Positions 1-64,000 of a stretch of DNA of 64,000 nt are shown piece by piece. The translations under genes were made by a program, and so were the position numbers. The DNA comes from Polyangia bacterium (GTDB lineage: Bacteria; Myxococcota_A; Polyangia; Fen-1088). The notes under the pieces are model-generated. The model was not told where the DNA came from, made no database searches, and worked only from the letters and a program-made list of their open reading frames with translations. Position 1 is the stretch's first letter; each line of letters opens with the position of its first letter. The stretch spans positions 124,001-188,000 of the forward strand of contig DATATI010000001.1 of the NCBI GenBank assembly GCA_036268875.1, written 5' to 3'.

Positions 1-151
1 GAACGAAATAGGGAGCCGCCCCTGACCGATGGATGTGCACGCCCGCGAGTCGGGAAGCCCGATGCGGTTATCACTGTGGCTCCCCCCTTACGAAGGTAGG
101 GGCTGAGAATTCTCCCCGATCGGCCGAGGTGGAAGGTTCACATTTTTTTTG

Positions 152-685
152 TCATTTCGTCTGGGCCAACGCCAGTAGCCGCTCTTCCATCAGGCGCGCG
201 TCCGACCGCTCGAAGCCGGCATTGACGTAACGGAGGATGCCGTGGGTGTCGACGATGTACGAGGTCGGCATCTTGGACGGCTGCAAAAGCTCGGGGACCT
301 TGCCCTGCGGGTCGTGGGCCAAGGTCAGCGACCAGCGCGGGCGTGACTTCAGGAAGGTCATGGCGCTGGCCCGCTGCTCGTCGACGGAGACGGCGATGAT
401 CTCCACGCCCTTGTGTTTCAGCCGCGCCGCCATGTCATCCAGCATCGGCATCTCTTCTTTGCACGGCGCACACCACGATGCCCAGATGTCCACCAGCACG
501 ACCTTTCCGCGCAAGGCGCCAAGGTCGACGGAGCGTCCCCCCTCCAGCGTCTTGACGACGATCGCCGGCATGGGCTGACCGACGCCGTTGCCTTGCTCGG
601 CGCGTTCGCCGCCCCCGACTGACGCGCAGCCGGCCAGACAAAGCAATCCCCCCACAAGGGTTCGGTTCAAGCTGGCCATCGTCAC
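152..685 (-). CDS. TlpA/ResA-like thioredoxin-fold lipoprotein
   Basis: Predicted membrane-anchored thiol-disulfide oxidoreductase acting outside the cytoplasmic membrane. The N-terminus has a short hydrophobic segment ending in a lipobox LAGC (Cys20), followed by a linker and an AhpC/TSA-thioredoxin domain with the active site WCAPC (Cys72, Cys75) and a cis-Pro region KMPTSYIVD. It ends the minus-strand elongation cluster, 129 bp after rodA, but probably has its own promoter: a TAAAAT box lies 8 nt before the GTG chosen here as start; an in-frame ATG two codons later is the alternative. The longer upstream frame lacks a signal peptide and was not used. Substrate is unknown; TlpA-type proteins often reduce cytochrome c or other periplasmic disulfides. 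Confidence 0.85.
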   Translation of the reverse strand: MTMASLNRTLVGGLLCLAGCASVGGGERAEQGNGVGQPMPAIVVKTLEGGRSVDLGALRGKVVLVDIWASWCAPCKEEMPMLDDMAARLKHKGVEIIAVSVDEQRASAMTFLKSRPRWSLTLAHDPQGKVPELLQPSKMPTSYIVDTHGILRYVNAGFERSDARLMEERLLALAQTK

Positions 686-693
686 GCCCGGCC

Positions 694-699
694 ATTTTA
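694..699 (-). promoter_or_regulatory. putative -10 box TAAAAT of the TlpA-like gene
   Basis: On the minus strand TAAAAT lies 8 nt before the GTG start at 685, with no ribosome-binding site in between. This fits a leaderless transcript. No convincing -35 box is visible. Confidence 0.45.
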
Positions 700-814
700 T
701 TCCTCGTCGCCGCCGCGAAGCAAAACCGACGCGAAGACGCCCGGAAAAGCCGACCACCCTGTGCGCTTTTCCGCTCGATCATGACCCGTTCTTCCGCGTC
801 CGGCCGCTCGAAAA

Positions 815-1915
815 TCAGTAGGCGAAGCGACGGACGCTGACGTTCATCACCAGGCCCAGCGCGACCATGATGGTCAGGATGCTGGAGCCGCCGTAGCTGA
901 TGAGCGGCAGCGTCACGCCGACCACTGGCAGGATGCCGCTGACCATCCCGACGTTGATGGCCACGTGCCAGAACAGCAGCGCCGCTACGCCGACACAGAC
1001 TGTGGCGCCGAAGCGATCGCGCGCCTCGCTGGCGATCTTGATGCTCCACAAGATCAACGCCAGGTAGGCCAGCAAGACCACCAGCGAGCCGACGAAGCCC
1101 CACTCCTCGGCCCACACGGCGAAGGGGAAATCCGTCCACAAGGCCGGGAAATGCCGCAGGCGGATCTGCGTGCCGTGCAGGAAGCCCTTGCCGGTGAAGC
1201 GCCCCGACCCGATGGCGTTCAGCGCCTGCCGGGTCTGGTACGCGCCCTGCGAGTTCGGGTTCAAGAACGCTTCGAAGCGCTTGCGCTGATAGTCGCGCAG
1301 CAGGTGCTGATAGATGGGAAACGCCGCGATCGTCGCCAGCCCCAGGATCACCGCCAGGGTCTTCAGCTTCAGCCGCGCGGTCAGCATGATGGTGATGAAG
1401 ATGAGCAGGATCAGGAACGCCGTCCCGAAGTCCGGCTGCGCGGCGATCAGCAACGCCGGCGCGCTGGCGATGGCCACCGGCAGAACCATGTGGCGAAACG
1501 ATCGTCCCTCCAGCGCCGGCGAGTCGTTGAGGTATTTCCCCAGCGCCACGATGGTCAAGACCTGCATCATCTCTGATGGCTGGATGTGGAACGGCCCCAT
1601 GTCGAACCAGCGCCGCCCGCCGCCCACCATCTTGCCGAAGATCAGCACGCCGACCAGCAAGGCCAGGCCCGCGCCGTACATCACGTAGCTGAGCCTGCTG
1701 ATGGTGCGGTAGTCGAACGACGCCACCGCCAGGAAGACCACCGTGCCCAAGGCCAGCCAGGAGATCTGCTGGGTGAACAGCTGCGACTGGCGCTCGTGAA
1801 CCGCGCTCCACAGGTTTGCCAGACCCAGGGCGACGACGATCAGCGCGCAGATGGTCAGGGCCCAGTCGAAACGGAACCGCAGCTTGCGCCAGGAGATCAC
1901 CCGGGGCATCAGCAT
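815..1915 (-). CDS. rodA: RodA, SEDS peptidoglycan glycosyltransferase
   Basis: Integral membrane SEDS-family glycosyltransferase that polymerises lipid II during side-wall growth together with PBP2. The 366-residue protein is made of about ten hydrophobic segments and carries the family region FPFAVWAEEWGFVGSL and the C-terminal PLISYGGSS motif typical of FtsW/RodA/SpoVE. Its ATG overlaps the PBP2 stop codon (TGATG), so translation is probably coupled. A second ATG two codons downstream is possible. Last gene of the mreBCD-mrdA-rodA group. Confidence 0.95.
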   Translation of the reverse strand: MLMPRVISWRKLRFRFDWALTICALIVVALGLANLWSAVHERQSQLFTQQISWLALGTVVFLAVASFDYRTISRLSYVMYGAGLALLVGVLIFGKMVGGGRRWFDMGPFHIQPSEMMQVLTIVALGKYLNDSPALEGRSFRHMVLPVAIASAPALLIAAQPDFGTAFLILLIFITIMLTARLKLKTLAVILGLATIAAFPIYQHLLRDYQRKRFEAFLNPNSQGAYQTRQALNAIGSGRFTGKGFLHGTQIRLRHFPALWTDFPFAVWAEEWGFVGSLVVLLAYLALILWSIKIASEARDRFGATVCVGVAALLFWHVAINVGMVSGILPVVGVTLPLISYGGSSILTIMVALGLVMNVSVRRFAY

Positions 1916-3999
1916 CAGGGCGCCTTGTCTTCGAACGTGAAACGCGTGACGCCTGCGGCGGAAGCTGGCGCGGCCTTGGGCACCGCCGGCGCGGCGTCCG
2001 GCGGTGACGGCGACCGCGATGGGTCGGACGCGTCCAGGCTGATGGTGTCCTCGGCCAGCCGCCCCAGCCGGTGGCGCGGCAACCCGACGCGCGGGGCGTT
2101 TTTCTGGTCGGGCGCCACCGTGTCGAAGTAGTTGCGCACGATCTCCACCGCCAGCGGCGCCGCTACCTCGCCACCGTGGCCGCCGTGTTCCACCAGCACG
2201 GCGAAAGCGATGCGCGGCCGCCCGGCCGGCGCGAAGCCCACGAACCAGGCGTGGTCGTCTTGCTCCCACGAGCCAGCACCCTCGCCCCGGTGGGTCATCC
2301 GGTGCACCTGCGCCGTGCCGGTCTTGCCCGCGATCTCGATGTCGTGGGGATGGACCTTGTACGCGGTGCCCTTCGGTTCGTTGACCACGCCCACCAGCGC
2401 CTGGCGCAGGAAGGCCAGGTTCTCTGGCGCGATCGACAGCTCGCGCCGCACGCGCGGCGCGAAATCTTCCAGCACCTGTCCGTCGGGCGCTTCGACCCGC
2501 TCGACGATTTGAGGCAGCCACAGCTTGCCACCGTTGGCGATCGCCGCGTACAGGGTGGCCATCTGCAGCAGCGTCACGCGCGTCGAGCCCTGGCCGATCA
2601 CCGCGTTCAGCGCCTGGCCCACCTGAAAACCTTCGTTGTGCGGATCCAGGCGCTTCTGCTCGCGGTACCAGGCCTCGGTGGGGAGGAAGCCGCCCTCTTC
2701 GCCGTTCAATCCCAACCCGGTGGGCGCGCCCAATCCCATATCGGCGCCGAACTTGGCCAGGCGATCGATCATCCCCGGCCGCGCGCCCAGCTCGAAAAAG
2801 TAGACGTTGCAGCTTTGCACGATGGCCTCGTACATGCTGACCGTCAGGTGGGTCTTGGTGCACTTGAACCGCCGGCGGCCCAGCTCAAACCAGCCGTGGC
2901 ACTTGGTCTTGTCGTCGACGGTGATGACACCGTCTTCCAGCGCCGCCAGCGCGGACACCGCCTTGAAAGTCGACCCCGGGTAATAGGTCTCGTTCAACGT
3001 CTTGTCGCGCAGCGGGTGATAGCGATCGGCCAAAATTCGCTGCTCCGCCTCCGGCGACAGGCGCCCGGACATTTCGTTCGGATCGAAACCGGGCCGCGAG
3101 GCCATGGCCAGGATGCGGCCGGTGTCCACGTCCAGCACCACCGCGCCGGCGGCGCGCTGGCCACGCAGCGCCCGCTCGACGATCTTCTGCACCTCGACGT
3201 CCAGGGTGAGAAAAACGTTGTTGCCCTGCACCGCCACCTGGCGCGTGGGTCCGTCGACCAGCTCGCGGATGTCGGTCTTGGGCAGCCCGCGGTGGTCGAC
3301 GACGATCTTCTCGAAGCCGGGCCGCCCGCGCAGGTAGCCTTCCCACTGCCGTTCGATCCCGGTGCGGCCGACCAGATCGCCGGCCCGGTAGCTTTCGTCT
3401 TTTTTCGCGCGCAGCTCGTCGGGCGAGACCTCGTTCATGAAACCGAGGACGTGGCTGGCCAGGGCGCCGTAGGGATATTCGCGGCGCGGGACCGACACGA
3501 TCTTCGCGCCCGGCACGTCCAGCCCGGTTTCGATGGCGGCCATCGCCTCGCGCGAGATGTCCTCGGCCAGCAGCACCGGGCGCTCCTTGTCCTTGCTTTG
3601 ATCTTTGCCGGCGGCGCTGGCGGCGGCTTGCTCCTGACGTTCGTTCTGGACCCGGTCCCAGACCTCCACAGCTTGCTCGGCGTCCATGCCCAGCACGCCG
3701 CGCAGACGCTCGAAGCCTTCGCTGGTCAGCGAGCGCGGGTTGACGTACAGGTTGAACCCCGGTCGCACCGTGGCCAGCACGCGGTTCTTGCGATCGCGGA
3801 TCTGCCCGCGCACGCCGGCCAGCACGTCGGTGCGAATGATGCTGTCCGAGGTCAGCTTGTAGAACGTGTCGCCTTCGATGACCTGCAGATAAAACAGCCG
3901 CCCGCCGATCGCCAGGAAGGCCAGCACCACGAACAACCCGAAGTAACGCGCCCGACGGCGCATCTCCGGAAGTTCAGCGTCTTGCCCGGCTATCTCCAT
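1915..3999 (-). CDS. mrdA: Penicillin-binding protein 2 (class B transpeptidase)
   Basis: Membrane-anchored transpeptidase that cross-links new side-wall peptidoglycan, partner of RodA. One N-terminal membrane segment (about residues 18-40), a class B dimerisation domain, then the penicillin-binding domain with all three motifs: STFK (Ser343, Lys346), SCN (Ser396) and KTG (Lys559). An Ala/Lys/Gln-rich insert near residues 120-140 and a Pro/Ala/Ser-rich tail after about residue 645 extend the protein to 694 residues, longer than the roughly 630 of E. coli PBP2. It starts 11 nt after mreD and overlaps the start of rodA. Confidence 0.95.
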   Translation of the reverse strand: MEIAGQDAELPEMRRRARYFGLFVVLAFLAIGGRLFYLQVIEGDTFYKLTSDSIIRTDVLAGVRGQIRDRKNRVLATVRPGFNLYVNPRSLTSEGFERLRGVLGMDAEQAVEVWDRVQNERQEQAAASAAGKDQSKDKERPVLLAEDISREAMAAIETGLDVPGAKIVSVPRREYPYGALASHVLGFMNEVSPDELRAKKDESYRAGDLVGRTGIERQWEGYLRGRPGFEKIVVDHRGLPKTDIRELVDGPTRQVAVQGNNVFLTLDVEVQKIVERALRGQRAAGAVVLDVDTGRILAMASRPGFDPNEMSGRLSPEAEQRILADRYHPLRDKTLNETYYPGSTFKAVSALAALEDGVITVDDKTKCHGWFELGRRRFKCTKTHLTVSMYEAIVQSCNVYFFELGARPGMIDRLAKFGADMGLGAPTGLGLNGEEGGFLPTEAWYREQKRLDPHNEGFQVGQALNAVIGQGSTRVTLLQMATLYAAIANGGKLWLPQIVERVEAPDGQVLEDFAPRVRRELSIAPENLAFLRQALVGVVNEPKGTAYKVHPHDIEIAGKTGTAQVHRMTHRGEGAGSWEQDDHAWFVGFAPAGRPRIAFAVLVEHGGHGGEVAAPLAVEIVRNYFDTVAPDQKNAPRVGLPRHRLGRLAEDTISLDASDPSRSPSPPDAAPAVPKAAPASAAGVTRFTFEDKAP

Positions 4000-4009
4000 G
4001 CGAGGCGCT

Positions 4010-4558
4010 TCATCGCAAGGTCATCCCGTCGCCGGCGGCGCGCGGGCCGCGGGCCAACCCCACGCGCGAGCGCGTGGCATCGATGCGCCCGTCGATGCGG
4101 CGCAAAAGCCCCAGGACGATCGGGCCGCAGAATCCGGTCAGCAGCGCTTCCAGCGGTGCCTGGCGAAGACCGCCGTATCCGCCCTCCGGCGACACCTGCG
4201 CCCGCACGATCACGATCAACAGTGCCGACAACAGACTGGCCACGAACGACGTCGCCGCGGGCAGCGCCAGGCCGGCCACCGTCACCCGCGTCGACAGCGC
4301 GCGGGCGAAGAGCACCATCAGTACGAAAACCAAGCTGTGCACCCCTTGCGGCGCACCCGACACCAGATCCAGCAGATAGCCGGTCATGAAAGAAACCACC
4401 GCCGCGGAGGACACCGACCACTTGGGCGACAGGCCGACGTGCAGCACGACCAGCAGGCCCAGGCTGGGCGCCGCCATGCGCACCGGCGCCAGCTCCAGCA
4501 CCGTCGACTGCAAGATGAGCAGCAGATACGCCACGACGATGGTGACCAGCGAGCGCAT
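4010..4558 (-). CDS. mreD: MreD, rod-shape-determining membrane protein
   Basis: Small (182-residue) integral membrane protein of the elongasome linking MreC to the PBP2-RodA synthase. The sequence is mostly hydrophobic, with five or six predicted membrane segments; similarity to the family is weak, as is usual for MreD, and the call rests on size, topology and its place between mreC and the PBP2 gene. Its ATG overlaps the mreC stop codon (TGATG). Confidence 0.88.
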   Translation of the reverse strand: MRSLVTIVVAYLLLILQSTVLELAPVRMAAPSLGLLVVLHVGLSPKWSVSSAAVVSFMTGYLLDLVSGAPQGVHSLVFVLMVLFARALSTRVTVAGLALPAATSFVASLLSALLIVIVRAQVSPEGGYGGLRQAPLEALLTGFCGPIVLGLLRRIDGRIDATRSRVGLARGPRAAGDGMTLR

Positions 4559-5457
4559 CAGCGATACACCGACAAGCCCCGCGCCGGCGCCGACTGATGA
4601 TGCGTCCCCGCGTCAGGATCCGGCGCCGGTGGCGGGGCTACCACCACCAGCACCTCCGACAGGCGCGCGAAGTCCACGTCGGGCGTGACCTCGACCTCCT
4701 GGTACATATTCACCGCGCCGGCGCCCACCTTGCTGATCTTGCCGATGGCCAGATCGCGCGGGAACGCGCCGCCCAAACCGCTGGTGACGACCTTGTCGCC
4801 CTCGTGAACCTGATCGCCGCGCACCAGATATTCGATGCTGCAGCGATAGCCGTTCTCGCCTTGCTTGCCGCGCAGGATGCCGCGGCCGCCGGTGCGCGGA
4901 ACGAACACGTCAATCGCCGAACGCGGATCGACCAGCAGCATGATGTCCGCGGTTTGCCCGGCCACCCGGTTCACCCGGCCGACCACGCCCTCCGGCGTCA
5001 GCACGGGCATCCCGCGCCGAACCGTGCCCTCGCCGAGATCGATCTCCACGCGCGCCACCCGAAAGTACGGCGAGGCGTCGATGCTGATCACCCGCGCCGC
5101 CAGCGTCTCGGCCGGCGTCAGATCCTTGAGGCCCAGCAACCGTTGGTAGCGCCCGCTCTCGGCGGCCAGGCGGCGGGTCTCCAGCAGATCGGCGCGCAGG
5201 CGGCTGTTCTCGCGGCGCAGGTCATCGTTCTCGCCACGCACGTGGACCAAGTCGACGTAGCGGCCGGCCACCCCGCCCATGGCGCGCGCGATCGAAGACA
5301 TCGCCGATTGGGCCGGCGAGACCACGCGCAGGATGCCCCGGTCCAGCGTCGACAGCTCGCCGGGATTCTTCGCCGACATGCGCAGCACGATCACCGCCAG
5401 CAACATCGTCGCCGCCACAATCGCGCTCTCGCGCACCCTTTTGCTGCTGCCGGTCAT
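4558..5457 (-). CDS. mreC: MreC, cell-shape-determining protein
   Basis: Periplasmic scaffold of the elongasome. One N-terminal membrane segment (about residues 10-28), a coiled-coil stretch (roughly residues 65-105, rich in Glu, Arg and Leu), then the beta-rich MreC core with LVDPRSAIDVFVPRTGGRG and TSGLGGAFPRDLAIG motifs. A Pro-rich tail ends the 299-residue protein. It is separated from mreB upstream by a 269-bp spacer holding a long inverted repeat, and overlaps mreD downstream. Confidence 0.94.
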   Translation of the reverse strand: MTGSSKRVRESAIVAATMLLAVIVLRMSAKNPGELSTLDRGILRVVSPAQSAMSSIARAMGGVAGRYVDLVHVRGENDDLRRENSRLRADLLETRRLAAESGRYQRLLGLKDLTPAETLAARVISIDASPYFRVARVEIDLGEGTVRRGMPVLTPEGVVGRVNRVAGQTADIMLLVDPRSAIDVFVPRTGGRGILRGKQGENGYRCSIEYLVRGDQVHEGDKVVTSGLGGAFPRDLAIGKISKVGAGAVNMYQEVEVTPDVDFARLSEVLVVVAPPPAPDPDAGTHHQSAPARGLSVYR

Positions 5458-5543
5458 TGCGAACCCCCCAGCCTAACGTGCCTCAAAACAGAGTCCAACG
5501 AATGAAGCGCGTTTTTCTGCCTGGTCACTTCTCCCAAGGTGAT

Positions 5544-5720
5544 CCCGTTGCGCGCGGGGCGAAGGTCAGCGACTCGACGAGAGGGCGGCTTTCGCGCGTT
5601 TGCGCTCCTCTGACGAGGAGCGCTCTTTAACGGATCGCCAAAAGGGCGCTCCGCCAGGAGCGCAAACGCGCGAAAGCTGCCGTTCAATCAAACTGCACCC
5701 TTCGCCCCGCGCGTAACGGG
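5544..5720. repeat. 177-bp nested long inverted repeat between mreB and mreC
   Basis: Three nested pairs of arms face each other. Outer arms 5544-5565 and 5699-5720 match at 21 of 22 positions; middle arms 5584-5609 and 5656-5681 at 25 of 26; inner arms 5617-5628 and 5641-5652 at 11 of 12. Transcribed, it would fold into one very long hairpin in the mreB-mreC spacer. It could tune mreC/mreD expression relative to mreB, act as a processing site, or be a miniature mobile element. A sequence nearly identical to one outer arm occurs again at 41686-41706. Confidence 0.85.
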
Positions 5721-5726
5721 TTCGCT

Positions 5727-6827
<1,101 letters not shown>

Positions 6828-6974
6828 TTATCACACCTCATTCAGCCCGGGTAGGGCCTTGGCCGCGCATTGTGATAGATTCCGCCCGCATTCGACGGCC
6901 CAGGCGCCGTTTTCTTTTTTGCCCGACGTCGTTTTCCATTTTCCCTCGCAATCCATTTTCGGGAGGCCTTCTTC

Positions 6975-8699
6975 ATGCTCGAGCAGATGCGTAAGTCGTC
7001 GCAGTCGCTGCTCATCTATGTGCTGTTCGGGATCGTCATCGCCGTCTTCATCATCAACTTCGGTCCGCAGTCGCGTGGTGGCTGCGACGGACCGGCGTCG
7101 GTCGGCGATCAGTTCGCCGCGCGCGTCGGCGGCGACACGATCTCGGCCAGCGATTTTCGTTATGGCTTTCTGGTGCTGGGGGGCGCGCAGTACCCGGCCC
7201 AGATGGCCAAGCAGCAGCGGGTCAAAGAGACGGTGATGGACAAGCTGATCGAGCGCGAGCTTTTGGCCCAGGAGGCCGAGCAACTGGGCTACGCCGTCAC
7301 CGAGGAAGAGGTCGAGGATCAGATCGCCGACTCGAAGATGATCGGCCTTGGCTATCCGCGCACCGTCGGGCGCCTGCAGAAGGACGGCAAGTTCAGCTAC
7401 GACCTGTTCAAGAACTTCGTCCAGTTCGAGATGGGACTGACCCCGAAGAGCTTCATCGAGGAACAAAAGCGCGAGCTTCTGGCCTCACGCGTGCGCGATC
7501 TGCTGCGCGCCGGGGTGACGGTTTCGTCCGACGAGGTGAAGGCCGAGTTCGCGCGCAAGGGCAACCAGGTCAACCTCGAGTACGTGCGCTTCGCCCCGCA
7601 TCGCTATGAGACGCAGGTGGCGCCCACCGATGCGGAGATCGCCGCCTACGCCAAGACCAACGAAGAAGCGTTGAAGAAAGACTACGAGGCGAAGAAGTTC
7701 GTCTATGAAAAGACGCCGAAAGAGCTGCACCTGCGCCAGATCCTGATCAAGGGCGGCGACGGTGAGGCCGGCAAGGCGGCCGAGAAGAAAGCCGACGCGA
7801 TCGCCGCCCGCCTGAAGAAAGGCGAGTCCTTCGCCGACGTGGCCAGGCAAGTGTCGGAAGACCCGGCCAGCAAGGCCAAGGGCGGCGATCTGGGCTGGCG
7901 GCGCCTCGGCACCACCAACCTCACCGGCGACGGCGAGGCGAAGTTGTTGGCGGCCAAGACCGGCGACGTGGTCGGCCCCCTGAAGTCGAACGAAGGTTGG
8001 GTGCTGATGGTCTCGTCGGGCAGCCGCGAAGGCGACCTGTCTTTTGACCAGGTGAAGCTGGAATTGGCCGCCGACAAGCTGCGCGAACAGCAGACCAGCG
8101 CGCGCGCGAAAACCGACGCGCTGGCCGCCTTGACCAAGGCCAAAGCCGAACCGGGCAAGACGCTGAAGGATCTGTTTCCGGGCGCGGCCGACGCCAGCAA
8201 GACCGACACGGCCAAGGCGGATGCGGCCAAGAAGGAGAAGGCGGGCAAGCCGGGCGCCAAAGCTGGTGGGGCGACGGCGGAGGTCGCCGACGTGCCGGGC
8301 GCCGAAGAAACCGGGTTGTTCAGCCTGCGCGGCGGCCATGACGGCGCCATCGTCGAGGGCATCGGGGTATCGAATGACCTGGCCAAGGCGGCGTTCGCCC
8401 TGACCAGCGAGGCGCCGCTGGCCGGTCCGTTCGACGTGGCGGGCAGCGCGGTGATCGTGCGCTTGAAGGAGCGCAGGCAGGCGGACATGGGCGAGTTCGA
8501 GAAGAAGAAGCTCGAGCTTTTGCGCGACGCCGAGCTGACCAAGTGGATCGAGGTCCTGACCGATTGGACGCGCCTCAAGTGCAACGAGGCCAAGGCGGGC
8601 AAGCAGATCCAGGTCAACCGCGACATGCTTCGCTACGAGGACAGCAACGAGCCCCCGCCGTACGAGGCGTGCTCGGCGCGTAGATCGCTCGGTGGGTGA
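6975..8699 (+). CDS. PpiD/SurA-like membrane-anchored peptidyl-prolyl isomerase
   Basis: Predicted periplasmic foldase tethered to the inner membrane. Domain order: one N-terminal membrane segment (about residues 13-30, LIYVLFGIVIAVFIINF), a SurA/PpiD-type chaperone region (about 40-230), a parvulin rotamase domain (about 245-345, with LHLRQILIK and GGDLGW motifs) and a C-terminal Ala/Lys-rich linker plus second chaperone segment. Length 574 is close to E. coli PpiD (623). The start has a good ribosome-binding site (GGGAGG, 8 nt before ATG). It likely helps fold outer-membrane and secreted proteins. A three-hairpin repeat starts right after the stop codon. Confidence 0.9.
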   Translation: MLEQMRKSSQSLLIYVLFGIVIAVFIINFGPQSRGGCDGPASVGDQFAARVGGDTISASDFRYGFLVLGGAQYPAQMAKQQRVKETVMDKLIERELLAQEAEQLGYAVTEEEVEDQIADSKMIGLGYPRTVGRLQKDGKFSYDLFKNFVQFEMGLTPKSFIEEQKRELLASRVRDLLRAGVTVSSDEVKAEFARKGNQVNLEYVRFAPHRYETQVAPTDAEIAAYAKTNEEALKKDYEAKKFVYEKTPKELHLRQILIKGGDGEAGKAAEKKADAIAARLKKGESFADVARQVSEDPASKAKGGDLGWRRLGTTNLTGDGEAKLLAAKTGDVVGPLKSNEGWVLMVSSGSREGDLSFDQVKLELAADKLREQQTSARAKTDALAALTKAKAEPGKTLKDLFPGAADASKTDTAKADAAKKEKAGKPGAKAGGATAEVADVPGAEETGLFSLRGGHDGAIVEGIGVSNDLAKAAFALTSEAPLAGPFDVAGSAVIVRLKERRQADMGEFEKKKLELLRDAELTKWIEVLTDWTRLKCNEAKAGKQIQVNRDMLRYEDSNEPPPYEACSARRSLGG

Positions 8700-8700
8700 C

Positions 8701-8800
8701 GCTCGCTGCGCGGTAGGGCTGGGCCCTGCCGCGGGCCCACCCGTGTTTCACAAGGTGGGCCGCGCGGGCGGAGCCCGCGCTCCTGGCTGAAATAGCGGCG
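8701..8800 (+). repeat. three-hairpin intergenic repeat, copy A (downstream of ppiD)
   Basis: A ~100-bp element sharing its whole layout with 53278-53386. Hairpin 1: arms 8712-8719 and 8723-8730, loop TGG. Hairpin 2: GGCCCACC paired with GGTGGGCC. Hairpin 3: GCGCGGGC (8762-8769) with GCCCGCGC (8773-8780). A conserved unpaired tail ending in GAAATAGCGGCG follows. Stem bases differ between copies but pairing is kept. It begins 2 nt after the stop codon of the PpiD-like gene and may work as a terminator, mRNA stabiliser or REP-like element. Confidence 0.85.
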
Positions 8801-8836
8801 CAGAAGACGGAATCGGAAACGGAGTCGGAGAGATTG

Positions 8837-9514
8837 GTGGAGATGACGAACGTTGACGAACAGCCGATTTCTCCCAAGGCGGTGGCGCCGAAGGGGCGGC
8901 CGACTTGGTTGGTGGTGTTGTCGTCGTTGACGTTGGCTTATGGCGGACTGTTGCTGGTGTCTGGGCTAAGTGCGCTGCAGGATCCGATCGCGGCGGCCCG
9001 GTTGCCGGTGACGCAGGCGATGGCTCCGGCCCAAGAGGTGTTGGCGCGGCAGCTGGCGGATACCGGCCTGCAGATCTTGACCGGGCACCTGCTGGGCATT
9101 CGGCTGCGGGCGGCGGGCTCGCTGGTGCTGGCGATGGCGCTGCTTTATGCGGCGGCGGCGGCGCTGTCGCGTGATCGACACGGGCGCACGGTGACCCTGC
9201 TGGCGGCCTGGTTGGGCATCATTTATCAAGTGGCCAGTCTGCCGGTGGTCATTCCCATCGCCCGCGATTACGCCGCCGCCACGGCCCCCCTGGTGGCCAG
9301 CGCGATGGCCGCGGACCCACCGACGGCCTCGTCGGACATCGGTCCGGTCGAGACACCCAAACCAGAAGCGGTGGCCAAGGTGATGCGCTCGGTGTTCGTC
9401 GGTATTCCCATCGCCACGGCGCTGGTGGGGATTTGCGGCTCGGTGTTGCTGCTGGTGTATTACGGCGGGCGGCGCGGCCGCGCGCTTTATGGGCTCCTGC
9501 CGCCTCGCTTGTAG
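8837..9514 (+). CDS. predicted four-helix membrane protein, function unknown
   Basis: A 225-residue protein that I do not assign to a family. It shows four hydrophobic segments (about residues 24-44, 93-115, 121-143 and 190-212) separated by Ala/Pro-rich loops; no catalytic motif is visible. The GTG at 8837 was chosen because GGAG lies about 7 nt upstream; a TTG at 8834 and an ATG at 8843 are alternatives. It stands alone between the hairpin repeat and a large TPR gene on the same strand. Confidence 0.7.
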   Translation: MEMTNVDEQPISPKAVAPKGRPTWLVVLSSLTLAYGGLLLVSGLSALQDPIAAARLPVTQAMAPAQEVLARQLADTGLQILTGHLLGIRLRAAGSLVLAMALLYAAAAALSRDRHGRTVTLLAAWLGIIYQVASLPVVIPIARDYAAATAPLVASAMAADPPTASSDIGPVETPKPEAVAKVMRSVFVGIPIATALVGICGSVLLLVYYGGRRGRALYGLLPPRL

Positions 9515-9591
9515 GCAGCGACCACCGCGGCACCGCCAGCGCCGGCGGTTAAAGAGGCGCCTTACTCTGCTTGGAAGCGGCGGCTCTGGGT

Positions 9592-9597
9592 TAATAT
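9592..9597 (+). promoter_or_regulatory. putative -10 box TAATAT of the TPR gene
   Basis: TAATAT lies 8 nt before the GTG start at 9606, with no ribosome-binding site between; this fits leaderless transcription. Confidence 0.45.
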
Positions 9598-9605
9598 TTT
9601 CGTCC

Positions 9606-12600
9606 GTGGAGACCGCCGACTACCCACCCGTGCTGCTGTCTCAGCCCACGGCCCAGGGCGCGACCGCCGGCGGACCGGCGGCGCCGTTGCGCATGACCTT
9701 CGTCGACGGCGCAGGCGTGCTGACGCTGGAGCGGCACCCGCTGGGCGAGCTGGCCACGCTGCAGCGCCTGGAAGTGACCGTGCCCGACCTGCGCTTGCCC
9801 GCCGAGCTGACCGCCCCAGCGACGCGCTTTCGCAACCGGCGCGGACGATTTCGCAGCGCCACGTTGTCGCTTCGCCCGGCGCAGATCGTTCGTTATCTCG
9901 CGGGCTGCGATCTGGCGGCGGCCGGTCTCTCCGACGTCGCCGTGCGACTGGACGCCACCGGTCGCCTGCGCCTGGCCGCGCGCGCGCGGCTGGGTGGGCG
10001 GGCTGCCGACTTCACTGCCCACATCGATCTGCGCCGCGACGGACCGCGACGGCTGCGCCTGGGCGTCGACGAGTTGCACCTGTTCGGCCACCTGCCGGTA
10101 CCGGCGCCGATCGTCGGAGGCGCGCTGCTGGGCGCCGCCCTGCCCCTCGCCTTGTCGGCGCCCGCCCGGGCCGGCGCCGCCGCCCGTCCGACGGTGCGTT
10201 TTCACGCCACCATCGACGCGCTGGAGCTGGCGCTGCTGGAGGTGTTCGTCGCCAGCGGCTGGCGCCTGCCGGATTTTTCCAGCGCCGTGCTGGAAACCAT
10301 CGCTCTGTCATCGGAACAGATCGTCCTGGTGTTCGGCGAGGCGGCGTTGCCGACCTCGACGAAGGCGATGAATGGCGCCCCCGCACCGACCGAGACCGGC
10401 GATGCCCGCCTGCTGGAAGCCGACGGCTTGCTGGCCCGCGGGGATTACCTCGCCGCGCTGACCTGCCTGCGCCAGAGCGACGTCGCCGCCACGGACGACG
10501 CCCACCTGACCGAACGAACGTTGCAGGTGCTGCTGGCCGGCGCCACCACGCAGAGCGAAGCGGACACCCTGGCGGTGCGCATGTTGGCCCGCGACCCATC
10601 CTCGCTGACCGCGAGGCTGGCGCGCGCCAGCGTGGCCGCCGAACGCGACGACCAGCCCACCGCCGCCGCTCTGTTTTTGGCCGCGGCCGAGCAAGCGGAC
10701 GCTCAGGGCCGGGTGGACGACGGCGTTTTCGCGCGGGCCGCGGCCGCCATCCATCGGGCGGCCGCCGACCAGGCCGTGATGGCCTCGGGCGGATCACCGT
10801 CGGGATCCGCCGGCGTGCCGGTGCCGGCACCGCTGTCGCCGTCGCAGCGACTGGCCGCCCGCTGCGAAGAGCTGATCACCGAGCGCAATTTCGACGAGGC
10901 GGATCGGGTGTTCGCCGAGCGCATCGACCACGCCCCCGACGAGCCCACCGCCGCCGTGCTGGCCACCGAGCGGGCGCGCGTACGCCTGCTTGGTCCGGGC
11001 GCCAACGCGGCGCTGGCGGTGTTGCGCACCATCGCCCTGCGTTCGGCGCCCGAAGAGGCGCTGGTCTTGCGCGCCGATCTGGGCGAGCGGCAGGCCAGCC
11101 TGGACGACGCGCTGCCGGCGCTGGAGGAGCTGGCCGAACGCGCGCGCTCCGTCGGCGACGAGAGCACGCGCCACGATTTCCACGAACGGGCCGAAGCCTT
11201 GCGCGCCCGCGTGCACGGCCGGTCGCGCACGCCGGCCGACGAGCTGGAACGCACGCTGGCCGCCAACCCGACCGATCCGACGGTGGCCGAGGAGCTGGCG
11301 ACGATCTACCTCGAGCTCGGCGATCCACGCCAGCGCATCGAAGCGCTGGGCAGCCTGCTGCGCCGGGCGCTGGGGCTGACGCCGGCGCGGCGCAAGCAGA
11401 TCTACGCGGCGCTGGGCGAAACCGCCGAGGCGATCGGCGATCTGGACCAGGCCGAGCAAGCCTACTGGCGCGCCGCCACCATTGAAGCCGACCCGACCTT
11501 GCGCGCGAACTATCTGGTCGCGCACGCCCGGGTGCTGCTGGCGCGCGGCGAGGTGCAAACCGCCCTGGCCGAGCTGGAAGAAGCGCTCGGCCGCGTGCCC
11601 GATCACGCCGGCGCGCTGGCCCTGGTGGCCGATGTGGCCTTTGCGCAGCAGGACTGGCCGCGCGCGCGCCAGGCCTATGCGGCGCTGGAGAGCGCGCCTG
11701 GCGCCGCCGACGTCATCTCGCGCGAGCACCTGATGCTCCGGCGCGCCGAGCTGGCCGAGGCGGCCGGCGATGACGAAGAGGCCGAGACCTGCTACCGCGA
11801 GGTGGCCATCTTGAACCCGCGCCACGTCGAGGCCCGCCGCGTGCTGGCCGAGATCGCCCTGCGCCGGCAGGACCTGGGCGGCGGGGCGCTGCGCCTGGAA
11901 GAGGTGCTGCACCTTTTGCCGCTGGACGCGCTCGATCAACTGCTAGACGTGCGGCAGAGCCTGGGCTCGGTCTACGTGCAACTGCAGGATTGGGGTTCGG
12001 CCCGGTATTACCTCGAGCTGGTGCTGGCGCAGGATCCCGGTCGCATCGCCGCCCTGGAATTTCTGGTCGGCGCGTACCTGCAGCTTGGCCTGCCGAAAGA
12101 AGCCACCGCCGCCTGCGAACGACTGGCCCGGCTCTACCAGGAACCGTCCAAACGCGCGCGGATTCTCTATCGCCAGGGCGAGATCCTGCGCGCCGAGATC
12201 GGCGACGACGCGGCGGCGTTCGAGGCCTTCTTGAAAGCGTCCGACGTCGATCCGCGTTTCGCTCCGACCATGGTCAGGCTGGTCGAATACTTCTGGCGCG
12301 AGGGCGATTTTCAAGCGCTGGCCGAGGCAGCGACGGATCTGACCAAGGCGGGGGCCCTGACCTCCAACCCTGATCCGGCGCTGGGCGCGCGCCTGGTGCT
12401 CGGAACGGCGCTGGCCGGCCAGCGAGCCCCGGCACCGGGGGCGCCGTTGCGAGCAGCGGCGTGGAACCCGGCGCTGGGCGCGCAGATCTTGGCGGAGGCG
12501 TGCGATCACCTGGGCGGGCAGCCGCTGGAGGCGCTGGACCTGGCGCTGTCGGCGCTGATCGGCTGGGGCGGCGCCACCGTCGAGCCGACGTTGATCCCGG

Positions 12601-13613
12601 CGCTGGCCGCGCTGGTCGCCGCCGATCCGGCGCGGCCGGGGCCGGTGCGGGCGCTGGGCCGCATCGCCGATCGCCGCGGGCAGACGCCGCTGGCGCGCGC
12701 GATGTACGGGGTGCTGGCCTTCGCCGACGTCACCGATCCCACCGCCGAGCGCCTGCAAGAGCTGGGGCCGGCGCCCACCGCCACCGCGGAGTCGCTGCAG
12801 GCCATCGGGCCCACCGTTCACGCCGACAGCCGCGGTCCATTGCGCGCCACGCTGGTGGCGCTGGCCACGGCGCTGCAAGGGTTCGAGGCGGATCGCGCTC
12901 CAAGCGGCGGCGAGGCGCTGCGGCCAGCCCGCGCGGCAGGACTGCGCCGCCTCGGTCATCTGCTGCACGCCCCGCCGTTCGCCGTGACCATCCTGCCGGC
13001 AACGGCATCGACGCCGGCGCCGGCGATCACCGTGGTGCCGACCCGCCCGGCAATGCTGATGGTATCGCCCGACGCAGCCGAGTTGCCCGAGCGCCAGTGG
13101 GGATTTGCCGCCGCCGCCGCGCTGGAAGATCTTCGCAGCGGTCTGGCGTCGGTGGCGGCATTTTCGCCCGAAGAGCTGGTGTCGTTTCTCACCGGCGTAG
13201 CCGCCGCTTTGGCCGGCACGCCCGGTCCGGGCGAGCCGAAGGCCAAGGCCGCCGAACACTGGTTCACGGAGACCGACGCGGTCGCCGAATTGCCGGTCGG
13301 CGACGAACGGGCGCTACTTGGCGCGGATGTCCAGGCGGCGCTGAGCAGCCACGCCGACTGGCTGACCTTCCTGCGTGCCAGCGCCCACACCGCCAACCGC
13401 ATCGGCCTCCTGGTCTGCGGGAGCCCGCTCGAGGCATTGAACGCCCTGACCCGCGGCGACAGCTTGATCGCCGCCGCCGGCTCCTACGACGATCAACGCC
13501 AGGCCCGCCGCGCTTTCATGCGCACCGCCACCATCCACGAGCTGGTGCGCTACATGCTGTCTGAGGAATACCAGCAAGCGCTGGCCGCGCCGGCTGATCC
13601 GGCTGATCGTTAG
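9606..13613 (+). CDS. large TPR-repeat protein, function unknown
   Basis: A 1335-residue protein rich in Ala, Leu, Glu and Arg. The first ~270 residues look beta/alpha mixed and lack repeats; from about residue 300 to 1000 there are many tetratricopeptide-like units such as YLELGDPRQRIEALGSLL and AYLQLGLPKEATAACERL. The last ~300 residues are less repetitive. No signal peptide or membrane segment is evident, so it is probably cytoplasmic and a protein-interaction scaffold. The GTG at 9606 was chosen over the longer frame from 9489, which would overlap the upstream gene and starts with an Arg-rich, non-conserved-looking stretch. An rlmM gene follows 8 nt after the stop. Confidence 0.8.
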   Translation: METADYPPVLLSQPTAQGATAGGPAAPLRMTFVDGAGVLTLERHPLGELATLQRLEVTVPDLRLPAELTAPATRFRNRRGRFRSATLSLRPAQIVRYLAGCDLAAAGLSDVAVRLDATGRLRLAARARLGGRAADFTAHIDLRRDGPRRLRLGVDELHLFGHLPVPAPIVGGALLGAALPLALSAPARAGAAARPTVRFHATIDALELALLEVFVASGWRLPDFSSAVLETIALSSEQIVLVFGEAALPTSTKAMNGAPAPTETGDARLLEADGLLARGDYLAALTCLRQSDVAATDDAHLTERTLQVLLAGATTQSEADTLAVRMLARDPSSLTARLARASVAAERDDQPTAAALFLAAAEQADAQGRVDDGVFARAAAAIHRAAADQAVMASGGSPSGSAGVPVPAPLSPSQRLAARCEELITERNFDEADRVFAERIDHAPDEPTAAVLATERARVRLLGPGANAALAVLRTIALRSAPEEALVLRADLGERQASLDDALPALEELAERARSVGDESTRHDFHERAEALRARVHGRSRTPADELERTLAANPTDPTVAEELATIYLELGDPRQRIEALGSLLRRALGLTPARRKQIYAALGETAEAIGDLDQAEQAYWRAATIEADPTLRANYLVAHARVLLARGEVQTALAELEEALGRVPDHAGALALVADVAFAQQDWPRARQAYAALESAPGAADVISREHLMLRRAELAEAAGDDEEAETCYREVAILNPRHVEARRVLAEIALRRQDLGGGALRLEEVLHLLPLDALDQLLDVRQSLGSVYVQLQDWGSARYYLELVLAQDPGRIAALEFLVGAYLQLGLPKEATAACERLARLYQEPSKRARILYRQGEILRAEIGDDAAAFEAFLKASDVDPRFAPTMVRLVEYFWREGDFQALAEAATDLTKAGALTSNPDPALGARLVLGTALAGQRAPAPGAPLRAAAWNPALGAQILAEACDHLGGQPLEALDLALSALIGWGGATVEPTLIPALAALVAADPARPGPVRALGRIADRRGQTPLARAMYGVLAFADVTDPTAERLQELGPAPTATAESLQAIGPTVHADSRGPLRATLVALATALQGFEADRAPSGGEALRPARAAGLRRLGHLLHAPPFAVTILPATASTPAPAITVVPTRPAMLMVSPDAAELPERQWGFAAAAALEDLRSGLASVAAFSPEELVSFLTGVAAALAGTPGPGEPKAKAAEHWFTETDAVAELPVGDERALLGADVQAALSSHADWLTFLRASAHTANRIGLLVCGSPLEALNALTRGDSLIAAAGSYDDQRQARRAFMRTATIHELVRYMLSEEYQQALAAPADPADR

Positions 13614-13621
13614 CGGGCACC

Positions 13622-14692
13622 GTGATCGGCTTCGTCGTCACGCCCGGATTCGAGGCGGCGCTGGTGTCGGAAATTACGCCGTGGGTGACTGCGGCGGCGG
13701 TGGTGGCGCCCGGGGTGGTGACCGGCCAGTCGCGACTGACCGACGAGCAGGCGCTGCCTGATCCGGTTTTCGCGCGCCAGCTTTTGCCCGACGCCCGCGT
13801 GGTGAGCGCGCCGTCGGTGAACGCGCTGGCCGAGGCGGCCTATGCGGCGCTGGAAGCGGCCATCGATGACGGCGGGGGACCGTTCACGCTGCACGCCTAC
13901 GCCGTGCTGGCGGAGGCGGATGAAGCGCCCGGCCTTGGCAGCCGCGTCGAGCTGGTCGGGCGCGAGACGCTGGCGCTGCTGCAAAAACGGCGGCGACGGG
14001 CCTTCGCGCGCTATCTGCCGCCCGACGAATTCGCCGCCGCAGCCCACGTCCCGCCAGCCGCCGCCGCGCCGCCACCGATGTTGTTGCAGCTTCTGGCGCT
14101 CGAGCGCACGTCGTTGTTGGTGTCGGCGGCGCCGGTCGGGGCGCGGGCCGCGGGTGGACTGACGCTGGCGCCCTGGCCGGCGGGGCTGGCGCCGGTCGCT
14201 GTCGATCGCGCGCCGCCTTCGCGCGCCTACCAAAAATTGGAAGAGGCCTTTGCCTGGATGAACGCCGCGCCCGGCGCCGCCGATGTCTGCGTGGATCTCG
14301 GCGCCTCGCCGGGGGGCTGGACGATGACGGCGCTCAAGCGCGGGGCACGCGTCATCGCCGTCGATCGCGCGGCGCTGGAAGCGCCGGCGGCGCCGCACCC
14401 GCGCCTGACCATGACCATCGGCAACGCCTTCACCTACGAACCGCCTCACCCGGTCGACTGGCTGCTGTGCGACGTGATCTGCGAGCCGCCGCGGACCATC
14501 GCGCTTGTCGAAACCTGGCTGGCCCGTCGCTGGTGCCAGCGCCTGGTCTGCACGGTGAAGTTCAAGGGCCGCGACGGATACGATGTGCTGGGCCGGTTGC
14601 CGGCGCTGCTGGCCGAGGCGGGTCTCCGTTTCGGACGGGTCAAGCACCTTGGCCACAACAAGAACGAGGTGACGGTGATGGGGCTGCGCTGA
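13622..14692 (+). CDS. rlmM: 23S rRNA (cytidine-2498-2'-O)-methyltransferase RlmM-like
   Basis: Predicted S-adenosylmethionine-dependent 2'-O-methyltransferase of 23S rRNA. It has a THUMP-like N-terminal half and a C-terminal RrmJ/FtsJ fold. The SAM site VDLGASPGGWT, an acidic motif LLCDVICEPP and the catalytic Lys region VCTVKFKGRDGY are present, as is the C-terminal HNKNEVTVMG motif. The 356-residue length matches RlmM (366 in E. coli). GTG start 8 nt after the TPR gene suggests co-transcription. Confidence 0.9.
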   Translation: MIGFVVTPGFEAALVSEITPWVTAAAVVAPGVVTGQSRLTDEQALPDPVFARQLLPDARVVSAPSVNALAEAAYAALEAAIDDGGGPFTLHAYAVLAEADEAPGLGSRVELVGRETLALLQKRRRRAFARYLPPDEFAAAAHVPPAAAAPPPMLLQLLALERTSLLVSAAPVGARAAGGLTLAPWPAGLAPVAVDRAPPSRAYQKLEEAFAWMNAAPGAADVCVDLGASPGGWTMTALKRGARVIAVDRAALEAPAAPHPRLTMTIGNAFTYEPPHPVDWLLCDVICEPPRTIALVETWLARRWCQRLVCTVKFKGRDGYDVLGRLPALLAEAGLRFGRVKHLGHNKNEVTVMGLR

Positions 14693-14728
14693 TCGCCGAT
14701 TATATCTGTTATAAACGGCGGCGTTCGT

Positions 14729-15715
14729 ATGTCGATCCTGATCGTCGGAGGGGCGGGCTACATCGGCAGCCACACGGCCAAGATCGTGGCGGCGGCGAAC
14801 GCCGGCCTGGGCCCGCTGGTGGTCTTCGACAACCTCAGCTCGGGCCATCGCTGGGCACTGCGCTGGGGCACGTTCGAAGAAGGCGATCTCAACGACCCGA
14901 CGGCCATCGCCGCTGTGATCAAGCGCCACGCGGTGACGGCGGTGATCCAGTTTGCCGCCTTCATCGAAGTGGGCGAATCGGTGCGCGACCCGCGCAAGTA
15001 TTTCCGCGGCAACGTGCAGAACACTCTGAACCTCCTCGACGCCATGGTCGACGCCGGCGTGCGCGACCTGGTGTTCTCGTCGACGGCGGCGGTGTACGGC
15101 GATCCGATCAAGACGCCCATCCCCGAAGACCACCCGCTTTTGCCGGTCAGCCCTTACGGCGACAGCAAGCTGTTCGTCGAGACCATCCTGCGCCGCTATG
15201 GCCAGGCGTACGGCCTGCGCTGGGCGGCCCTGCGCTATTTCAACGCCGCCGGCGCCGATCCCGACGGCGGCAACGGTGAAGACCACGCGCCCGAAAGCCA
15301 CCTCATCCCGCTGGCCATCAAGGCGGCGCTGGGCCAGCGCGGGCCGCTGCAGGTCTTTGGCACCGATTACCCAACCCCCGACGGAACGGCGGTGCGCGAT
15401 TACGTGCACGTGGTGGATCTGGCGCACGCTCACCTGCTGGCCCTGCAGTACCTGGCGGCGGGACAAGCCAGCTTGGTGGCCAACATCGGCACCGGGCACG
15501 GACACTCGGTGCGGGAGGTGCTGGCCGCCGTCGAGAAAGCGGCCGGCCGGCCGGTCCCGCACCAGGAAGTCGCGCGACGGCCCGGCGATTCGCCCGAGCT
15601 GGTGGCCGACGCCAGTCGCGCCCGCGCCCTATTGGGCTGGCAACCGCGGTATGCTGAGCTGGACACCATCGTGTCGCACGCCTGCCAATGGCACGTCTCC
15701 CAAAGCAAACCCTAG
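14729..15715 (+). CDS. galE: UDP-glucose 4-epimerase
   Basis: Short-chain dehydrogenase/reductase interconverting UDP-glucose and UDP-galactose, supplying sugars for polysaccharides. NAD-binding motif GGAGYIG (residues 7-13), catalytic Ser/Thr region SSTAAVYG (about 117-124) and YGDSK with Tyr143 and Lys147. The 328-residue length is typical. An AT-rich stretch (14700-14715, containing TATAAA) precedes the ATG and may hold its promoter. The 3' end overlaps the next gene by 28 nt. Confidence 0.95.
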   Translation: MSILIVGGAGYIGSHTAKIVAAANAGLGPLVVFDNLSSGHRWALRWGTFEEGDLNDPTAIAAVIKRHAVTAVIQFAAFIEVGESVRDPRKYFRGNVQNTLNLLDAMVDAGVRDLVFSSTAAVYGDPIKTPIPEDHPLLPVSPYGDSKLFVETILRRYGQAYGLRWAALRYFNAAGADPDGGNGEDHAPESHLIPLAIKAALGQRGPLQVFGTDYPTPDGTAVRDYVHVVDLAHAHLLALQYLAAGQASLVANIGTGHGHSVREVLAAVEKAAGRPVPHQEVARRPGDSPELVADASRARALLGWQPRYAELDTIVSHACQWHVSQSKP

Positions 15716-16146
15716 CCCGCTTCACCGTCGCCCGGCCGGCCGCGCTGGTCGTGCCGCTGTTGCTGCTGGCCGCTTCTTCGTGCAGCAAGCGGATCTGCCC
15801 GGACGAGATGGAGCTCGACCCCGCGCGCTCGCAGCCGGGGCACGTGGCCTTTTGCGCCAGCCGCACCGATCGCAGCCGCGCGGTGTGGATCCAGCAATAC
15901 GAAAGCGGGCTACGCCGTCAGCTGTGCCCGTTCATCGGCGGCCGGCCGGGCGGCACGTTTCAGTCATGGCACAAGAACGGCTCGCGCTGGCTGGAGGGAC
16001 GGTACCAAAACGGCGTCAAGACCGGCCATTGGGCGCAGTGGAGCGACGACGGCCATCCCGTCGCCGACGGCGAATACCGCGAAGGCGCGCTGGTGCAAGG
16101 CGCGCCGGTGGGCGCACCCGCCACCTGCGAATCCGTCACCTGGTGA
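15688..16146 (+). CDS. small lipoprotein with MORN-type repeats
   Basis: A 152-residue predicted lipoprotein: signal sequence with hydrophobic core VVPLLLLAASS and lipobox ending at Cys32. The C-terminal part holds two or three MORN_2-like units (HKNGSRWLEGRYQNG, KTGHWAQWSDDGHPVADG), a module common in secreted proteins of unknown role. It overlaps the end of galE by 28 nt in another frame, so its translation is probably coupled to galE. Confidence 0.8.
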   Translation: MARLPKQTLARFTVARPAALVVPLLLLAASSCSKRICPDEMELDPARSQPGHVAFCASRTDRSRAVWIQQYESGLRRQLCPFIGGRPGGTFQSWHKNGSRWLEGRYQNGVKTGHWAQWSDDGHPVADGEYREGALVQGAPVGAPATCESVTW

Positions 16147-16246
16147 CGGTGACCTGAGCGGGCGGCCGGGCCCGCGGCGCGCGCGGCTGGCGAAAACACG
16201 CGATCGCACGGAGCCGAAATGAGCGTGAGCGGCCGACGATTTCGCA

Positions 16247-16252
16247 TAGCAT
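16247..16252 (+). promoter_or_regulatory. possible -10 box TAGCAT of the secreted GH2 gene
   Basis: TAGCAT lies 9 nt before the ATG at 16262 with no ribosome-binding site between. Weaker than the other -10 boxes because spacing is longer. Confidence 0.25.
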
Positions 16253-16261
16253 CAGAGCCAA

Positions 16262-19042
16262 ATGCATTGGTCAGCCAAAGCGGCGGGCAGCCTCGGCCGT
16301 CGCCTTCTATCTCGTTCCCGGGCCGTGACCGTCGCGGCGGTCCTGACCATGGCCGCCAGCGCGCCCGCGGCGAGTGCGGCGGCGCAGCCCGGCCCGGCCG
16401 GCCGGCTGGAGCTCCGCGACGGCTGGGCGGTGCAATCGTCGCGCAAGGTGAAGGCGGCCGGCGAGGTGGTGTCGACGAAAGGATTCGCCACCGCTGGCTG
16501 GTACCAGGCCGCAGTGCCGGCGACTGTGCTGGCCGCTCAGGTGGCCGCCGGCGCGTACAAGGACCTGTATCGCGGCATGAACCTGCGCAAGCTGCCAGGA
16601 ATGACGTATCCGATCGGACTCAATTCCTTCTCAAACGTCCCAATGCGAAAAGACAGCCCTTACGCGGTGGCCTGGTGGTACCGCACCGAGGTCAGTCTGC
16701 CGGCCGCATTCGCCGGGAAACGGGTCTGGCTGCACCTGGGCGGCGTCAACTACCGGGCCAACCTGTGGATCAACGGACACAAGGTAGCCAGCGACAAGGA
16801 CCTGCAGGGCGCCTATCGCATTTACGACCTGGACGTCACCGACCACCTGTACCCGGGCGAGACCAACGTGCTGGCGCTGGATGTGTCGGCGCCGACGGAA
16901 AAGCAGCTGGGCATCAACTGGGTGGACTGGAACCCCACGCCGCCCGACAAGAACATGGGACTGTGGGGCGCGGCCTATCTGACCACCAGCGGGCCGGTCA
17001 GCGTTCGCCACCCGCAGGTGGTCACGCACTTTGCCAGCGCGGCGCTGGCCGAGGCGCGCCTGACCGTGATGGCGGAACTTCAGAACAGCACCGACGCCCC
17101 GGTGGCCGGCGTGGCCCGCATCAGCATCGACGGCGGCGCGGCGCTGGAACAGCCGCTGACCCTGGCCGCGCACGAGAGCCGGCGCGTGACCTTCGCGCCC
17201 GATCGCTTCGCGGCGCTGGTGGTGCAGGCACCGAAGATTTGGTGGCCGGCCGAGATGGGCCAACCCGCCCTGCACGATCTGGCGGCGACCTTCGCCGTTG
17301 GTGGCGCGGCGGTCTCCGATCAGCGAGCGATCCGCTTCGGCATTCGCGAGGTGACGTCAGAGATGACGCCGGACGGGTTCCGCCTGTTTCGCATCAACGG
17401 CCGGCGCATCCTGATCCGCGGTGGCGGCTGGATGCAGGACATGCTGCTGCGTCCGGATAGCCAGCGCTTGCAAGCCCAGCTTTCGTACGTGCAGGACATG
17501 CACCTCAATACGCTGCGCCTGGAAGCGCAGTTCGAGACCGACGAATTCTTCGATCTCGCCGATCAAAAGGGTCTGCTCATCATGGCCGGCTGGTGCTGCT
17601 GCGACATCTGGGAGAAATGGAAGGACTGGCCGCGGGGCACGCTGGAGGTGGCGACGGCGCAGCTGCGCTCGCAGGCCCTGCGCCTGCGCCGCCACCCATC
17701 GATGATCTCCTGGATGAACGGCAGCGACGGGCCACCGCCCGCCGACGTCGAGGCGGCGTACGCCAAGACGCTGGCCGACGCCGCCTGGCCGAACGTGGTG
17801 CTGAACTCGGCGGCCGACGCCGACAGCAAGGTCACGGGTCGCACGGGCCTGAAGATGTCCGGGCCTTACGATTACGAACCGCCGAGCTACTGGTTCTCCG
17901 ACCAGCGCAAGCTCTTGACCAAGAAAGGAATGATCAGCACCAGGTTCGGTGGCGCCTTCGGCTTCAACACCGAGACCGGCCCCGGCCCGGCCATTCCGGC
18001 GCTGGAAAGCCTGAAGAAGATGCTGCCGCCCGAGCATCTGTGGCCGATGGACAACGTCTGGGGCTACCACGCCGCCGGCGAGCGTTTTCAAACCATGGGT
18101 CAATTTCACGCCGCCATGAAGGCGACTTACGGCGCGCCCACCGACCTGAATGATTTTCTCCGCAAGGCTCAGGCCATGGCCTACGACGGCCAGCGCGCCA
18201 TGTACGAGGCGTACAGCCGCAACAAGTACACGTCCACCGGCGTGATCCAGTGGCTGATCAACAGCGCCTGGCCCTCGACGTTCTGGCACCTTTACGACTA
18301 CTACCTTTATCCGACCGGCGGTTACTTCGGGACCAAGCTGGCGTGCCAGCCGCTGCACGTGCTGTTTTCCCCCGACGATCGTGGCGTGTTCGTGGTGAAC
18401 AGCCGGCAAGAGGCGGCCAGGGGCCTGGCGGTGACGGCGCGGGCCTTCGATTTTGCCCTGAGGGAAATCTTCGCCAGCAAGGTCATGGTGGATTCCGCCG
18501 CCGACAGCAGCGCGCGGGTGGCGACCATTCCGGCTTTTCCTCCGGGCAAGGGCGTCTACTTCGTCAAGCTGACGGTGGCCGACGGGGCGGAAAATCCCCT
18601 GGCCTCGAACTTTTACTGGCTGCCCGCCGCGCCGTCGACGATCGCCTGGAACAAGGTCAAGGACACCGCCATCGCGCCCATCCGCACGTTCGAAGACCTG
18701 ACCTTGCTGAACAAACTCGCGCCGGCCAAGCTGACCGTCAGCGCCAGCCGCGCCGACCACGACGGCGCCGCCGAGGTCGCCGTCACCGTCAGCAACCCCA
18801 CCGCCGGTCTGGCGTTTCAAGTGCACCTGGGCGTGCGCCAAGGCCAGGACGAAGAGGTGCTGCCAGTGTTGTGGCAGGACAATTATCTGTCGCTGTTGCC
18901 CGGGGAAAGTCGCACCGTGATCGCCCGCTATCTGCCCGGCACCAAGCTGGACGCCGCCGCCACTGTGCTGGTGGACGGCTGGAACATTCCCGCCACCACC
19001 GTGGCCATCAGCGACGTCGCCGCTTCGCAGGCCATCAAATAA
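16262..19042 (+). CDS. secreted GH2 exo-beta-D-glucosaminidase-like enzyme
   Basis: Predicted exo-acting hydrolase releasing glucosamine from chitosan oligosaccharides. Signal peptide about residues 1-40, then a galactose-binding-like domain, an immunoglobulin-like domain, a (beta/alpha)8 catalytic barrel and further beta domains (926 residues). The catalytic signature matches the CsxA type: acid/base Asp in WMNGSD (Asp489, where most GH2 enzymes have Glu) and nucleophile Glu in FNTETG (Glu571). CWP-type general GH2 elements such as GVNYRANLWING are present. It suits a predator or degrader of fungal or arthropod material. A hairpin follows the stop codon. Confidence 0.88.
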   Translation: MHWSAKAAGSLGRRLLSRSRAVTVAAVLTMAASAPAASAAAQPGPAGRLELRDGWAVQSSRKVKAAGEVVSTKGFATAGWYQAAVPATVLAAQVAAGAYKDLYRGMNLRKLPGMTYPIGLNSFSNVPMRKDSPYAVAWWYRTEVSLPAAFAGKRVWLHLGGVNYRANLWINGHKVASDKDLQGAYRIYDLDVTDHLYPGETNVLALDVSAPTEKQLGINWVDWNPTPPDKNMGLWGAAYLTTSGPVSVRHPQVVTHFASAALAEARLTVMAELQNSTDAPVAGVARISIDGGAALEQPLTLAAHESRRVTFAPDRFAALVVQAPKIWWPAEMGQPALHDLAATFAVGGAAVSDQRAIRFGIREVTSEMTPDGFRLFRINGRRILIRGGGWMQDMLLRPDSQRLQAQLSYVQDMHLNTLRLEAQFETDEFFDLADQKGLLIMAGWCCCDIWEKWKDWPRGTLEVATAQLRSQALRLRRHPSMISWMNGSDGPPPADVEAAYAKTLADAAWPNVVLNSAADADSKVTGRTGLKMSGPYDYEPPSYWFSDQRKLLTKKGMISTRFGGAFGFNTETGPGPAIPALESLKKMLPPEHLWPMDNVWGYHAAGERFQTMGQFHAAMKATYGAPTDLNDFLRKAQAMAYDGQRAMYEAYSRNKYTSTGVIQWLINSAWPSTFWHLYDYYLYPTGGYFGTKLACQPLHVLFSPDDRGVFVVNSRQEAARGLAVTARAFDFALREIFASKVMVDSAADSSARVATIPAFPPGKGVYFVKLTVADGAENPLASNFYWLPAAPSTIAWNKVKDTAIAPIRTFEDLTLLNKLAPAKLTVSASRADHDGAAEVAVTVSNPTAGLAFQVHLGVRQGQDEEVLPVLWQDNYLSLLPGESRTVIARYLPGTKLDAAATVLVDGWNIPATTVAISDVAASQAIK

Positions 19043-19049
19043 TCGAACA

Positions 19050-19088
19050 CCCCTCGCGCCGTCCGGAGACCACGGACGCCGCGAGGGG
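19050..19088 (+). terminator. strong hairpin after the GH2 gene
   Basis: Arms 19050-19065 and 19073-19088 pair at 15 of 16 positions around a 7-nt loop, 8 nt after the stop codon. No T-run follows, so it may be a factor-assisted terminator or 3'-end stabiliser. Confidence 0.6.
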
Positions 19089-19207
19089 CGTATCTCTCAT
19101 CCAACCAAGCTAGACCGAACCGCCGCGCCCCGGGTTGCCCGCCCACACTCCACGCTCTCGAGCAGCGTCTCGCGCCGCTGCGAGACCCGTGCGAATATCC
19201 GCCGGAC

Positions 19208-20461
19208 ATGGACGACGTGCTGGCAGTGATCTTGGGCGGGGGACGCGGGACGCGTCTTTTTCCTCTCACCTACAAGCGATCGAAGCCGGCCGTTCCCATC
19301 GCCGGCAAGTACCGGTTGATCGATATCCCGATCAGCAACTGCCTGAACTCGAACTTGCGGCGCATCTACATCCTCACCCAGTTCAACTCTGAGAGTCTGA
19401 ACAAGCACATCGGATTAACGTACAAGTTCGACATCTTCTCGTCGGGATTCGTCTCCGTGCTGGCGGCCGAGCAAACCGACGAGGGTGGCAACTGGTTCCA
19501 GGGCACCGCGGACGCCGTCCGCCAGAGCCTGCGCCACATGCACCGGCAGGCGGCGCGCGACGTCCTGATTCTGTCGGGCGATCAGCTGTACCAGATGGAC
19601 TATCGCCAGATGCTCAAGACCCACCGCGAAAGCCAGGCCGACGCCACGGTGGCGGTGATCCCCGTGGCAGAGTCAGCGACGTCGCAGTTCGGGATCCTGA
19701 AGATGGACGCGAAAGGTCGCATCACGCACTTTGACGAGAAGCCGCCCGTCGATCGCCTGGGCAGCCTGGTCTCTCAGATCCCCGGCGCCGGCGGCGGATT
19801 TCTGGCGTCGATGGGCATCTACATTTTCACCCGCGAGGCTCTGGAAGAAGCGCTGGCCAATCCGCGGCTGGTCGACTTTGGCCGGCACGTGATCCCCGAC
19901 GCCGTTCCGCGCAAGCGCGTGCAGGCTCACGTCTATCAGGGCTACTGGGAAGACGTGGGAACGATCCAATCTTACTTTCAAGCCAATCTGGCCCTGTGCG
20001 AAGCCATCCCGCCGTTTGATTTCTACGACGCTGGCAGTCCGATCTACACCCACCCGCGGTTTCTGCCGGCCTCGAAGGTCGAACGCTGCAACATTCACAA
20101 CGCGCTCATCTCCGAAGGCTGCATCCTTCACGGCGCCACCATCGACCGCGCGGTGATCGGCATCCGCAGTCGCATCGGCGCCGCCGCCAAGATTCGAAAC
20201 AGCTTGCTCATCGGCGCCGACGAGTACGAAACACTGGAGCAGATCCGCGCCACCGAGAAGACCGGGGTCCCTCCCATCGGCGTGGGCGCCGAGACGGTGA
20301 TCGAAAACGCCATCATCGACAAGAACGCCCGCATCGGGCGCGGCGTGAAGATCGTCAACGCCGAGGGGATCAAGGAAGCCGACGGCGACGGTTATTTCAT
20401 CCGCGAGGGGATCGTGATCGTGCCGAAGAACGGGGTGATCGCGGACGGCAAGGTGATCTAG
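19208..20461 (+). CDS. glgC: glucose-1-phosphate adenylyltransferase (first copy)
   Basis: Makes ADP-glucose from ATP and glucose-1-phosphate, the committed step of bacterial glycogen synthesis. Nucleotide-binding loop GGGRGTRLFPLT (about residues 10-21), the KPAVPIAGKYRLIDIP segment, active-site GDQLYQMDY and sugar-binding FDEKP are present, followed by a left-handed beta-helix C-terminal domain. Its N-terminal pattern (SNCLNSNLRRIYILTQFNS) resembles the cyanobacterial/plant type, unlike the second copy at 49784-51037. It is not beside other glycogen genes; a Toprim gene follows 43 nt downstream. Confidence 0.92.
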   Translation: MDDVLAVILGGGRGTRLFPLTYKRSKPAVPIAGKYRLIDIPISNCLNSNLRRIYILTQFNSESLNKHIGLTYKFDIFSSGFVSVLAAEQTDEGGNWFQGTADAVRQSLRHMHRQAARDVLILSGDQLYQMDYRQMLKTHRESQADATVAVIPVAESATSQFGILKMDAKGRITHFDEKPPVDRLGSLVSQIPGAGGGFLASMGIYIFTREALEEALANPRLVDFGRHVIPDAVPRKRVQAHVYQGYWEDVGTIQSYFQANLALCEAIPPFDFYDAGSPIYTHPRFLPASKVERCNIHNALISEGCILHGATIDRAVIGIRSRIGAAAKIRNSLLIGADEYETLEQIRATEKTGVPPIGVGAETVIENAIIDKNARIGRGVKIVNAEGIKEADGDGYFIREGIVIVPKNGVIADGKVI

Positions 20462-20504
20462 GGAAACTTTCTGGCGGCGCGCGTTTCCTTCATGAGGGAA
20501 AAAG

Positions 20505-21044
20505 ATGGAAGCGCAGACGATCGAATTTCAGGCGGTCGATCAGCGGGCGCCGAGCAGCGGCGAAGCGGCAGCGAAAGCGGCGGCTAAATTACTGCGCCAG
20601 TTCGGGATCCGCGTCGAGTTCGTCGACCAGTGGCGGTTCGGGCAGGCGCGCAGCGCCAACGATGTCTCGCGCGTGCTGGCTGAACCGAGCGAGCTGTGGA
20701 TCAGCCGCTTTCGTCCCACCGACAAGAAGCTGGTCTTCGTCGAGCGGCCGATCGATGCCCTCAGCTATGAACAGGCCAACGGTGATCGGACGGCCTGCTA
20801 CATGGCGGTGGGGCGTCTGTTGCCGCGGCAGCGCCAGCTCGTCGGCCATGTCCTGCGCGAGCTGCCGGTCGGCGTCAGCGTGGTGCTGGCCTTCGGCGAC
20901 GACGACAAAGGGCGCCACCTGACCGACCAGGTCCGGGAAGTCGCCCGCGGCCTGCCGATCATCCGACACCGGCCCGAAGTCGGCGCTAGCTGGAACGACC
21001 ACGTTCGCACGCAAGGCTGCCGCCGCGTCACCTTCGGCGCGTAA
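20505..21044 (+). CDS. stand-alone Toprim-domain protein
   Basis: A 179-residue protein with a C-terminal Toprim fold: a conserved Glu in FVERPIDALSYEQ (Glu80) and an acidic DxD motif in LAFGDDDKGRHL (Asp132, Asp134), followed by GASWNDHV. The pattern resembles the Toprim domains of mobilisation or phage primase-type proteins (DUF3991/Toprim_2), in which these residues bind metal, but the catalytic or DNA-binding partners are missing. The ATG has a GAGGGA site 6 nt upstream. Role unknown; nuclease, primase-like or nucleotide-binding function are possible. Confidence 0.7.
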   Translation: MEAQTIEFQAVDQRAPSSGEAAAKAAAKLLRQFGIRVEFVDQWRFGQARSANDVSRVLAEPSELWISRFRPTDKKLVFVERPIDALSYEQANGDRTACYMAVGRLLPRQRQLVGHVLRELPVGVSVVLAFGDDDKGRHLTDQVREVARGLPIIRHRPEVGASWNDHVRTQGCRRVTFGA

Positions 21045-21121
21045 GCACGCGATCAAACGACCCGCCGCGACCGACGGCGAAACCGACAGAGCGTGTGGTA
21101 AATTGATGCGGTCGTGTCTGC

Positions 21122-22639
21122 ATGCCGACGCTCCTCGCTTTAGATCGCGTCCTGGCGCGCAACACCGAGGACACGCTGGGCCGATACCAGCTGCTCGGGC
21201 GGTTGGGCGCGGGTGGGATGGCCGAGGTGTTCGTGGCCCGCGTCGGGGAGCTGCCCGGCATGCAATCGCTGGTGGCGGTCAAACGCATCTTGCCCCATCT
21301 GGCCGACGACGAAGCGTTCGTCGCGCTGTTTCGCCGTGAAGCCCAGATCTCCCTGCGCCTGCGCCACCGGGCCATCGCCCGCGTGCTGGAGGTAGGGCGC
21401 GCCGGGACCTCGTGGTTCCTGGCCATGGAGCTGGTGGCCGGCGAATCGCTGGCGCATTTGCTGCGCGCGGAACGTGAACAGGGCATCGCCGTCGATCCCC
21501 AGCTGGTGGCCTGGGTGGGCGCCGAGATCGCCTCCGCTTTGCACCACGCCCACGCGCTGACCGACGGTGCGTCGGCGCTGGAGGTGATCCACCGCGACGT
21601 CAGCCCGCAAAATCTTTTGCTGTCGTTCGATGGCGCCGCCAAGCTGATCGACTTTGGTGTCGCCCGCTGCGTCCGCTTGTCTGAAGCCACCCGGACCGTC
21701 GTGATGCGTGGAAAGCTGGCCTACGCCTCGCCCGAACAACAAAGCGCGGGCCGGCTGGACGGTCGGTCGGATCTTTTCTCGCTGGCCGTCGTGCTGCACG
21801 AATGGCTGGCCGGGGCGCCGCTGTTCGGGCGCGATTCGGACGCGGCGACGATCCAGGCGATGCAGACCGCGCCGATTCCACCCCTGCCGCGCACGCCGCG
21901 CCTCTCCACCGTGCTGGCGCGCGCGCTGGACCGCGAGCCGGCCCGGCGTTACCCCGACGGAGAATCCTTCGCCGACGCCTTGCTGGCCGCCATCGACGGC
22001 CGCCCGGCTTCGCCCGAGCGCCTGGTGGCGGCCCACCTGGGGGCGCTGTTTCCCGATCGCAAGCTCCGCTGGCAAGCCATCACCGTCGCACGCGAGGGTG
22101 ATGCGGCCGCGCTGGAGCTGGCCAAGCCGTCGCACGGAGGCACCGTGCGCGGCACGTCGGCGCCGTTGCCGGTGGCAGACGACAGCGCGGCGGAGATGGC
22201 GGCAGAAACCAAATTGGCCGACCCGCCGGTTCAGCGGCGCGTACGCTGGCCGTGGGCGGCGGCAGCGGCGGCGGTCGGTTTGATCGCGCTTCTGACCAAC
22301 TGGGTGCGCCACGATCCGGCCGTGGCCGTTCATTCGCCCGCGCCCGCCCCGCCGCTCGCTGCGGCGCCCGCCCTCCCGAACGCCGCGCCGACGACGACTC
22401 TGCCCGACCCCACTGCTTTCCACGCGGCACCAGCGCTCGCGCCGCCGCAGAAAGCGGCGGCAACGCCACGCCCGTCCCGAGAAAAAATCAACCACGCGCC
22501 CGCCCGACCAAGCCACGGCCATCGCCGCCACCCGACGGCACCGACGACCGCGACGTCAGCGGGCGCGACCGCGCCCGTGCCCCGGCGCCACACCGTCATC
22601 AACGAGCTTGAACGCAGTCCTTACGAAACGGCTGAATGA
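21122..22639 (+). CDS. Hanks-type serine/threonine protein kinase
   Basis: Transmembrane signalling kinase. The kinase domain (about residues 20-290) has the glycine loop LGAGGMAEVF, VAVKR lysine, catalytic loop HRDVSPQN, DFGVAR and the activation region YASPEQ. A single membrane segment lies around residues 374-394 (WAAAAAAVGLIALLTNW), and the exposed C-terminus is a Pro/Ala/Thr-rich, low-complexity tail. HRDVSPQN instead of HRDLKPxN is common in myxobacterial kinases. The stop overlaps the start of the next gene (ATGA), so the two are coupled. Confidence 0.93.
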   Translation: MPTLLALDRVLARNTEDTLGRYQLLGRLGAGGMAEVFVARVGELPGMQSLVAVKRILPHLADDEAFVALFRREAQISLRLRHRAIARVLEVGRAGTSWFLAMELVAGESLAHLLRAEREQGIAVDPQLVAWVGAEIASALHHAHALTDGASALEVIHRDVSPQNLLLSFDGAAKLIDFGVARCVRLSEATRTVVMRGKLAYASPEQQSAGRLDGRSDLFSLAVVLHEWLAGAPLFGRDSDAATIQAMQTAPIPPLPRTPRLSTVLARALDREPARRYPDGESFADALLAAIDGRPASPERLVAAHLGALFPDRKLRWQAITVAREGDAAALELAKPSHGGTVRGTSAPLPVADDSAAEMAAETKLADPPVQRRVRWPWAAAAAAVGLIALLTNWVRHDPAVAVHSPAPAPPLAAAPALPNAAPTTTLPDPTAFHAAPALAPPQKAAATPRPSREKINHAPARPSHGHRRHPTAPTTATSAGATAPVPRRHTVINELERSPYETAE

Positions 22640-23391
22640 ACGTCCGAACGATCAGTCGAACCTGCGCCGCGCTGACGACCGTGCTCGCTGTGACCGCTGC
22701 CCGCACCACGCAGGCGCAGACCTGTCCGCGTTTGCCGGCGGGGCTGACCTGCGCGCCTGTCCCCGCCGACGAGAGCGGCCGCCGCCAGCTGTTGCAGGCG
22801 CTGGATCTCGACGGGCGCGAGGCGGTCAGCCGCGGCGACTACGCCATCGCCGCGTCGGCGTTCGGTTGTCTGGTCGAGGCCGATCCACGCTCCGAATCGG
22901 CCGGCAATCTTTCGGTGGTGCTGCGCGAACAAGGCGCGCTGGGCGATGCGCTGCTGATGGCCCGCTGCGCAGAAGAGCTGGCGCCGCCCGGGCCAGCCCG
23001 CGAGCGGGCGCGCGTCCGCCGTCTGGACATCGAACAACGCCTGGGGCTGGCACCGTCGGTGGCAGCTCCGCCCGCTGCAGCCAGCGCCGTCGATCTTGAA
23101 TCCGATCGTCACGTCACGGCCACGCCTCTGGCGGCCCCGGCCCGCGCGCACCGCCGCCAGGCGTACGCGGTGCTGGTTGCCAGCGCGGCCCTGCTGGTCG
23201 GCGCCGGCGTGCTGTACGCGGTGGCGCATCAGCGAGCGAATCAGTTCGGCGACGAACAGCAAGCGAACGGCTATTCCGATCGCGCACGCCAGCTGCACGA
23301 CGACGCGCGCCACTGGGAGATCGGAAGCTGGGCGGCAGGCAGCGCCGCCGTGGCGGCTATCCTGACCGGTGGCGCGCTGCTGCGATTCTGA
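22636..23391 (+). CDS. exported protein with TPR-like region, kinase partner
   Basis: A 251-residue protein with an N-terminal signal peptide (cleavage near AQAQT-type site, about residue 28), a helical TPR-like region (roughly 50-130, ALDLDGREAVSRGDYAIAAS), a disordered linker and a C-terminal membrane segment (about 177-199) followed by a further hydrophobic helix near the end. Translationally coupled to the kinase by ATGA. Similar kinase-TPR pairs are common in Myxococcota; a sensor or substrate role is inferred only from this coupling. Confidence 0.75.
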   Translation: MNVRTISRTCAALTTVLAVTAARTTQAQTCPRLPAGLTCAPVPADESGRRQLLQALDLDGREAVSRGDYAIAASAFGCLVEADPRSESAGNLSVVLREQGALGDALLMARCAEELAPPGPARERARVRRLDIEQRLGLAPSVAAPPAAASAVDLESDRHVTATPLAAPARAHRRQAYAVLVASAALLVGAGVLYAVAHQRANQFGDEQQANGYSDRARQLHDDARHWEIGSWAAGSAAVAAILTGGALLRF

Positions 23392-23409
23392 GCGCGTGCG
23401 CGCTGCCGC

Positions 23410-23724
23410 CTAGAGGCACCCGCAGGTGCCGACGCCGAGCTGCGAGCAGCAGGTCCGCGTGAGCGTGCCGCAGGTGCAGGCGCACCCCACCGTGCAGCCG
23501 ATGCAGCCGCCGGCCTCCGCGGGACACATCAGCGCGTCCGCCCCACCGTCGGTGGTCGCGGGGCAGTGGTTGTAGCAGGCGCCGTGACAGCAGGTCATCG
23601 CGCCCGGGCAGGTTCCGGCGCTGGAGCAAGCGATCCCTTCCTTCCAGCCGATATCGACGCACGAGACGTCGATCGCGGCCAGCACCAGCGTCACTAGAAC
23701 CAGCGATAGAAGAGTGACGCGCAT
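23410..23724 (-). CDS. small exported Cys-rich protein
   Basis: A 104-residue protein with a hydrophobic N-terminus (residues 4-18) and 17 cysteines, many in CC, CxC and CxxxC spacing (for example TCCHGACYNHC and CTVGCACTCG). The high Cys content suggests a disulfide-knotted or metal-binding secreted peptide. No family recognised. It is divergent from the lipoprotein gene at 23913 and shares its regulatory region; an inverted repeat lies directly before its start codon. The longer upstream frame was rejected because it lacks a signal sequence. Confidence 0.65.
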   Translation of the reverse strand: MRVTLLSLVLVTLVLAAIDVSCVDIGWKEGIACSSAGTCPGAMTCCHGACYNHCPATTDGGADALMCPAEAGGCIGCTVGCACTCGTLTRTCCSQLGVGTCGCL

Positions 23725-23760
23725 GCGGGGTCGGCACAGGATATCAAATCCGACCCCCGC
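23725..23760 (-). promoter_or_regulatory. inverted repeat around a possible -10 box of the Cys-rich gene
   Basis: Arms 23725-23734 and 23750-23760 pair with one bulged base; between them, on the minus strand, is TATCCT, a plausible -10 box 13 nt before the ATG. It could be an operator or a 5' hairpin that hides the start codon. Confidence 0.4.
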
Positions 23761-23790
23761 CCCGACGCCCGCTCGGCGCGAGCTGTCTCT

Positions 23791-23820
23791 GATACGCAAC
23801 GATACAGGGTGATACAGGGG
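23791..23820 (+). promoter_or_regulatory. three 10-bp direct repeats, likely activator-binding site
   Basis: Consecutive units GATACGCAAC, GATACAGGGT and GATACAGGGG repeat exactly every 10 bp (one helical turn). They end 52 bp upstream of the sigma-54-type promoter at 23873, a normal distance for an enhancer-binding activator site. The activator gene at 25124-26500 is a candidate regulator. Confidence 0.5.
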
Positions 23821-23872
23821 CGACCGGTTACCGAAGCCGCGGCCGGCGCGGGCCGGCGGCCGCCACCGTCGC

Positions 23873-23888
23873 TGGCGCGGCACTTGCT
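23873..23888 (+). promoter_or_regulatory. sigma-54 (-24/-12) promoter of the lipoprotein gene
   Basis: TGGCGCGGCACTTGCT matches the -24/-12 consensus TGGCACGnnnnTTGCW at every defined position but one (G for A at position 5), with exact spacing. The expected start of transcription lies near 23899, just before the GGAGG ribosome-binding site and the ATG at 23913. Confidence 0.65.
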
Positions 23889-23912
23889 GTTTCTCCTCAG
23901 CGGAGGTCCCCC

Positions 23913-25112
23913 ATGATCCGAATGAAGTCCGCGACACTCGCCCTCGCTCCTGCCCTCGCCCTCGGATTCGGTTGCGGCACCGCGACGACCAACGAAGGCA
24001 CGGGGGGCGCTCTTGATCCGGGCGCACCGACCCGCGCGGCCAATCCTGGCCTCTGCGCGCCGCCGACAGCGTTCAGCTTTGCTCTTTGCACGTGCGAGGA
24101 CCTCACGCAGGTCGGCCTCCTGAAGGTGGGCCGTGGCGGCTCGGGCGACGGTTCGGTCGGCGTCAACGGATCCAGCGCGGTGGCCAACGCCAGCGAGGTG
24201 TCGGGCTCGTGGGTCACCGGGAAAGACTGGAGCGCCGCCACTGGCGCGCGCATCGGCGGGTCATTGCGCAGCGGCGCCAATCTCAAAGCGGCCGGCGCGC
24301 TGTGGGTGGGCAAGGACCTGGCGGTGAAAGAGAACCTGACCGGCGCCGGCCTGCTCACCGTCGGTGGCGATCTGCGGGTGGGCGGCAACGATCTGTTCCT
24401 GGGCGCGCGACAGATCGCCGGCGGCCGCGGCGCCTTCGATGCGCCCGCCGCACCGCCGTGCGGCTGCGACGCGCAGACCTTGTTCGACGTGGCGGGCGCC
24501 GTGGACGAGGCCAGCAGCAAGAACGACAACGCCGCGCACGCCATCTCCTCGGGCACCGATCTGTCCATCGGTGTGCAGCGACTGGTGCTGGACACCGGCC
24601 GCTATTACTTCACGGGCGTGCACAACATCGGCGCCGGCGTGCTGGACATCCGCGGCAACGTGGCCATCTACCTGGACGGCAGCCTGGACGAGATCGGCGC
24701 CCAGGCGATCAAGCTTGAATCGGGCGCCACCCTGGATCTGTACGTCTCGGGCGCGGTCCGGCTGATCGGCTTTTCGCCCTTGGGCGATCGCCAGTCACCG
24801 TCGTCGTTCCGGTTGTTCATCGGTGGCAGCGATCGGGTTTCGGTCGGGGCCGGCCTGCAAGAGTTCTTCGGCTCGATCTACGCACCGACGGCGGACCTGG
24901 CCTTCGCCGGCGTGACCGTGGTGTGGGGATCGCTGTTCGCCAAGCAAGTGGTCGACGCCGGCGTCCTGACCATCAACCACGGCGGCGCCATCCCCACCTG
25001 CACGCCGCCCGTCAACGTCCCGCCCGCCACCGGCGCGACGCCGCCCCCGGTGCAGACGCCGCCGCCGGTGCAAGAGCCGATGCCCGCACCGACGCCCATC
25101 GTCGTGCAGTAA
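23913..25112 (+). CDS. exported lipoprotein with repeated Gly-rich beta segments
   Basis: A 399-residue predicted cell-surface protein. N-terminal signal with Cys near residue 21 (LGFGC, imperfect lipobox). Residues about 60-330 hold repeating short beta units such as GLLKVGRGGSGDGSVGVNG and AGLLTVGGDLRVGGN, suggesting a beta-helix or bactofilin-like/DUF7305-like fold, and the C-terminus is a Pro-rich tail (PPPVQTPPPVQ). No enzyme motif. Good ribosome-binding site (GGAGG, 6 nt before ATG). Probably sigma-54 controlled: a -24/-12 element and repeat site lie just upstream, and a sigma-54 activator gene converges on it 11 bp downstream. Confidence 0.8.
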   Translation: MIRMKSATLALAPALALGFGCGTATTNEGTGGALDPGAPTRAANPGLCAPPTAFSFALCTCEDLTQVGLLKVGRGGSGDGSVGVNGSSAVANASEVSGSWVTGKDWSAATGARIGGSLRSGANLKAAGALWVGKDLAVKENLTGAGLLTVGGDLRVGGNDLFLGARQIAGGRGAFDAPAAPPCGCDAQTLFDVAGAVDEASSKNDNAAHAISSGTDLSIGVQRLVLDTGRYYFTGVHNIGAGVLDIRGNVAIYLDGSLDEIGAQAIKLESGATLDLYVSGAVRLIGFSPLGDRQSPSSFRLFIGGSDRVSVGAGLQEFFGSIYAPTADLAFAGVTVVWGSLFAKQVVDAGVLTINHGGAIPTCTPPVNVPPATGATPPPVQTPPPVQEPMPAPTPIVVQ

Positions 25113-25123
25113 CAACCGCGGCG

Positions 25124-26500
<1,377 letters not shown>

Positions 26501-26508
26501 CGTCGACG

Positions 26509-26514
26509 ATGATA
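26509..26514 (-). promoter_or_regulatory. putative -10 box TATCAT of the sigma-54 activator gene
   Basis: On the minus strand TATCAT ends 8 nt before the GTG start at 26500; no ribosome-binding site, consistent with a leaderless transcript. Confidence 0.45.
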
Positions 26515-26583
26515 TCGCAGCCGCACCCCCCTCGGTAAATCAAGGGATCGGGGCGGCGCCGCGACGGCGACGCACGCCCCGCG

Positions 26584-26589
26584 TATACT
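26584..26589 (+). promoter_or_regulatory. putative -10 box TATACT of phhA
   Basis: A TATACT hexamer lies 7 nt before the ATG at 26597 with no Shine-Dalgarno sequence; transcription would start at or next to the start codon. Confidence 0.6.
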
Positions 26590-26596
26590 TTCTACG

Positions 26597-27565
26597 ATGG
26601 GCAATCCTGTCACATCGACAGTACCGACCCCGCAGAGGCCGCACGGCTTGGCCCCCGGCAGCGGCCTCACCACCACCCGGGCGGCGTTCATCGAACAAGC
26701 GCGCGAAAACGGCGACATCTACATTCACCAGCCGTACGAGCTTTACTCGCCGGAGAACCACGCCACCTGGCAGCGCCTGTTCACGCGCATGCAGCCGCGC
26801 TGGCAGCGATACGCCAACGAACGCTTTCAAGCCGGCATGGAAAAGCTGCGCCTGGATCACGACCGGGTCCCGCGCTTTGAAGACGTCAACCGGTTCATGC
26901 AACCGCTGACCGGATTTTCCGCGCGCGCCGTCAGCGGGTACGTCCCGTCGTATGTTTTCTTCGACTGCCTGCGCCGGCGCGAATTCCCCACCACCGTCAC
27001 CATCCGCGACGGCCAGACCCTGGAGTATCTGCCGGAGCCCGACATCTTCCACGACATCGCCGGCCACGTGCCCATGCACACCGACCCGGCGTTCGCCGCC
27101 GCGCTGGTGCGTTTCGGCCAGGCCGCCGCGCTGGCCGCCGAACAAGCGCGGGCCATCACCGACGAGCACGAGAAGCTGCGCCGCCTGACCAGCAACATCA
27201 AAGCGATGTCGCGCTTTTTCTGGTTCAGCGTCGAATTCGGGCTGATGGTCGGTCGGAAGAACCACGCCGACCTGAAAGCATACGGCAGCGGCCTGCTCAG
27301 CAGCTATGGCGAGATCGCCCACGCCATCGACGGGCCGGACGTGCAACGCCATCCGTTCCAGATCGAATGGGTGGTCAATCAGTGCTTCGAGATCGACCAC
27401 TTTCAACCGCTGCTGTTCACCGTCGAATCCTTCGAGCATCTGTACCAGCTGGTCGACGAGCTGGGGTCGTGGATCCGCGAAGGCAAGCTGGACAACGTCG
27501 CCCCCGGCGAGCCGGCGGTAAAGGAACAAGATCTGCGAAGCTTTTTGGAGGCCGGCGTGAGTTAG
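26597..27565 (+). CDS. phhA: phenylalanine 4-monooxygenase
   Basis: Tetrahydrobiopterin-dependent iron enzyme converting phenylalanine to tyrosine. The 322-residue protein carries the aromatic amino acid hydroxylase core; the iron facial triad is His152 and His157 (in PDIFHDIAGHVP) and Glu213 (in FWFSVEFGL). No regulatory ACT domain precedes the core, as in other bacterial forms. No pterin-recycling gene (phhB) is seen nearby, so the cofactor is supplied from elsewhere. Divergent from the sigma-54 activator gene, but its TATACT box suggests a housekeeping-type promoter. Confidence 0.95.
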   Translation: MGNPVTSTVPTPQRPHGLAPGSGLTTTRAAFIEQARENGDIYIHQPYELYSPENHATWQRLFTRMQPRWQRYANERFQAGMEKLRLDHDRVPRFEDVNRFMQPLTGFSARAVSGYVPSYVFFDCLRRREFPTTVTIRDGQTLEYLPEPDIFHDIAGHVPMHTDPAFAAALVRFGQAAALAAEQARAITDEHEKLRRLTSNIKAMSRFFWFSVEFGLMVGRKNHADLKAYGSGLLSSYGEIAHAIDGPDVQRHPFQIEWVVNQCFEIDHFQPLLFTVESFEHLYQLVDELGSWIREGKLDNVAPGEPAVKEQDLRSFLEAGVS

Positions 27566-27568
27566 ACT
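27563..27568 (+). promoter_or_regulatory. putative -10 box TAGACT of the lipoprotein gene
   Basis: TAGACT lies 7 nt before the ATG at 27576, overlapping the phhA stop codon region; no ribosome-binding site. The same TAGACTGC box precedes the gene at 41085. Confidence 0.45.
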
Positions 27569-27575
27569 GCCGCGC

Positions 27576-28280
27576 ATGACACGCTCGTTACGATCGACCG
27601 CTGCGGCGGTCTTCTTTTCTTCGTTCTTGCTGCTTGGCTGCGCGCCGTCGGTGAACCCTGCTGCCAAGGCCGACATCGACCGGCGCATCGCCGCGCTGGG
27701 TCCGCCGACGCAGATCTTTCCTGCCCCGACCGGGTTCGCGCCCCTGCCCTTTCAAACCGGCCAGTGGATCACCGACAAGCTGGTCGATGAAAACGGCCGC
27801 CCGTCGCTGCTGACGTACAAAGTGATCGGCGAAGACGCCGGCGCCTTCTGGCTGGAGACGTCCACCGAAAGCTACAGCGGCCGCACCATGATGAAGATGC
27901 TGCTGGCCGTCTCCAACCGCATGGATCCCAATTCGATCGACATCCGAACGGTGGCGATCAAGGACGCCAACGGCCACGTCACCAATTTTGACGGACCGAT
28001 GCTGGCGTTGATGCGCGGGTCGTTGAAGGGCGTGCTGTCGACGCTGGTGGTGAGCTGGCAAGGTCTGCCCCAGGAAGACGCGACGGTCCCCGCCGGCACC
28101 TTCACCGGCTGTTTCAAGACCCGCACCGACGCCAGCTGGGGACCATGGCACTCCTCCAGCACGGCGTGGTCGCACCCGGCGGTGCCCCTGAACGGCCTGG
28201 TGAAAAGCCAGGGCATCGATCGTCCAACCACCATCGAACTCATCGCCTTCGGGCTGAGCGGCGCCGTCAGCGAGTTCTAG
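27576..28280 (+). CDS. predicted lipoprotein, function unknown
   Basis: A 234-residue protein with a signal sequence ending in lipobox LLGC (Cys22). The mature part contains a beta-rich domain with segments such as FQTGQWITDKLVDENGRPS and VPAGTFTGCFKTRTDASWG; the latter resembles modules in proteins that sense or bind small molecules, but no family is assigned. It starts 10 nt after phhA and may share or have its own promoter. Confidence 0.75.
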   Translation: MTRSLRSTAAAVFFSSFLLLGCAPSVNPAAKADIDRRIAALGPPTQIFPAPTGFAPLPFQTGQWITDKLVDENGRPSLLTYKVIGEDAGAFWLETSTESYSGRTMMKMLLAVSNRMDPNSIDIRTVAIKDANGHVTNFDGPMLALMRGSLKGVLSTLVVSWQGLPQEDATVPAGTFTGCFKTRTDASWGPWHSSSTAWSHPAVPLNGLVKSQGIDRPTTIELIAFGLSGAVSEF

Positions 28281-28340
28281 ATCAGTCGGCGCGGCGCGCC
28301 GGCTTCGCTGTCGCCGGCATACGCCTCAATATCCCGCCGG

Positions 28341-28772
28341 TCAAAGCGTGAACCGAAAGTGATAGGCGCCGATGTCCATGCGCTCGCGCAGGTAGAAACG
28401 ATGGGCGCCGTGGCGTTGCACCCCTGAATCGAGGTGCAGCTCGCCGCAGCCGTGCGCGCGAGCTTCGTCTTTCAGCCAATCGAGAAGCTGCTTGCCGAAC
28501 CCGGCTGAACGCGCGCCGTCCGCGGTGACCAGATCGTCGACGTAAAGGTGACGTCCCCAGGCCAGGCTTTCGGCGACGCGATAACCGGCCACTGCCTGCA
28601 CGTCAGCGCCCGAAAGCACGGCGGCCAGCCGAAACCCCGCCGCCATCATTCGTTCGATGGTGTCGCGATAGGTCTGCGGCTGCAGCGCCGGACGCAGCTG
28701 CCGCATCACCGCAAAGGTGGCGTCGATCTCCGCCGGCGCGACCATGCGCTGAACGATCGCCGTCGTCGGCAT
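28341..28772 (-). CDS. GNAT-family N-acetyltransferase
   Basis: A 143-residue acetyl-CoA-dependent acyltransferase. It has the GNAT core with the acetyl-CoA-binding motif GFGKQLLDWL (about residues 91-100), preceded by the strand region HLYVDDLVTADGARS, and ends in GAHRFYLRERMDIGAYHFR, typical of the fold. The ATG overlaps the stop of the fused hydrolase (TGATG), so it is the last gene of the carrier-protein operon. Acetylation of an amino group on the pathway product is a reasonable guess. The frame extends far upstream, but that part is a shadow of the hydrolase. Confidence 0.85.
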   Translation of the reverse strand: MPTTAIVQRMVAPAEIDATFAVMRQLRPALQPQTYRDTIERMMAAGFRLAAVLSGADVQAVAGYRVAESLAWGRHLYVDDLVTADGARSAGFGKQLLDWLKDEARAHGCGELHLDSGVQRHGAHRFYLRERMDIGAYHFRFTL

Positions 28773-30601
28773 CAAAGACCGCTGAGGTGGCGGGTCAGCA
28801 GATCCATCAACGGTCCGTGTGACCACAGGGGCGTGAAGGTGTGGTCGGGCCCGTCGATGGTGTCCATCGTGACGTGCCCCTCCAGCTTGCCGGGCGGGCC
28901 CAGCCGGCGTAGCCCACGGCCGAGGTGGGCCTGGATGTTGTCCAGGCCGGGATCGGTCGCGCAGAAGATCAGGTATGTGTTGATCCGGCGGGCGATGCTG
29001 GCGCGAAAAGCGGTCAGCACCTCGTCCTGCGGGGCGCGCACCATCTCCAAGAGCGGCGACATCTGATCGCGGGCCACGTCGGCGGCGCGCGCGCCCAGCA
29101 GGCGCGCGACGCGCGGAATATCCACGTCGCCGCGCAGCAGCTTGGCCCAGCTTTCTGCTTTGAACAGCGACTGGCGATAGTGCTGCGACGCCTGATAGCT
29201 GGTCCGCCGGGCCACGTCCAGCGACGTGCCTTCCTTCCAGAAGAAAAGCTGTGGGTTGATCAGCATCGTGCTGTCGATGGCCGGATCGGTCAGGGCGGCG
29301 TGAAAGGCCACAAACGCACCCGAGCAAAGACCCATCACCGTCACCGCCGCGAACGATCCCCGGTCGCGCAGAAACTTCACCGCGCCCTGCGCTTCGGGCA
29401 CGGAGATCATCGAGTAAAGCCGCGCCCCCACCGGATCCTCGCCGGCGCTGTCGCCCAGGCCCGAGAGATCCAGGCGCAGCGACGTCATCCCGCGCCGGGC
29501 CCATGCGCGGGCCATCTCGACATAAAGGCGGTTGGGGCCGACGCGGCGGATGGCGCCGGCGTTCAACATGATCACCCCGCGCCGGCGGGCTGGCGCGCTG
29601 TGGCCGTTGCTGCCCTCGCCGGGCAACGGTTCACAGAGGATCCCGTGCAGGCGCAGGCCGCCGGCGACGAACGAGACCGCTTCCTCGCGCACGGCCGGAC
29701 CACCGCTGGCGGGCGCGGGAATGGTCGACGCGTTCTTCAGAAGATCCGTTGCCGCCGGCGAACGGACTTGAGGGGCGGGCTGACTGTGCGCCACCAGCCA
29801 GTCGGCCATCGCCTGCATCGCGGCCACCGGCCGCACCGAACGATGCGGATCCTGCATCAGGGCAAGATACCCGGGCACCTTCGATTCGCACGTCTCCACG
29901 CCCAGGCTTTGCAGCCGCTTGGTCAGGCGGCTGTCGTCGGGAATGTCGTCGCGTTGCAGGATCAGCGCGGCTTCGGCCGGCCGGCGAGCGATGGTCAAAA
30001 GATTCAGCGCGGTCAGCGCCTGCATGGTCGACGCCGACAACAAGAAACCCGCCGCCTCTTCCTCGTCGTCGCCGCGACCCAAGGTCATGCCCGGTCGTGC
30101 CGCCGGCGCCCCGGTGTCGCCGGTCAGGCGCAGCATCTTCATCTCGCGCAGGAAGGCCTTGCCGCTGGCGCAAGGCGCCCACAAGACCTGGGCGCGCACG
30201 TCGCTGCGGCCGGCGGCCGCGCTGGCGGCGAGCAGCGCGCCCAGGCGCAGGCCGACCAGCGCCACCTGCGCGCAGCCGCTCAAGCGCTTCGCTTCGTCGA
30301 TGGCGGCGCCGATGCTGTGCAGCCAGGCCGCCACGCGATCGGGCTGGCCATCGTCGCCCGACGAATCGCCGGTGCCGTGATAGTCGAAGCGCACCACCGG
30401 CAATCCCGCCGAGGCCAGCGCATCGCCGAGCGCGCGCAGGCCGCGGTGGGCGCAGATCGCCTCGTAGCCGAAGGGCGGGCAGATCACCACCGCCAGGTCG
30501 CGCGCGACGCCGCCGTCGACCTCGGCGGCGGGCGGGTGATACCAGCCGAACAGCGGCGCCTCGGCGGCGCCGAACCAGAAAGGACGGCCGGTGTCGATCA
30601 A
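28772..30601 (-). CDS. fused tandem alpha/beta hydrolase (exosortase-associated hydrolase 2 + 1 type)
   Basis: A 609-residue cytoplasmic protein made of two alpha/beta-hydrolase domains. The N-half (about 1-280, VICPPFGYE, VVRFDYHGTGDSSG) resembles hydrolase 2 and the C-half (about 305-609, RVGPNRLYVEMARAW, LRLDLSGLGDSAG) hydrolase 1 of exosortase A exopolysaccharide loci. The nucleophile elbows are unusual: GLRLG (Arg119 instead of Ser) and GLCSG (Cys426 at the nucleophile position). A C-terminal His (PDHTF) is present. It starts with TTG sharing bases with the GH2 stop (TTGA) and overlaps the GNAT gene. A thioesterase or acyl-transfer role on carrier-bound substrates is inferred. Confidence 0.82.
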   Translation of the reverse strand: MIDTGRPFWFGAAEAPLFGWYHPPAAEVDGGVARDLAVVICPPFGYEAICAHRGLRALGDALASAGLPVVRFDYHGTGDSSGDDGQPDRVAAWLHSIGAAIDEAKRLSGCAQVALVGLRLGALLAASAAAGRSDVRAQVLWAPCASGKAFLREMKMLRLTGDTGAPAARPGMTLGRGDDEEEAAGFLLSASTMQALTALNLLTIARRPAEAALILQRDDIPDDSRLTKRLQSLGVETCESKVPGYLALMQDPHRSVRPVAAMQAMADWLVAHSQPAPQVRSPAATDLLKNASTIPAPASGGPAVREEAVSFVAGGLRLHGILCEPLPGEGSNGHSAPARRRGVIMLNAGAIRRVGPNRLYVEMARAWARRGMTSLRLDLSGLGDSAGEDPVGARLYSMISVPEAQGAVKFLRDRGSFAAVTVMGLCSGAFVAFHAALTDPAIDSTMLINPQLFFWKEGTSLDVARRTSYQASQHYRQSLFKAESWAKLLRGDVDIPRVARLLGARAADVARDQMSPLLEMVRAPQDEVLTAFRASIARRINTYLIFCATDPGLDNIQAHLGRGLRRLGPPGKLEGHVTMDTIDGPDHTFTPLWSHGPLMDLLTRHLSGL

Positions 30602-33186
30602 GACGTCGCCGCCAGCGCGATGCGCGTCGACGACTGCGCGTTCAGCGGCTGCACCTGACCGCGCGGATCGCTGGAGGCGCCCGCCCTCCGTAGACCCACC
30701 TGCCGGCTGCCGCCGGGGGCGACGTGAAAATAATTGTCGTCGGCGACGAAGCCCGGCACGTCGACGGCCACCGCCTGGGCAAACCGGCGGCTGCGCACCA
30801 CCAGCGTGAAGTGGCCGTCGGACAGCGCACGAGCCGAGGCCTCAAGCCCAAGGTCGGCCTCCTGCGGCCGCGCCCGGCCGGTGGGAAAAAAGAAAGCTTC
30901 GGCGGCCACGTCGCCCGACGCGGACACCAGCCGCGCCACCGCCAGATCGTGATCCGCGGGGCCGAAATGATAGGCCAAGGTGGTGTCGCGAAAACCTTCC
31001 AGCAGCGCCGCCGACGGCAGCGACAGCGTGCCCCGCGCTGGAACCGTCACCGGCGCGGCGCCAGCGCCCACCGGCACCTCGCCGTCGCGGTGCAAGGTCA
31101 GGCGCAGCTCGCCTTGCCAGGGCGCCGCGGTTTCATTGACGGCGTGCAGGACCGTCCCGTTCAAGCCTTCGTCCGAAAAGAACAGCGCCAGCGGTTGCAG
31201 CGCGCGCCGCACAAAGTGATACGCCGCCTTCGGGCGGCCGGCAGCGTCCAGCAAGCCCCACCCGGCGCCCGGCACCAGATCGCGCAGAAACCACACCAGC
31301 GCGCCCCGACAAGTTGAGCCCGGACGCCGCCACTCGGCGAACGCCGCCGCCATCACCTCGCCGCTCACCACCCGCCCCAGGGCCAGATACCGCTCCGGAT
31401 CATTCGATCGAAGGGTAGCGGGATCGACGCCAAAGAGAAGCGCCAAGTAGTGGTCGCGAACGTCGTCGAAGTCCCATCCGGCGCCGAGATCGCGCGGCAC
31501 GCCCGCTTTCCACGCCGGCGTGTGGGCGCGCGCCGGCGCGCCGCCGGTCACCGTCGCCAGCATCGCACCGTCCGGGATGTTGGCGAAGGCCAGGCACTCG
31601 GAGGCGAAGCGCACGCCCGAACGGCGCGCGTCTTCCAGCGGCCGGCGATACGCGCCCACGCCATAGTACGACGTCGTTCCCTCCGACGGCTGGTGCGGAA
31701 ACGCGCCCCCGCTGGCGCTGGACGGCCAATAGGGAACGTCCGGACAGAGGGCGCGCGCCGCGGCCGGCAGGGTCTGGCGAAACAGCGGTCGATCCCAGGT
31801 CGCGCGCGCCGCGCCCCACATCGCCGCTTGCTGTTCACCCTCGCTGTCGCCGCACAACAGCGCCAGCGACGGGCGGCCTTGCCAGCGACGCAGCATCTGC
31901 TGCGCCTCGATCTGCACGCCGGCCACGAAGGCTGGATCTTCCGGGTAGTCCATGTTGGCGAACATGAAGTCTTGCCAGACCAAGATTCCGAGCTCGTCGC
32001 AGAGATCGTAAAACGCGTCAGTCTCGTAGACCATCGGGCCGCCCACGCGCACCATGTTCATGCCGGCGGCGCGCACGGCGACGAGCGTGTCGCGCAACGA
32101 TTCGGCGTCGGCGTTCAAGGTGGTGACGTCGACTGGCGTCCAGCAAGCGCCGCGACAGAACACCGGCGTTTCGTTGACGGACAAGGCAAAGTCGCCGCCC
32201 GCGCTGGCCAGCGTGGCGGTGCGGAACCCTGTTTTTCCCAGATCGATCGTGACCTCGGCGCCGCCGATGGTGATCACCGCGCGCGCTTCGTACAGCGGTT
32301 GGGCGCCGTGCGTGTGCGGCCACCACCGCGCCACGCCAGCGATCCGCAGCGCGCCGGCGATGGCCACCGTCGCCGGCGCCGCGCCGGCGCCCGCCGCCAC
32401 GCGCACGTCCAGCGCGGCTTCGCGCGCGAGGCCGTCCGGGCCGATGACGATCAACCGCGCGCCGGCGATCGCATCGCCCCCACCGACGATCGGCCGCAAG
32501 GTCAGCGACAAAGCCACCGTGCCGACGTCGCCGGCGACGGTCGGGCGCAGGTCGATGTCGCCCACTTCGAAGCCGCGCTGGCGCAGCAGAGTGACGGGCC
32601 GCCACGGACCGACCGGCGGCGCGTCCGGCGACCAACCGGGGGTACGGCCAAGCAGCGTGGTGCGAACCCAACGGAGCTGCTGGTTCTCCACCATCGGCGC
32701 CCGCCAGCGCGGCCGCGGGCGCTTGACCGCCAAGACAACATCCAGGGCGTGAAACCGGATCAGCAGTTCGTTCTGCGCTATCAGACGTCCGGTGACGTCG
32801 ACGGCGGTGCGGAGGAACATGTTCTCGCTGTGAAGGACGAGCACCCCGTTCAGAAAAACGTCCGCCACCGTCGCCAGGCCCTCGAAGACCAGCGACCAAT
32901 GTTCGCCCGGGGCGGCCGACGCGCCAGCGAAGCGGCAGCGGTACCACCAGTCGGCGCCGTCCAGGCGCGCGGGCCCGGCCAAAGGAATCTCGACGCTCGC
33001 ACCACCGGCCCCGGCCGCTCGCAGCGCGCCGGCGGCCGTGCCGGGCGCCGCCGCCGGAAACCAGCGCAGACGCAAACTGGCCAGCGCGTCCGGTGTCGTC
33101 GCCGCGCCCGGCGCCGTCCAGCCAAGCTCCCACTGGTCCGCGACGGGCGCGCTGGTGGCCAGCGAATTCTGCCGCGCGGCTGGCAC
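30598..33186 (-). CDS. cytosolic GH2 beta-mannosidase-like protein
   Basis: An 862-residue glycoside hydrolase family 2 protein with a sugar-binding N-terminal domain (VADVFLNGVLVLHSENMF), immunoglobulin-like domain and (beta/alpha)8 barrel. Candidate acid/base Glu449 in LCGDSEGE (beta-mannosidases usually have GNNE) and nucleophile Glu530 in FASECL are both kept. No signal peptide, so it acts inside the cell, unlike the secreted GH2 at 16262. GTG start 17 nt after the carrier-protein stop; its stop overlaps the next start. Its place in a carrier-protein operon suggests a sugar conjugate as substrate or product; a transglycosylase role is possible. Confidence 0.85.
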   Translation of the reverse strand: MPAARQNSLATSAPVADQWELGWTAPGAATTPDALASLRLRWFPAAAPGTAAGALRAAGAGGASVEIPLAGPARLDGADWWYRCRFAGASAAPGEHWSLVFEGLATVADVFLNGVLVLHSENMFLRTAVDVTGRLIAQNELLIRFHALDVVLAVKRPRPRWRAPMVENQQLRWVRTTLLGRTPGWSPDAPPVGPWRPVTLLRQRGFEVGDIDLRPTVAGDVGTVALSLTLRPIVGGGDAIAGARLIVIGPDGLAREAALDVRVAAGAGAAPATVAIAGALRIAGVARWWPHTHGAQPLYEARAVITIGGAEVTIDLGKTGFRTATLASAGGDFALSVNETPVFCRGACWTPVDVTTLNADAESLRDTLVAVRAAGMNMVRVGGPMVYETDAFYDLCDELGILVWQDFMFANMDYPEDPAFVAGVQIEAQQMLRRWQGRPSLALLCGDSEGEQQAAMWGAARATWDRPLFRQTLPAAARALCPDVPYWPSSASGGAFPHQPSEGTTSYYGVGAYRRPLEDARRSGVRFASECLAFANIPDGAMLATVTGGAPARAHTPAWKAGVPRDLGAGWDFDDVRDHYLALLFGVDPATLRSNDPERYLALGRVVSGEVMAAAFAEWRRPGSTCRGALVWFLRDLVPGAGWGLLDAAGRPKAAYHFVRRALQPLALFFSDEGLNGTVLHAVNETAAPWQGELRLTLHRDGEVPVGAGAAPVTVPARGTLSLPSAALLEGFRDTTLAYHFGPADHDLAVARLVSASGDVAAEAFFFPTGRARPQEADLGLEASARALSDGHFTLVVRSRRFAQAVAVDVPGFVADDNYFHVAPGGSRQVGLRRAGASSDPRGQVQPLNAQSSTRIALAATS

Positions 33187-33203
33187 GTCCAGTGGCGAGC
33201 GGC

Positions 33204-33458
33204 TCAGCGGCCCCCCGTCAGCTCCTCGATGGCGGCGCGGATGGCGGCGATGCTCTCGAAGACGCTGCGCCTCAACATCGCGTCAGGGAACTCGACGTCG
33301 AAGGCGCCCTCCAGTGCCAGCATCACGTTGACGCTGGCGTGAGAGGTCATCCCCGCCTGATAGAGATCGTTCTCGTCAGTCAGGGTGGGGACTTCTTTGG
33401 CCAGGCGGCCGTGCTCGGTGAGGATCTCGCGAATCTTGGTGGTGGTTTGTTCGGGCAT
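33204..33458 (-). CDS. carrier protein (aminoacyl/acyl carrier)
   Basis: An 84-residue phosphopantetheine carrier. The attachment site is Ser39 in DLYQAGMTSHASVNVML; the TSxAS pattern is typical of carriers paired with amino acid:[carrier protein] ligases, whereas fatty-acid ACPs have DSL. The remaining sequence fits a four-helix ACP. It starts 9 nt after the holo-ACP synthase gene, which probably activates it, and lies in the same operon as the ligase at 34934. Confidence 0.9.
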   Translation of the reverse strand: MPEQTTTKIREILTEHGRLAKEVPTLTDENDLYQAGMTSHASVNVMLALEGAFDVEFPDAMLRRSVFESIAAIRAAIEELTGGR

Positions 33459-33467
33459 GGTGAGGCT

Positions 33468-33887
33468 CTATCCGTGGGCTTTGTCGACGACGATGACGGC
33501 CACGACGGCGGTGGCGTAGTCGCCTTCATGGCTGAGGCTGACGGACACGCTGGACCAGCCGGCCTCGTCGGCCAGTTGTTTGGCGCGGCCGTGCAGCACC
33601 AGATCCGTCCAGCCGCCGGGCATCTGCTTGACCTCGATCGATCGCAGGTCCAGGCCCTGATCGTCCAGGCGCAGCGCCTTCAGCGTCGCTTCCTTGGCGG
33701 CGAACCGCGCGGCGAACCGCGCCGGGGCCATCATGGGGTTCGCGTTGCAGGTGGCGATCTCGTCGGCGGTGCAGATACGCCGCATGTACGCTTCGCCCAG
33801 GCTGTCCAGTGAAACAGCCACCTGGCTGACTTGCACCAGGTCGACGCCCACCACCACCCGAGGAATTCCGCTGTTTGCGCTAGACAT
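33468..33887 (-). CDS. acpS: holo-[acyl-carrier-protein] synthase (AcpS-type phosphopantetheinyl transferase)
   Basis: Transfers the phosphopantetheine arm of CoA to a carrier-protein serine. Mg-binding Asp in VGVDLVQVSQV (Asp16) and the FAAKEATLKAL motif are present; 139 residues is a normal AcpS size. The ATG at 33887 was chosen because GGGAG lies 5 nt upstream; a GTG two codons earlier overlaps that site. Adjacent to the carrier-protein gene, so it may be dedicated to this pathway or be the general AcpS of the cell. Confidence 0.92.
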   Translation of the reverse strand: MSSANSGIPRVVVGVDLVQVSQVAVSLDSLGEAYMRRICTADEIATCNANPMMAPARFAARFAAKEATLKALRLDDQGLDLRSIEVKQMPGGWTDLVLHGRAKQLADEAGWSSVSVSLSHEGDYATAVVAVIVVDKAHG

Positions 33888-33944
33888 GTTCACTCCCGGT
33901 AGACATGGCGAGGGCCAGAAGGATCGGGCGTCGTTTGGTCGGTG

Positions 33945-34943
33945 TCAAGACGCTTGCCCTCCCACCAGCGACGCCAGCTTGGCCATCCCGCGCTCCCAGG
34001 CCAGCGCGGCGTCGGCCAGCATGGGCGCGAAATCGACGGCGCGCTTGGCGTTGACGGCGCGCGCGCCTTTCAAGATCAGCGCCTTCGCCGTCGACGAGAT
34101 CTCGGTGAAGGCGTCGGCCGCTTCCTGCAGCGGTCCGCCGCCCGCGCCCGCCAGCCAGCGCAGATAAAGCGCCGCCAGCTCGAACGAAGCCCCCAGTTGC
34201 CGGAGGGTGGCGAAGGCGTAGGCGTGATAGCGACCGAGGCCCTCCGTCTGCAGCCGGGCGATGTCGCCCCCGAATTGTCGCGCAAACCGGGCGATGGGAT
34301 TTGCCGCCGGTCGCCGCCCGAGGTGCCGGCCCAGCAGCGACGAGGAACGCACCCGCAGCTCGGCCGGCGACAGGCGCTGCACGCGATCGACGCGGATCAG
34401 CTCGGCGAAGAACGGCATGTACGCGGGATCGACAGGCAGCCCCAGCCGGAACAGCCCGACAAAGTCGTCGCCATCCAGGGCGTAGTAGCTGGCGTTGTGA
34501 AAGTAGCCCAGGCGGCGCGCCTCGGCGTCGATGTCTTGAATGACAATGGTGGTCTTGGTGTGCTGGGTTCGATAGTCGGTGCCCTTGGTGTCGGGGAGGA
34601 AGAAGGCGTCGGCTTCGGTGCTGATCAGCTTGCCGGCGGCGACGTGGCGGACGGCGTGGTCGATCAGCGGCTGCCACACCGTCAGCTCCTGCACGTCGAC
34701 GCCGTAGAGATCCCAAAGCTCGCTGTGCGGTGGCTTGAAGAAGGTCCATTGGTCATCTTCAAAGTCCACCGCCACCGTGAACGGCAGCATGGCCATCGGA
34801 TCCAGGCCCTGCGCGTGGAGGACTTCGATCCAGATGTCGACGTAGCAATTCTTCTCGACCCAGGCGCGATCCTCGGCGTGCAGCGCGTGGCGCTGGTACG
34901 TCGCCGGATCAAGGGGGAAGACCGCCGGGTGACTCAAGGCCAC
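33945..34943 (-). CDS. DUF1839-family protein, predicted acyl/aminoacyl transferase
   Basis: A 332-residue soluble protein with the hallmarks of DUF1839: PLDPATYQRHALHAEDRAW, CYVDIWIEVLHAQGLDP, FEDDQWTFFK and RLGYFHNASYYALDGDDF. Cys33 in NCYVD, with conserved His and Asp residues further on, resembles the papain-like/BtrH-type arrangement, in which a Cys takes an acyl group from a carrier protein; this is inference. The GTG start overlaps the ligase gene by 10 nt; an in-frame TTG two codons later is possible. DUF1839 genes are known to sit with carrier-protein ligases. Confidence 0.85.
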   Translation of the reverse strand: MALSHPAVFPLDPATYQRHALHAEDRAWVEKNCYVDIWIEVLHAQGLDPMAMLPFTVAVDFEDDQWTFFKPPHSELWDLYGVDVQELTVWQPLIDHAVRHVAAGKLISTEADAFFLPDTKGTDYRTQHTKTTIVIQDIDAEARRLGYFHNASYYALDGDDFVGLFRLGLPVDPAYMPFFAELIRVDRVQRLSPAELRVRSSSLLGRHLGRRPAANPIARFARQFGGDIARLQTEGLGRYHAYAFATLRQLGASFELAALYLRWLAGAGGGPLQEAADAFTEISSTAKALILKGARAVNAKRAVDFAPMLADAALAWERGMAKLASLVGGQAS

Positions 34944-35848
34944 AGTCGGTCGCGAACCTCTTTGGGCCAGGTCGCGGTGTCGCAGCCGTGATGGCGGAAC
35001 AGCGCCATCACACAGCGTTCAAGGCCGAATCCCAGGCACGCGGTGTGCGCGGTCTCGCCCGACTGGGTCTTGATGGCGAAGGTGTGGCCAAAATGTTCCT
35101 GGTGATAATTGAACGAGCACACCGCCGTCGGGTGCTCCTCGGAGATCACCGGCACCAGCACCTCGAACTTCAGCTTTTGATCTTTCTGGCTGACCGCCAG
35201 CATGCGCCCGCCGCGGCCGAAGAACGGATCCGACGCCACGTCGGGTTTGGCCGGCAAACCGAGCGACGTCAGCAGCTCGACGCCGCGCTTGACCCACAGG
35301 TCGCGCCACTGCACGACCATGTCCGGCGTCCCCACGCGCACGAACTCGCGCACGCGGAAGGCTTGCATGCGGGTCGGCTCGGCCGACGGTTCGTGGCGGT
35401 AGACCCAGTTCTGCATATCGACCAGGCGGCCCTTTTCCGGGATGACGCCGGTGAAGCTGGGATAGACCGGATAGCAGGCGGCCGGATTCAACACCACCTG
35501 GGTCATGCCCTGCAGATGCCCCCAAGGCTCGCCGGCGTGGACCTTCTCGCTGAGGCTGTGGTGATCCTTCTCGTTGCCGAAGAAGCTGAACACCGTGCCC
35601 GCCAGCTGCGGGAACGAATCCAGGAAGTCGCTGCGCTCCAGCACCTTGCGGTCGATTATCGGCGGGAACAGCATCACCTCGGCGCCGTCGTCGCGGGCCA
35701 CACGCGTGACCGCGTCGTTGAACCGCGCCAGCACGTCTTCGAACATCGGCCCGCGCCCGAACGCGCCCGGCACACCGACCGGAATGATCAAGCGATGCTT
35801 GACCATCTCTTCGTAGAATTTCCCCGGATCGTAGTCTTTCGCGGCCAC
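34934..35848 (-). CDS. amino acid:[carrier protein] ligase (seryl-tRNA-synthetase-like)
   Basis: A 304-residue class II aminoacyl-tRNA-synthetase-like enzyme that lacks the tRNA-binding arm of SerRS. In this family the protein adenylates a small amino acid (Gly or Ala in the described Bradyrhizobium and Agrobacterium enzymes) and transfers it to a carrier protein. Motif 2 is RMQAFRVREFVRVG (Arg160, Glu168), motif 3 is CLGFGLERCVMALF (Arg278). Cys125, Glu168 and Cys271 are candidates for the family's zinc site. Strong ribosome-binding site (AAGGAGG) before the GTG start. Carrier protein and AcpS are in the same operon. Confidence 0.92.
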   Translation of the reverse strand: MAAKDYDPGKFYEEMVKHRLIIPVGVPGAFGRGPMFEDVLARFNDAVTRVARDDGAEVMLFPPIIDRKVLERSDFLDSFPQLAGTVFSFFGNEKDHHSLSEKVHAGEPWGHLQGMTQVVLNPAACYPVYPSFTGVIPEKGRLVDMQNWVYRHEPSAEPTRMQAFRVREFVRVGTPDMVVQWRDLWVKRGVELLTSLGLPAKPDVASDPFFGRGGRMLAVSQKDQKLKFEVLVPVISEEHPTAVCSFNYHQEHFGHTFAIKTQSGETAHTACLGFGLERCVMALFRHHGCDTATWPKEVRDRLWP

Positions 35849-35865
35849 GCGGTCCTCCTTCGCGT

Positions 35866-37032
35866 TCAGTCGTCCTTGTACACCAGCAGCAGCGACGCGC
35901 TCTTGGACAGGATGCGGTCGTTGCCGATCATCAGCGCGGCCGAGAGGGAATCACGCAGGTGTCGCCCGACGCTGAAAGGGGTGTCGTTCTTGTAGCCCAT
36001 GATCCCGCAGATCCCCAGGGCATGCTGGACGATGTCCGCGGTCTGCTGCGACGTCGCGATCTTGAGGTTGTTCATCTTCAGAGCGAAGCCCAGGCTGGAC
36101 AGCGCTTCGTTGCCTTCCGGCGCGCGCAGCAAGCGATCGCTCTCGGCGTTCACCGCCTGCACGTTGTTGCGCATCGACTGCAGCCGCGTCGACAGCTCGG
36201 CCAGGCGCAACGCCGTCGGCGGCACAGTGCCGGGTTTCTTGCGCGCCTCGGCCCGCACGAAGGCGCTGGCCCGTGCGGCCGCGTCGGTGGCGATGCCCAG
36301 CCACACCGACGACCACAGCAAATGGGAAAAAGGCACCATGGTCTGCGCCGACGAGTCAGCGAACGAGCCGGGAAGGATCTGTTCTTCCGGTCCCGCCGAC
36401 GTCAGCTTGAAGCCGGGGCTGCACGTTCCGCGCATGCCCAGCGTGTCCCAGGCGGTGGTGCGCGCCAAATTGAAATCGCCCTTGCGCAACAGCACCAGCA
36501 CCTGATCGCTGGCCGCCGCATCGGGGGCGCGCCGGCAGGTGACCAGCAGATCGTCGGCCTGTTCGCCGTAGGAAATGGTGGTGGCGTCCTTGTTCAGCTT
36601 GAAGCGGCCGCCCTCGCGCTCGACGGCGCAGACGCTGGAGCGGGTGTCGCCGCCCACGCCGACCTCCGACGTCACCGAGGCGATCAGAAGTTGTCGTTCG
36701 CACAGCTCCGACAGATAGCGACGGAAGAACGGCGACGACAGCCCGTGCCGCGCGATGCAAGCCACCTGGATATGGTGCATGGCCACCACCATCCCGGTCG
36801 ACGAGCAGTGCTGGGCCAGGGCCATGCACATCGCGCCCAGCTCGGAGATGCCGTGGCCAAGGCCACCCAGTTCCTTGGGCACGAACGCGCCCAGAAGTTT
36901 TTCCCGTTTCAGCTCGTCGATGGCCTCGCGGGGAAAGCGCGCGTTGCGATCGACATCGTCGGCGTGGCGGGCGGCGATCTCGGCGCCGATACGCGCCGCC
37001 ACGGGGCTGGGTGACCTGGAAGGATCTGTCAC
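35866..37032 (-). CDS. acyl-CoA-dehydrogenase-like flavoprotein (probably acting on carrier-bound substrate)
   Basis: A 388-residue FAD-dependent dehydrogenase with the acyl-CoA dehydrogenase fold: N-terminal helical domain (FPREAIDELKREKLLGAF, ELGGLGHG), middle beta domain (LIASVTSEVGVGG) and C-terminal helical domain. Directly upstream of the ligase gene (17 nt apart). In this context the substrate is probably the aminoacyl-carrier thioester rather than a CoA ester, comparable to prolyl-carrier dehydrogenases, giving an unsaturated or imino acyl group. GTG start with GAGG about 9 nt upstream. Confidence 0.87.
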   Translation of the reverse strand: MTDPSRSPSPVAARIGAEIAARHADDVDRNARFPREAIDELKREKLLGAFVPKELGGLGHGISELGAMCMALAQHCSSTGMVVAMHHIQVACIARHGLSSPFFRRYLSELCERQLLIASVTSEVGVGGDTRSSVCAVEREGGRFKLNKDATTISYGEQADDLLVTCRRAPDAAASDQVLVLLRKGDFNLARTTAWDTLGMRGTCSPGFKLTSAGPEEQILPGSFADSSAQTMVPFSHLLWSSVWLGIATDAAARASAFVRAEARKKPGTVPPTALRLAELSTRLQSMRNNVQAVNAESDRLLRAPEGNEALSSLGFALKMNNLKIATSQQTADIVQHALGICGIMGYKNDTPFSVGRHLRDSLSAALMIGNDRILSKSASLLLVYKDD

Positions 37033-37090
37033 GCGGGGGTCCTCACTTTGATGAACGATGCAACAGTATCATCTTCCTCGATTATCCGCC

Positions 37091-37861
37091 TCAGCCGCGC
37101 GCGATCGTGGCGGACCCGCCGCCGCGGATGAACCGTTTGAGCGCGCGCAAGACGGGAAGCGGGATCTCGTGGCCACCGTCGAACGGCAGGAACGTGTGGT
37201 CGGCGCCGGCCGCCGCCAACTGCGTCGCCAGCGATTGCGCGGCCGCGAAGGACAGTTCGCGATCGGCGCGCCCGTGACTTTGAAACATCCGCAGGCCGCG
37301 AACGTTTTCCATTAATGAAGCCCACACGGCCGCCGTCACCCGCCCGCTGGACAGCAAGATCAATCCGGCCAGCGACGGGCGACTCTGCAGCACCAGGTCC
37401 AACGAAAGAATCGCCCCTTGCGAGAAACCGCCCAGAAACAGCGGCCGCCCCGGCCAGCGGGCCCGCACTTCGCCGACCAGCGCCGCCAGCGCGCGCCGGG
37501 CGGCGGGCAGACCGGGCGGATCTTCGTCGCCAAGGTCGCGGTCAACGCCGCCGGCGACGGCGGCATCGCGACGGGCCACATCGATCATCCACCAGGCTCG
37601 CCCGCGCAGACCGCGCGGTCGCAGATCGACCGGGCCCTCGGCGAACAGATACAGCGCTGGAACGCCCAGCGACGCGCCGAACGGCGACAGATCGTCGGCG
37701 ACCATCGAGAACCCGTGCAGCAAGACCACCACCGGCGCGGCGGCCGACCACGGCCCCCGCGGATCGCCGCCGGCGTCGACCATGCGAACGTCCAGGCCGC
37801 CGAGGGTGGTGGTGGTGACGGGCACCCACCCAGTGTCGACCGAATCGGATTTAGCGTCCAA
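37091..37861 (-). CDS. carboxylesterase/phospholipase-type alpha/beta hydrolase
   Basis: A 256-residue serine hydrolase: oxyanion region LLHGFSMVADD, nucleophile GFSQGA, Asp in SHGRADRELSF and His in DGGHEIP, all in the carboxylesterase/phospholipase order. No signal peptide. It starts with TTG at 37861, only 38 bp from the divergent acyltransferase gene, so the true start may be somewhat further inside. It lies 58 bp upstream of the dehydrogenase gene and may be the first gene of the carrier-protein operon, perhaps releasing or hydrolysing a product. Confidence 0.83.
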   Translation of the reverse strand: MDAKSDSVDTGWVPVTTTTLGGLDVRMVDAGGDPRGPWSAAAPVVVLLHGFSMVADDLSPFGASLGVPALYLFAEGPVDLRPRGLRGRAWWMIDVARRDAAVAGGVDRDLGDEDPPGLPAARRALAALVGEVRARWPGRPLFLGGFSQGAILSLDLVLQSRPSLAGLILLSSGRVTAAVWASLMENVRGLRMFQSHGRADRELSFAAAQSLATQLAAAGADHTFLPFDGGHEIPLPVLRALKRFIRGGGSATIARG

Positions 37862-37899
37862 ACTGAAATCGCCGAAGCCCCCATGACGAACGTCGGCCC

Positions 37900-39141
37900 A
37901 TGAACAACGCTCCTGGCAACAGTGACACCGGCGCCGGCCCAGGCGAGCCAGCCGGGCTTGCCGACCACGCTCGGCCGACCACGCTTTTGCCCGGGCGCAT
38001 TCCCGCGCTGGACGGCTTGCGCGGCGTGGCCATCCTTCTGGTCCTGTTGCACCAGTTCAACGTCCTTGATCCGCACGCCGGACTGACGGCACGCCTTCAG
38101 ACGGCGATGGTCGAACCGGGCTGGATCGGCGTTCAACTTTTCTTCGTGCTGTCCGGCTTCCTGATCACCGGCATCTTGCTGGACGCCAAGGGCGCGCCGA
38201 ATTTCTTTCGGAGGTTCTACCGGCGGCGCGTGCAGCGGATCTTTCCGCTTTATTACCTGGTGCTGGCGGCGACGTTCTTCCTGCTGCCGTGGGCGGCGCC
38301 GGCCATCGCCGCGCGCACCGGCGTCGGCCATCACCACCTCTGGTACTGGTTCTACCTGCAGAACTGGCCCGGGCTGGGCGGCGACGCCGATCTGCTGGGC
38401 CACACCTGGTCGCTGGCCGTCGAGGAGCAGTACTACCTGGTCTGGCCGTTGGCCGTCTGGGCGCTGAGCGAACGGCGCCTCGGCCGGCTGTGCTGGGGCG
38501 TGGCGGCGGGCGCGTTCCTGTTGCGGGTAGCGATGCGCGCGGCGAGCGTGGCGCCCGAGGTGGTGTATTCATTCACGCTGGCGCGCGCCGATGCGCTGGC
38601 CATGGGCGGGTTGGTGGCGCTGGCGTTGCGGCGGGCCGAGTGGCGCGCGGCCATCGAGCGGCGGCTGCCACGCGCCACCGCCTGGACGCTGGCCGCGCTG
38701 GCGCTGGCCAGCCGAATCTTCGCCCGCAAGCAACTGGTCACGCAGACCATCGGCTACTCCGTGCTGGCCTGGGCCGGCGCGCTGCTGATCGCCTGGGTGG
38801 TGCTGAATTCGTCGAGAAGCGCCGGCGGCCCGGCGACCGCCGTCGGACGGCGGCTGCGGCGCATGTTGGACTTCCCTGCGCTGCGCGCGATCGGGCGGGT
38901 CAGCTATGGCATGTACCTGTTTCACCAGCCGCTGCACCTTTTCGCCACCCGCGTCCTGCTGGCCGGACGCCTGAACGCTGATGGCACCACGCCTCGTCCG
39001 CTGGTCGCGGCGGCGTATCTGGTCACCGCCACTGCCGTGCTGTTCGCCCTGGCGCGGCTGTCGTGGATTTTTTTTGAAGGGCGATTCCTGGGGCCGTCGC
39101 CGCGGGAGGAGAATTGGAAGCGGCGCTTGGCGAAGGTTTAA
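37900..39141 (+). CDS. acyltransferase-3 family (OafA-like) membrane protein
   Basis: Multi-spanning membrane acyltransferase (413 residues, about ten hydrophobic segments) that usually O-acetylates cell-surface sugars. Family motifs: IPALDGLRGVAILLVLLHQF at the N-terminus with a conserved His, FFVLSGFLITG, RRRVQRIFPLYY and TWSLAVEEQYYLVWP. Divergent from the carrier-protein operon; a link to polysaccharide modification by that operon is possible but not shown. Confidence 0.92.
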   Translation: MNNAPGNSDTGAGPGEPAGLADHARPTTLLPGRIPALDGLRGVAILLVLLHQFNVLDPHAGLTARLQTAMVEPGWIGVQLFFVLSGFLITGILLDAKGAPNFFRRFYRRRVQRIFPLYYLVLAATFFLLPWAAPAIAARTGVGHHHLWYWFYLQNWPGLGGDADLLGHTWSLAVEEQYYLVWPLAVWALSERRLGRLCWGVAAGAFLLRVAMRAASVAPEVVYSFTLARADALAMGGLVALALRRAEWRAAIERRLPRATAWTLAALALASRIFARKQLVTQTIGYSVLAWAGALLIAWVVLNSSRSAGGPATAVGRRLRRMLDFPALRAIGRVSYGMYLFHQPLHLFATRVLLAGRLNADGTTPRPLVAAAYLVTATAVLFALARLSWIFFEGRFLGPSPREENWKRRLAKV

Positions 39142-39144
39142 GAT
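39139..39144 (+). promoter_or_regulatory. putative -10 box TAAGAT
   Basis: TAAGAT overlaps the stop codon of the acyltransferase gene and ends 6 nt before the GTG at 39151; no ribosome-binding site. Confidence 0.4.
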
Positions 39145-39150
39145 GCGGCG

Positions 39151-40323
39151 GTGCCCCTCTCGCCGCTGCTTGCTTCGCTGCCCTTCACCCTCCTTGCGGC
39201 GCTGAGTGACGGCGCCGTCGCGCCAGCCGACATCGCCCAGGCCGAGGCCGGGGATGACTTCATCGCCGACGCGCGCCTGCTTTACCAGGTGGTGGCCTGC
39301 GCACCGCCGCCAGGCGCGCCGGCCCCGCCCGCGCCGTTGCCGGGCGCGCTGCCCGCCGCCGTCGCCGATCAACATTGCCGCCAGATGCGGCTTCTGGTCC
39401 AGCGCTGGCGCCACCGCTGGGTGGACAAAGCGGTGCCATTCCTGGCCGAGATCGTCCCGGCCGATTTGCCGACCGAGGTGGTGTATCCGTTCGGCGGCGG
39501 CGATCTGTTCACCGCGCTGGCCACCTTCCCGCGCGCCACCACCATCACCACGCTGTCACTGGAACCATCGGGCAACCCGCAGACCTTCGCTGGTGCCACA
39601 CCCGAAGCGCAAGAACACGCCCTGGCCGTGTTCCGCGATCACGTCCGCCGCCTGTCCTTCGCCACCCACAGCAAGACCACCAACCTGCTGGAGTTCCGCC
39701 ACGAGGTCCTGCCTGACCAACTGGCGTTCGCCCTGCTGGCGCTGGTGGCGTTCGATCTCGAACCCGTGCGCCTGCGTTTCTTCGACGTCGACGCCGACGG
39801 AACCTTGCACTACTTGACCCGCGAAGCGATCGCCGCCCGCAAGACGCGGCAGTTCGCCAACATGGAGCTTGGCTTTCGCCGCCGCGGCGACGCCGGCGCG
39901 CCGGTGCGCCTGCACCGACACCTGCAAGCCAACCTGGCCGATCAACCGCTTTCCCGCACGCCCGGGGTGATCGCGCATCTGGCCGCCAAAGGCCACGTCG
40001 CGGCGATGACCAAGGCGGCCAGTTATCTGCTGTGGTCGCCGTCCTTCACGCGCATCCGCAATTACCTGCTGGAACACGCCGACTGGATGATCAGCGATTC
40101 AACCGGCATCCCACCGCGTTTCGCCGCCGGCGCCGGCTTCGAGCAGCAGACCTTCGGACAGTTCACGGGCGCGTTCCTCAAGGCGGCGCCCGATCACGAG
40201 CAAGCGTTCGTTGACCTGTGGGCGGCCGAGCCGGCGCGCCCGCTTGGTTTTGGCTTCGGCTATCCCGACAAGGACGGCCACGATCATCTGCTGATCACCC
40301 GCCGCCAGGCCGCCCCTCCTTGA
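39151..40323 (+). CDS. hypothetical protein, possibly exported
   Basis: A 390-residue protein of unknown family. The N-terminus is moderately hydrophobic (PLSPLLASLPFTLLAALS) and could be a signal sequence. A Tyr-rich middle with VYPFGGGDLFTALATFPRATT and TITTLSLEPSG, and a later part with HLAAKGHVAAMTKAASYLLW and YPDKDGHDHLLITRR. No catalytic motif identified. Its stop shares bases with the TTG start of the next gene, so the two are coupled. Confidence 0.7.
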   Translation: MPLSPLLASLPFTLLAALSDGAVAPADIAQAEAGDDFIADARLLYQVVACAPPPGAPAPPAPLPGALPAAVADQHCRQMRLLVQRWRHRWVDKAVPFLAEIVPADLPTEVVYPFGGGDLFTALATFPRATTITTLSLEPSGNPQTFAGATPEAQEHALAVFRDHVRRLSFATHSKTTNLLEFRHEVLPDQLAFALLALVAFDLEPVRLRFFDVDADGTLHYLTREAIAARKTRQFANMELGFRRRGDAGAPVRLHRHLQANLADQPLSRTPGVIAHLAAKGHVAAMTKAASYLLWSPSFTRIRNYLLEHADWMISDSTGIPPRFAAGAGFEQQTFGQFTGAFLKAAPDHEQAFVDLWAAEPARPLGFGFGYPDKDGHDHLLITRRQAAPP

Positions 40324-41075
40324 CCAGGCGGCTGTCGCGCCGACAAGCCTTGCTGGCGCCGCTGGCTCTGACCTGGCGATCGCCGTCGACGGCGCACGCG
40401 GCCGGCGCTCGCGCGCAACGGCTGGTCGCGCCGGAAGGCGTGGTGCGGGTGTGGAAGCCATCACGCTATGACCCGGCGACGGCCGGCCTGCTCATCTATG
40501 TGCACGGTCTTTACACCGACGTCGATCGCGCGTGGAGCGAACACGATCTGCCGGCCCAGTTCGCCCGCAGCGGGCGCAACGCCCTGTTCATTGTCCCCGC
40601 CGCCCGTTCGGAAGCCACCGCGCCGACACCCTGGGGGCCGCTGCAGACGCTGATCGATCGGGTGGCGCGCGACGTCCCCGATGTGCCGACCGCCGGTCCG
40701 CTGGTGGTGGCCGGCCACAGCGGCGCGTACAAGCAGATCATTCTTTGGCTGGATCACCCGCGCTTGCACACGTTGTTGCTGCTGGACGCGCTTTACGGCG
40801 GCCAACCCGAGCTGCGCGCCTGGCTGGACGCCGCCCCCGAAAATCGCATCAGCCTGATCAGCCACGACACCATCCCCGCCGCCCGCGACTTCATCGCCGA
40901 GCTGCCGGCCGCCGTCTACCGCCGCCGCTGCCCCGATCATTTCCCTTCCCTCACCGAAGCCGAGCGCGCCGCCAAGGTGCTGTCGATGGACACCCGCACC
41001 GACCACTTCGGGATCATCACCGAAGGTCACATGCTGCCGCTGCTGTTGCGCTGGTCGTCGCTGCCGGCGCGGTAG
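40320..41075 (+). CDS. exported alpha/beta-hydrolase-like protein with Tat-type signal
   Basis: A 251-residue protein. The TTG start at 40320 overlaps the previous stop (TTGA); the following LTRRLSRRQALLAPLAL resembles a twin-arginine signal (SRRQALL). The mature part shows an alpha/beta-hydrolase pattern: LIYVHGLYTDVD oxyanion region, VVAGHSGAYKQI nucleophile elbow (GHSGA) and LLLDALYGG. Catalytic Asp and His are less clear (Asp in LDALYG, His near DHFGI or EGHMLP). A peptidase or esterase role outside the membrane is likely. Coupled to the upstream unknown gene, suggesting joint function. Confidence 0.72.
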   Translation: MTRRLSRRQALLAPLALTWRSPSTAHAAGARAQRLVAPEGVVRVWKPSRYDPATAGLLIYVHGLYTDVDRAWSEHDLPAQFARSGRNALFIVPAARSEATAPTPWGPLQTLIDRVARDVPDVPTAGPLVVAGHSGAYKQIILWLDHPRLHTLLLLDALYGGQPELRAWLDAAPENRISLISHDTIPAARDFIAELPAAVYRRRCPDHFPSLTEAERAAKVLSMDTRTDHFGIITEGHMLPLLLRWSSLPAR

Positions 41076-41078
41076 ACT
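41073..41078 (+). promoter_or_regulatory. putative -10 box TAGACT
   Basis: TAGACT overlaps the stop codon of the preceding gene and ends 6 nt before the ATG at 41085. Same hexamer and flanking GC as before the gene at 27576. Confidence 0.45.
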
Positions 41079-41084
41079 GCGGCG

Positions 41085-41684
41085 ATGATCACTGCCGCCG
41101 TTGACCAGGACCGGACGACGAAAACAAAATTACCTGCCCTGAGCGAGGTGACGGTCAGCATCCGCTCGGAGACGCGCCTCATCGCCACCGTGCGCCGGAC
41201 GGCAGGCGGCGTCAGCGTGTCGGGCGACGGCGGCCCGTCGCTGACCTGCGCGAAGATGACCGGCGGCGCCGCCACCTGTCGCACCGGCGACGGCGCCGTG
41301 GTCGCCGAGATGAAGGTTGACGATCCGAGCGCAAGCGATCGCGTGCTGCGGTTGCTGGCGGCGGGCGGCGCCCTGCGCTGGAAGATTCACGTCCAGCCCG
41401 ACAAGCTCGTTCTCAGCGACAAAGAGGACGGCGGCGATGCCTGGACCATCACCCGCAAGCCAGCCTCGCGCGCGCGGGTGATCGACGCCAAAGGGAAATC
41501 CGTCGGTGGGTTAAAGCCCGGCCCCAGCCGCTCGACGGTCACCGTCGAGACGGTCGACAACCACAAATACTTCACGGTCGAGGGCGCGCCGGGATCGATC
41601 ATCGGGGCGCTGCTGCTGATCCCGCCGCTGGCGCAGGCCGATCGGCTGTTGTTGATGGCAGCGCTTTTCGCGCACGGGATTTAG
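41085..41684 (+). CDS. hypothetical cytosolic protein
   Basis: A 199-residue protein of unknown family. It is predicted beta-rich in residues 20-150 (TVSIRSETRLIATVRR, KIHVQPDKLVLSDKEDGG) with a hydrophobic C-terminus (SIIGALLLIPPLAQADRLLL) that could insert in or sit on a membrane. The fold resembles small scramblase- or phospholipid-sensing-like beta barrels only superficially; no function is proposed. A TAGACT box 6 nt upstream suggests its own leaderless promoter. Confidence 0.6.
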   Translation: MITAAVDQDRTTKTKLPALSEVTVSIRSETRLIATVRRTAGGVSVSGDGGPSLTCAKMTGGAATCRTGDGAVVAEMKVDDPSASDRVLRLLAAGGALRWKIHVQPDKLVLSDKEDGGDAWTITRKPASRARVIDAKGKSVGGLKPGPSRSTVTVETVDNHKYFTVEGAPGSIIGALLLIPPLAQADRLLLMAALFAHGI

Positions 41685-41706
41685 TCCCGTTACGCGCGGT
41701 GCGAAG
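41672..41706. repeat. hairpin at gene end plus copy of an mre-repeat arm
   Basis: The stop codon region forms a hairpin (CGGGA paired with TCCCG around TTTAG, flanked by imperfect GCGC pairing). Positions 41686-41706 match the outer arm of the inverted repeat at 5544-5720 (CCCGTTACGCGCGG then TGCGAAG, one mismatch in 21). It lies between two convergent genes and may serve as a bidirectional terminator or be a remnant of the repeat. Confidence 0.55.
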
Positions 41707-41711
41707 CCGCG

Positions 41712-42740
41712 CTAGTTTTCCTTGCGCGCTTTGCCCCGCGTCGCCACCGCCTGCCCGAAGACCGGCCGTTTGCGGGGAGCGCAGTCGGCAGCTTCGAAGT
41801 CGTCGGCGTCGAATTTTTGTTTCAGGCTGCCGCTGTCGCCGTCGGCCACCACTTCGACCTCCAGCGTGTGGCGGCCTTTTCGTTTCGGCGAGCAGTACGA
41901 CAGCACGTAGTGGCTGGCGCCGGCGGCGTCCAGCTTCTTGCTGATCTCTCCGAAGCCGCGCCCCAGCTCTTTGGTTTGCGTCGAGACGAAGGAACCGGCG
42001 GTGGCCAGCGTCCCCAGCTCTTCGGCGCGCACGCGCTCGCCGACGCCGATCAGGTAGACGTTGACGCCGGATTTTTCGATCGCCGCCTGCACCTCGTGCG
42101 CGGTCACTTTGTGGGCCATGTCGCCGCGGTCGGTGAAGACCACCAGGTTCCCGAACGCGTGCGGCACCGAGGCGTTCATGCGGCGGTGGCGCAGCAGCTT
42201 CAACCCTTCGACGATGGCGCCGTTCAGATTCGACGACCGCGAGCGCGGCCGCAACCCGCGCAGGGCCTCCAGCGCGCCGTGCACGTCATTGCTCTCGAAG
42301 GTCAGCACGGGCAGCAGATCGGCGCCGCCGTCGAACGCGCTGACCGCCACCTCCTGCAGACGCGAAACCCGATCGGTCAGCCGCGCCACCGCGGTCACCA
42401 GCGCCGGCATGTCCTCCGAATCGGCGACCGGGCCCGTCATGTCCACCAGCACCAGCGTTGACTGCGACATGGCCACGCGCGGGTCCAGCAAGGCGCGTTT
42501 GGCCTTCTTGTCGGGCAAAAGCTTGCCGTCTTCGTAGACGCGAAAACTGTTCGCGCCGAGATCGGGGACCGGCTGGCCGCTCTGGTTGTCGACGGTGAAA
42601 TAGACCGCCACGTTCCCCGACGGCTGCACCACGGCGTCCAATTTTTTCACCTGCAAGCTGCCGCCACAGCCGATCGCCGCCGCGCAGACAGCCAACAACA
42701 CTCCGGCAAGAAAGCCCCCCCCGGGGCCGGTGGTGTCCAT
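41712..42740 (-). CDS. VWFA-domain lipoprotein
   Basis: A 342-residue predicted lipoprotein with signal sequence and lipobox AIGC (Cys25), a short beta domain (VYFTVDNQSGQPVPDLGANSF) and a von Willebrand A domain. The metal-site motif DxSxS is degenerate (DMTGPVADS), although the later TDRGD motif is kept, so metal binding is uncertain. Such proteins often mediate surface adhesion or assemble protein complexes. It follows the GH57 branching enzyme gene on the same strand after a 113-bp gap. Confidence 0.8.
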   Translation of the reverse strand: MDTTGPGGGFLAGVLLAVCAAAIGCGGSLQVKKLDAVVQPSGNVAVYFTVDNQSGQPVPDLGANSFRVYEDGKLLPDKKAKRALLDPRVAMSQSTLVLVDMTGPVADSEDMPALVTAVARLTDRVSRLQEVAVSAFDGGADLLPVLTFESNDVHGALEALRGLRPRSRSSNLNGAIVEGLKLLRHRRMNASVPHAFGNLVVFTDRGDMAHKVTAHEVQAAIEKSGVNVYLIGVGERVRAEELGTLATAGSFVSTQTKELGRGFGEISKKLDAAGASHYVLSYCSPKRKGRHTLEVEVVADGDSGSLKQKFDADDFEAADCAPRKRPVFGQAVATRGKARKEN

Positions 42741-42853
42741 TCATGGCGGCGGATGCTATCGCAGACGAAAAGACGGTTGCCGGGAATACCTTTTCGGCGG
42801 CACCTTTTCTGACGCGCGTCGGCCCCCACATTGGGCTACCGCGGGCTGCCTGA

Positions 42854-44434
42854 TCACTGCCAGGCGCTGACGTCGAGGTCGGCGAAGATCGGCGTGTCGC
42901 GCTCGCGCGCGCTGACCTCGGGTTCGTGCAGGGTGTTCGCGATCAGCGCGGCGTGCAGGGCCTGGAAGTTTTCGAAGTGGCGTTTGAACCGGCGCACGGC
43001 GTACGGCGCGGTGGTGCCGGTGGTGACGATGAACGCCCAGTCGCTGCTCTGCATGAGCAAAAGCTCGCGCCCCGCCTGTTGCAACGCCCGCTGCTGCAGA
43101 CCGCCCGCCCGTGAGAACCGATGACAAAGAACCGTCATCTGGCGCTCGGCCCAGTGTTGATAGCGGTACATCCAGGCCACCTGACCGTTCAGCCAAACTT
43201 CGGCGGTGCCGTTCGCGCCCCAGGTCGAAGGGTTCGGACGCTGGCCCTGCAGGTGGCGGCCGTGGCGGGCCAGATATTCCGGTGGCGTGATCGCTTCCAG
43301 CTCCGGCTCGCGGGCCAGGCCCCGCAGCACCTCTTCGATAAAGAGCGGCCCTTCGTACCACCAGTGACCGAAAAGCTCGGCGTCGTACATCGCCACCACC
43401 AAAGGCGGGCGATCCATTTCCACCGCCAGATGGCGAAGCTGGTGCGTGCGGTTGAAGACAAAGTTGCGGGCGTGCTGGCGCGCGCGTTCCGCCGCCGCAT
43501 CGGGGTCGTACAGATCTTTTTCGTGCAGCGCCACTCGCCCGGTCACGCGGTGGTACTTCATACCGACGCCGCGCCTGACGCCGTCAGCGTGCAGGTACGG
43601 CCGGATGTATTCGTAGGCCGCGTCCCAGCCGAGGTCGCGATAGAACTCGCGGTACAGCGGATCGCCCGGGTAACCGCTGTCGGCGCTCCACACCTGGCGG
43701 CCGGTCTCGTGGTCGCGGGCGAACGCCGCCGGACCGGTCGGCGTGCGCACGGGGGCGTGGATGCCGTGGCGCGGAGGGGGGCGACCCATCTCGAGGCCGT
43801 GCGCGTCGACGAAGAAAAATTCGATCCCTTCGTCAGCCAAGATCCCGTCGACGCCGTGGTCGAACCCGCACTCGGCCAGCCAGATGCCGCGCGGGCGGCG
43901 GCCGAAGGTGCGGGCGTAAGCCGCGGCGCCGGCGCGCACCTGGGCCCGCCGCGCCGGCGGCCCGCTCATGAGCGGCAAGAACCCGTGTGTGGCATTGCAG
44001 GCCAGGATTTCCAGGCGGCCGTCGTTCTGTAGTTCGCGGAAGGCGCCCAGCAGATCGCCGCCCCACCCGTCGACGAAACGCTCGACGCTGCGAAAGCGAT
44101 CCTGATAGTGCTGCGCCAGCCGCCCGATGCGCGAATCCGGATGGTTGCCGCGCACCTCACTGTCAGCGAGATCGACGAGACGCGACAGGTGGCGCCGATA
44201 GCGGCCACGCAACAGCAAATCTTCCAGCATCGCCGCCAGCGGCGGCGTGATCGACATGGTGATGCTGAAGGGAACGCCTTCGTCACGCAGGCGAAAGAAA
44301 GCCTGCAACAGCGGGACGTAGGTTTCCGTGATCGCCTCGAACAACCAGTCTTCTTCCAGGAAATCGTCGTGCTCGGGGTGGCGCACGAACGGCAGGTGGG
44401 CGTGCAGGACCAGCGCGACGTACCCGCGGCTCAC
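42854..44434 (-). CDS. GH57 1,4-alpha-glucan branching enzyme
   Basis: Introduces alpha-1,6 branches in glycogen. A 526-residue GH57 enzyme with the N-terminal barrel and a C-terminal DUF1957 domain, as in the Thermus and Thermococcus branching enzymes. Nucleophile Glu188 in WLAECGF and acid/base Asp351 in MYDAELFGHWWYEGP are in the expected places. GTG start overlaps the glgA stop (GTGA). Third gene of a GH57-glgA-GH57 operon, so glycogen branching is a strong inference from both sequence and context. Confidence 0.92.
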   Translation of the reverse strand: MSRGYVALVLHAHLPFVRHPEHDDFLEEDWLFEAITETYVPLLQAFFRLRDEGVPFSITMSITPPLAAMLEDLLLRGRYRRHLSRLVDLADSEVRGNHPDSRIGRLAQHYQDRFRSVERFVDGWGGDLLGAFRELQNDGRLEILACNATHGFLPLMSGPPARRAQVRAGAAAYARTFGRRPRGIWLAECGFDHGVDGILADEGIEFFFVDAHGLEMGRPPPRHGIHAPVRTPTGPAAFARDHETGRQVWSADSGYPGDPLYREFYRDLGWDAAYEYIRPYLHADGVRRGVGMKYHRVTGRVALHEKDLYDPDAAAERARQHARNFVFNRTHQLRHLAVEMDRPPLVVAMYDAELFGHWWYEGPLFIEEVLRGLAREPELEAITPPEYLARHGRHLQGQRPNPSTWGANGTAEVWLNGQVAWMYRYQHWAERQMTVLCHRFSRAGGLQQRALQQAGRELLLMQSSDWAFIVTTGTTAPYAVRRFKRHFENFQALHAALIANTLHEPEVSARERDTPIFADLDVSAWQ

Positions 44435-46512
44435 GATTCGCTCTCCAGCCCGGGCGGGCGTTCGGGTGCCCGCGAGGCGCCGACGTGATCGGCGCGCAAC
44501 CCGCCGCGCCGGTATGGCCAGGGCGGCAGCCCGATGAAGATCTGCAGCGGCTCGGGGAAGATCGCCGCCCAGCGATCAGCGACGTGTGGACCGTCGACGG
44601 CGCCGTCGGCCAGCAGGCGATCCAACCACACCGGATTTTCTTGTCCCGGCGGCACCGGCGTGTCGCGCGGGGTGATCGCCAGGTTGGAGAGACGCACGTC
44701 GGTTCCGTCGCGCCGGCGCAAGGCCAGTCGGTAGGCGTGCTCGGGCTGCGCCGGCAGCCAGAAGTCGCCGATGGGCGGAAGATTGTGCGACAGCACGAAG
44801 GCGTGGCCGGTGGGCCGTTCCTCCAGAACCAGCGTCAGCGCTTGCGGCTCGTCGGTCTCCCAGTAGGTGTAAAGACAGCGCGGTCCCTGCACCATCAACT
44901 GCAACGCCAGCTGTTTCAGGCGCGCCGGCAGCGGGGCGCCGTAGTCGACGAACTGCGCTTGATCGTCCTCGGGCGCGGGCAACCCGCGCAAGCGCGGCGG
45001 CTGCGCCAGCACATCCTTGTAAAGCGCGTCGTACCCGTCGGCGCTGGTGGTCCACGACCAATCCTGGCGCATACCGGTGGCGCGCAGGGCGTCCCAGCGC
45101 CGCCGATCGCCGAACGCCGCCAGCGCGCGCCGGACCGCCCCGATGATGGCGGCCACGCTGGGCTCGTGGAAGCAAAAACCGGTCACGCCGTCGCTGACGG
45201 TGTCGCGCAGCCCGCCAATGGCGTGCACGATCGGCACCGCGCCATAGCGAAGGGCGTAAAGCTGCACCAACCCGCAGGGCTCGGTCCGCGACGGCACCAG
45301 CATCATGTCCACGCCGGCGTAAAGGCGCCGGGCCAACGCCGCGTCGAAGCGCACCACCGCGCGAACACGACCGGGGTGCTGCGCTTCCAGCGCCTGCAGC
45401 GCGCCCGCCAGCCGCCGCTCACCCGAGCCCAGCACGACCAGGTCCACGCCCAGGGCCAGCAGCGCCGGCGCGGCGGCGATCAAAAGATCGGCGCCCTTCG
45501 AATCGACCAGCCGCCCGATGAATCCCAGCAGCGGGCGCGGGCGGCCGGCCACCCCGGAAAAACCCAGCTCTTCGCGCACCGCCGTCTGACAGGCGGCGCG
45601 CCCGGCGGGATGATCGGCATCGAAAGACGCCGCCAACCTGGAATCGGCCGCCGGATCCCAGGCCACGGTGTCGATGCCGTTGACGATGCCGATCAGATCG
45701 GCGGCCCGATCGCGCAGCGGACCGTCAAGGCCGGTGCCGTGCTCGGGCGTGCGGATCTCTTCGGCGTAGGTGCGGCTGACGGTGGTGATTCGATCGGCCG
45801 ACAAGATCGCCGCCTTCACGAAGTTCACCCCACCGAAATGTTCCAGCCACTGCGGGTGCCAAAATTCGCGCGGCAGCGCCAGCTCGTCCATCACCGCGCG
45901 TTCGGTGTGGCCCTGGTACTGCAAGTTGTGGATGGTGAAGATGGTGCGGACGTCGCGCCGCGCGGCCGGCCATTGCCCGGGCATCTTCACCAGCGCCGGC
46001 GTCAGCGCCGCGTGCCAGTCGTGACTATGAATCAGCGCCGGCGCCGGTTCCAGCGTGGCGGCCAGCTGCCGCGCCGCCAGCTGCCAGACGCCGTAGCGAA
46101 ACGGATTGTCCGGATAGGCGTCGCCATCGAAGCCGTAGACGCCGCGCCTTTCGAACAGCGGGCATTCGACCAGATAGGTCGGCACGCCGGCGGGCGGATT
46201 CACTGCCTCGCGGATCGTCGCGCCGACGCGGCGGCGGCCGGCGCCCACCGCCAGATCGACGGTGAGGATGGGCGGCCCGACGGGAAATTTGCGCGCGTCG
46301 GCGTAAAGAGGCAGGCAGAGCCGCACGTCCCAGCCTTTGCTTCGCAGCACCGCGGGCAACGAACCGACCACGTCGCCCAGGCCCCCGGTGTGCGCCCAGG
46401 GCATCGCCTCGGCGGCCAACCACAGAATGATCGGCGCCGGTCCGGGCGCTTTTGCCGCCGGTGGCGTCGGTCCGCGCGTGACGGCGAAGGCGCTCCCGCT
46501 GGCGCCGCTCAC
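44431..46512 (-). CDS. glgA: glycogen synthase with C-terminal DUF4912-like extension
   Basis: GT5 starch/glycogen synthase that elongates alpha-1,4-glucan from ADP-glucose (or UDP-glucose). N-terminal GT5 domain and C-terminal GT-B domain with GFIGRLVDSKGADL, SRTEPCGLVQLYALRYG and HAIGGLRDTV. The N-terminal KTGGL motif, whose Lys contacts the ADP-glucose phosphate in E. coli, reads HTGGL here (His41). After about residue 530 an extra ~160-residue domain with CLYTYWETDEPQAL matches DUF4912. It overlaps both neighbours by GTGA and sits between two GH57 genes. Confidence 0.9.
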   Translation of the reverse strand: MSGASGSAFAVTRGPTPPAAKAPGPAPIILWLAAEAMPWAHTGGLGDVVGSLPAVLRSKGWDVRLCLPLYADARKFPVGPPILTVDLAVGAGRRRVGATIREAVNPPAGVPTYLVECPLFERRGVYGFDGDAYPDNPFRYGVWQLAARQLAATLEPAPALIHSHDWHAALTPALVKMPGQWPAARRDVRTIFTIHNLQYQGHTERAVMDELALPREFWHPQWLEHFGGVNFVKAAILSADRITTVSRTYAEEIRTPEHGTGLDGPLRDRAADLIGIVNGIDTVAWDPAADSRLAASFDADHPAGRAACQTAVREELGFSGVAGRPRPLLGFIGRLVDSKGADLLIAAAPALLALGVDLVVLGSGERRLAGALQALEAQHPGRVRAVVRFDAALARRLYAGVDMMLVPSRTEPCGLVQLYALRYGAVPIVHAIGGLRDTVSDGVTGFCFHEPSVAAIIGAVRRALAAFGDRRRWDALRATGMRQDWSWTTSADGYDALYKDVLAQPPRLRGLPAPEDDQAQFVDYGAPLPARLKQLALQLMVQGPRCLYTYWETDEPQALTLVLEERPTGHAFVLSHNLPPIGDFWLPAQPEHAYRLALRRRDGTDVRLSNLAITPRDTPVPPGQENPVWLDRLLADGAVDGPHVADRWAAIFPEPLQIFIGLPPWPYRRGGLRADHVGASRAPERPPGLESES

Positions 46513-48749
46513 GAAGCGGCGACCTCGGCGTTCGTCTGGTCGATCGAAAATCCCAATCGATGCGCCAACCGCAAGAGGCCGTCACCTTGGCCGCCTTCTT
46601 CGATCCGCTGCGCCACCAGCTCCTCGACGATGCGGCGCTCGGGCGCGTCGGCGGGCAGCGCGGCGGCGTCGTACAGATCGTCGGCCAGGGCCAGCGCCTC
46701 GGTGTCGAGGTTACCGCCCGGTCGCGACAGCAGATCGATCAGCAGGGCGGCGAACAGCCGACGGCGCGGCGGCGCTTGATCGGGTTCGCCGGCGTCCAGC
46801 GTGCGCGCCGCTTCGAAGATCTGGCGCAGGCTGCGCAGATCGCGGCCGCCCTCCAGCAACCACGGCAGCGCGGCGTGAAGCAACCCCTGGCGTTCGTCCG
46901 GTCCCAGATCGGCCAGGGTCAAAACTTGATCGCCGACCCGGCATTCAAAACGGCCGGCCCCGCGCAGGTGAGCGGCGAACGACGCCTCTTCCAGCGCCCC
47001 GGTTCGTTGTGCGATGACCTGCGCCTGCCCGACAAAGGACGGAACGCCCGGGGCGCCAGGCAGTGGCGCCATTCGCCCGGCGGTGATTGCCACGTCGAAC
47101 CCGGCTGATGGCGCCGGCGCGGCCGCTGACAGCCTTTCTTGACCAGCCAACAGTTGTCCCAACGCCGCGGTGGCGATCGCCTGCGCCGGCGTCGCGCGCT
47201 GGCCCAGCACGCGGCGAAACACATCGGCGCCGGTCCCCTCTTCGGGACGGTTGCTCTGGCCTTGCTCCAGGATCGCCAGCACCTCGGCGGTCAGGGTCCG
47301 CGCCGCGGGCGCGCCGCGCACCTGCCCCAGCAGATCGATGGCGTGCGCGCCCAGACGAATGACCAGCGACGATTCCAACCCGGCGATGTCGTCGAAGAAC
47401 CAGGCGCAGCTGGCGTACATCAAGATCGTCGCCCGCTGCAGCTCCAGCAGCAGCCGCGCGCGATCGCGAGCGTCGTCGCGTCCGTTCACCAGCGCCGGCG
47501 TTCCGAACGTCGCCAGCAAGCGATCGCGTTCGGGCCGGGCCGCATCCACCACCTCGCCGTAGGCGTCACGCGCGCCCCACGGATCAATCAGCAACTCGGC
47601 CGCGGCGTCTTCGTACCCGTCCGCCGCGGCTTCGCGGATGCGATCCAGCGCCGTGCGCAGCGGCCCCCGCCAGGCCTGGTTCCAGCCTTGCGCGCCGCTA
47701 CCCATGTTGCAGCCGCAGTCGCGCTGCCAGCGGCCGAGACCATGCTGGCAGCTCCACGCCGTGCCCTCGCCGTCGGGACCTTCGCTGAGCTGCGCCTCCC
47801 AGGTCGGCGGGTGTTTGGCCAGATAAGCAGCGATGTTGGTGAACTCGATCTCCCGTCGCGGGCCTTCCACGAAACCAGCGAAGGCCAGCGCCAGGTCGGC
47901 GAATTTTTTGTGGTGGCCGAACAGCTCACCGTCGGAGGCGCACAGCACCAGCCGCTGGCCGCTGACCTTTGATCGCGCCGCCGAGGTCCGGACTTCGTCC
48001 AGGAACGTCTCGGCTCGACTGAACGCCTCGCCGAAGGCCACCGCGCGCGACAGCGGCCCGTCGAACACCGCCAGATCGATCGAGCGCCCCGAGCCATCCG
48101 GGTGCCGCCAGCGATAGGCGCGCCCCGTGTCCAGGGTCTGGCGATCGACGGCGGTCCATTTCCCGCCGCCGTCGCCCAGCGGCCGCACCGCTGCGATCTG
48201 TTCAGGCGCCAAGATGGTGAAGCGCAGGCCGAGATCGATCAACGTCTCCAGCGTGGCCGGCGAGACCGCCGTCTCGGGCAACCACAACCCCTCCGCCTCG
48301 CGCCCGAAGCGGCGGCGAAAATCCGCCAGGCCCCATAAAAGATGGGTCCGGCGATCGGCGGCGTTCAGCAGCGGAACGATCGGGTGGGCATAGGCCTGGG
48401 CCAGCGCGCCGCCGTGGCCCAGGCGGCGGCGCTGTTCGGCGTCGGCGGCCTGCAGACGGCCGTGCGTGCGCGGATCGATCCGCTCCATCCAGCGCACCAG
48501 CGTCGGGCCAAAGTTGTAAGACAGCCGCTCGTAGTTATTGACGATCGAGCGGATGTGCCCGCTGGCATCGTGGATGCGGGCGAAGGCGTTGGCCCGGTAG
48601 CACTCGGCGTTGATGCGGGAGTTCCAGTCGTGCGCGGGGGCGGCCGACGGTTCGCGCTGCAGGTCGTCCGTCCAGGGATTTTCCCGCGGCGGTTGATAAA
48701 AATGGCCGTGAACGACCAGGGCGATGGAAGAAGGCGCAGGCGACGTCAC
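46509..48749 (-). CDS. GH57-family glycoside hydrolase with DUF3536 region
   Basis: A 746-residue GH57 protein, likely an alpha-glucan-active enzyme (amylase or debranching/transferase type). It has the GH57 opening HGHFYQPPRENPW, the nucleophile region GLWLPETAVS and acid/base region CASDGELFGHHKKF, followed by a long helical DUF3536-like C-terminal part. The GTG at 48749 was chosen because the longer frame would overlap the divergent gene at 48903 and adds a low-complexity Pro/Ser stretch. First gene of the GH57-glgA-branching enzyme operon. Confidence 0.85.
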   Translation of the reverse strand: MTSPAPSSIALVVHGHFYQPPRENPWTDDLQREPSAAPAHDWNSRINAECYRANAFARIHDASGHIRSIVNNYERLSYNFGPTLVRWMERIDPRTHGRLQAADAEQRRRLGHGGALAQAYAHPIVPLLNAADRRTHLLWGLADFRRRFGREAEGLWLPETAVSPATLETLIDLGLRFTILAPEQIAAVRPLGDGGGKWTAVDRQTLDTGRAYRWRHPDGSGRSIDLAVFDGPLSRAVAFGEAFSRAETFLDEVRTSAARSKVSGQRLVLCASDGELFGHHKKFADLALAFAGFVEGPRREIEFTNIAAYLAKHPPTWEAQLSEGPDGEGTAWSCQHGLGRWQRDCGCNMGSGAQGWNQAWRGPLRTALDRIREAAADGYEDAAAELLIDPWGARDAYGEVVDAARPERDRLLATFGTPALVNGRDDARDRARLLLELQRATILMYASCAWFFDDIAGLESSLVIRLGAHAIDLLGQVRGAPAARTLTAEVLAILEQGQSNRPEEGTGADVFRRVLGQRATPAQAIATAALGQLLAGQERLSAAAPAPSAGFDVAITAGRMAPLPGAPGVPSFVGQAQVIAQRTGALEEASFAAHLRGAGRFECRVGDQVLTLADLGPDERQGLLHAALPWLLEGGRDLRSLRQIFEAARTLDAGEPDQAPPRRRLFAALLIDLLSRPGGNLDTEALALADDLYDAAALPADAPERRIVEELVAQRIEEGGQGDGLLRLAHRLGFSIDQTNAEVAAS

Positions 48750-48902
48750 CGTTTTCGTCGAGCACCGTATCAGAAGACCCGCAAGGCCGTCAGCAGGCGG
48801 CGACGACGGAGGGCGAGGATGTGTTACGGTGTTCGCGGGTGGCGAGGACGATGGCGATGGCGCCGGCGTCGATGCTGGCCGCGCGCGGCCGAGGGAGGGG
48901 CG

Positions 48903-49259
48903 ATGATTGGTGAAGAACAAGACGACGAGATGATGTCACCGGCTGCAAAGCGGGTGGGTCCCGAAGACGTTCCGTCCGTCACCTTAGGGCGGACACGCTT
49001 CGAGGTGATCCACTGGGGCCGCGAGCGGGGACTGGGCCAAAGCGGCGGGTACATCGCCGCGTTCGACGCCGCCACCAACAAGGAGCGGTGGACGCTGAAG
49101 GTCTACGACCTCGCCTATGACCCGGACCTGGAAGAAGACGTGCAAGACGTTTTCATCGAAGGGCTGGCCCCGCGCGGCGAAGACAAGCTGGCGGTGCTCG
49201 ACGAGAGGGGCCGGCGTTACATCGTCGACCCACGCCAACGCAGCGTCCGCCCGGAATGA
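48903..49259 (+). CDS. small cytosolic protein, first of a tandem paralogue pair
   Basis: A 118-residue acidic protein. Core: PAAKRVGPEDVPSVTLGRTR, GLGQSGGYIAAFDAATNKERW, KVYDLAYDPDLEEDVQDVFIE. It is about half identical over this stretch with the next gene, which adds a signal peptide. No signal sequence of its own. RBS GAGGGAGGGG before the ATG. It overlaps the next gene (ATGA) and lies in the middle of the glycogen cluster, divergent from the GH57 operon. Function unknown; the conserved Trp/Gly-rich core suggests a compact ligand- or protein-binding domain. Confidence 0.78.
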   Translation: MIGEEQDDEMMSPAAKRVGPEDVPSVTLGRTRFEVIHWGRERGLGQSGGYIAAFDAATNKERWTLKVYDLAYDPDLEEDVQDVFIEGLAPRGEDKLAVLDERGRRYIVDPRQRSVRPE

Positions 49260-49774
49260 ACGCGCGGCGACCGACGATGGCCGTCGCGCTCGCCGTGATG
49301 GCGGCGGTGGCGGCCTGCGCCGCCCGCCCCGAAACACGCGCCCAGCCGAACCCGGCGCCGGCGATGGCGTCGAATCCGGCCGTCGCCGTCGCGGCCGCCA
49401 AGCCACCCGCGCCCGACGACACGGGAATGCCCGCCGCAAAACGGATCGGCCCGCCCGACGTTCCGTCGGTGCGCGTGGGCGAACTGGTCGTCGCGGTCCT
49501 GCCCTGGGGCAAGGCGCGCGGCCTGGGCCAAAACGGCGGCTACCTGACCGCCAGCGACGCCACCACCGGCAAAGAGCAGTGGGTGCAGAAGGTCTACGAG
49601 GTGGCCTACGACCCCAAGATGGAAGAGGACGTGCAGGACGTCTTCATCGAATCACTGATCGCCGGCCCTGCCCCATCAGAGGTCACCGTCAGCGACGAGC
49701 GCGGCGGGATCTATCGCGTCGATCTGACCACGCACCTGGTCCGCACCGTCAAGCCGCGGCCGACCGAACGCTGA
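49256..49774 (+). CDS. exported paralogue of the preceding protein
   Basis: A 172-residue protein with a signal peptide (about residues 1-22, lipobox-like AAC at Cys21) and an Ala/Pro-rich linker, then a core like that of the upstream gene: PAAKRIGPPDVPSV, GLGQNGGYLTASDATTGKEQW, KVYEVAYDPKMEEDVQDVFIE. The coupling (ATGA) and shared core suggest a cytosolic/exported pair with related roles. Convergent with glgC downstream. Confidence 0.78.
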   Translation: MNARRPTMAVALAVMAAVAACAARPETRAQPNPAPAMASNPAVAVAAAKPPAPDDTGMPAAKRIGPPDVPSVRVGELVVAVLPWGKARGLGQNGGYLTASDATTGKEQWVQKVYEVAYDPKMEEDVQDVFIESLIAGPAPSEVTVSDERGGIYRVDLTTHLVRTVKPRPTER

Positions 49775-49783
49775 CGACGCGCC

Positions 49784-51037
49784 TCAGAAGTTCCGCGAGC
49801 GGGTCAAGAGCGTGTCGCGCGCCTTCTGCACCACCGTCACGCCGCCTTCGCTGACGGTGTGGCGAAGGGCATCGCGTGCCAGATCGTGCCCGATGTGATC
49901 GCCTTCGGACACGCGCACGTTCTTGTCGACGATGGCGCGCTGGATGCGGGCGCCGCGCCCGACGTACACGTTGTCGAAGAGGATCGATTCCTTCACCTCG
50001 GCGCCGGCATCGACGAACACATTGCGCCCCAGCACCGAATCCTTGACGAAGCCGCCGGCGATGATGCAGCCGCCCGAGATGATCGACTGCAGGGCGATGC
50101 CGCGCCGGTTCTCGTCGTCGAAGACCAGCTTGGCCGGGGGGTCGGGAAAGTTCGCGGTCTGGATCGGCCAGTCCCAGTTGTACAGGTTCAAGCTGGGCAC
50201 GACGTTCTTCAGATCCATGGTCGCCTCGTAATAGGCGTCGATGGTCCCGACGTCGCGCCAGTAGGCGTTCTCCACCTCGTCGGAGACGCCGCGGATGCGG
50301 TTCAGACCAAAGTTGTAGGCGAAGACGCGCCCGGTGCGGACCATCGTCGGCAGGATGTCGCGCCCGAAATCGTGGTGCGATTCGCGGCTGGCGTCGGCGC
50401 GCAGCTCTTCCACCAACAGCCCGGGCTCGAACACGTAATTGCCCATCGAGGCCAGGCAGTGTTCCGGATCGCCGGGGATGGTGATGGGATCGCGCTCGGG
50501 CTTCTCTTGAAAGCCGATGATGCGGCCTTCGTCGTCGACCTGCACGATGCCGAACTGCGAAGCCTCGTCCTTGGAGACAGGCAAGCAGGCGACGGTGGCG
50601 ACGGCCCGCTTTTGAAAATGAAAGTCCGTCATCTGGCGGACGTTCATCTTGTAGACGTGGTCGGCGCCGAAGACCAGCACCGCGTCGGCCCGGTATTCTT
50701 CGATGAGGTGCACGTTCTGGAACACCGAATCGGCGGTGCCGCGGTACCAGCTTTCGCCCATGCGCATCTGCGCCGGCACCACGGTGACGAATGAATCGAA
50801 GCCGCCGCGGCCCCAGGTCCGCTGCACGTGCTCGGCCAGCGACTGCGATTTGTACTGGGTGAGAACATAGACGGAACGGATGCCCGAATTCGCCATGTTC
50901 GACAGAACGAAGTCGATGATGCGATAGCGGCCCCCGAAGGGCACCGCCGGCTTGGCGCGATCAAGGGTGAGGGGAAAAAGGCGAGAGCCTTTGCCACCCG
51001 CCATGATGAGCACGATGAATCGTTGCTGTCCGTCCAT
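49784..51037 (-). CDS. glgC: glucose-1-phosphate adenylyltransferase (second copy)
   Basis: Second ADP-glucose pyrophosphorylase, 417 residues. MAGGKGSRLFPLTLDRAKPAVPFGG at the N-terminus, VFGADHVYKM active-site region and FQEKPERDP sugar-binding motif. Its pattern is the enterobacterial/actinobacterial type (MANSGIRSVYVLTQYKSQSL), different from the copy at 19208. Divergent from glgP with a 77-bp shared promoter region; a TATACT box lies 12 nt before the ATG. It is the copy placed with the glycogen genes and is probably the main biosynthetic enzyme. Confidence 0.94.
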   Translation of the reverse strand: MDGQQRFIVLIMAGGKGSRLFPLTLDRAKPAVPFGGRYRIIDFVLSNMANSGIRSVYVLTQYKSQSLAEHVQRTWGRGGFDSFVTVVPAQMRMGESWYRGTADSVFQNVHLIEEYRADAVLVFGADHVYKMNVRQMTDFHFQKRAVATVACLPVSKDEASQFGIVQVDDEGRIIGFQEKPERDPITIPGDPEHCLASMGNYVFEPGLLVEELRADASRESHHDFGRDILPTMVRTGRVFAYNFGLNRIRGVSDEVENAYWRDVGTIDAYYEATMDLKNVVPSLNLYNWDWPIQTANFPDPPAKLVFDDENRRGIALQSIISGGCIIAGGFVKDSVLGRNVFVDAGAEVKESILFDNVYVGRGARIQRAIVDKNVRVSEGDHIGHDLARDALRHTVSEGGVTVVQKARDTLLTRSRNF

Positions 51038-51049
51038 TTGCGGCGCCAG

Positions 51050-51055
51050 AGTATA
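51050..51055 (-). promoter_or_regulatory. putative -10 box TATACT of glgC (second copy)
   Basis: TATACT on the minus strand, 12 nt before the ATG at 51037. Spacing allows a very short leader. Confidence 0.5.
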
Positions 51056-51100
51056 CAGATGTTCCTACGTTTTTCCGCTCGGTCGCCGTCGACAAGCAGC

Positions 51101-51106
51101 TATAGT
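51101..51106 (+). promoter_or_regulatory. putative -10 box TATAGT of glgP
   Basis: TATAGT ends 8 nt before the ATG at 51115 with no ribosome-binding site. It faces the glgC box 45 bp away, so a regulator bound between them could control synthesis and breakdown together. Confidence 0.55.
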
Positions 51107-51114
51107 GTCGCGCC

Positions 51115-53259
51115 ATGACCTCCGGGGAGAAGCTGAAGGGTCAGCTAACAGAGCTGTCGCGCAATCTTTGGTGGGCGTGGAATCCACAGATCATCAAGCT
51201 GTTCCGCGATCTGGAACCGGAGGTCTTCCGCACGTCGAATCACAGCCCGATCGCCGTGCTGTCCGGGTTTGCCCCCGAACGATTCGAGACCTTGGCCCGC
51301 GACGCGTCCTTGCGGGCGCGCGTGGACAGCGCCCACCGCGAGCTGCGCGATTACCTGGGCGCCACCCGCACCTGGGCGTCGATGAACGCGGGTCCCTTGC
51401 GCGTGCGGCCGGTGGCTTATCTTTCGGCCGAGTTCGGCATTCACGAATCGCTGCCCATCTACAGCGGCGGCCTGGGCGTGCTGGCCGGCGATCACCTGAA
51501 GAGCGCGTCGGACCTGGGCCTGCCGCTGGTGGCAGTCGGACTTTTTTATCGCGAGTCGTATTTTCGCCAGCGCCTGGATCGTGAGGGCCAGCAGCACGCC
51601 GAGTACATCCGCTCGCCCGCTGAGCTCCTGCCGGCCGTACCGGCGCGCACGCCCGGCGGCGAGCCGATCATCGTCGAGGTCCCGCTGTCGGCACGCGAGA
51701 CGTTGCGGGCGCAGGTGTGGGAAATTCACGTCGGCCGCAACCGCCTGCTGCTGCTGGACACCGACATGGACGGCAACACCGACGAGAACCGCCAGCTGGC
51801 GGCGCGGCTTTACTTCGGCGATCAGCGGGTGCGCATCCGGCAAGAGCTGCTGCTGGGCGTGGGCGGCATCCGCGCCCTGCGCGCCGCCGGCATCCAGTGG
51901 GGCGGCCTGCACTTGAACGAAGGCCACAGCGCCTTCGCCACCCTCGAGTACGCCCGGCTGCGCATGGAAGTGACCGGCGCCGATTTTCGCACCTGCGCCC
52001 AGGACGTTGCCCAGAGCACCGTCTTCACCACGCACACCCCGGTCGACGCCGGTCATGACCGCTTCCCGCCCGAGCTGGTTGACGATCACCTGGAGCCGCT
52101 GCGCCGCTCGCTGGGCCTGTCCCAACAAGAATTCCTGGGCCTTGGCCGCATCCGCCCCGAGGACCACCGCGAGGCGCTGTGCATGACCGTGCTGGCGTTC
52201 AAGATGTCGCGCTATGCGAACGGCGTGTCGGCCCTGCACGGGCGCATCACCCGCAAGTCGTGGCAGGTGCTGTGGCCGCATCGCCGCGAGGACGAAGTTC
52301 CGGTCGGGCACATCACCAACGGCGTTCACGTGCGGACCTGGCTGGCGCCGGCGATGCAAGATCTCTACACGCGCCACATCGGCAACGACTGGCGCAATCA
52401 CCTCAGCGATCCGGCGATGTGGGCGCGCATCGACAGCGTACACGACGCCGAGCTGTGGGAGACCCACCGCGTGCTGAAGGCGGCGCTGGTTCATTTCGTT
52501 CGCCGCAAGGTCACCGAGCAGCGCCAGCGCGCGGGCTTCCCCGCCGACGTGGTGGCCGCCGCCGGCACCGCGCTGGATCCGGAAGCGCTGACCATCGGCT
52601 TCGCCCGCCGGTTCGCCACCTACAAACGCGCGAATCTGATCTTCTCCGACTTCGAACGCATCAAGAAGCTGCTGACCGACAGCAAGCGGCCGGTGCAGCT
52701 GGTCTTCTCGGGCAAGGCGCACCCGGCGGATCGGCCCGGGCAAGATGTGCTGCGCCAGGTGCACGAAGCCACGTTCACGCCGGAGCTGCGTGAGCGGGTG
52801 ATCTTCATCGAAGATTACGACATCAACGTCGGCCGCCACCTGGTTCAAGGCGTTGACGTGTGGCTGAACAACCCGCGCCGCCCGCAAGAGGCCAGCGGCA
52901 CCAGCGGACAGAAGGTGCTGCTGAACGGCGGGTTGAACTTCTCGGTGCTGGATGGCTGGTGGGCCGAGGCCTACGACGGCCTCAACGGCTTCGCCATTGG
53001 CGACGGCATCACCCACGTCTCGGTCGACGAACAAGATCGGCGCGACGCCCAGTCGCTGTACGAGACGCTGGAGAAAGAGGTCATCCCGCTTTACTACGAC
53101 CGCGACGACCAGGGCGTCCCGCGCGGCTGGGTCGAACGGATGAAGCGCACCATCCGTACGCTGGGCTGGCGCTTCAACACCGACCGCATGGTCATCGACT
53201 ACGCCAATCGCTGCTACCTCCCCGCCGCCGGCGCGGAGAGCTGCGCGATGCCCCGCTAG
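51115..53259 (+). CDS. glgP: alpha-glucan (glycogen) phosphorylase, short form
   Basis: PLP-dependent GT35 enzyme releasing glucose-1-phosphate from alpha-glucans. N-terminal DUF3417-like segment (LSRNLWWAWNPQ), then catalytic regions AEFGIHESLPIYSGGLGVLAGDH, FTTHTPVDAGHDRFP and HLNEGHSAF. The PLP lysine is Lys600 in GTSGQK (family form GTSGMK). The 714-residue length fits the short-form phosphorylases of archaea and many bacteria, not E. coli GlgP (815). Divergent from the second glgC. A hairpin repeat follows the stop codon. Confidence 0.93.
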   Translation: MTSGEKLKGQLTELSRNLWWAWNPQIIKLFRDLEPEVFRTSNHSPIAVLSGFAPERFETLARDASLRARVDSAHRELRDYLGATRTWASMNAGPLRVRPVAYLSAEFGIHESLPIYSGGLGVLAGDHLKSASDLGLPLVAVGLFYRESYFRQRLDREGQQHAEYIRSPAELLPAVPARTPGGEPIIVEVPLSARETLRAQVWEIHVGRNRLLLLDTDMDGNTDENRQLAARLYFGDQRVRIRQELLLGVGGIRALRAAGIQWGGLHLNEGHSAFATLEYARLRMEVTGADFRTCAQDVAQSTVFTTHTPVDAGHDRFPPELVDDHLEPLRRSLGLSQQEFLGLGRIRPEDHREALCMTVLAFKMSRYANGVSALHGRITRKSWQVLWPHRREDEVPVGHITNGVHVRTWLAPAMQDLYTRHIGNDWRNHLSDPAMWARIDSVHDAELWETHRVLKAALVHFVRRKVTEQRQRAGFPADVVAAAGTALDPEALTIGFARRFATYKRANLIFSDFERIKKLLTDSKRPVQLVFSGKAHPADRPGQDVLRQVHEATFTPELRERVIFIEDYDINVGRHLVQGVDVWLNNPRRPQEASGTSGQKVLLNGGLNFSVLDGWWAEAYDGLNGFAIGDGITHVSVDEQDRRDAQSLYETLEKEVIPLYYDRDDQGVPRGWVERMKRTIRTLGWRFNTDRMVIDYANRCYLPAAGAESCAMPR

Positions 53260-53277
53260 GCGCTCATCGCTCGCTCC

Positions 53278-53386
53278 GCTCGCTACGTGGGAGGGCTGGG
53301 CCCTCCCGCTCCTCCCACGAGCCCACCCGTGCTCCGCAAGGTGAGCCGGCCGGGCAAAGCCCGGCCTCCTGGCGGAAATAGCGGCG
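53278..53386 (+). repeat. three-hairpin intergenic repeat, copy B (downstream of glgP)
   Basis: Second copy of the element at 8701-8800, in the same orientation after a plus-strand gene. Hairpin 1: 53289-53296 with 53300-53307, loop TGG. Hairpin 2 is weaker (GCCCACC with GGTGAGC, one mismatch). Hairpin 3: GGCCGGGC (53348-53355) with GCCCGGCC (53359-53366), loop AAA. The final stretch TCCTGGC then GAAATAGCGGCG matches copy A almost exactly. Confidence 0.85.
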
Positions 53387-53407
53387 TTTTTCGAAGCAGA
53401 TACGGAC

Positions 53408-53462
53408 GCGCGTCAGATTGGCGGCGCGTCAGTGGCGTTTGGCGCGTCGGGCTTCTGACGCG
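53408..53462. repeat. short GCGCGTC repeats before the small exported protein gene
   Basis: GCGCGTCAG occurs at 53408 and 53424 and a GCGCGTCGG variant at 53442, with an inverted CTGACGCG at 53455-53462. Spacing of 16 and 18 bp. May be an operator for the gene at 53538 or simply low-complexity sequence. Confidence 0.35.
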
Positions 53463-53537
53463 AAAAATTGCGGTTTTTCTCGGTGAAGATGCGCGCATCG
53501 GCTTAAAGCTGCGGGGGCGCGCGCCGATGTCCCGATC

Positions 53538-54146
53538 ATGGTCGGGCGCCGGTTTCTCACGGAAGGCTTGCGAGTAGTCACGCTGCTGACGGGGCTGGCA
53601 GCGGCGCTGTCGCCCTCCGACGTGGCGGCGCAGCTCCCGATGGCGGGCAGCGATCCGGATGTCGCGCCGCTTCCGCTGGAGGGCGACGGCGATCGCGCGT
53701 TCGATCCGCGCCTGCTGACGGCGAACGAGATGATGTCGCTGTCGATCAAGTATTCCTTCGACATCGAAAACTCTGTGGCGAAGGTCGAGACGATACGCAA
53801 GAACGCCTCGCTGGAACGCGATGGCATCAAGGTGGCCTGCCTGGATCGGCTGCTGCCGGAGATGCGGATGATTCGCGACACGCTGGGCGATCGCTTTCGC
53901 TCGATCGCTCACCGCACCGACGAATTCCTGGCCCGCGCCGACTTCCTGGTGATCTCGCCGGGCTGGCAGCGCGTGCGCGAGCTGCGCGCCGAATCGGAAG
54001 CGTGCATCGGCGAAGCGCTGGATTCGTCCAGCGTCAGCTCGAACGCCAACGAGATTCCGTCCGGGCCCGTCAACGAAGGGATCACCGATCCGCCGGTTCG
54101 CCCGGTGATCGTCGATCGCCCGGCGGAGGCCAGCGTCTACCGCTGA
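53538..54146 (+). CDS. small exported protein, function unknown
   Basis: A 202-residue protein with a signal peptide (hydrophobic core VTLLTGLAAALS, cleavage near residue 31, VAAQ). The mature part is helical (LSIKYSFDIENSVAKVETIRKN, LLPEMRMIRDTLGDRFRSIAH), with two Cys residues (near LACLDRL and EACIGEAL) that may pair. No family assigned. The ATG has no clear ribosome-binding site. Alone between glgP and the LanB gene. Confidence 0.7.
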   Translation: MVGRRFLTEGLRVVTLLTGLAAALSPSDVAAQLPMAGSDPDVAPLPLEGDGDRAFDPRLLTANEMMSLSIKYSFDIENSVAKVETIRKNASLERDGIKVACLDRLLPEMRMIRDTLGDRFRSIAHRTDEFLARADFLVISPGWQRVRELRAESEACIGEALDSSSVSSNANEIPSGPVNEGITDPPVRPVIVDRPAEASVYR

Positions 54147-54215
54147 TCCGACGCGGTCGACGCCGGTACGTCGCGATGGCGTTCGGCACCGAGTGATCGC
54201 CGGGGCCGCTTCGGC

Positions 54216-54221
54216 TAGGCT
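54216..54221 (+). promoter_or_regulatory. putative -10 box TAGGCT of the LanB-like gene
   Basis: TAGGCT lies 8 nt before the GTG start at 54230, with no ribosome-binding site; consistent with leaderless transcription. Confidence 0.4.
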
Positions 54222-54229
54222 GCGACGCC

Positions 54230-57226
54230 GTGCCGTATCGCCCTTGCGCTGACTTCGTGCTGCGTGCGCCGCTGTTGCCGGTGACCGCCGCAGCCGACGC
54301 CACCCGGCGCTTGTGCGCGCACCCGCTGGGCGAGCTGGCCATCGCGCTCGGCAGCCCCGCTCTGGCTGCGCGCCTTGGCACCCCGGCGGCGGCACGCGCC
54401 CTCGATCGCTATGCCCGCCGAGCGGCGTTTCGCTGCACACCGCACGGACTTTGGTCGGGCGTGATGATGGGGCGCATGGCCGCCGCCACGCGCGTCACCA
54501 CCGGCCGACTGCCCCGCGCGCACCTGACGCTGTCCTGGGGATCAGCGGCGGCGCTGGCCCGCGCGCTGCTGGAGGATACCGCTCACCGCCAGGGCGTGCG
54601 GCTGCGCCAGTCGCCGTCGCTGGTGCGCGACGGCGACAGCGTTCGGTGGCTGGCCATGGGCGACGGCGGCGCGGAGGATCGCCAGGCCGTCTGCGACCCC
54701 AGATTGGCGCGGCTTTTGGACACCACCAGCGATTGGGCGCCGTGGGCGACGGTGCGCGCGGTGGTCAATGGCGACGACAGCGACGGAGCCGACGCGGACA
54801 CCGACGACTTCTTGTTGTTGCTGCTCGACGACGGTTTGCTGCTGGACGATCTGACGCCGCCGCTGCTGGGACCGCCGCCGCTCGACTGGCTGCGCGAGCG
54901 GTTGTCGACGATCGATTCGGCGGATGAGATCGCCCAAGCGCTGGCAGTGCTTGAAACGCAGCTGCGCGCCAGCGACGCGCCCGCCGCTGAAACAACCCGA
55001 CGGGGGTGCCCGGGCGCAGCCGGCGTTGATTCACCTTTGCGTTCATCCCTTCACGCGGTGCTGGTTCATCAGCCTTCGCGGCCGCCGACGCTGGCACGCG
55101 CCGCGGTCGAGCGGGCCGCCGCACTGGCGCCACTTCTTTTTCGCTTGCAAGAAGCCCTGGCTGCGCCGGCCAGCGAACGCCTGGCCCAAAACGACGTCGC
55201 CGAGGCGCTGAGCAGCGTGGTCGAAAGCTTCGGCGCCGGGGCGCTGGACGCGAGCGCCCTGGCCCGCGGCGACTATGGCGTGTCGTTCGGCGATGACGCC
55301 GACAGCGACGGCGCGCCGGCCGATGTCGAGCCACCGCGGCCGTTGCTGACATTTCTGCTGGACGCCATCGTGCCGGCGCTGGCATCTCGACGCGCCACCG
55401 TCGAGTTATCTTCGCGCGAGTTAGCCGCCGTGCTGGGCGACGAAGGCCCCGCGCCACCACCAACCGCCGAGCTGTTCTTGAGCCCGTGCCGCGTGCCGCG
55501 CGGCGCGCATCCGGGGACCGGCTGGCTGCTGGGGCTGCACGCGCCCGCCGGCGCCAGCTGGGGACGCTTCGCGCACGCGCTGGCACCGGCGTTGCCCGCG
55601 GCGCTGCGCGCGCTCGACGCCGCCGAGCGCACGGCGTTTCCCGATCAGCAAACCCTGGACGTGGCGTTCGCTCCGTCGCCAGCGCTGGCCGATCTGTGCG
55701 CGCACTCGCCGGTGCGCGACTGCGCCCTCGCCCTGACCAGCTGGCCAGCGGCGCCGACCGCCGCGATAACACCGGCGGGACTGGCTTTGTGCGCCGATCC
55801 AGCGGCGGCGGTTCCCCTGTCGCTGCGCCAGCGCGAATCGCGCACGACGGTGGTGCCGGCGCCGCTCGGCCGGGTGCGATCGACCACTGCACCGGCCGGC
55901 CTTTGGCGGCTCCTGGTCGGATGGAGTTTGTTCCGACAGCACGCGCCCTGGGCGCTGGCCCTGGGTCCGCTGGCCGATCTGGCGCGGCTGCCGCGCATCT
56001 GCCTGGACGGCTTCGTGATCAACCCGGCCAGCTGGCGGGTACCGGCGGCGGTCGCTGACGGGACAGGTTCAGCGGCGCGGCGCGCGCTTGGCCGTTGGCG
56101 ACGCCAGGCCGGCCTTCCCCGCGTGGTCCAGGTCGGCGCCGAGGACGAGCTGCTGCCGGTCGATCTGACCCGTGCGACCGCCGCCGACGATCTGCGCGGC
56201 ACCGATCGGGTCTGGGAGATCTGGCCGCCGCTCGACGCGGTCGTTGACGACGACGGCCGGCGCATCGAGGCGGTGATCGCCCTCGCCGATCAGCCGGACA
56301 GCGACGACGAACGCCGCGCGCGCGCGGCCGACGCGCGCCTTGCCCGCGCGATGGGCGAGGTGCCGCCACCACGGCAGCGACCGGCGGCGGACGGATGGAT
56401 CACGTTCAAGTTGTTCGGCGTGCCGGCGCACCAGGACCGCCTGCTCGGCGCTGCCGTGGCGCCCGCCGTCGCCGCGGCGCTGGCCGCCGCCGAGATCGAC
56501 GCCTGGTTTTTCCTGCGCTACCGCGAGACGCCCGGACCGCGGCCCCACCTGCGCGTGCGCGTCCACGCCGCACCGGCCGGTCAAGCGCGTTTCGCTGCGC
56601 GCCTTGAATCGGCGCTTGGTCCGCTGCGTGACGACGGTGCGCTGGTCGCCGTCGAGACCGCACCCTATTTCCCCGAAGGCGCGCGTCTTGGTGACGCGAA
56701 CGCGGTGACCGCCGCCCACCAGATCTATCAATCGGACAGCGAGCTCGTGACCACGCTGCTGGAAGGTCTCGCCGACCAGCACGATGACCAGCACAGCGAT
56801 CAGCACGGCGAGCACGACCTGCTGGCAGACTTGATCCGCAGCTTCGATGCGCTGGCCGCCGGCTGCGGTCTGGACGCCAGCGCCCGCTGGAGGCTGGCCA
56901 TCGATCGCCGCCGCGCCGTGGCCGCCACCATCACCACCACGCGTGCCGAGGTCGACGCTGAATTTCGCCTTCGCTCACGCGGCCTGCGCGCCGTCCTCGC
57001 CGCCGACGACGCGGACGCCTCGGCCGGCGCAAGCACGCCATTCGCCCTCCACCGGCGCCGCATCGCCGACGCCGTGTCGCCGCTGTCGCTCGACGCCCGT
57101 GGGGCGCTGCTGCCGACGTTGCTTCACCTGGCCGCCGTCCGCCTGCTTGGCCCCGACCGCCACGCCGAAGCGCGCGCCATCATCTTTTGGGAACGCACGC
57201 GCGAAGGCCTGGCCCGCGCCCGCTGA
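54230..57226 (+). CDS. LanB-type lantibiotic/thiopeptide dehydratase
   Basis: A 998-residue class I dehydratase. In the family, the N-terminal domain adds Glu (from glutamyl-tRNA) to Ser/Thr of a precursor peptide and the C-terminal SpaB-like domain eliminates it to give dehydroamino acids. Here the N-terminal motif YARRAAFRCTPHGLWSGV (family: R..TPFGLFAGV) and a C-terminal SpaB_C region with FFLRYRETPGPRPHLRVRV are present. A His/Asp-rich loop (DQHDDQHSDQHGEHD) interrupts the C-terminal part. No precursor, LanC or transporter gene is seen nearby, so the substrate is unknown. Confidence 0.85.
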   Translation: MPYRPCADFVLRAPLLPVTAAADATRRLCAHPLGELAIALGSPALAARLGTPAAARALDRYARRAAFRCTPHGLWSGVMMGRMAAATRVTTGRLPRAHLTLSWGSAAALARALLEDTAHRQGVRLRQSPSLVRDGDSVRWLAMGDGGAEDRQAVCDPRLARLLDTTSDWAPWATVRAVVNGDDSDGADADTDDFLLLLLDDGLLLDDLTPPLLGPPPLDWLRERLSTIDSADEIAQALAVLETQLRASDAPAAETTRRGCPGAAGVDSPLRSSLHAVLVHQPSRPPTLARAAVERAAALAPLLFRLQEALAAPASERLAQNDVAEALSSVVESFGAGALDASALARGDYGVSFGDDADSDGAPADVEPPRPLLTFLLDAIVPALASRRATVELSSRELAAVLGDEGPAPPPTAELFLSPCRVPRGAHPGTGWLLGLHAPAGASWGRFAHALAPALPAALRALDAAERTAFPDQQTLDVAFAPSPALADLCAHSPVRDCALALTSWPAAPTAAITPAGLALCADPAAAVPLSLRQRESRTTVVPAPLGRVRSTTAPAGLWRLLVGWSLFRQHAPWALALGPLADLARLPRICLDGFVINPASWRVPAAVADGTGSAARRALGRWRRQAGLPRVVQVGAEDELLPVDLTRATAADDLRGTDRVWEIWPPLDAVVDDDGRRIEAVIALADQPDSDDERRARAADARLARAMGEVPPPRQRPAADGWITFKLFGVPAHQDRLLGAAVAPAVAAALAAAEIDAWFFLRYRETPGPRPHLRVRVHAAPAGQARFAARLESALGPLRDDGALVAVETAPYFPEGARLGDANAVTAAHQIYQSDSELVTTLLEGLADQHDDQHSDQHGEHDLLADLIRSFDALAAGCGLDASARWRLAIDRRRAVAATITTTRAEVDAEFRLRSRGLRAVLAADDADASAGASTPFALHRRRIADAVSPLSLDARGALLPTLLHLAAVRLLGPDRHAEARAIIFWERTREGLARAR

Positions 57227-57234
57227 CGAATGGC

Positions 57235-58317
57235 TCAACCGGCCGGGCAGAACGTGATGTTCAGCTGCGTACCGCCGGTGCAGCTGTGGAATCCGCTCTC
57301 GTTGGTCTTGCCGTAGTCGTCGTAGGGAAACGCATAGATGCCGGGACAGACGCCGTGCACCCATTTGGCGTACGTGTTGAACGGTTCGTTCTTGTAGTAA
57401 AGCGAGATGTCGCCGTTGTCCGGATCCTCCAGCATTCCCCGGTTGAGGGCCGCGCACCACTTCGGGCTTTGGCTGAAGAACGCGCCCGAACAGCCAAACA
57501 CCTGCGGCGTGGTCGAACCGGCGGCGCCGGCGCACAGTGGGTATTTCTGCGCGTCCTGCGCGCACTGGGCGATCTTGGGGTCGACCATGTGGCAATAGGC
57601 GTTGGCCTGATTGGTGGGATCGGCGCAGAAGTTCCCTGCCGAAAGACACCGCTTGCCGGACAGCAATCCGTCGGGGCAACCGGCCAGCACCTGTGATTCG
57701 GGGACATAACAGCCGACCTGTTTGCAGTCGTCGCCGGTGCCGAAGGCCAGCATCTCCATCGGCAGCGCCAGCCAGTCGACGTACGTGATGTTGTAGTTGA
57801 TGACCTTCTTGAGCTCGCCCAGATCAAGCTTCTTCTCCAGCGTCATCTCGACCTTGTCGGCAAGATCTTTGAGCGGCGCGTCCAGGTACGCCGTCACGCG
57901 CGCCGATGGCCAGGCCTCGGGCGCCACGTAATCCTGGGTGGCGCCGGTCTTCAGCTGAACGGCGTCGGGCATCAACACGGCGCCGGTTCCCTCGCCGTGG
58001 ATCCACAGATCGAACGGACAGCCGTTGGCCACGTGGATCAGGATTCCGGGCGCGTCCGTTGGACGATCGACCATGTAGACGTCCATCGCATCCTGACCCG
58101 CGACGGTGACGTCCACCGGTGCGGTGTCGCCCTCCCCCTCGTCGATGCTGGCCTGATCGCGCCCGCCGTCGCTGCCGCCCTCGCCGGTCGGCGCGCCGCC
58201 ACCGCCGCCGCCGGTCGCACCGGCGTCCTTGCTGGGACCGATGCTGCCACCGCTGCCGCATCCGACCAGGCAAATCCACAGGCTGAACGTGGGCCAATTT
58301 CTTAACTTCGGGGCCAT
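57235..58317 (-). CDS. thaumatin-like lipoprotein
   Basis: A 360-residue exported lipoprotein (lipobox LVGC, Cys20) with a Gly/Asp-rich linker and a C-terminal thaumatin-like domain: VANGCPFDLWIHGEG at its start, CxxxxGCYVPESQVLAGCPDG in the middle and GIYAFPYDDYGKTNESGF...FCPAG at the end. Such proteins bind or cut beta-1,3-glucan. About fifteen cysteines fit the many disulfides of the family. The ATG at 58317 was chosen for its lipoprotein signal; a TATGAT box lies 10 nt upstream. Convergent with the LanB-like gene. Confidence 0.85.
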   Translation of the reverse strand: MAPKLRNWPTFSLWICLVGCGSGGSIGPSKDAGATGGGGGGAPTGEGGSDGGRDQASIDEGEGDTAPVDVTVAGQDAMDVYMVDRPTDAPGILIHVANGCPFDLWIHGEGTGAVLMPDAVQLKTGATQDYVAPEAWPSARVTAYLDAPLKDLADKVEMTLEKKLDLGELKKVINYNITYVDWLALPMEMLAFGTGDDCKQVGCYVPESQVLAGCPDGLLSGKRCLSAGNFCADPTNQANAYCHMVDPKIAQCAQDAQKYPLCAGAAGSTTPQVFGCSGAFFSQSPKWCAALNRGMLEDPDNGDISLYYKNEPFNTYAKWVHGVCPGIYAFPYDDYGKTNESGFHSCTGGTQLNITFCPAG

Positions 58318-58327
58318 GTGCGCCGCC

Positions 58328-58333
58328 ATCATA
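58328..58333 (-). promoter_or_regulatory. possible -10 box TATGAT of the thaumatin-like gene
   Basis: TATGAT on the minus strand, 10 nt before the ATG at 58317; allows a very short leader. Confidence 0.4.
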
Positions 58334-58491
58334 CTGCAGCGAAAGGGTTCGACGGTTCCCGGGTTTGGGCGCTGCGCGCCGCCGACGGCCCCTCCGTCGA
58401 TCGGACGCTGACCCGCGCGGCTGAAAGCCACCGCGGTTTCGCCGCGCCAGGCTGGACGTTGATTGTGATTCCGCTCTTTTCAGGGAAGAAT

Positions 58492-58510
58492 GGGGGCTTG
58501 TTTTGCCCCC
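58492..58510 (+). promoter_or_regulatory. inverted repeat upstream of the ECF sigma-factor gene
   Basis: GGGGGC (58492-58497) and GCCCCC (58505-58510) flank TTGTTTT. A TATGAC hexamer follows at once and ends 5 nt before the GTG at 58522. The repeat could be an operator for autoregulation by the sigma factor or its partner. Confidence 0.4.
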
Positions 58511-58521
58511 TATGACGTGAA

Positions 58522-59130
58522 GTGGTGAGGAAGGGAAGCGTCCAACGCACCCTGTCGGCTGTCGGGTCGTCCTGCGCGGAGACGCCGGCCTGGCAGACCG
58601 AAAAGGAACTGGTGCAACAGTGCGTCGCCGGCGATCAAAGCGCCTGGCGGGCGCTATACGATCGCCACTACGGCGACGTCGATCGCCTGGTGTCGGCGCT
58701 GGGCATCACCGATTCGGAAGGCGACGACCTCTGCCAGGAAATTTTCCTGCTGATTTATCGCAGCCTGCCCAGCTTTCGCGGCGAAGCTCAGCTGGGCAGC
58801 TGGATCTACCGGCTGGCCACGCGCGAGGCGATCCGCTTCGCCAAGCGCCGCCGCCTGCGCAAGAAGCTGGCGGAGATTTTTGTTCGTGAGCGCAAACCAC
58901 GTTTGCCGCCGGACTGGGCCGAGACGGAGGCCGGCCGGCGGCATTACCTAGAACAAGTCTTGTCGCTGCTGTCCCCCGAGCGGCGATTGGTCCTGGTGCT
59001 ATCCGAAATCGAAGGCCTTCCGGTGAGCGAGATCGCCCGCATCGCTGACTGTGCAGAGAACACGGTCTGGACACGGTTGCATCGCGCCCGCCTGGACCTG
59101 GCCAAGATGGCGGAAGGGGGCGTCCCATGA
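58522..59130 (+). CDS. ECF-type RNA polymerase sigma factor
   Basis: A 202-residue sigma-70 family protein with region 2 (LYDRHYGDVDRLVSALG, DLCQEIFLLIYRSLPSFRG, LGSWIYRLATREAIRF) and region 4 (LSPERRLVLVLSEIEGLPVSEIARIADCAENTVWTRLHRAR), lacking regions 1 and 3. It is coupled by ATGA to a FecR-like membrane protein that is likely its anti-sigma partner. The GTG at 58522 has an adjacent GTG codon as alternative. Signal and regulon unknown. Confidence 0.9.
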   Translation: MVRKGSVQRTLSAVGSSCAETPAWQTEKELVQQCVAGDQSAWRALYDRHYGDVDRLVSALGITDSEGDDLCQEIFLLIYRSLPSFRGEAQLGSWIYRLATREAIRFAKRRRLRKKLAEIFVRERKPRLPPDWAETEAGRRHYLEQVLSLLSPERRLVLVLSEIEGLPVSEIARIADCAENTVWTRLHRARLDLAKMAEGGVP

Positions 59131-60467
59131 AAGAACCGCGTTGGCTGGAGGACAGTGAAAAGGCCGCGCACCAGGTGCTGCGACGGTCGTTGGACGAAAC
59201 GCCGCACTGGGTGCACTCAGAGGTGCGGCAGCGGCGCCTGTGGACCCGGGTCGCCGATGCCGCCAACAGCGTGCGGGCCACGCGCCGCGCTTTCCGCACG
59301 GGCGCGCTGGCGGCGTCGGCGTTGACCGTGCTGTTCGTCGGCGCGCTGGAGCTCGGCCGCTGGCAGTTCGGCAATGACGACGCCCCGACGACGACCGCGG
59401 GGGTGGCGGTGGCAACGCCGCGGCCGCCCGCGGTGGTGCCGAGTGGCGACGAAGGGACGTCGACGCCGCCGGCGCCCGCCACGGCCAGCGCGCCGCAACC
59501 CAGTGAGGTGATCGAGACCAGCGCCAACGAGCGCCGCATTCGCGACCTGCGCCAGAGCGCGCGAGCGGAGATCCAGCCGTCGTCCGTGCTGGCGCTGGAC
59601 GACCTCGGCCGCCCGTCGGTGCGCAAGGGCCAGGTGCGGTTTCAGGTCGCGCACCAACCACCGGGGCAGCGTTTCTCCGTACGCTTCGGCGGTTACGTCG
59701 CCGTCGTGGTCGGCACCCGTTTCGTGGTCAACGTTCACGACGCCAAGCTGGCCTTGTCGGTCGAAGAAGGCACGGTCGAGATCTGGCGCGGCGACGCGCG
59801 CGTGGCCCGCGTGACCCGCGGCCAGTCGTGGTCCAGCGGCGAGCCTGGCGTGGTCGAGACGCTGGTGCGGGCCCGCCCGCACGCCGCCATCGCGACGGAA
59901 CCGGCGCTGGCCGCCGCCCGCGCCGAGACCGATCCCCACCGCGCGCTGGGCTTGTACAATGTGTTGGCTCAGGGCAAAGGTCCCTGCGCCGAGAACGCCC
60001 TTTACGAAATGGCCGCTATCTATCAGGACAAGCTTGGCCAGCCGCGCGACGCCCTGGCCACCTGGCAGCGCTATCGCGCGCGTTTCCCCAGCGGCTTGCT
60101 GCGCATCGAGGCCGATCTGTCCATCGTCGATACGCTGGCCAGCCTGGGCGACAACCGCGGGGCTCTGTCGGAAGCCAGCGCCTTCCTCAGACGCTATCCG
60201 CAGACGGAACGCCGAGGCGAAGTGGCACGCGTGGCCGGCGATCTGGCGCGCGCCCACGGCGACTGCCGCGCGGCGGTGGATTTCTATTCTCTGGTGCTGG
60301 CCAGCCAACCGGACGCGTCCGACGCCGATGACGCCGCCTTCGGACGCGCCGACTGCCTTCACACCCAGGGCGCAGCGACCGCCAGCGAAGCGTTGCGCGG
60401 CTACCTCAGCCAGCACCCCCGCGGCCGTCACAGCGGCGAGGCCCGTCGCCTGGCCGCGGAGTTCTAG
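59127..60467 (+). CDS. FecR-like anti-sigma factor with TPR domain
   Basis: A 446-residue membrane protein: cytoplasmic N-terminus (about 1-50), one membrane segment (TGALAASALTVLFVGALELG), a FecR domain (VVVGTRFVVNVHDAKLALS, EEGTVEIWRGDARVARVTRG) and C-terminal TPR-like helices (EMAAIYQDKLGQPRDALATWQRYR). In FecIR-type pairs the membrane partner holds or activates the sigma factor; its coupling here supports this. The TPR part is a common Myxococcota addition. It converges on the MopE-like gene. Confidence 0.88.
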   Translation: MKEPRWLEDSEKAAHQVLRRSLDETPHWVHSEVRQRRLWTRVADAANSVRATRRAFRTGALAASALTVLFVGALELGRWQFGNDDAPTTTAGVAVATPRPPAVVPSGDEGTSTPPAPATASAPQPSEVIETSANERRIRDLRQSARAEIQPSSVLALDDLGRPSVRKGQVRFQVAHQPPGQRFSVRFGGYVAVVVGTRFVVNVHDAKLALSVEEGTVEIWRGDARVARVTRGQSWSSGEPGVVETLVRARPHAAIATEPALAAARAETDPHRALGLYNVLAQGKGPCAENALYEMAAIYQDKLGQPRDALATWQRYRARFPSGLLRIEADLSIVDTLASLGDNRGALSEASAFLRRYPQTERRGEVARVAGDLARAHGDCRAAVDFYSLVLASQPDASDADDAAFGRADCLHTQGAATASEALRGYLSQHPRGRHSGEARRLAAEF

Positions 60468-60474
60468 CCCGGTT

Positions 60475-61824
60475 CTAACAATGATCGGCGCGGCGCCGGC
60501 GCCGGCGCATCATCGCCAGGCCCAGCAGCCCTAGCTCGACCAAAGTTGCCGTCGCCACCATCGGTCGACCGCCGCCCACGTTGCAGCCGCCGGTCTCATC
60601 CAGGTGATTGGTCGGCGTGGGCGTCGTCGTCGGCGAGCCGACAATTCCACCGTCCGACGACGTGACCGGCGTGGTGGTGGGCGGCTTGGTCCCGGGCGGC
60701 ACGCAGTATCCCTCGACGCAGACCTTGCCGCCGTCGCAAAGGTTGTCGCCATTATCGATGACGCCGTCGCAGTCGTCGTCGAAGGCGTTGCACTGTTCAG
60801 GACGCGGTTTGCCCGGCGTGCAGACAACCTCGGCGCCACAGCCGTCGGCGGCGCGTCGGCACCAGCCCGTGCCGCAGTACGTGCGCGCGCCCTCGTCGAT
60901 CATGCCGTTGCAGTTGTCGTCCTTGAAATTGCACAGCTCGGGCGCGCTCGGATAGACCGTGGGGTCGTTGTCGTTGCAATCCATGTTGCCCGCGCCATAT
61001 CCCTTGCTCACGCCGCAGGCCATGATGAACATCGAGCCGGCTCCGTATCCGTCGCCGTCGTTGTCCGTGTAGTACTTGTCGATGGGCAGGCCTTCGTCGA
61101 TCATTCCGTTGCAGTTGTCGTCCTTGCCGTTGCAGATCTCCATCGCCCCGGGATGGATCTTGTCGTTGTAGTCATTGCAGTCGGTGTTGTTGTCCGAAAA
61201 GTACATCGGCTTGGCGCAGTCGCGGATGGCCGGGAAGGCCATCGACCCGTAGCCGTCGTTGTCGCCGTCGTCGTAATAATTGTTGCCGTCGCAGCCGTAC
61301 GTCAACGCCAGGTACGCGTGCCCGTCGCCGTCGCCGTTGCTGGTGCCGTCGCCGTTGGCCGAGAGAACCCAGACGTCGAAGGTGACGCCGCCGGGCGTGG
61401 TGGGCGCGGTCCAGTTCACGTGGAAGGTGATGGAGCTGCCAGTCCCGCGCTTGGGCGTCGAATGCGTGATGCCGTCGCCGTTCATCTTCGTACCCTCGCC
61501 GGCGATCACCGCCAGGGTGCCCTTGCCGTTGGTGTAAAGGTACATGCCCGCCGCCGGCCCGTTGACCGCTGGGATGGTCACTGTGATGGTGATGGTGGCG
61601 CCCAGCGCCGCCGAGGCCACGCCCGCGTCCAGCGTCGGCGTGGTCTCCTTGCCGCCGCGGTGGCAGCCCACGCAGCCCTGCGCGCCGATGCCGTCCTGCT
61701 TGGCCCACGCCGGCGAGGCGACCAGCGAAGCGAGCACCACCAGCGCCGCCGACAGGCCCGGCGCGCGCGCGCCAGCGAAAATACCGCCAGTGGATCGCGT
61801 CGGAAGCGTCGAACCGTGCTGCAC
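60475..61824 (-). CDS. MopE-like secreted protein with CXXCH and myxobacterial sorting tail
   Basis: A 449-residue exported protein. Signal peptide about residues 1-40, a single heme-type CXXCH motif (GCVGCHRGGKE), a beta-rich domain, then three metal-binding-like repeats of MopE type (CNGKDDNCNGMIDEG, CNFKDDNCNGMIDEG, CNAFDDDCDGVIDNG) and calcium-like DNDGDGYG stretches. The C-terminus has Cys-Asn-Val-Gly-Gly, a membrane segment and six Arg, resembling MYXO-CTERM. Start GTG at 61824 has GAGGAGG 9 nt upstream. Probably a surface protein that binds metal, perhaps copper. Confidence 0.87.
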   Translation of the reverse strand: MQHGSTLPTRSTGGIFAGARAPGLSAALVVLASLVASPAWAKQDGIGAQGCVGCHRGGKETTPTLDAGVASAALGATITITVTIPAVNGPAAGMYLYTNGKGTLAVIAGEGTKMNGDGITHSTPKRGTGSSITFHVNWTAPTTPGGVTFDVWVLSANGDGTSNGDGDGHAYLALTYGCDGNNYYDDGDNDGYGSMAFPAIRDCAKPMYFSDNNTDCNDYNDKIHPGAMEICNGKDDNCNGMIDEGLPIDKYYTDNDGDGYGAGSMFIMACGVSKGYGAGNMDCNDNDPTVYPSAPELCNFKDDNCNGMIDEGARTYCGTGWCRRAADGCGAEVVCTPGKPRPEQCNAFDDDCDGVIDNGDNLCDGGKVCVEGYCVPPGTKPPTTTPVTSSDGGIVGSPTTTPTPTNHLDETGGCNVGGGRPMVATATLVELGLLGLAMMRRRRRRADHC

Positions 61825-62094
61825 GCTTACGGACCTCCTCGGCCAGTGTAGGGAGAAGTGGGGCCTTGGCAACCCATTTCTACAGACCGGCACTAGGCAC
61901 AACCTGTTGAGACGGGCGCGGCGGACCCTACTGTTCCCGAATGTTGCTAGGGACTTTGCTCCTGGACTCCTGAGGTCGGGCGACCGCAGGAAGATCCCAA
62001 AAGGCAGCCGTTATTCTAGCAGCGAGGCGAATGCGCCAGCGAGATGAATTTTTCCAGGCGGGCGCCGATGGGTTCCTGAGGGGCAGCGGGCACA
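61825..62094. other. 270-bp divergent intergenic region
   Basis: Lies between the MopE-like gene and the histidine phosphatase gene. It holds the ribosome-binding site of the MopE-like gene and a somewhat AT-richer stretch near 62000-62060. I see no further gene, clear promoter or strong repeat. Confidence 0.6.
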
Positions 62095-62787
62095 ATGCGA
62101 AAGCTTTATCTACTGCGACATGGCGAGACCGAATTCAGCCGGCGAGACCGGTTCTGCGGCGACATTGACGCCGCCCTGACCGCCGAGGGCGAGGCGATGG
62201 CCGACGCCTTCGCCGCAGCGCACGCGCAGATCCCCTGGCGAGCCATCATCACCAGCACCCGCCGTCGCACCATGCAGACGGCCAGTCCGATCACCGTCGC
62301 TGCCGCAATCGCCCCCAGCGTCGACGGGCGTCTGGACGAAATTTTCTACGGCGACTGGCAGGGCAAGTCCAAGCAAGAGGTGGCCGCGCGCGACGTTCAT
62401 CGTTACCGGCTGTGGCTGGAAAATCCGTCGCTGGGCGTCCCGGGTGGCGAATCGGTGGCGGCGGTGGCGGATCGGGCAGCAGCCCTGGTGACTGAACTCA
62501 GCGAACGGGTGGACGACGGCAACCTGTTGCTGGTCGGGCACAAGACGGTGCTGCGCACGTTGATCTGCCGGCTGACCGGCCTCGACCTGCGCCACTACCG
62601 CAAGATCCCACAGCCGGTCGGCGGCCTCACCGAGATCGATCTCGGGCCCGAGGTACGAATTCGCCGCCTGGCCGACGTCAGCTATTTGCCGCCGCACCTG
62701 CAGGCCCTGGCGCAGGCCACGACGGTCGTGCCACCGACCACGCCCGAATTGCAGGCAATCACCGGCGGTCAGTCGCGCGCTGCCTAG
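62095..62787 (+). CDS. histidine phosphatase / phosphoglycerate-mutase-like protein
   Basis: A 230-residue member of the histidine phosphatase superfamily. Catalytic RHGE motif (Arg8, His9, Gly10, Glu11), LSTRRRT-like Arg region (TSTRRRTMQTA), acidic EIFYGDWQGK and second His in LVGHKTVLR. It could be a phosphoglycerate mutase-like phosphatase, alpha-ribazole phosphatase or sugar phosphatase; the sequence does not decide. Its stop codon shares CTAG with the stop of the convergent HemW gene. Confidence 0.88.
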   Translation: MRKLYLLRHGETEFSRRDRFCGDIDAALTAEGEAMADAFAAAHAQIPWRAIITSTRRRTMQTASPITVAAAIAPSVDGRLDEIFYGDWQGKSKQEVAARDVHRYRLWLENPSLGVPGGESVAAVADRAAALVTELSERVDDGNLLLVGHKTVLRTLICRLTGLDLRHYRKIPQPVGGLTEIDLGPEVRIRRLADVSYLPPHLQALAQATTVVPPTTPELQAITGGQSRAA

Positions 62788-64000
62788 CGGTCGAACCACA
62801 GACGGGTCGCCACCTCGTCGGCGAACAACAAACCTTGCGGCGTCAGCGTCAGGCGGGCGTCGTCGACGCGAAGCCAGCCGGCGGTGACGCATCCTTGGAC
62901 GGCCCACACGCGCCCGTCGAGCGGATCGCGCCCGTATCGGGCGGCGTGGGCCGCGCGGTCGACACCTTCGGTGGTGCGCAGCCGCAGCCACAGCGCCTCG
63001 TTTTCCAGATCGCTTCGGCTGCGCCGTTCGACGTGAACCGGACGCGGGCTGCCGCCGCCCCCCTTGGCCGACGCCAGGTACGTCGCCGTGGCCCGCGGGT
63101 TGGCGAAGCGCCAGCCGCTGCCGTTGGCCAGCGGTCGAAACGACGACGCCGAAGCGCCCACGCCCAGATACGGCGCGCCCGCCCAGTAAAGCCCGTTGTG
63201 GCGCGCCCGGCGTCCAGGCCGCGCGTAGCTGGAGATCTCGTACTGATCGATCCCGGCGGCGCTCAGCGCCGCCCGTGCCCACTCGAACATTGCCGCCGTC
63301 GCTTCGTCGTCGGGGCGAGGCAGGCGGCCGGCGCGGGCCAGAGAACCGAACGGCGTTCCGCGCTCGATGGTCAAGGCGTAGGCCGAGACGTGCTCGGGTC
63401 GCAGAGCCAGCGCCGCGTCGACGGCGCGCTTCCAGTCGTCCTCGGTTTGCCCCGGCACGCCAAACATCAGATCGATCGAAAGATTGTCGAACCCCGCCGC
63501 GCGCGCCGCCGCCACCGCCGCCGGACCGGCCGCCGCGTCGTGATTGCGACCGAGCGCCCGCAGCAAACGATCGTCAAGCGCCTGCAACCCCAGCGAGAGG
63601 CGATTGACCCCGGCGACGCGCAGAGCCCCCAGCGCAGCGGCGTCGATCTCGCCCGGATTGGCCTCGACGGTGATCTCCAGCGCCGCCGCATCCGGATCGC
63701 CGAAGGCCGCCCGCACCGCCGCCACCACCCGCCCCAGCGCCGATGGCCGCCACAGCCCGGGCGTGCCGCCGCCGAAATAGATCGACACCAGCGCCGCCGC
63801 GTCGGCGAACCAGGCGCGCCGGGCGGCGATCTCCGCCACCACCGCGTCGGCATAAGCGTCGTGGGGAACTTCGGCGGCCACCTCGACGGCGAAATCGCAG
63901 TACGGACAGCGCACGCCGCAGTACGGGAAGTGAACGTACACGCCCAGCGGCAGGCCGGGCAGAAGGGCGCCGTGGCCGACGTCGGCGATGGCGCCCGGGG
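62784..64000 (-). CDS. hemW: HemW-like radical SAM protein (5' end cut or near the window end)
   Basis: Radical SAM protein of the HemN/HemW group (often a heme chaperone rather than a coproporphyrinogen dehydrogenase). Iron-sulfur motif CGVRCPYCDF near the N-terminus, YFGGGTPGL and a C-terminal HemN_C-like region (YEISSYARPGRRARHNGLYW) are present. A GTG at 63941 is one possible start, but the frame stays open to the window end, so the gene may continue beyond it. It converges on the histidine phosphatase. Confidence 0.88.
   Translation of the reverse strand, partial: PGAIADVGHGALLPGLPLGVYVHFPYCGVRCPYCDFAVEVAAEVPHDAYADAVVAEIAARRAWFADAAALVSIYFGGGTPGLWRPSALGRVVAAVRAAFGDPDAAALEITVEANPGEIDAAALGALRVAGVNRLSLGLQALDDRLLRALGRNHDAAAGPAAVAAARAAGFDNLSIDLMFGVPGQTEDDWKRAVDAALALRPEHVSAYALTIERGTPFGSLARAGRLPRPDDEATAAMFEWARAALSAAGIDQYEISSYARPGRRARHNGLYWAGAPYLGVGASASSFRPLANGSGWRFANPRATATYLASAKGGGGSPRPVHVERRSRSDLENEALWLRLRTTEGVDRAAHAARYGRDPLDGRVWAVQGCVTAGWLRVDDARLTLTPQGLLFADEVATRLWFDR

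Follow-up and report, generated by a model that had tools for sequence, protein, structure and literature searches.

A putative aminoacyl-carrier protein operon with DUF1839 in a Polyangia bacterium: one version of a widespread gene set

The closest description of the genes considered here dates from 2010, when a note in proof by Iyer et al. described a neighborhood (the Atu2574 type, and bll0957/bll0958 in Bradyrhizobium) with a ligase, an ACP, a dehydrogenase/monooxygenase, a conserved unknown protein and a glycosidase, and predicted the transfer of an amino acid to a sugar amine (PMC2922099). The text is a prediction, with neither a fold nor an assay for the unknown protein (PMC2922099); that protein is presumably DUF1839. 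In the papers searched, we found no characterized product and, among the enzymes of the set, only the ligase characterized.

Single steps of this scheme have counterparts in other pathways. In the CcbD-LmbD lincosamide synthetase (celesticetin and lincomycin), a papain-like cysteine enzyme joins a carrier-bound amino acid to the amine of an amino sugar. CcbD depends on a carrier protein (CP), takes the amino acid from it onto the Cys of a Cys-His-Glu triad and passes it to the amino-sugar amine, and it accepts varied amines and acyl groups. However, the loader in this system is an adenylation enzyme, the CP is part of CcbZ/LmbN and the ACAD-ligase-GH2 set described below is lacking. CtaG, an amide synthase with the same type of fold, makes closthioamide, which is not a sugar product; its Cys-His-Asp variants (C11, H128, D144) have been crystallized. 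In the butirosin pathway, BtrI, BtrJ and BtrH bring an ACP-bound aminoacyl group onto an aminoglycoside amine via a papain-like enzyme, as we propose for the cassette, but with an ATP-grasp-type loader and different side-chain chemistry. BtrH has been placed in the papain-like class (PMC10318531). Finally, ChmG of the chalkophomycin pathway is ACAD-like, also lacks the catalytic Glu and N-oxygenates prolyl-ACP; ChmG/ChmI/ChmJ resemble the cassette in having a stand-alone ACP, an amino-acid loader and an ACAD-family enzyme of this kind, and differ in the proline substrate, the AMP-type loader and the later pyrrole formation and hydrolysis (PMC10849742).

The window, which is the whole 64,000-nucleotide stretch of DNA that was analyzed, contains nine tightly packed genes, all confirmed and all on the minus strand, at positions 28341-37861. 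They are listed here in transcription order, followed by a divergent neighbor.

37091..37861, minus strand: α/β-hydrolase of the PF02230 type, with Ser147/Asp200/His231 kept
35866..37032, minus strand: acyl-CoA-dehydrogenase-fold (ACAD) flavoenzyme, neither known catalytic Glu present
34934..35848, minus strand: SerRS-like amino acid:[carrier protein] ligase (NF005479)
33945..34943, minus strand: DUF1839 (PF08893), with the papain-like fold of CcbD/CtaG/AziU3
33468..33893, minus strand: AcpS-type phosphopantetheinyl transferase (PPTase), D18, E68 and K72 conserved
33204..33458, minus strand: stand-alone CP of 84 residues (NF005480)
30598..33186, minus strand: GH2, beta-mannosidase-like and cytosolic-looking, E449 and E530 kept
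28772..30601, minus strand: fused double α/β-hydrolase in hydr2-hydr1 order, second half with invariant Cys426 and H587
28341..28772, minus strand: GNAT N-acetyltransferase, its ATG within TGATG and overlapping the hydrolase stop
37900..39141, plus strand: Acyltransferase-3 (OafA-like) membrane acyltransferase, divergent neighbor of the nine-gene operon

The sequence-only reading had described nine ordered minus-strand genes with no gap above about 60 bp, and this was borne out: the spacings are 58, 17, -10, 51, 9, 17, -4 and -1 bp, so that the largest gap is 58 bp and three pairs overlap. A scan of the operon for promoters and terminators was uninformative at the local G+C. In nine relatives, the cassette contains or adjoins a gene of the Acyltransferase-3 family, which frequently forms a pair with the PF02230 hydrolase. 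From these relatives, the edge of the operon as first drawn is probably slightly short, and the gene at 37900-39141 would belong to it as well. Compared with the 2010 set, the operon has in addition its own PPTase, the fused Cys-nucleophile hydrolases, an esterase, the Acyltransferase-3 and the GNAT. The cassette is one version of a widespread set that had already been reported as a prediction, and the statement that no pathway is known for these genes overlooks this nearly identical inference (PMC2922099). What is new is the fold match of DUF1839, the missing Glu of the ACAD, the natural variants and the adjacent O-acyltransferase gene.

Fifty-nine genomes or loci were recruited with DUF1839 as the sole criterion, and the gene content of the related loci was compared after codon-based gene calling. 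The ACAD, ligase and DUF1839 genes are consecutive in 56 of the 59, and the 27 loci with long flanks all have the CP and GH2, with the fused hydrolase in 24. The hosts belong to the Myxococcota, Proteobacteria, Acidobacteriota and Actinomycetota, and the cassette also occurs on rhizobial and Azospirillum plasmids; its distribution is patchy (5 of 189 genomes of its own phylum). The distances between DUF1839 proteins follow those of their partners (r = 0.90 for the ACAD, 0.88 GH2, 0.85 ligase, 0.70 hydrolase and 0.52 CP), and none of 999 permutations gave correlations as high, part of the correlation being shared species history. Because the arrangement recurs across phyla and the partner distances are correlated, it is not due to chance, and the earlier reading of the operon as a single pathway is strengthened. 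The PF02230-type hydrolase is found in about 15 relatives. The GNAT, which had been taken as a fixed member, has no relative among the 59 loci, where other GNATs are sporadic; judged by gene content, it is a local accessory.

The explanation that we favor, with some confidence, is that of a portable thiotemplated cassette in which an amino acid is loaded, modified on the carrier and joined to an amine that is probably part of an amino sugar. The PPTase would install the phosphopantetheine arm on the 84-residue CP, which scores 104 bits against NF005480 (cut-off 72) and has an invariant phosphopantetheine Ser39 (55/55). The SerRS-like ligase would activate a small amino acid, likely Gly or Ala, and load it onto this arm. 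Such a role agrees with the sequence-only reading and is supported by the score against NF005479 (418 bits, over the curated cut-off of 357) and by the best PDB match, Bll0957 (3mey, 4h2w; E 4e-78), a homolog that reportedly loads an amino acid onto its carrier. C125 and E168 (58/58 aligned rows) and C271 (59/59) are presumably the zinc ligands of the class. The ACAD-fold flavoenzyme would then alter the amino acid on its carrier, N-oxygenation being the most likely reaction, and DUF1839 would take the acyl group onto Cys33 and pass it to an amine, most likely of an amino sugar, in a CcbD-like ping-pong reaction suggested by its fold and residues. The remaining proteins (GH2, the double hydrolase with its Cys nucleophile, esterase, acyltransferase and GNAT) may work on either the conjugate or the acceptor.

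DUF1839 matches PF08893 over its full length (365 bits, cut-off 22.5), and its structure model has a pLDDT of 95.2. When the PDB was searched with this model, all 17 matches at E <= 0.001 were AziU2/U3, CtaG or CcbD, and the next match had an E of 0.15. The likeness is in the overall fold and extends over the full length (TM about 0.6, rmsd 5-7 Å and 10-17% identity for CcbD; about 11% identity for CtaG). A sequence-profile search of the PDB gave nothing relevant, with neither CcbD nor CtaG at E <= 1, and because there is no detectable sequence homology, we regard DUF1839 as working like these enzymes and not as a member of their families. C33, which opens the helix 33-44 in the model, and H149 are invariant (53/53), as is T/S at position 131 (53/53), and these residues are consistent with the catalytic triad proposed in PMC10318531. 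The fold and the invariant Cys thus support the Cys-based transfer that had been suggested for this protein, and we propose that DUF1839 may be an aminoacyl-CP:amine amide synthase. AziU3 shares this fold but is not known to be an amide synthase.

The amine need not belong to a sugar. It could be that of an amino acid, a polyamine or an aryl amine, with the GH2 activating or clearing a glycosylated precursor or serving in self-protection, and we take this as a credible though less likely alternative. CtaG makes its non-sugar product with the same fold, CcbD is tolerant of its amines and acyl groups, and a variant with ligase, ACAD and CP but no DUF1839 adjoins a C-A-T-TE NRPS, so that peptide acceptors are compatible with the system. 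However, the constant GH2 of the long-flank loci favors a sugar in the pathway, and transfer to a sugar is plausible from the GH2 gene and the precedent of CcbD.

The sequence-only reading also had the ACAD oxidize the aminoacyl thioester as a dehydrogenase, which appears weak or mistaken. At the two positions that hold the catalytic Glu in MCAD and IVD, mapped by pairwise alignments, all 53 sequences have S/A/T236 and I/V369 (S236 and I369 in the operon); further homologs that were checked also lack the Glu, and an ordinary ACAD of the same genome retains it. The invariant residues are H86, H237, W240, W244, N371 and R373. With the single sequence as query, the best PDB match is DnmZ, an N-oxygenase of aminosugars that belongs with KijD3 and ChmG to the flavin-dependent N-oxygenases of ACAD fold, but ordinary dehydrogenases match equally well in fold and profile searches; since these searches cannot separate the two, we relied on the residues. 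With Glu absent from both base positions, N-oxygenation is more likely than dehydrogenation, and we propose that the enzyme may be an N-oxygenase of the aminoacyl-CP. A true dehydrogenase, which would turn the carrier-bound amino acid into either an imine or a 2,3-dehydroamino-acyl thioester, much as prolyl-PCP is oxidized to pyrrolyl-PCP, is rather doubtful. It would fit the ACAD fold and profile, whose matches include the acyl-ACP dehydrogenase TcsD, the prolyl-PCP dehydrogenase family NF045652 among the weak matches and the invariant H237 as a possible different base, but besides the missing Glu, glycine has no beta carbon. A flavin reductase was considered as a constant partner and rejected: PF01613 was found at 6 of the 59 loci, two of which (L014 and L045) have it beside another monooxygenase, and a search with PF01613 detected none in the operon's own genome.

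In the GH2, E449 (52/53) and E530 (53/53) are kept, which we take from their motifs to be the catalytic residues, and the best PDB matches are GH2 beta-mannosidases. The first half of the fused hydrolase has G-L-R-L-G, with neither a Ser nor a Cys nucleophile, and the second half has G-L-C-S-G; a second acyl-transfer or hydrolysis step is possible for this protein, and the PF02230-type hydrolase is likely a thioesterase acting in release or editing. The resemblance to exosortase-A-associated hydrolases had suggested an exosortase link, which we rejected as unsupported: the scores against TIGR03100 and TIGR03101 (115.7 and 114.1) are below the cut-offs of 168.45 and 202.75, and the only PF09721 match of the genome is on contig C29, while the operon is on C1. 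The wider idea, held in 2010 as well as in the sequence-only reading, that the amino acid decorates an amino sugar of lipopolysaccharide or exopolysaccharide seems unlikely to us. Liposaccharide genes were noted nearby in 2010 (PMC2922099), glycosyltransferase genes or a Bac_transf sugar transferase gene occur in the vicinity of some loci, and in Shinella genes for O-antigen ligase and GumC lie several kb upstream. Moreover, an Acyltransferase-3 gene lies beside the operon. Enzymes of that family often acylate surface glycans. Nevertheless, neither a glycosyltransferase nor an exosortase is a conserved member of the related loci, the hydrolase matches are under the curated cut-offs, the distribution is patchy, and in Rhizobium and Shinella the cassette stands alone, its five core genes forming a run that includes no glycan gene. 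The operon probably makes a specialized small molecule or a glycoconjugate and not a surface glycan in bulk.

That two unrelated units, an aminoacyl-CP unit and a GH2/hydrolase unit, simply adjoin is very improbable: six betaproteobacterial loci have PPTase-CP-(GH2)-(hydrolase) divergent from ACAD-ligase-DUF1839, so that the set can split into two transcripts, but the split units remain adjacent, the CP goes with the GH2 side, the GH2 divergence follows that of DUF1839, and DUF1839 loci without GH2 were not seen among the 27 with long flanks.

More speculatively, the portable cassette might define a class of N-oxidized Gly or Ala products that crosses phyla and is often plasmid-borne, made with a stand-alone CP, an aminoacyl-tRNA-synthetase-like loader, a repurposed dehydrogenase and DUF1839 as a new family of CcbD-like synthases forming an amide to an amino sugar. 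If DUF1839 is CcbD-like and the ACAD an N-oxygenase, five purified proteins would allow tests of the purpose of the SerRS-like amino acid:carrier protein ligases, known since 2010, and DUF1839 could serve to search for a hidden class of metabolites of soil, rhizobial and endosymbiont bacteria.

By gene content, the natural variants exchange the loader or the transfer enzyme and retain the ACAD and the carrier. For example, the same type of ACAD is also paired with an AMP-ligase loader. A Priestia variant, again without DUF1839, has the ligase, ACAD and CP together with alaP, alr and genes for ATP-grasp and hydrolase proteins; an alanine racemase and a D-Ala ligase encoded next to this trio are what self-protection from an alanine antimetabolite would look like.

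All nine minus-strand genes of the proposed operon (28341-37861) were found at the positions claimed by the sequence-only reading, with intergenic distances of -10 to 58 bp, in a 6.15-Mb genome that is 97% complete. When 84,980 species genomes were scanned with DUF1839 as the only bait, 59 DUF1839 relatives were found, the closest being in a Myxococcales MAG (67% identity), which makes a myxobacterial lineage the probable host. That reading also made a single pathway depend on conserved gene order, and the order is conserved: the genes for the acyl-CoA-dehydrogenase-fold flavoenzyme (ACAD), the SerRS-like amino acid:[carrier protein] ligase and DUF1839 are consecutive in 56 of the 59 loci. The ACAD, ligase, carrier protein (CP) and GH2 are present in all 27 long-flank loci; 24 of these also have the fused hydrolase, 19 a phosphopantetheinyl transferase and 10 the PF02230 esterase. 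Judged by record title, the loci include Myxococcota, Gamma- and Betaproteobacteria, Acidobacteriota and Solirubrobacterales, and the distribution is patchy (5 of the 189 genomes of the window's phylum). Plasmid records with DUF1839 also number 59, including Rhizobium, Azospirillum, Mycetohabitans, Caballeronia, Burkholderia, Cupriavidus and Shinella; the plasmid regions opened have CP-ACAD-ligase-DUF1839-GH2, with the hydrolase present or absent.

When the flanking genes were clustered across loci, a SAM methyltransferase recurred in 14 loci and a flavin reductase in 6, and GNATs turned up sporadically; none of the 59 loci contains a relative of the window's own GNAT. A further flanking family occurs in the window as well:
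37900-39141, Acyltransferase-3 gene; the same family is near the cassette in nine loci

The cassette is thus real and conserved, and it had been predicted previously. Iyer et al. (2010) grouped the ligase with an ACP, a redox enzyme, a glycosidase and a conserved protein of unknown function, Atu2574, which we infer to be DUF1839; they predicted ligation to the amine of a sugar through an amide bond (PMC2922099). The claim of a gene set without a known pathway misses this prediction. No product was found in the literature searched, where coverage of subscription journals was thin. The ligase bll0957 and the ACAD bll0958 were both threefold changed in the Bradyrhizobium proteome of a phaR mutant versus wild type (PMC10888616), and so, the pair is expressed.

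DUF1839 has been classed as a papain-like superfamily member whose triad is C-(T/S)-H (PMC10318531), and Cys33, which opens the first helix of the model, T/S131 and His149 are all invariant. An AlphaFold2 model from 53 sequences (pLDDT 95.2) had 17 Foldseek matches in the PDB at E <= 0.001. Every one of these was AziU2/U3, CtaG or CcbD, and the next match had an E of 0.15. The searches gave no sequence match to these proteins, so that the kinship is at the fold level only (TM about 0.6). CcbD moves carrier-bound proline onto its own Cys, where it is then attacked by the amino group of a thiooctose (PMC12945683). From its fold and conserved residues, we infer that DUF1839 is a putative aminoacyl-CP:amine amide synthase.

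The sequence-only reading had the ACAD oxidize the aminoacyl thioester. Pairwise alignments to solved ACADs place both known catalytic Glu positions at S236 and I369, which are S/A/T and I/V, respectively, across 53 homologues, while H86, H237, W240, W244, N371 and R373 are unchanged. The same genome also encodes an ordinary ACAD, within an NRPS cluster, and that one retains the Glu. Searched as a single sequence, the operon's ACAD has its best PDB match in the aminosugar N-oxygenase DnmZ, and there is a precedent in ChmG, likewise annotated as an ACAD, with Met in place of Glu and a fold like KijD3, which N-oxygenates prolyl-ACP (PMC10849742). Together these features somewhat favor N-oxygenation. 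Dehydrogenation is the less probable alternative, lacking its catalytic Glu; however, the ACAD fold and profile do not discriminate between the two activities and the window's genome has no match to the PF01613 flavin reductase, both of which count against N-oxygenation. A flavoenzyme redox step is retained, but oxygenation is its more likely form.

The fused hydrolase has GLRLG without a Ser/Cys nucleophile in its first half and GLCSG with an invariant Cys, plus H587, in its second. It scores below the exosortase-A family cut-offs, and the proposed tie to exosortase A-type hydrolases is weak. Two other hydrolase 1/2-like genes of this genome are located in NRPS and PKS clusters, which suggests that such hydrolases are a general partner of carrier-bound chains. 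Another region of the genome (C73:8000-26000, at 3035-11388) encodes an AsnB-like protein, an ordinary ACAD, a C-A-T NRPS and a hydrolase-polysaccharide deacetylase fusion. The operon GH2 is beta-mannosidase-like, with both Glu kept and no signal peptide seen by eye in its N-terminal sequence. A second GH2 protein (16325-19042), 9 kb from the operon and with no sign of linkage to it, is exo-beta-glucosaminidase-like with an apparent signal peptide. The core idea of one predicted aminoacyl-CP pathway stands, but its surface-glycan frame is no better supported than a small-molecule one.

Some relatives display natural exchanges. For example, genome G012 (L091, 8785-15552) has CP-ACAD-ligase without DUF1839 adjoining a divergent C-A-T-TE NRPS, and G071 (L092, 10391-16214) has CP-ACAD-DUF1839-GH2-hydrolase, with no match to the NF005479 ligase anywhere in its genome. 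Priestia aryabhattai p-LAD4 (L095, 4031-17854) has acpS-ACP-ACAD-ligase with a DMT exporter, an ATP-grasp protein, a hydrolase, alanine permease alaP and alanine racemase alr as neighbors and a D-Ala-D-Ala ligase upstream; it resembles an alanine-antimetabolite cluster that carries genes for self-protection. On plasmids of Rhodococcus and Agrobacterium, the ACAD and an ACP occur with an AMP-binding loader. The plasmid of Agrobacterium salinitolerans (L097, 3840-14861) also encodes a formyltransferase and a condensation-domain protein, and N-oxygenation followed by N-formylation would give a hydroxamate there. The missing Glu is common to the ACADs of Priestia, Rhodococcus, Agrobacterium and G012. 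These patterns fit a loader and a transfer enzyme that are exchangeable around the CP with the ACAD modifier retained, the constancy of the ACAD being by construction in the Priestia, Rhodococcus and Agrobacterium loci, which were found through it. The region of Rhizobium johnstonii pRL10 (L099, 11702-13134) lies near recombinases and is annotated with an ACP and an ACAD only, the ligase, DUF1839 and GH2 being absent from its gene list; it is possibly a decaying copy. Genome G047 (L093, 1499-9393) has a distant SerRS-like ligase beside AsnB, an AMP ligase, two carrier proteins, and GNAT and acetyltransferase genes, and is another uncharacterized class.
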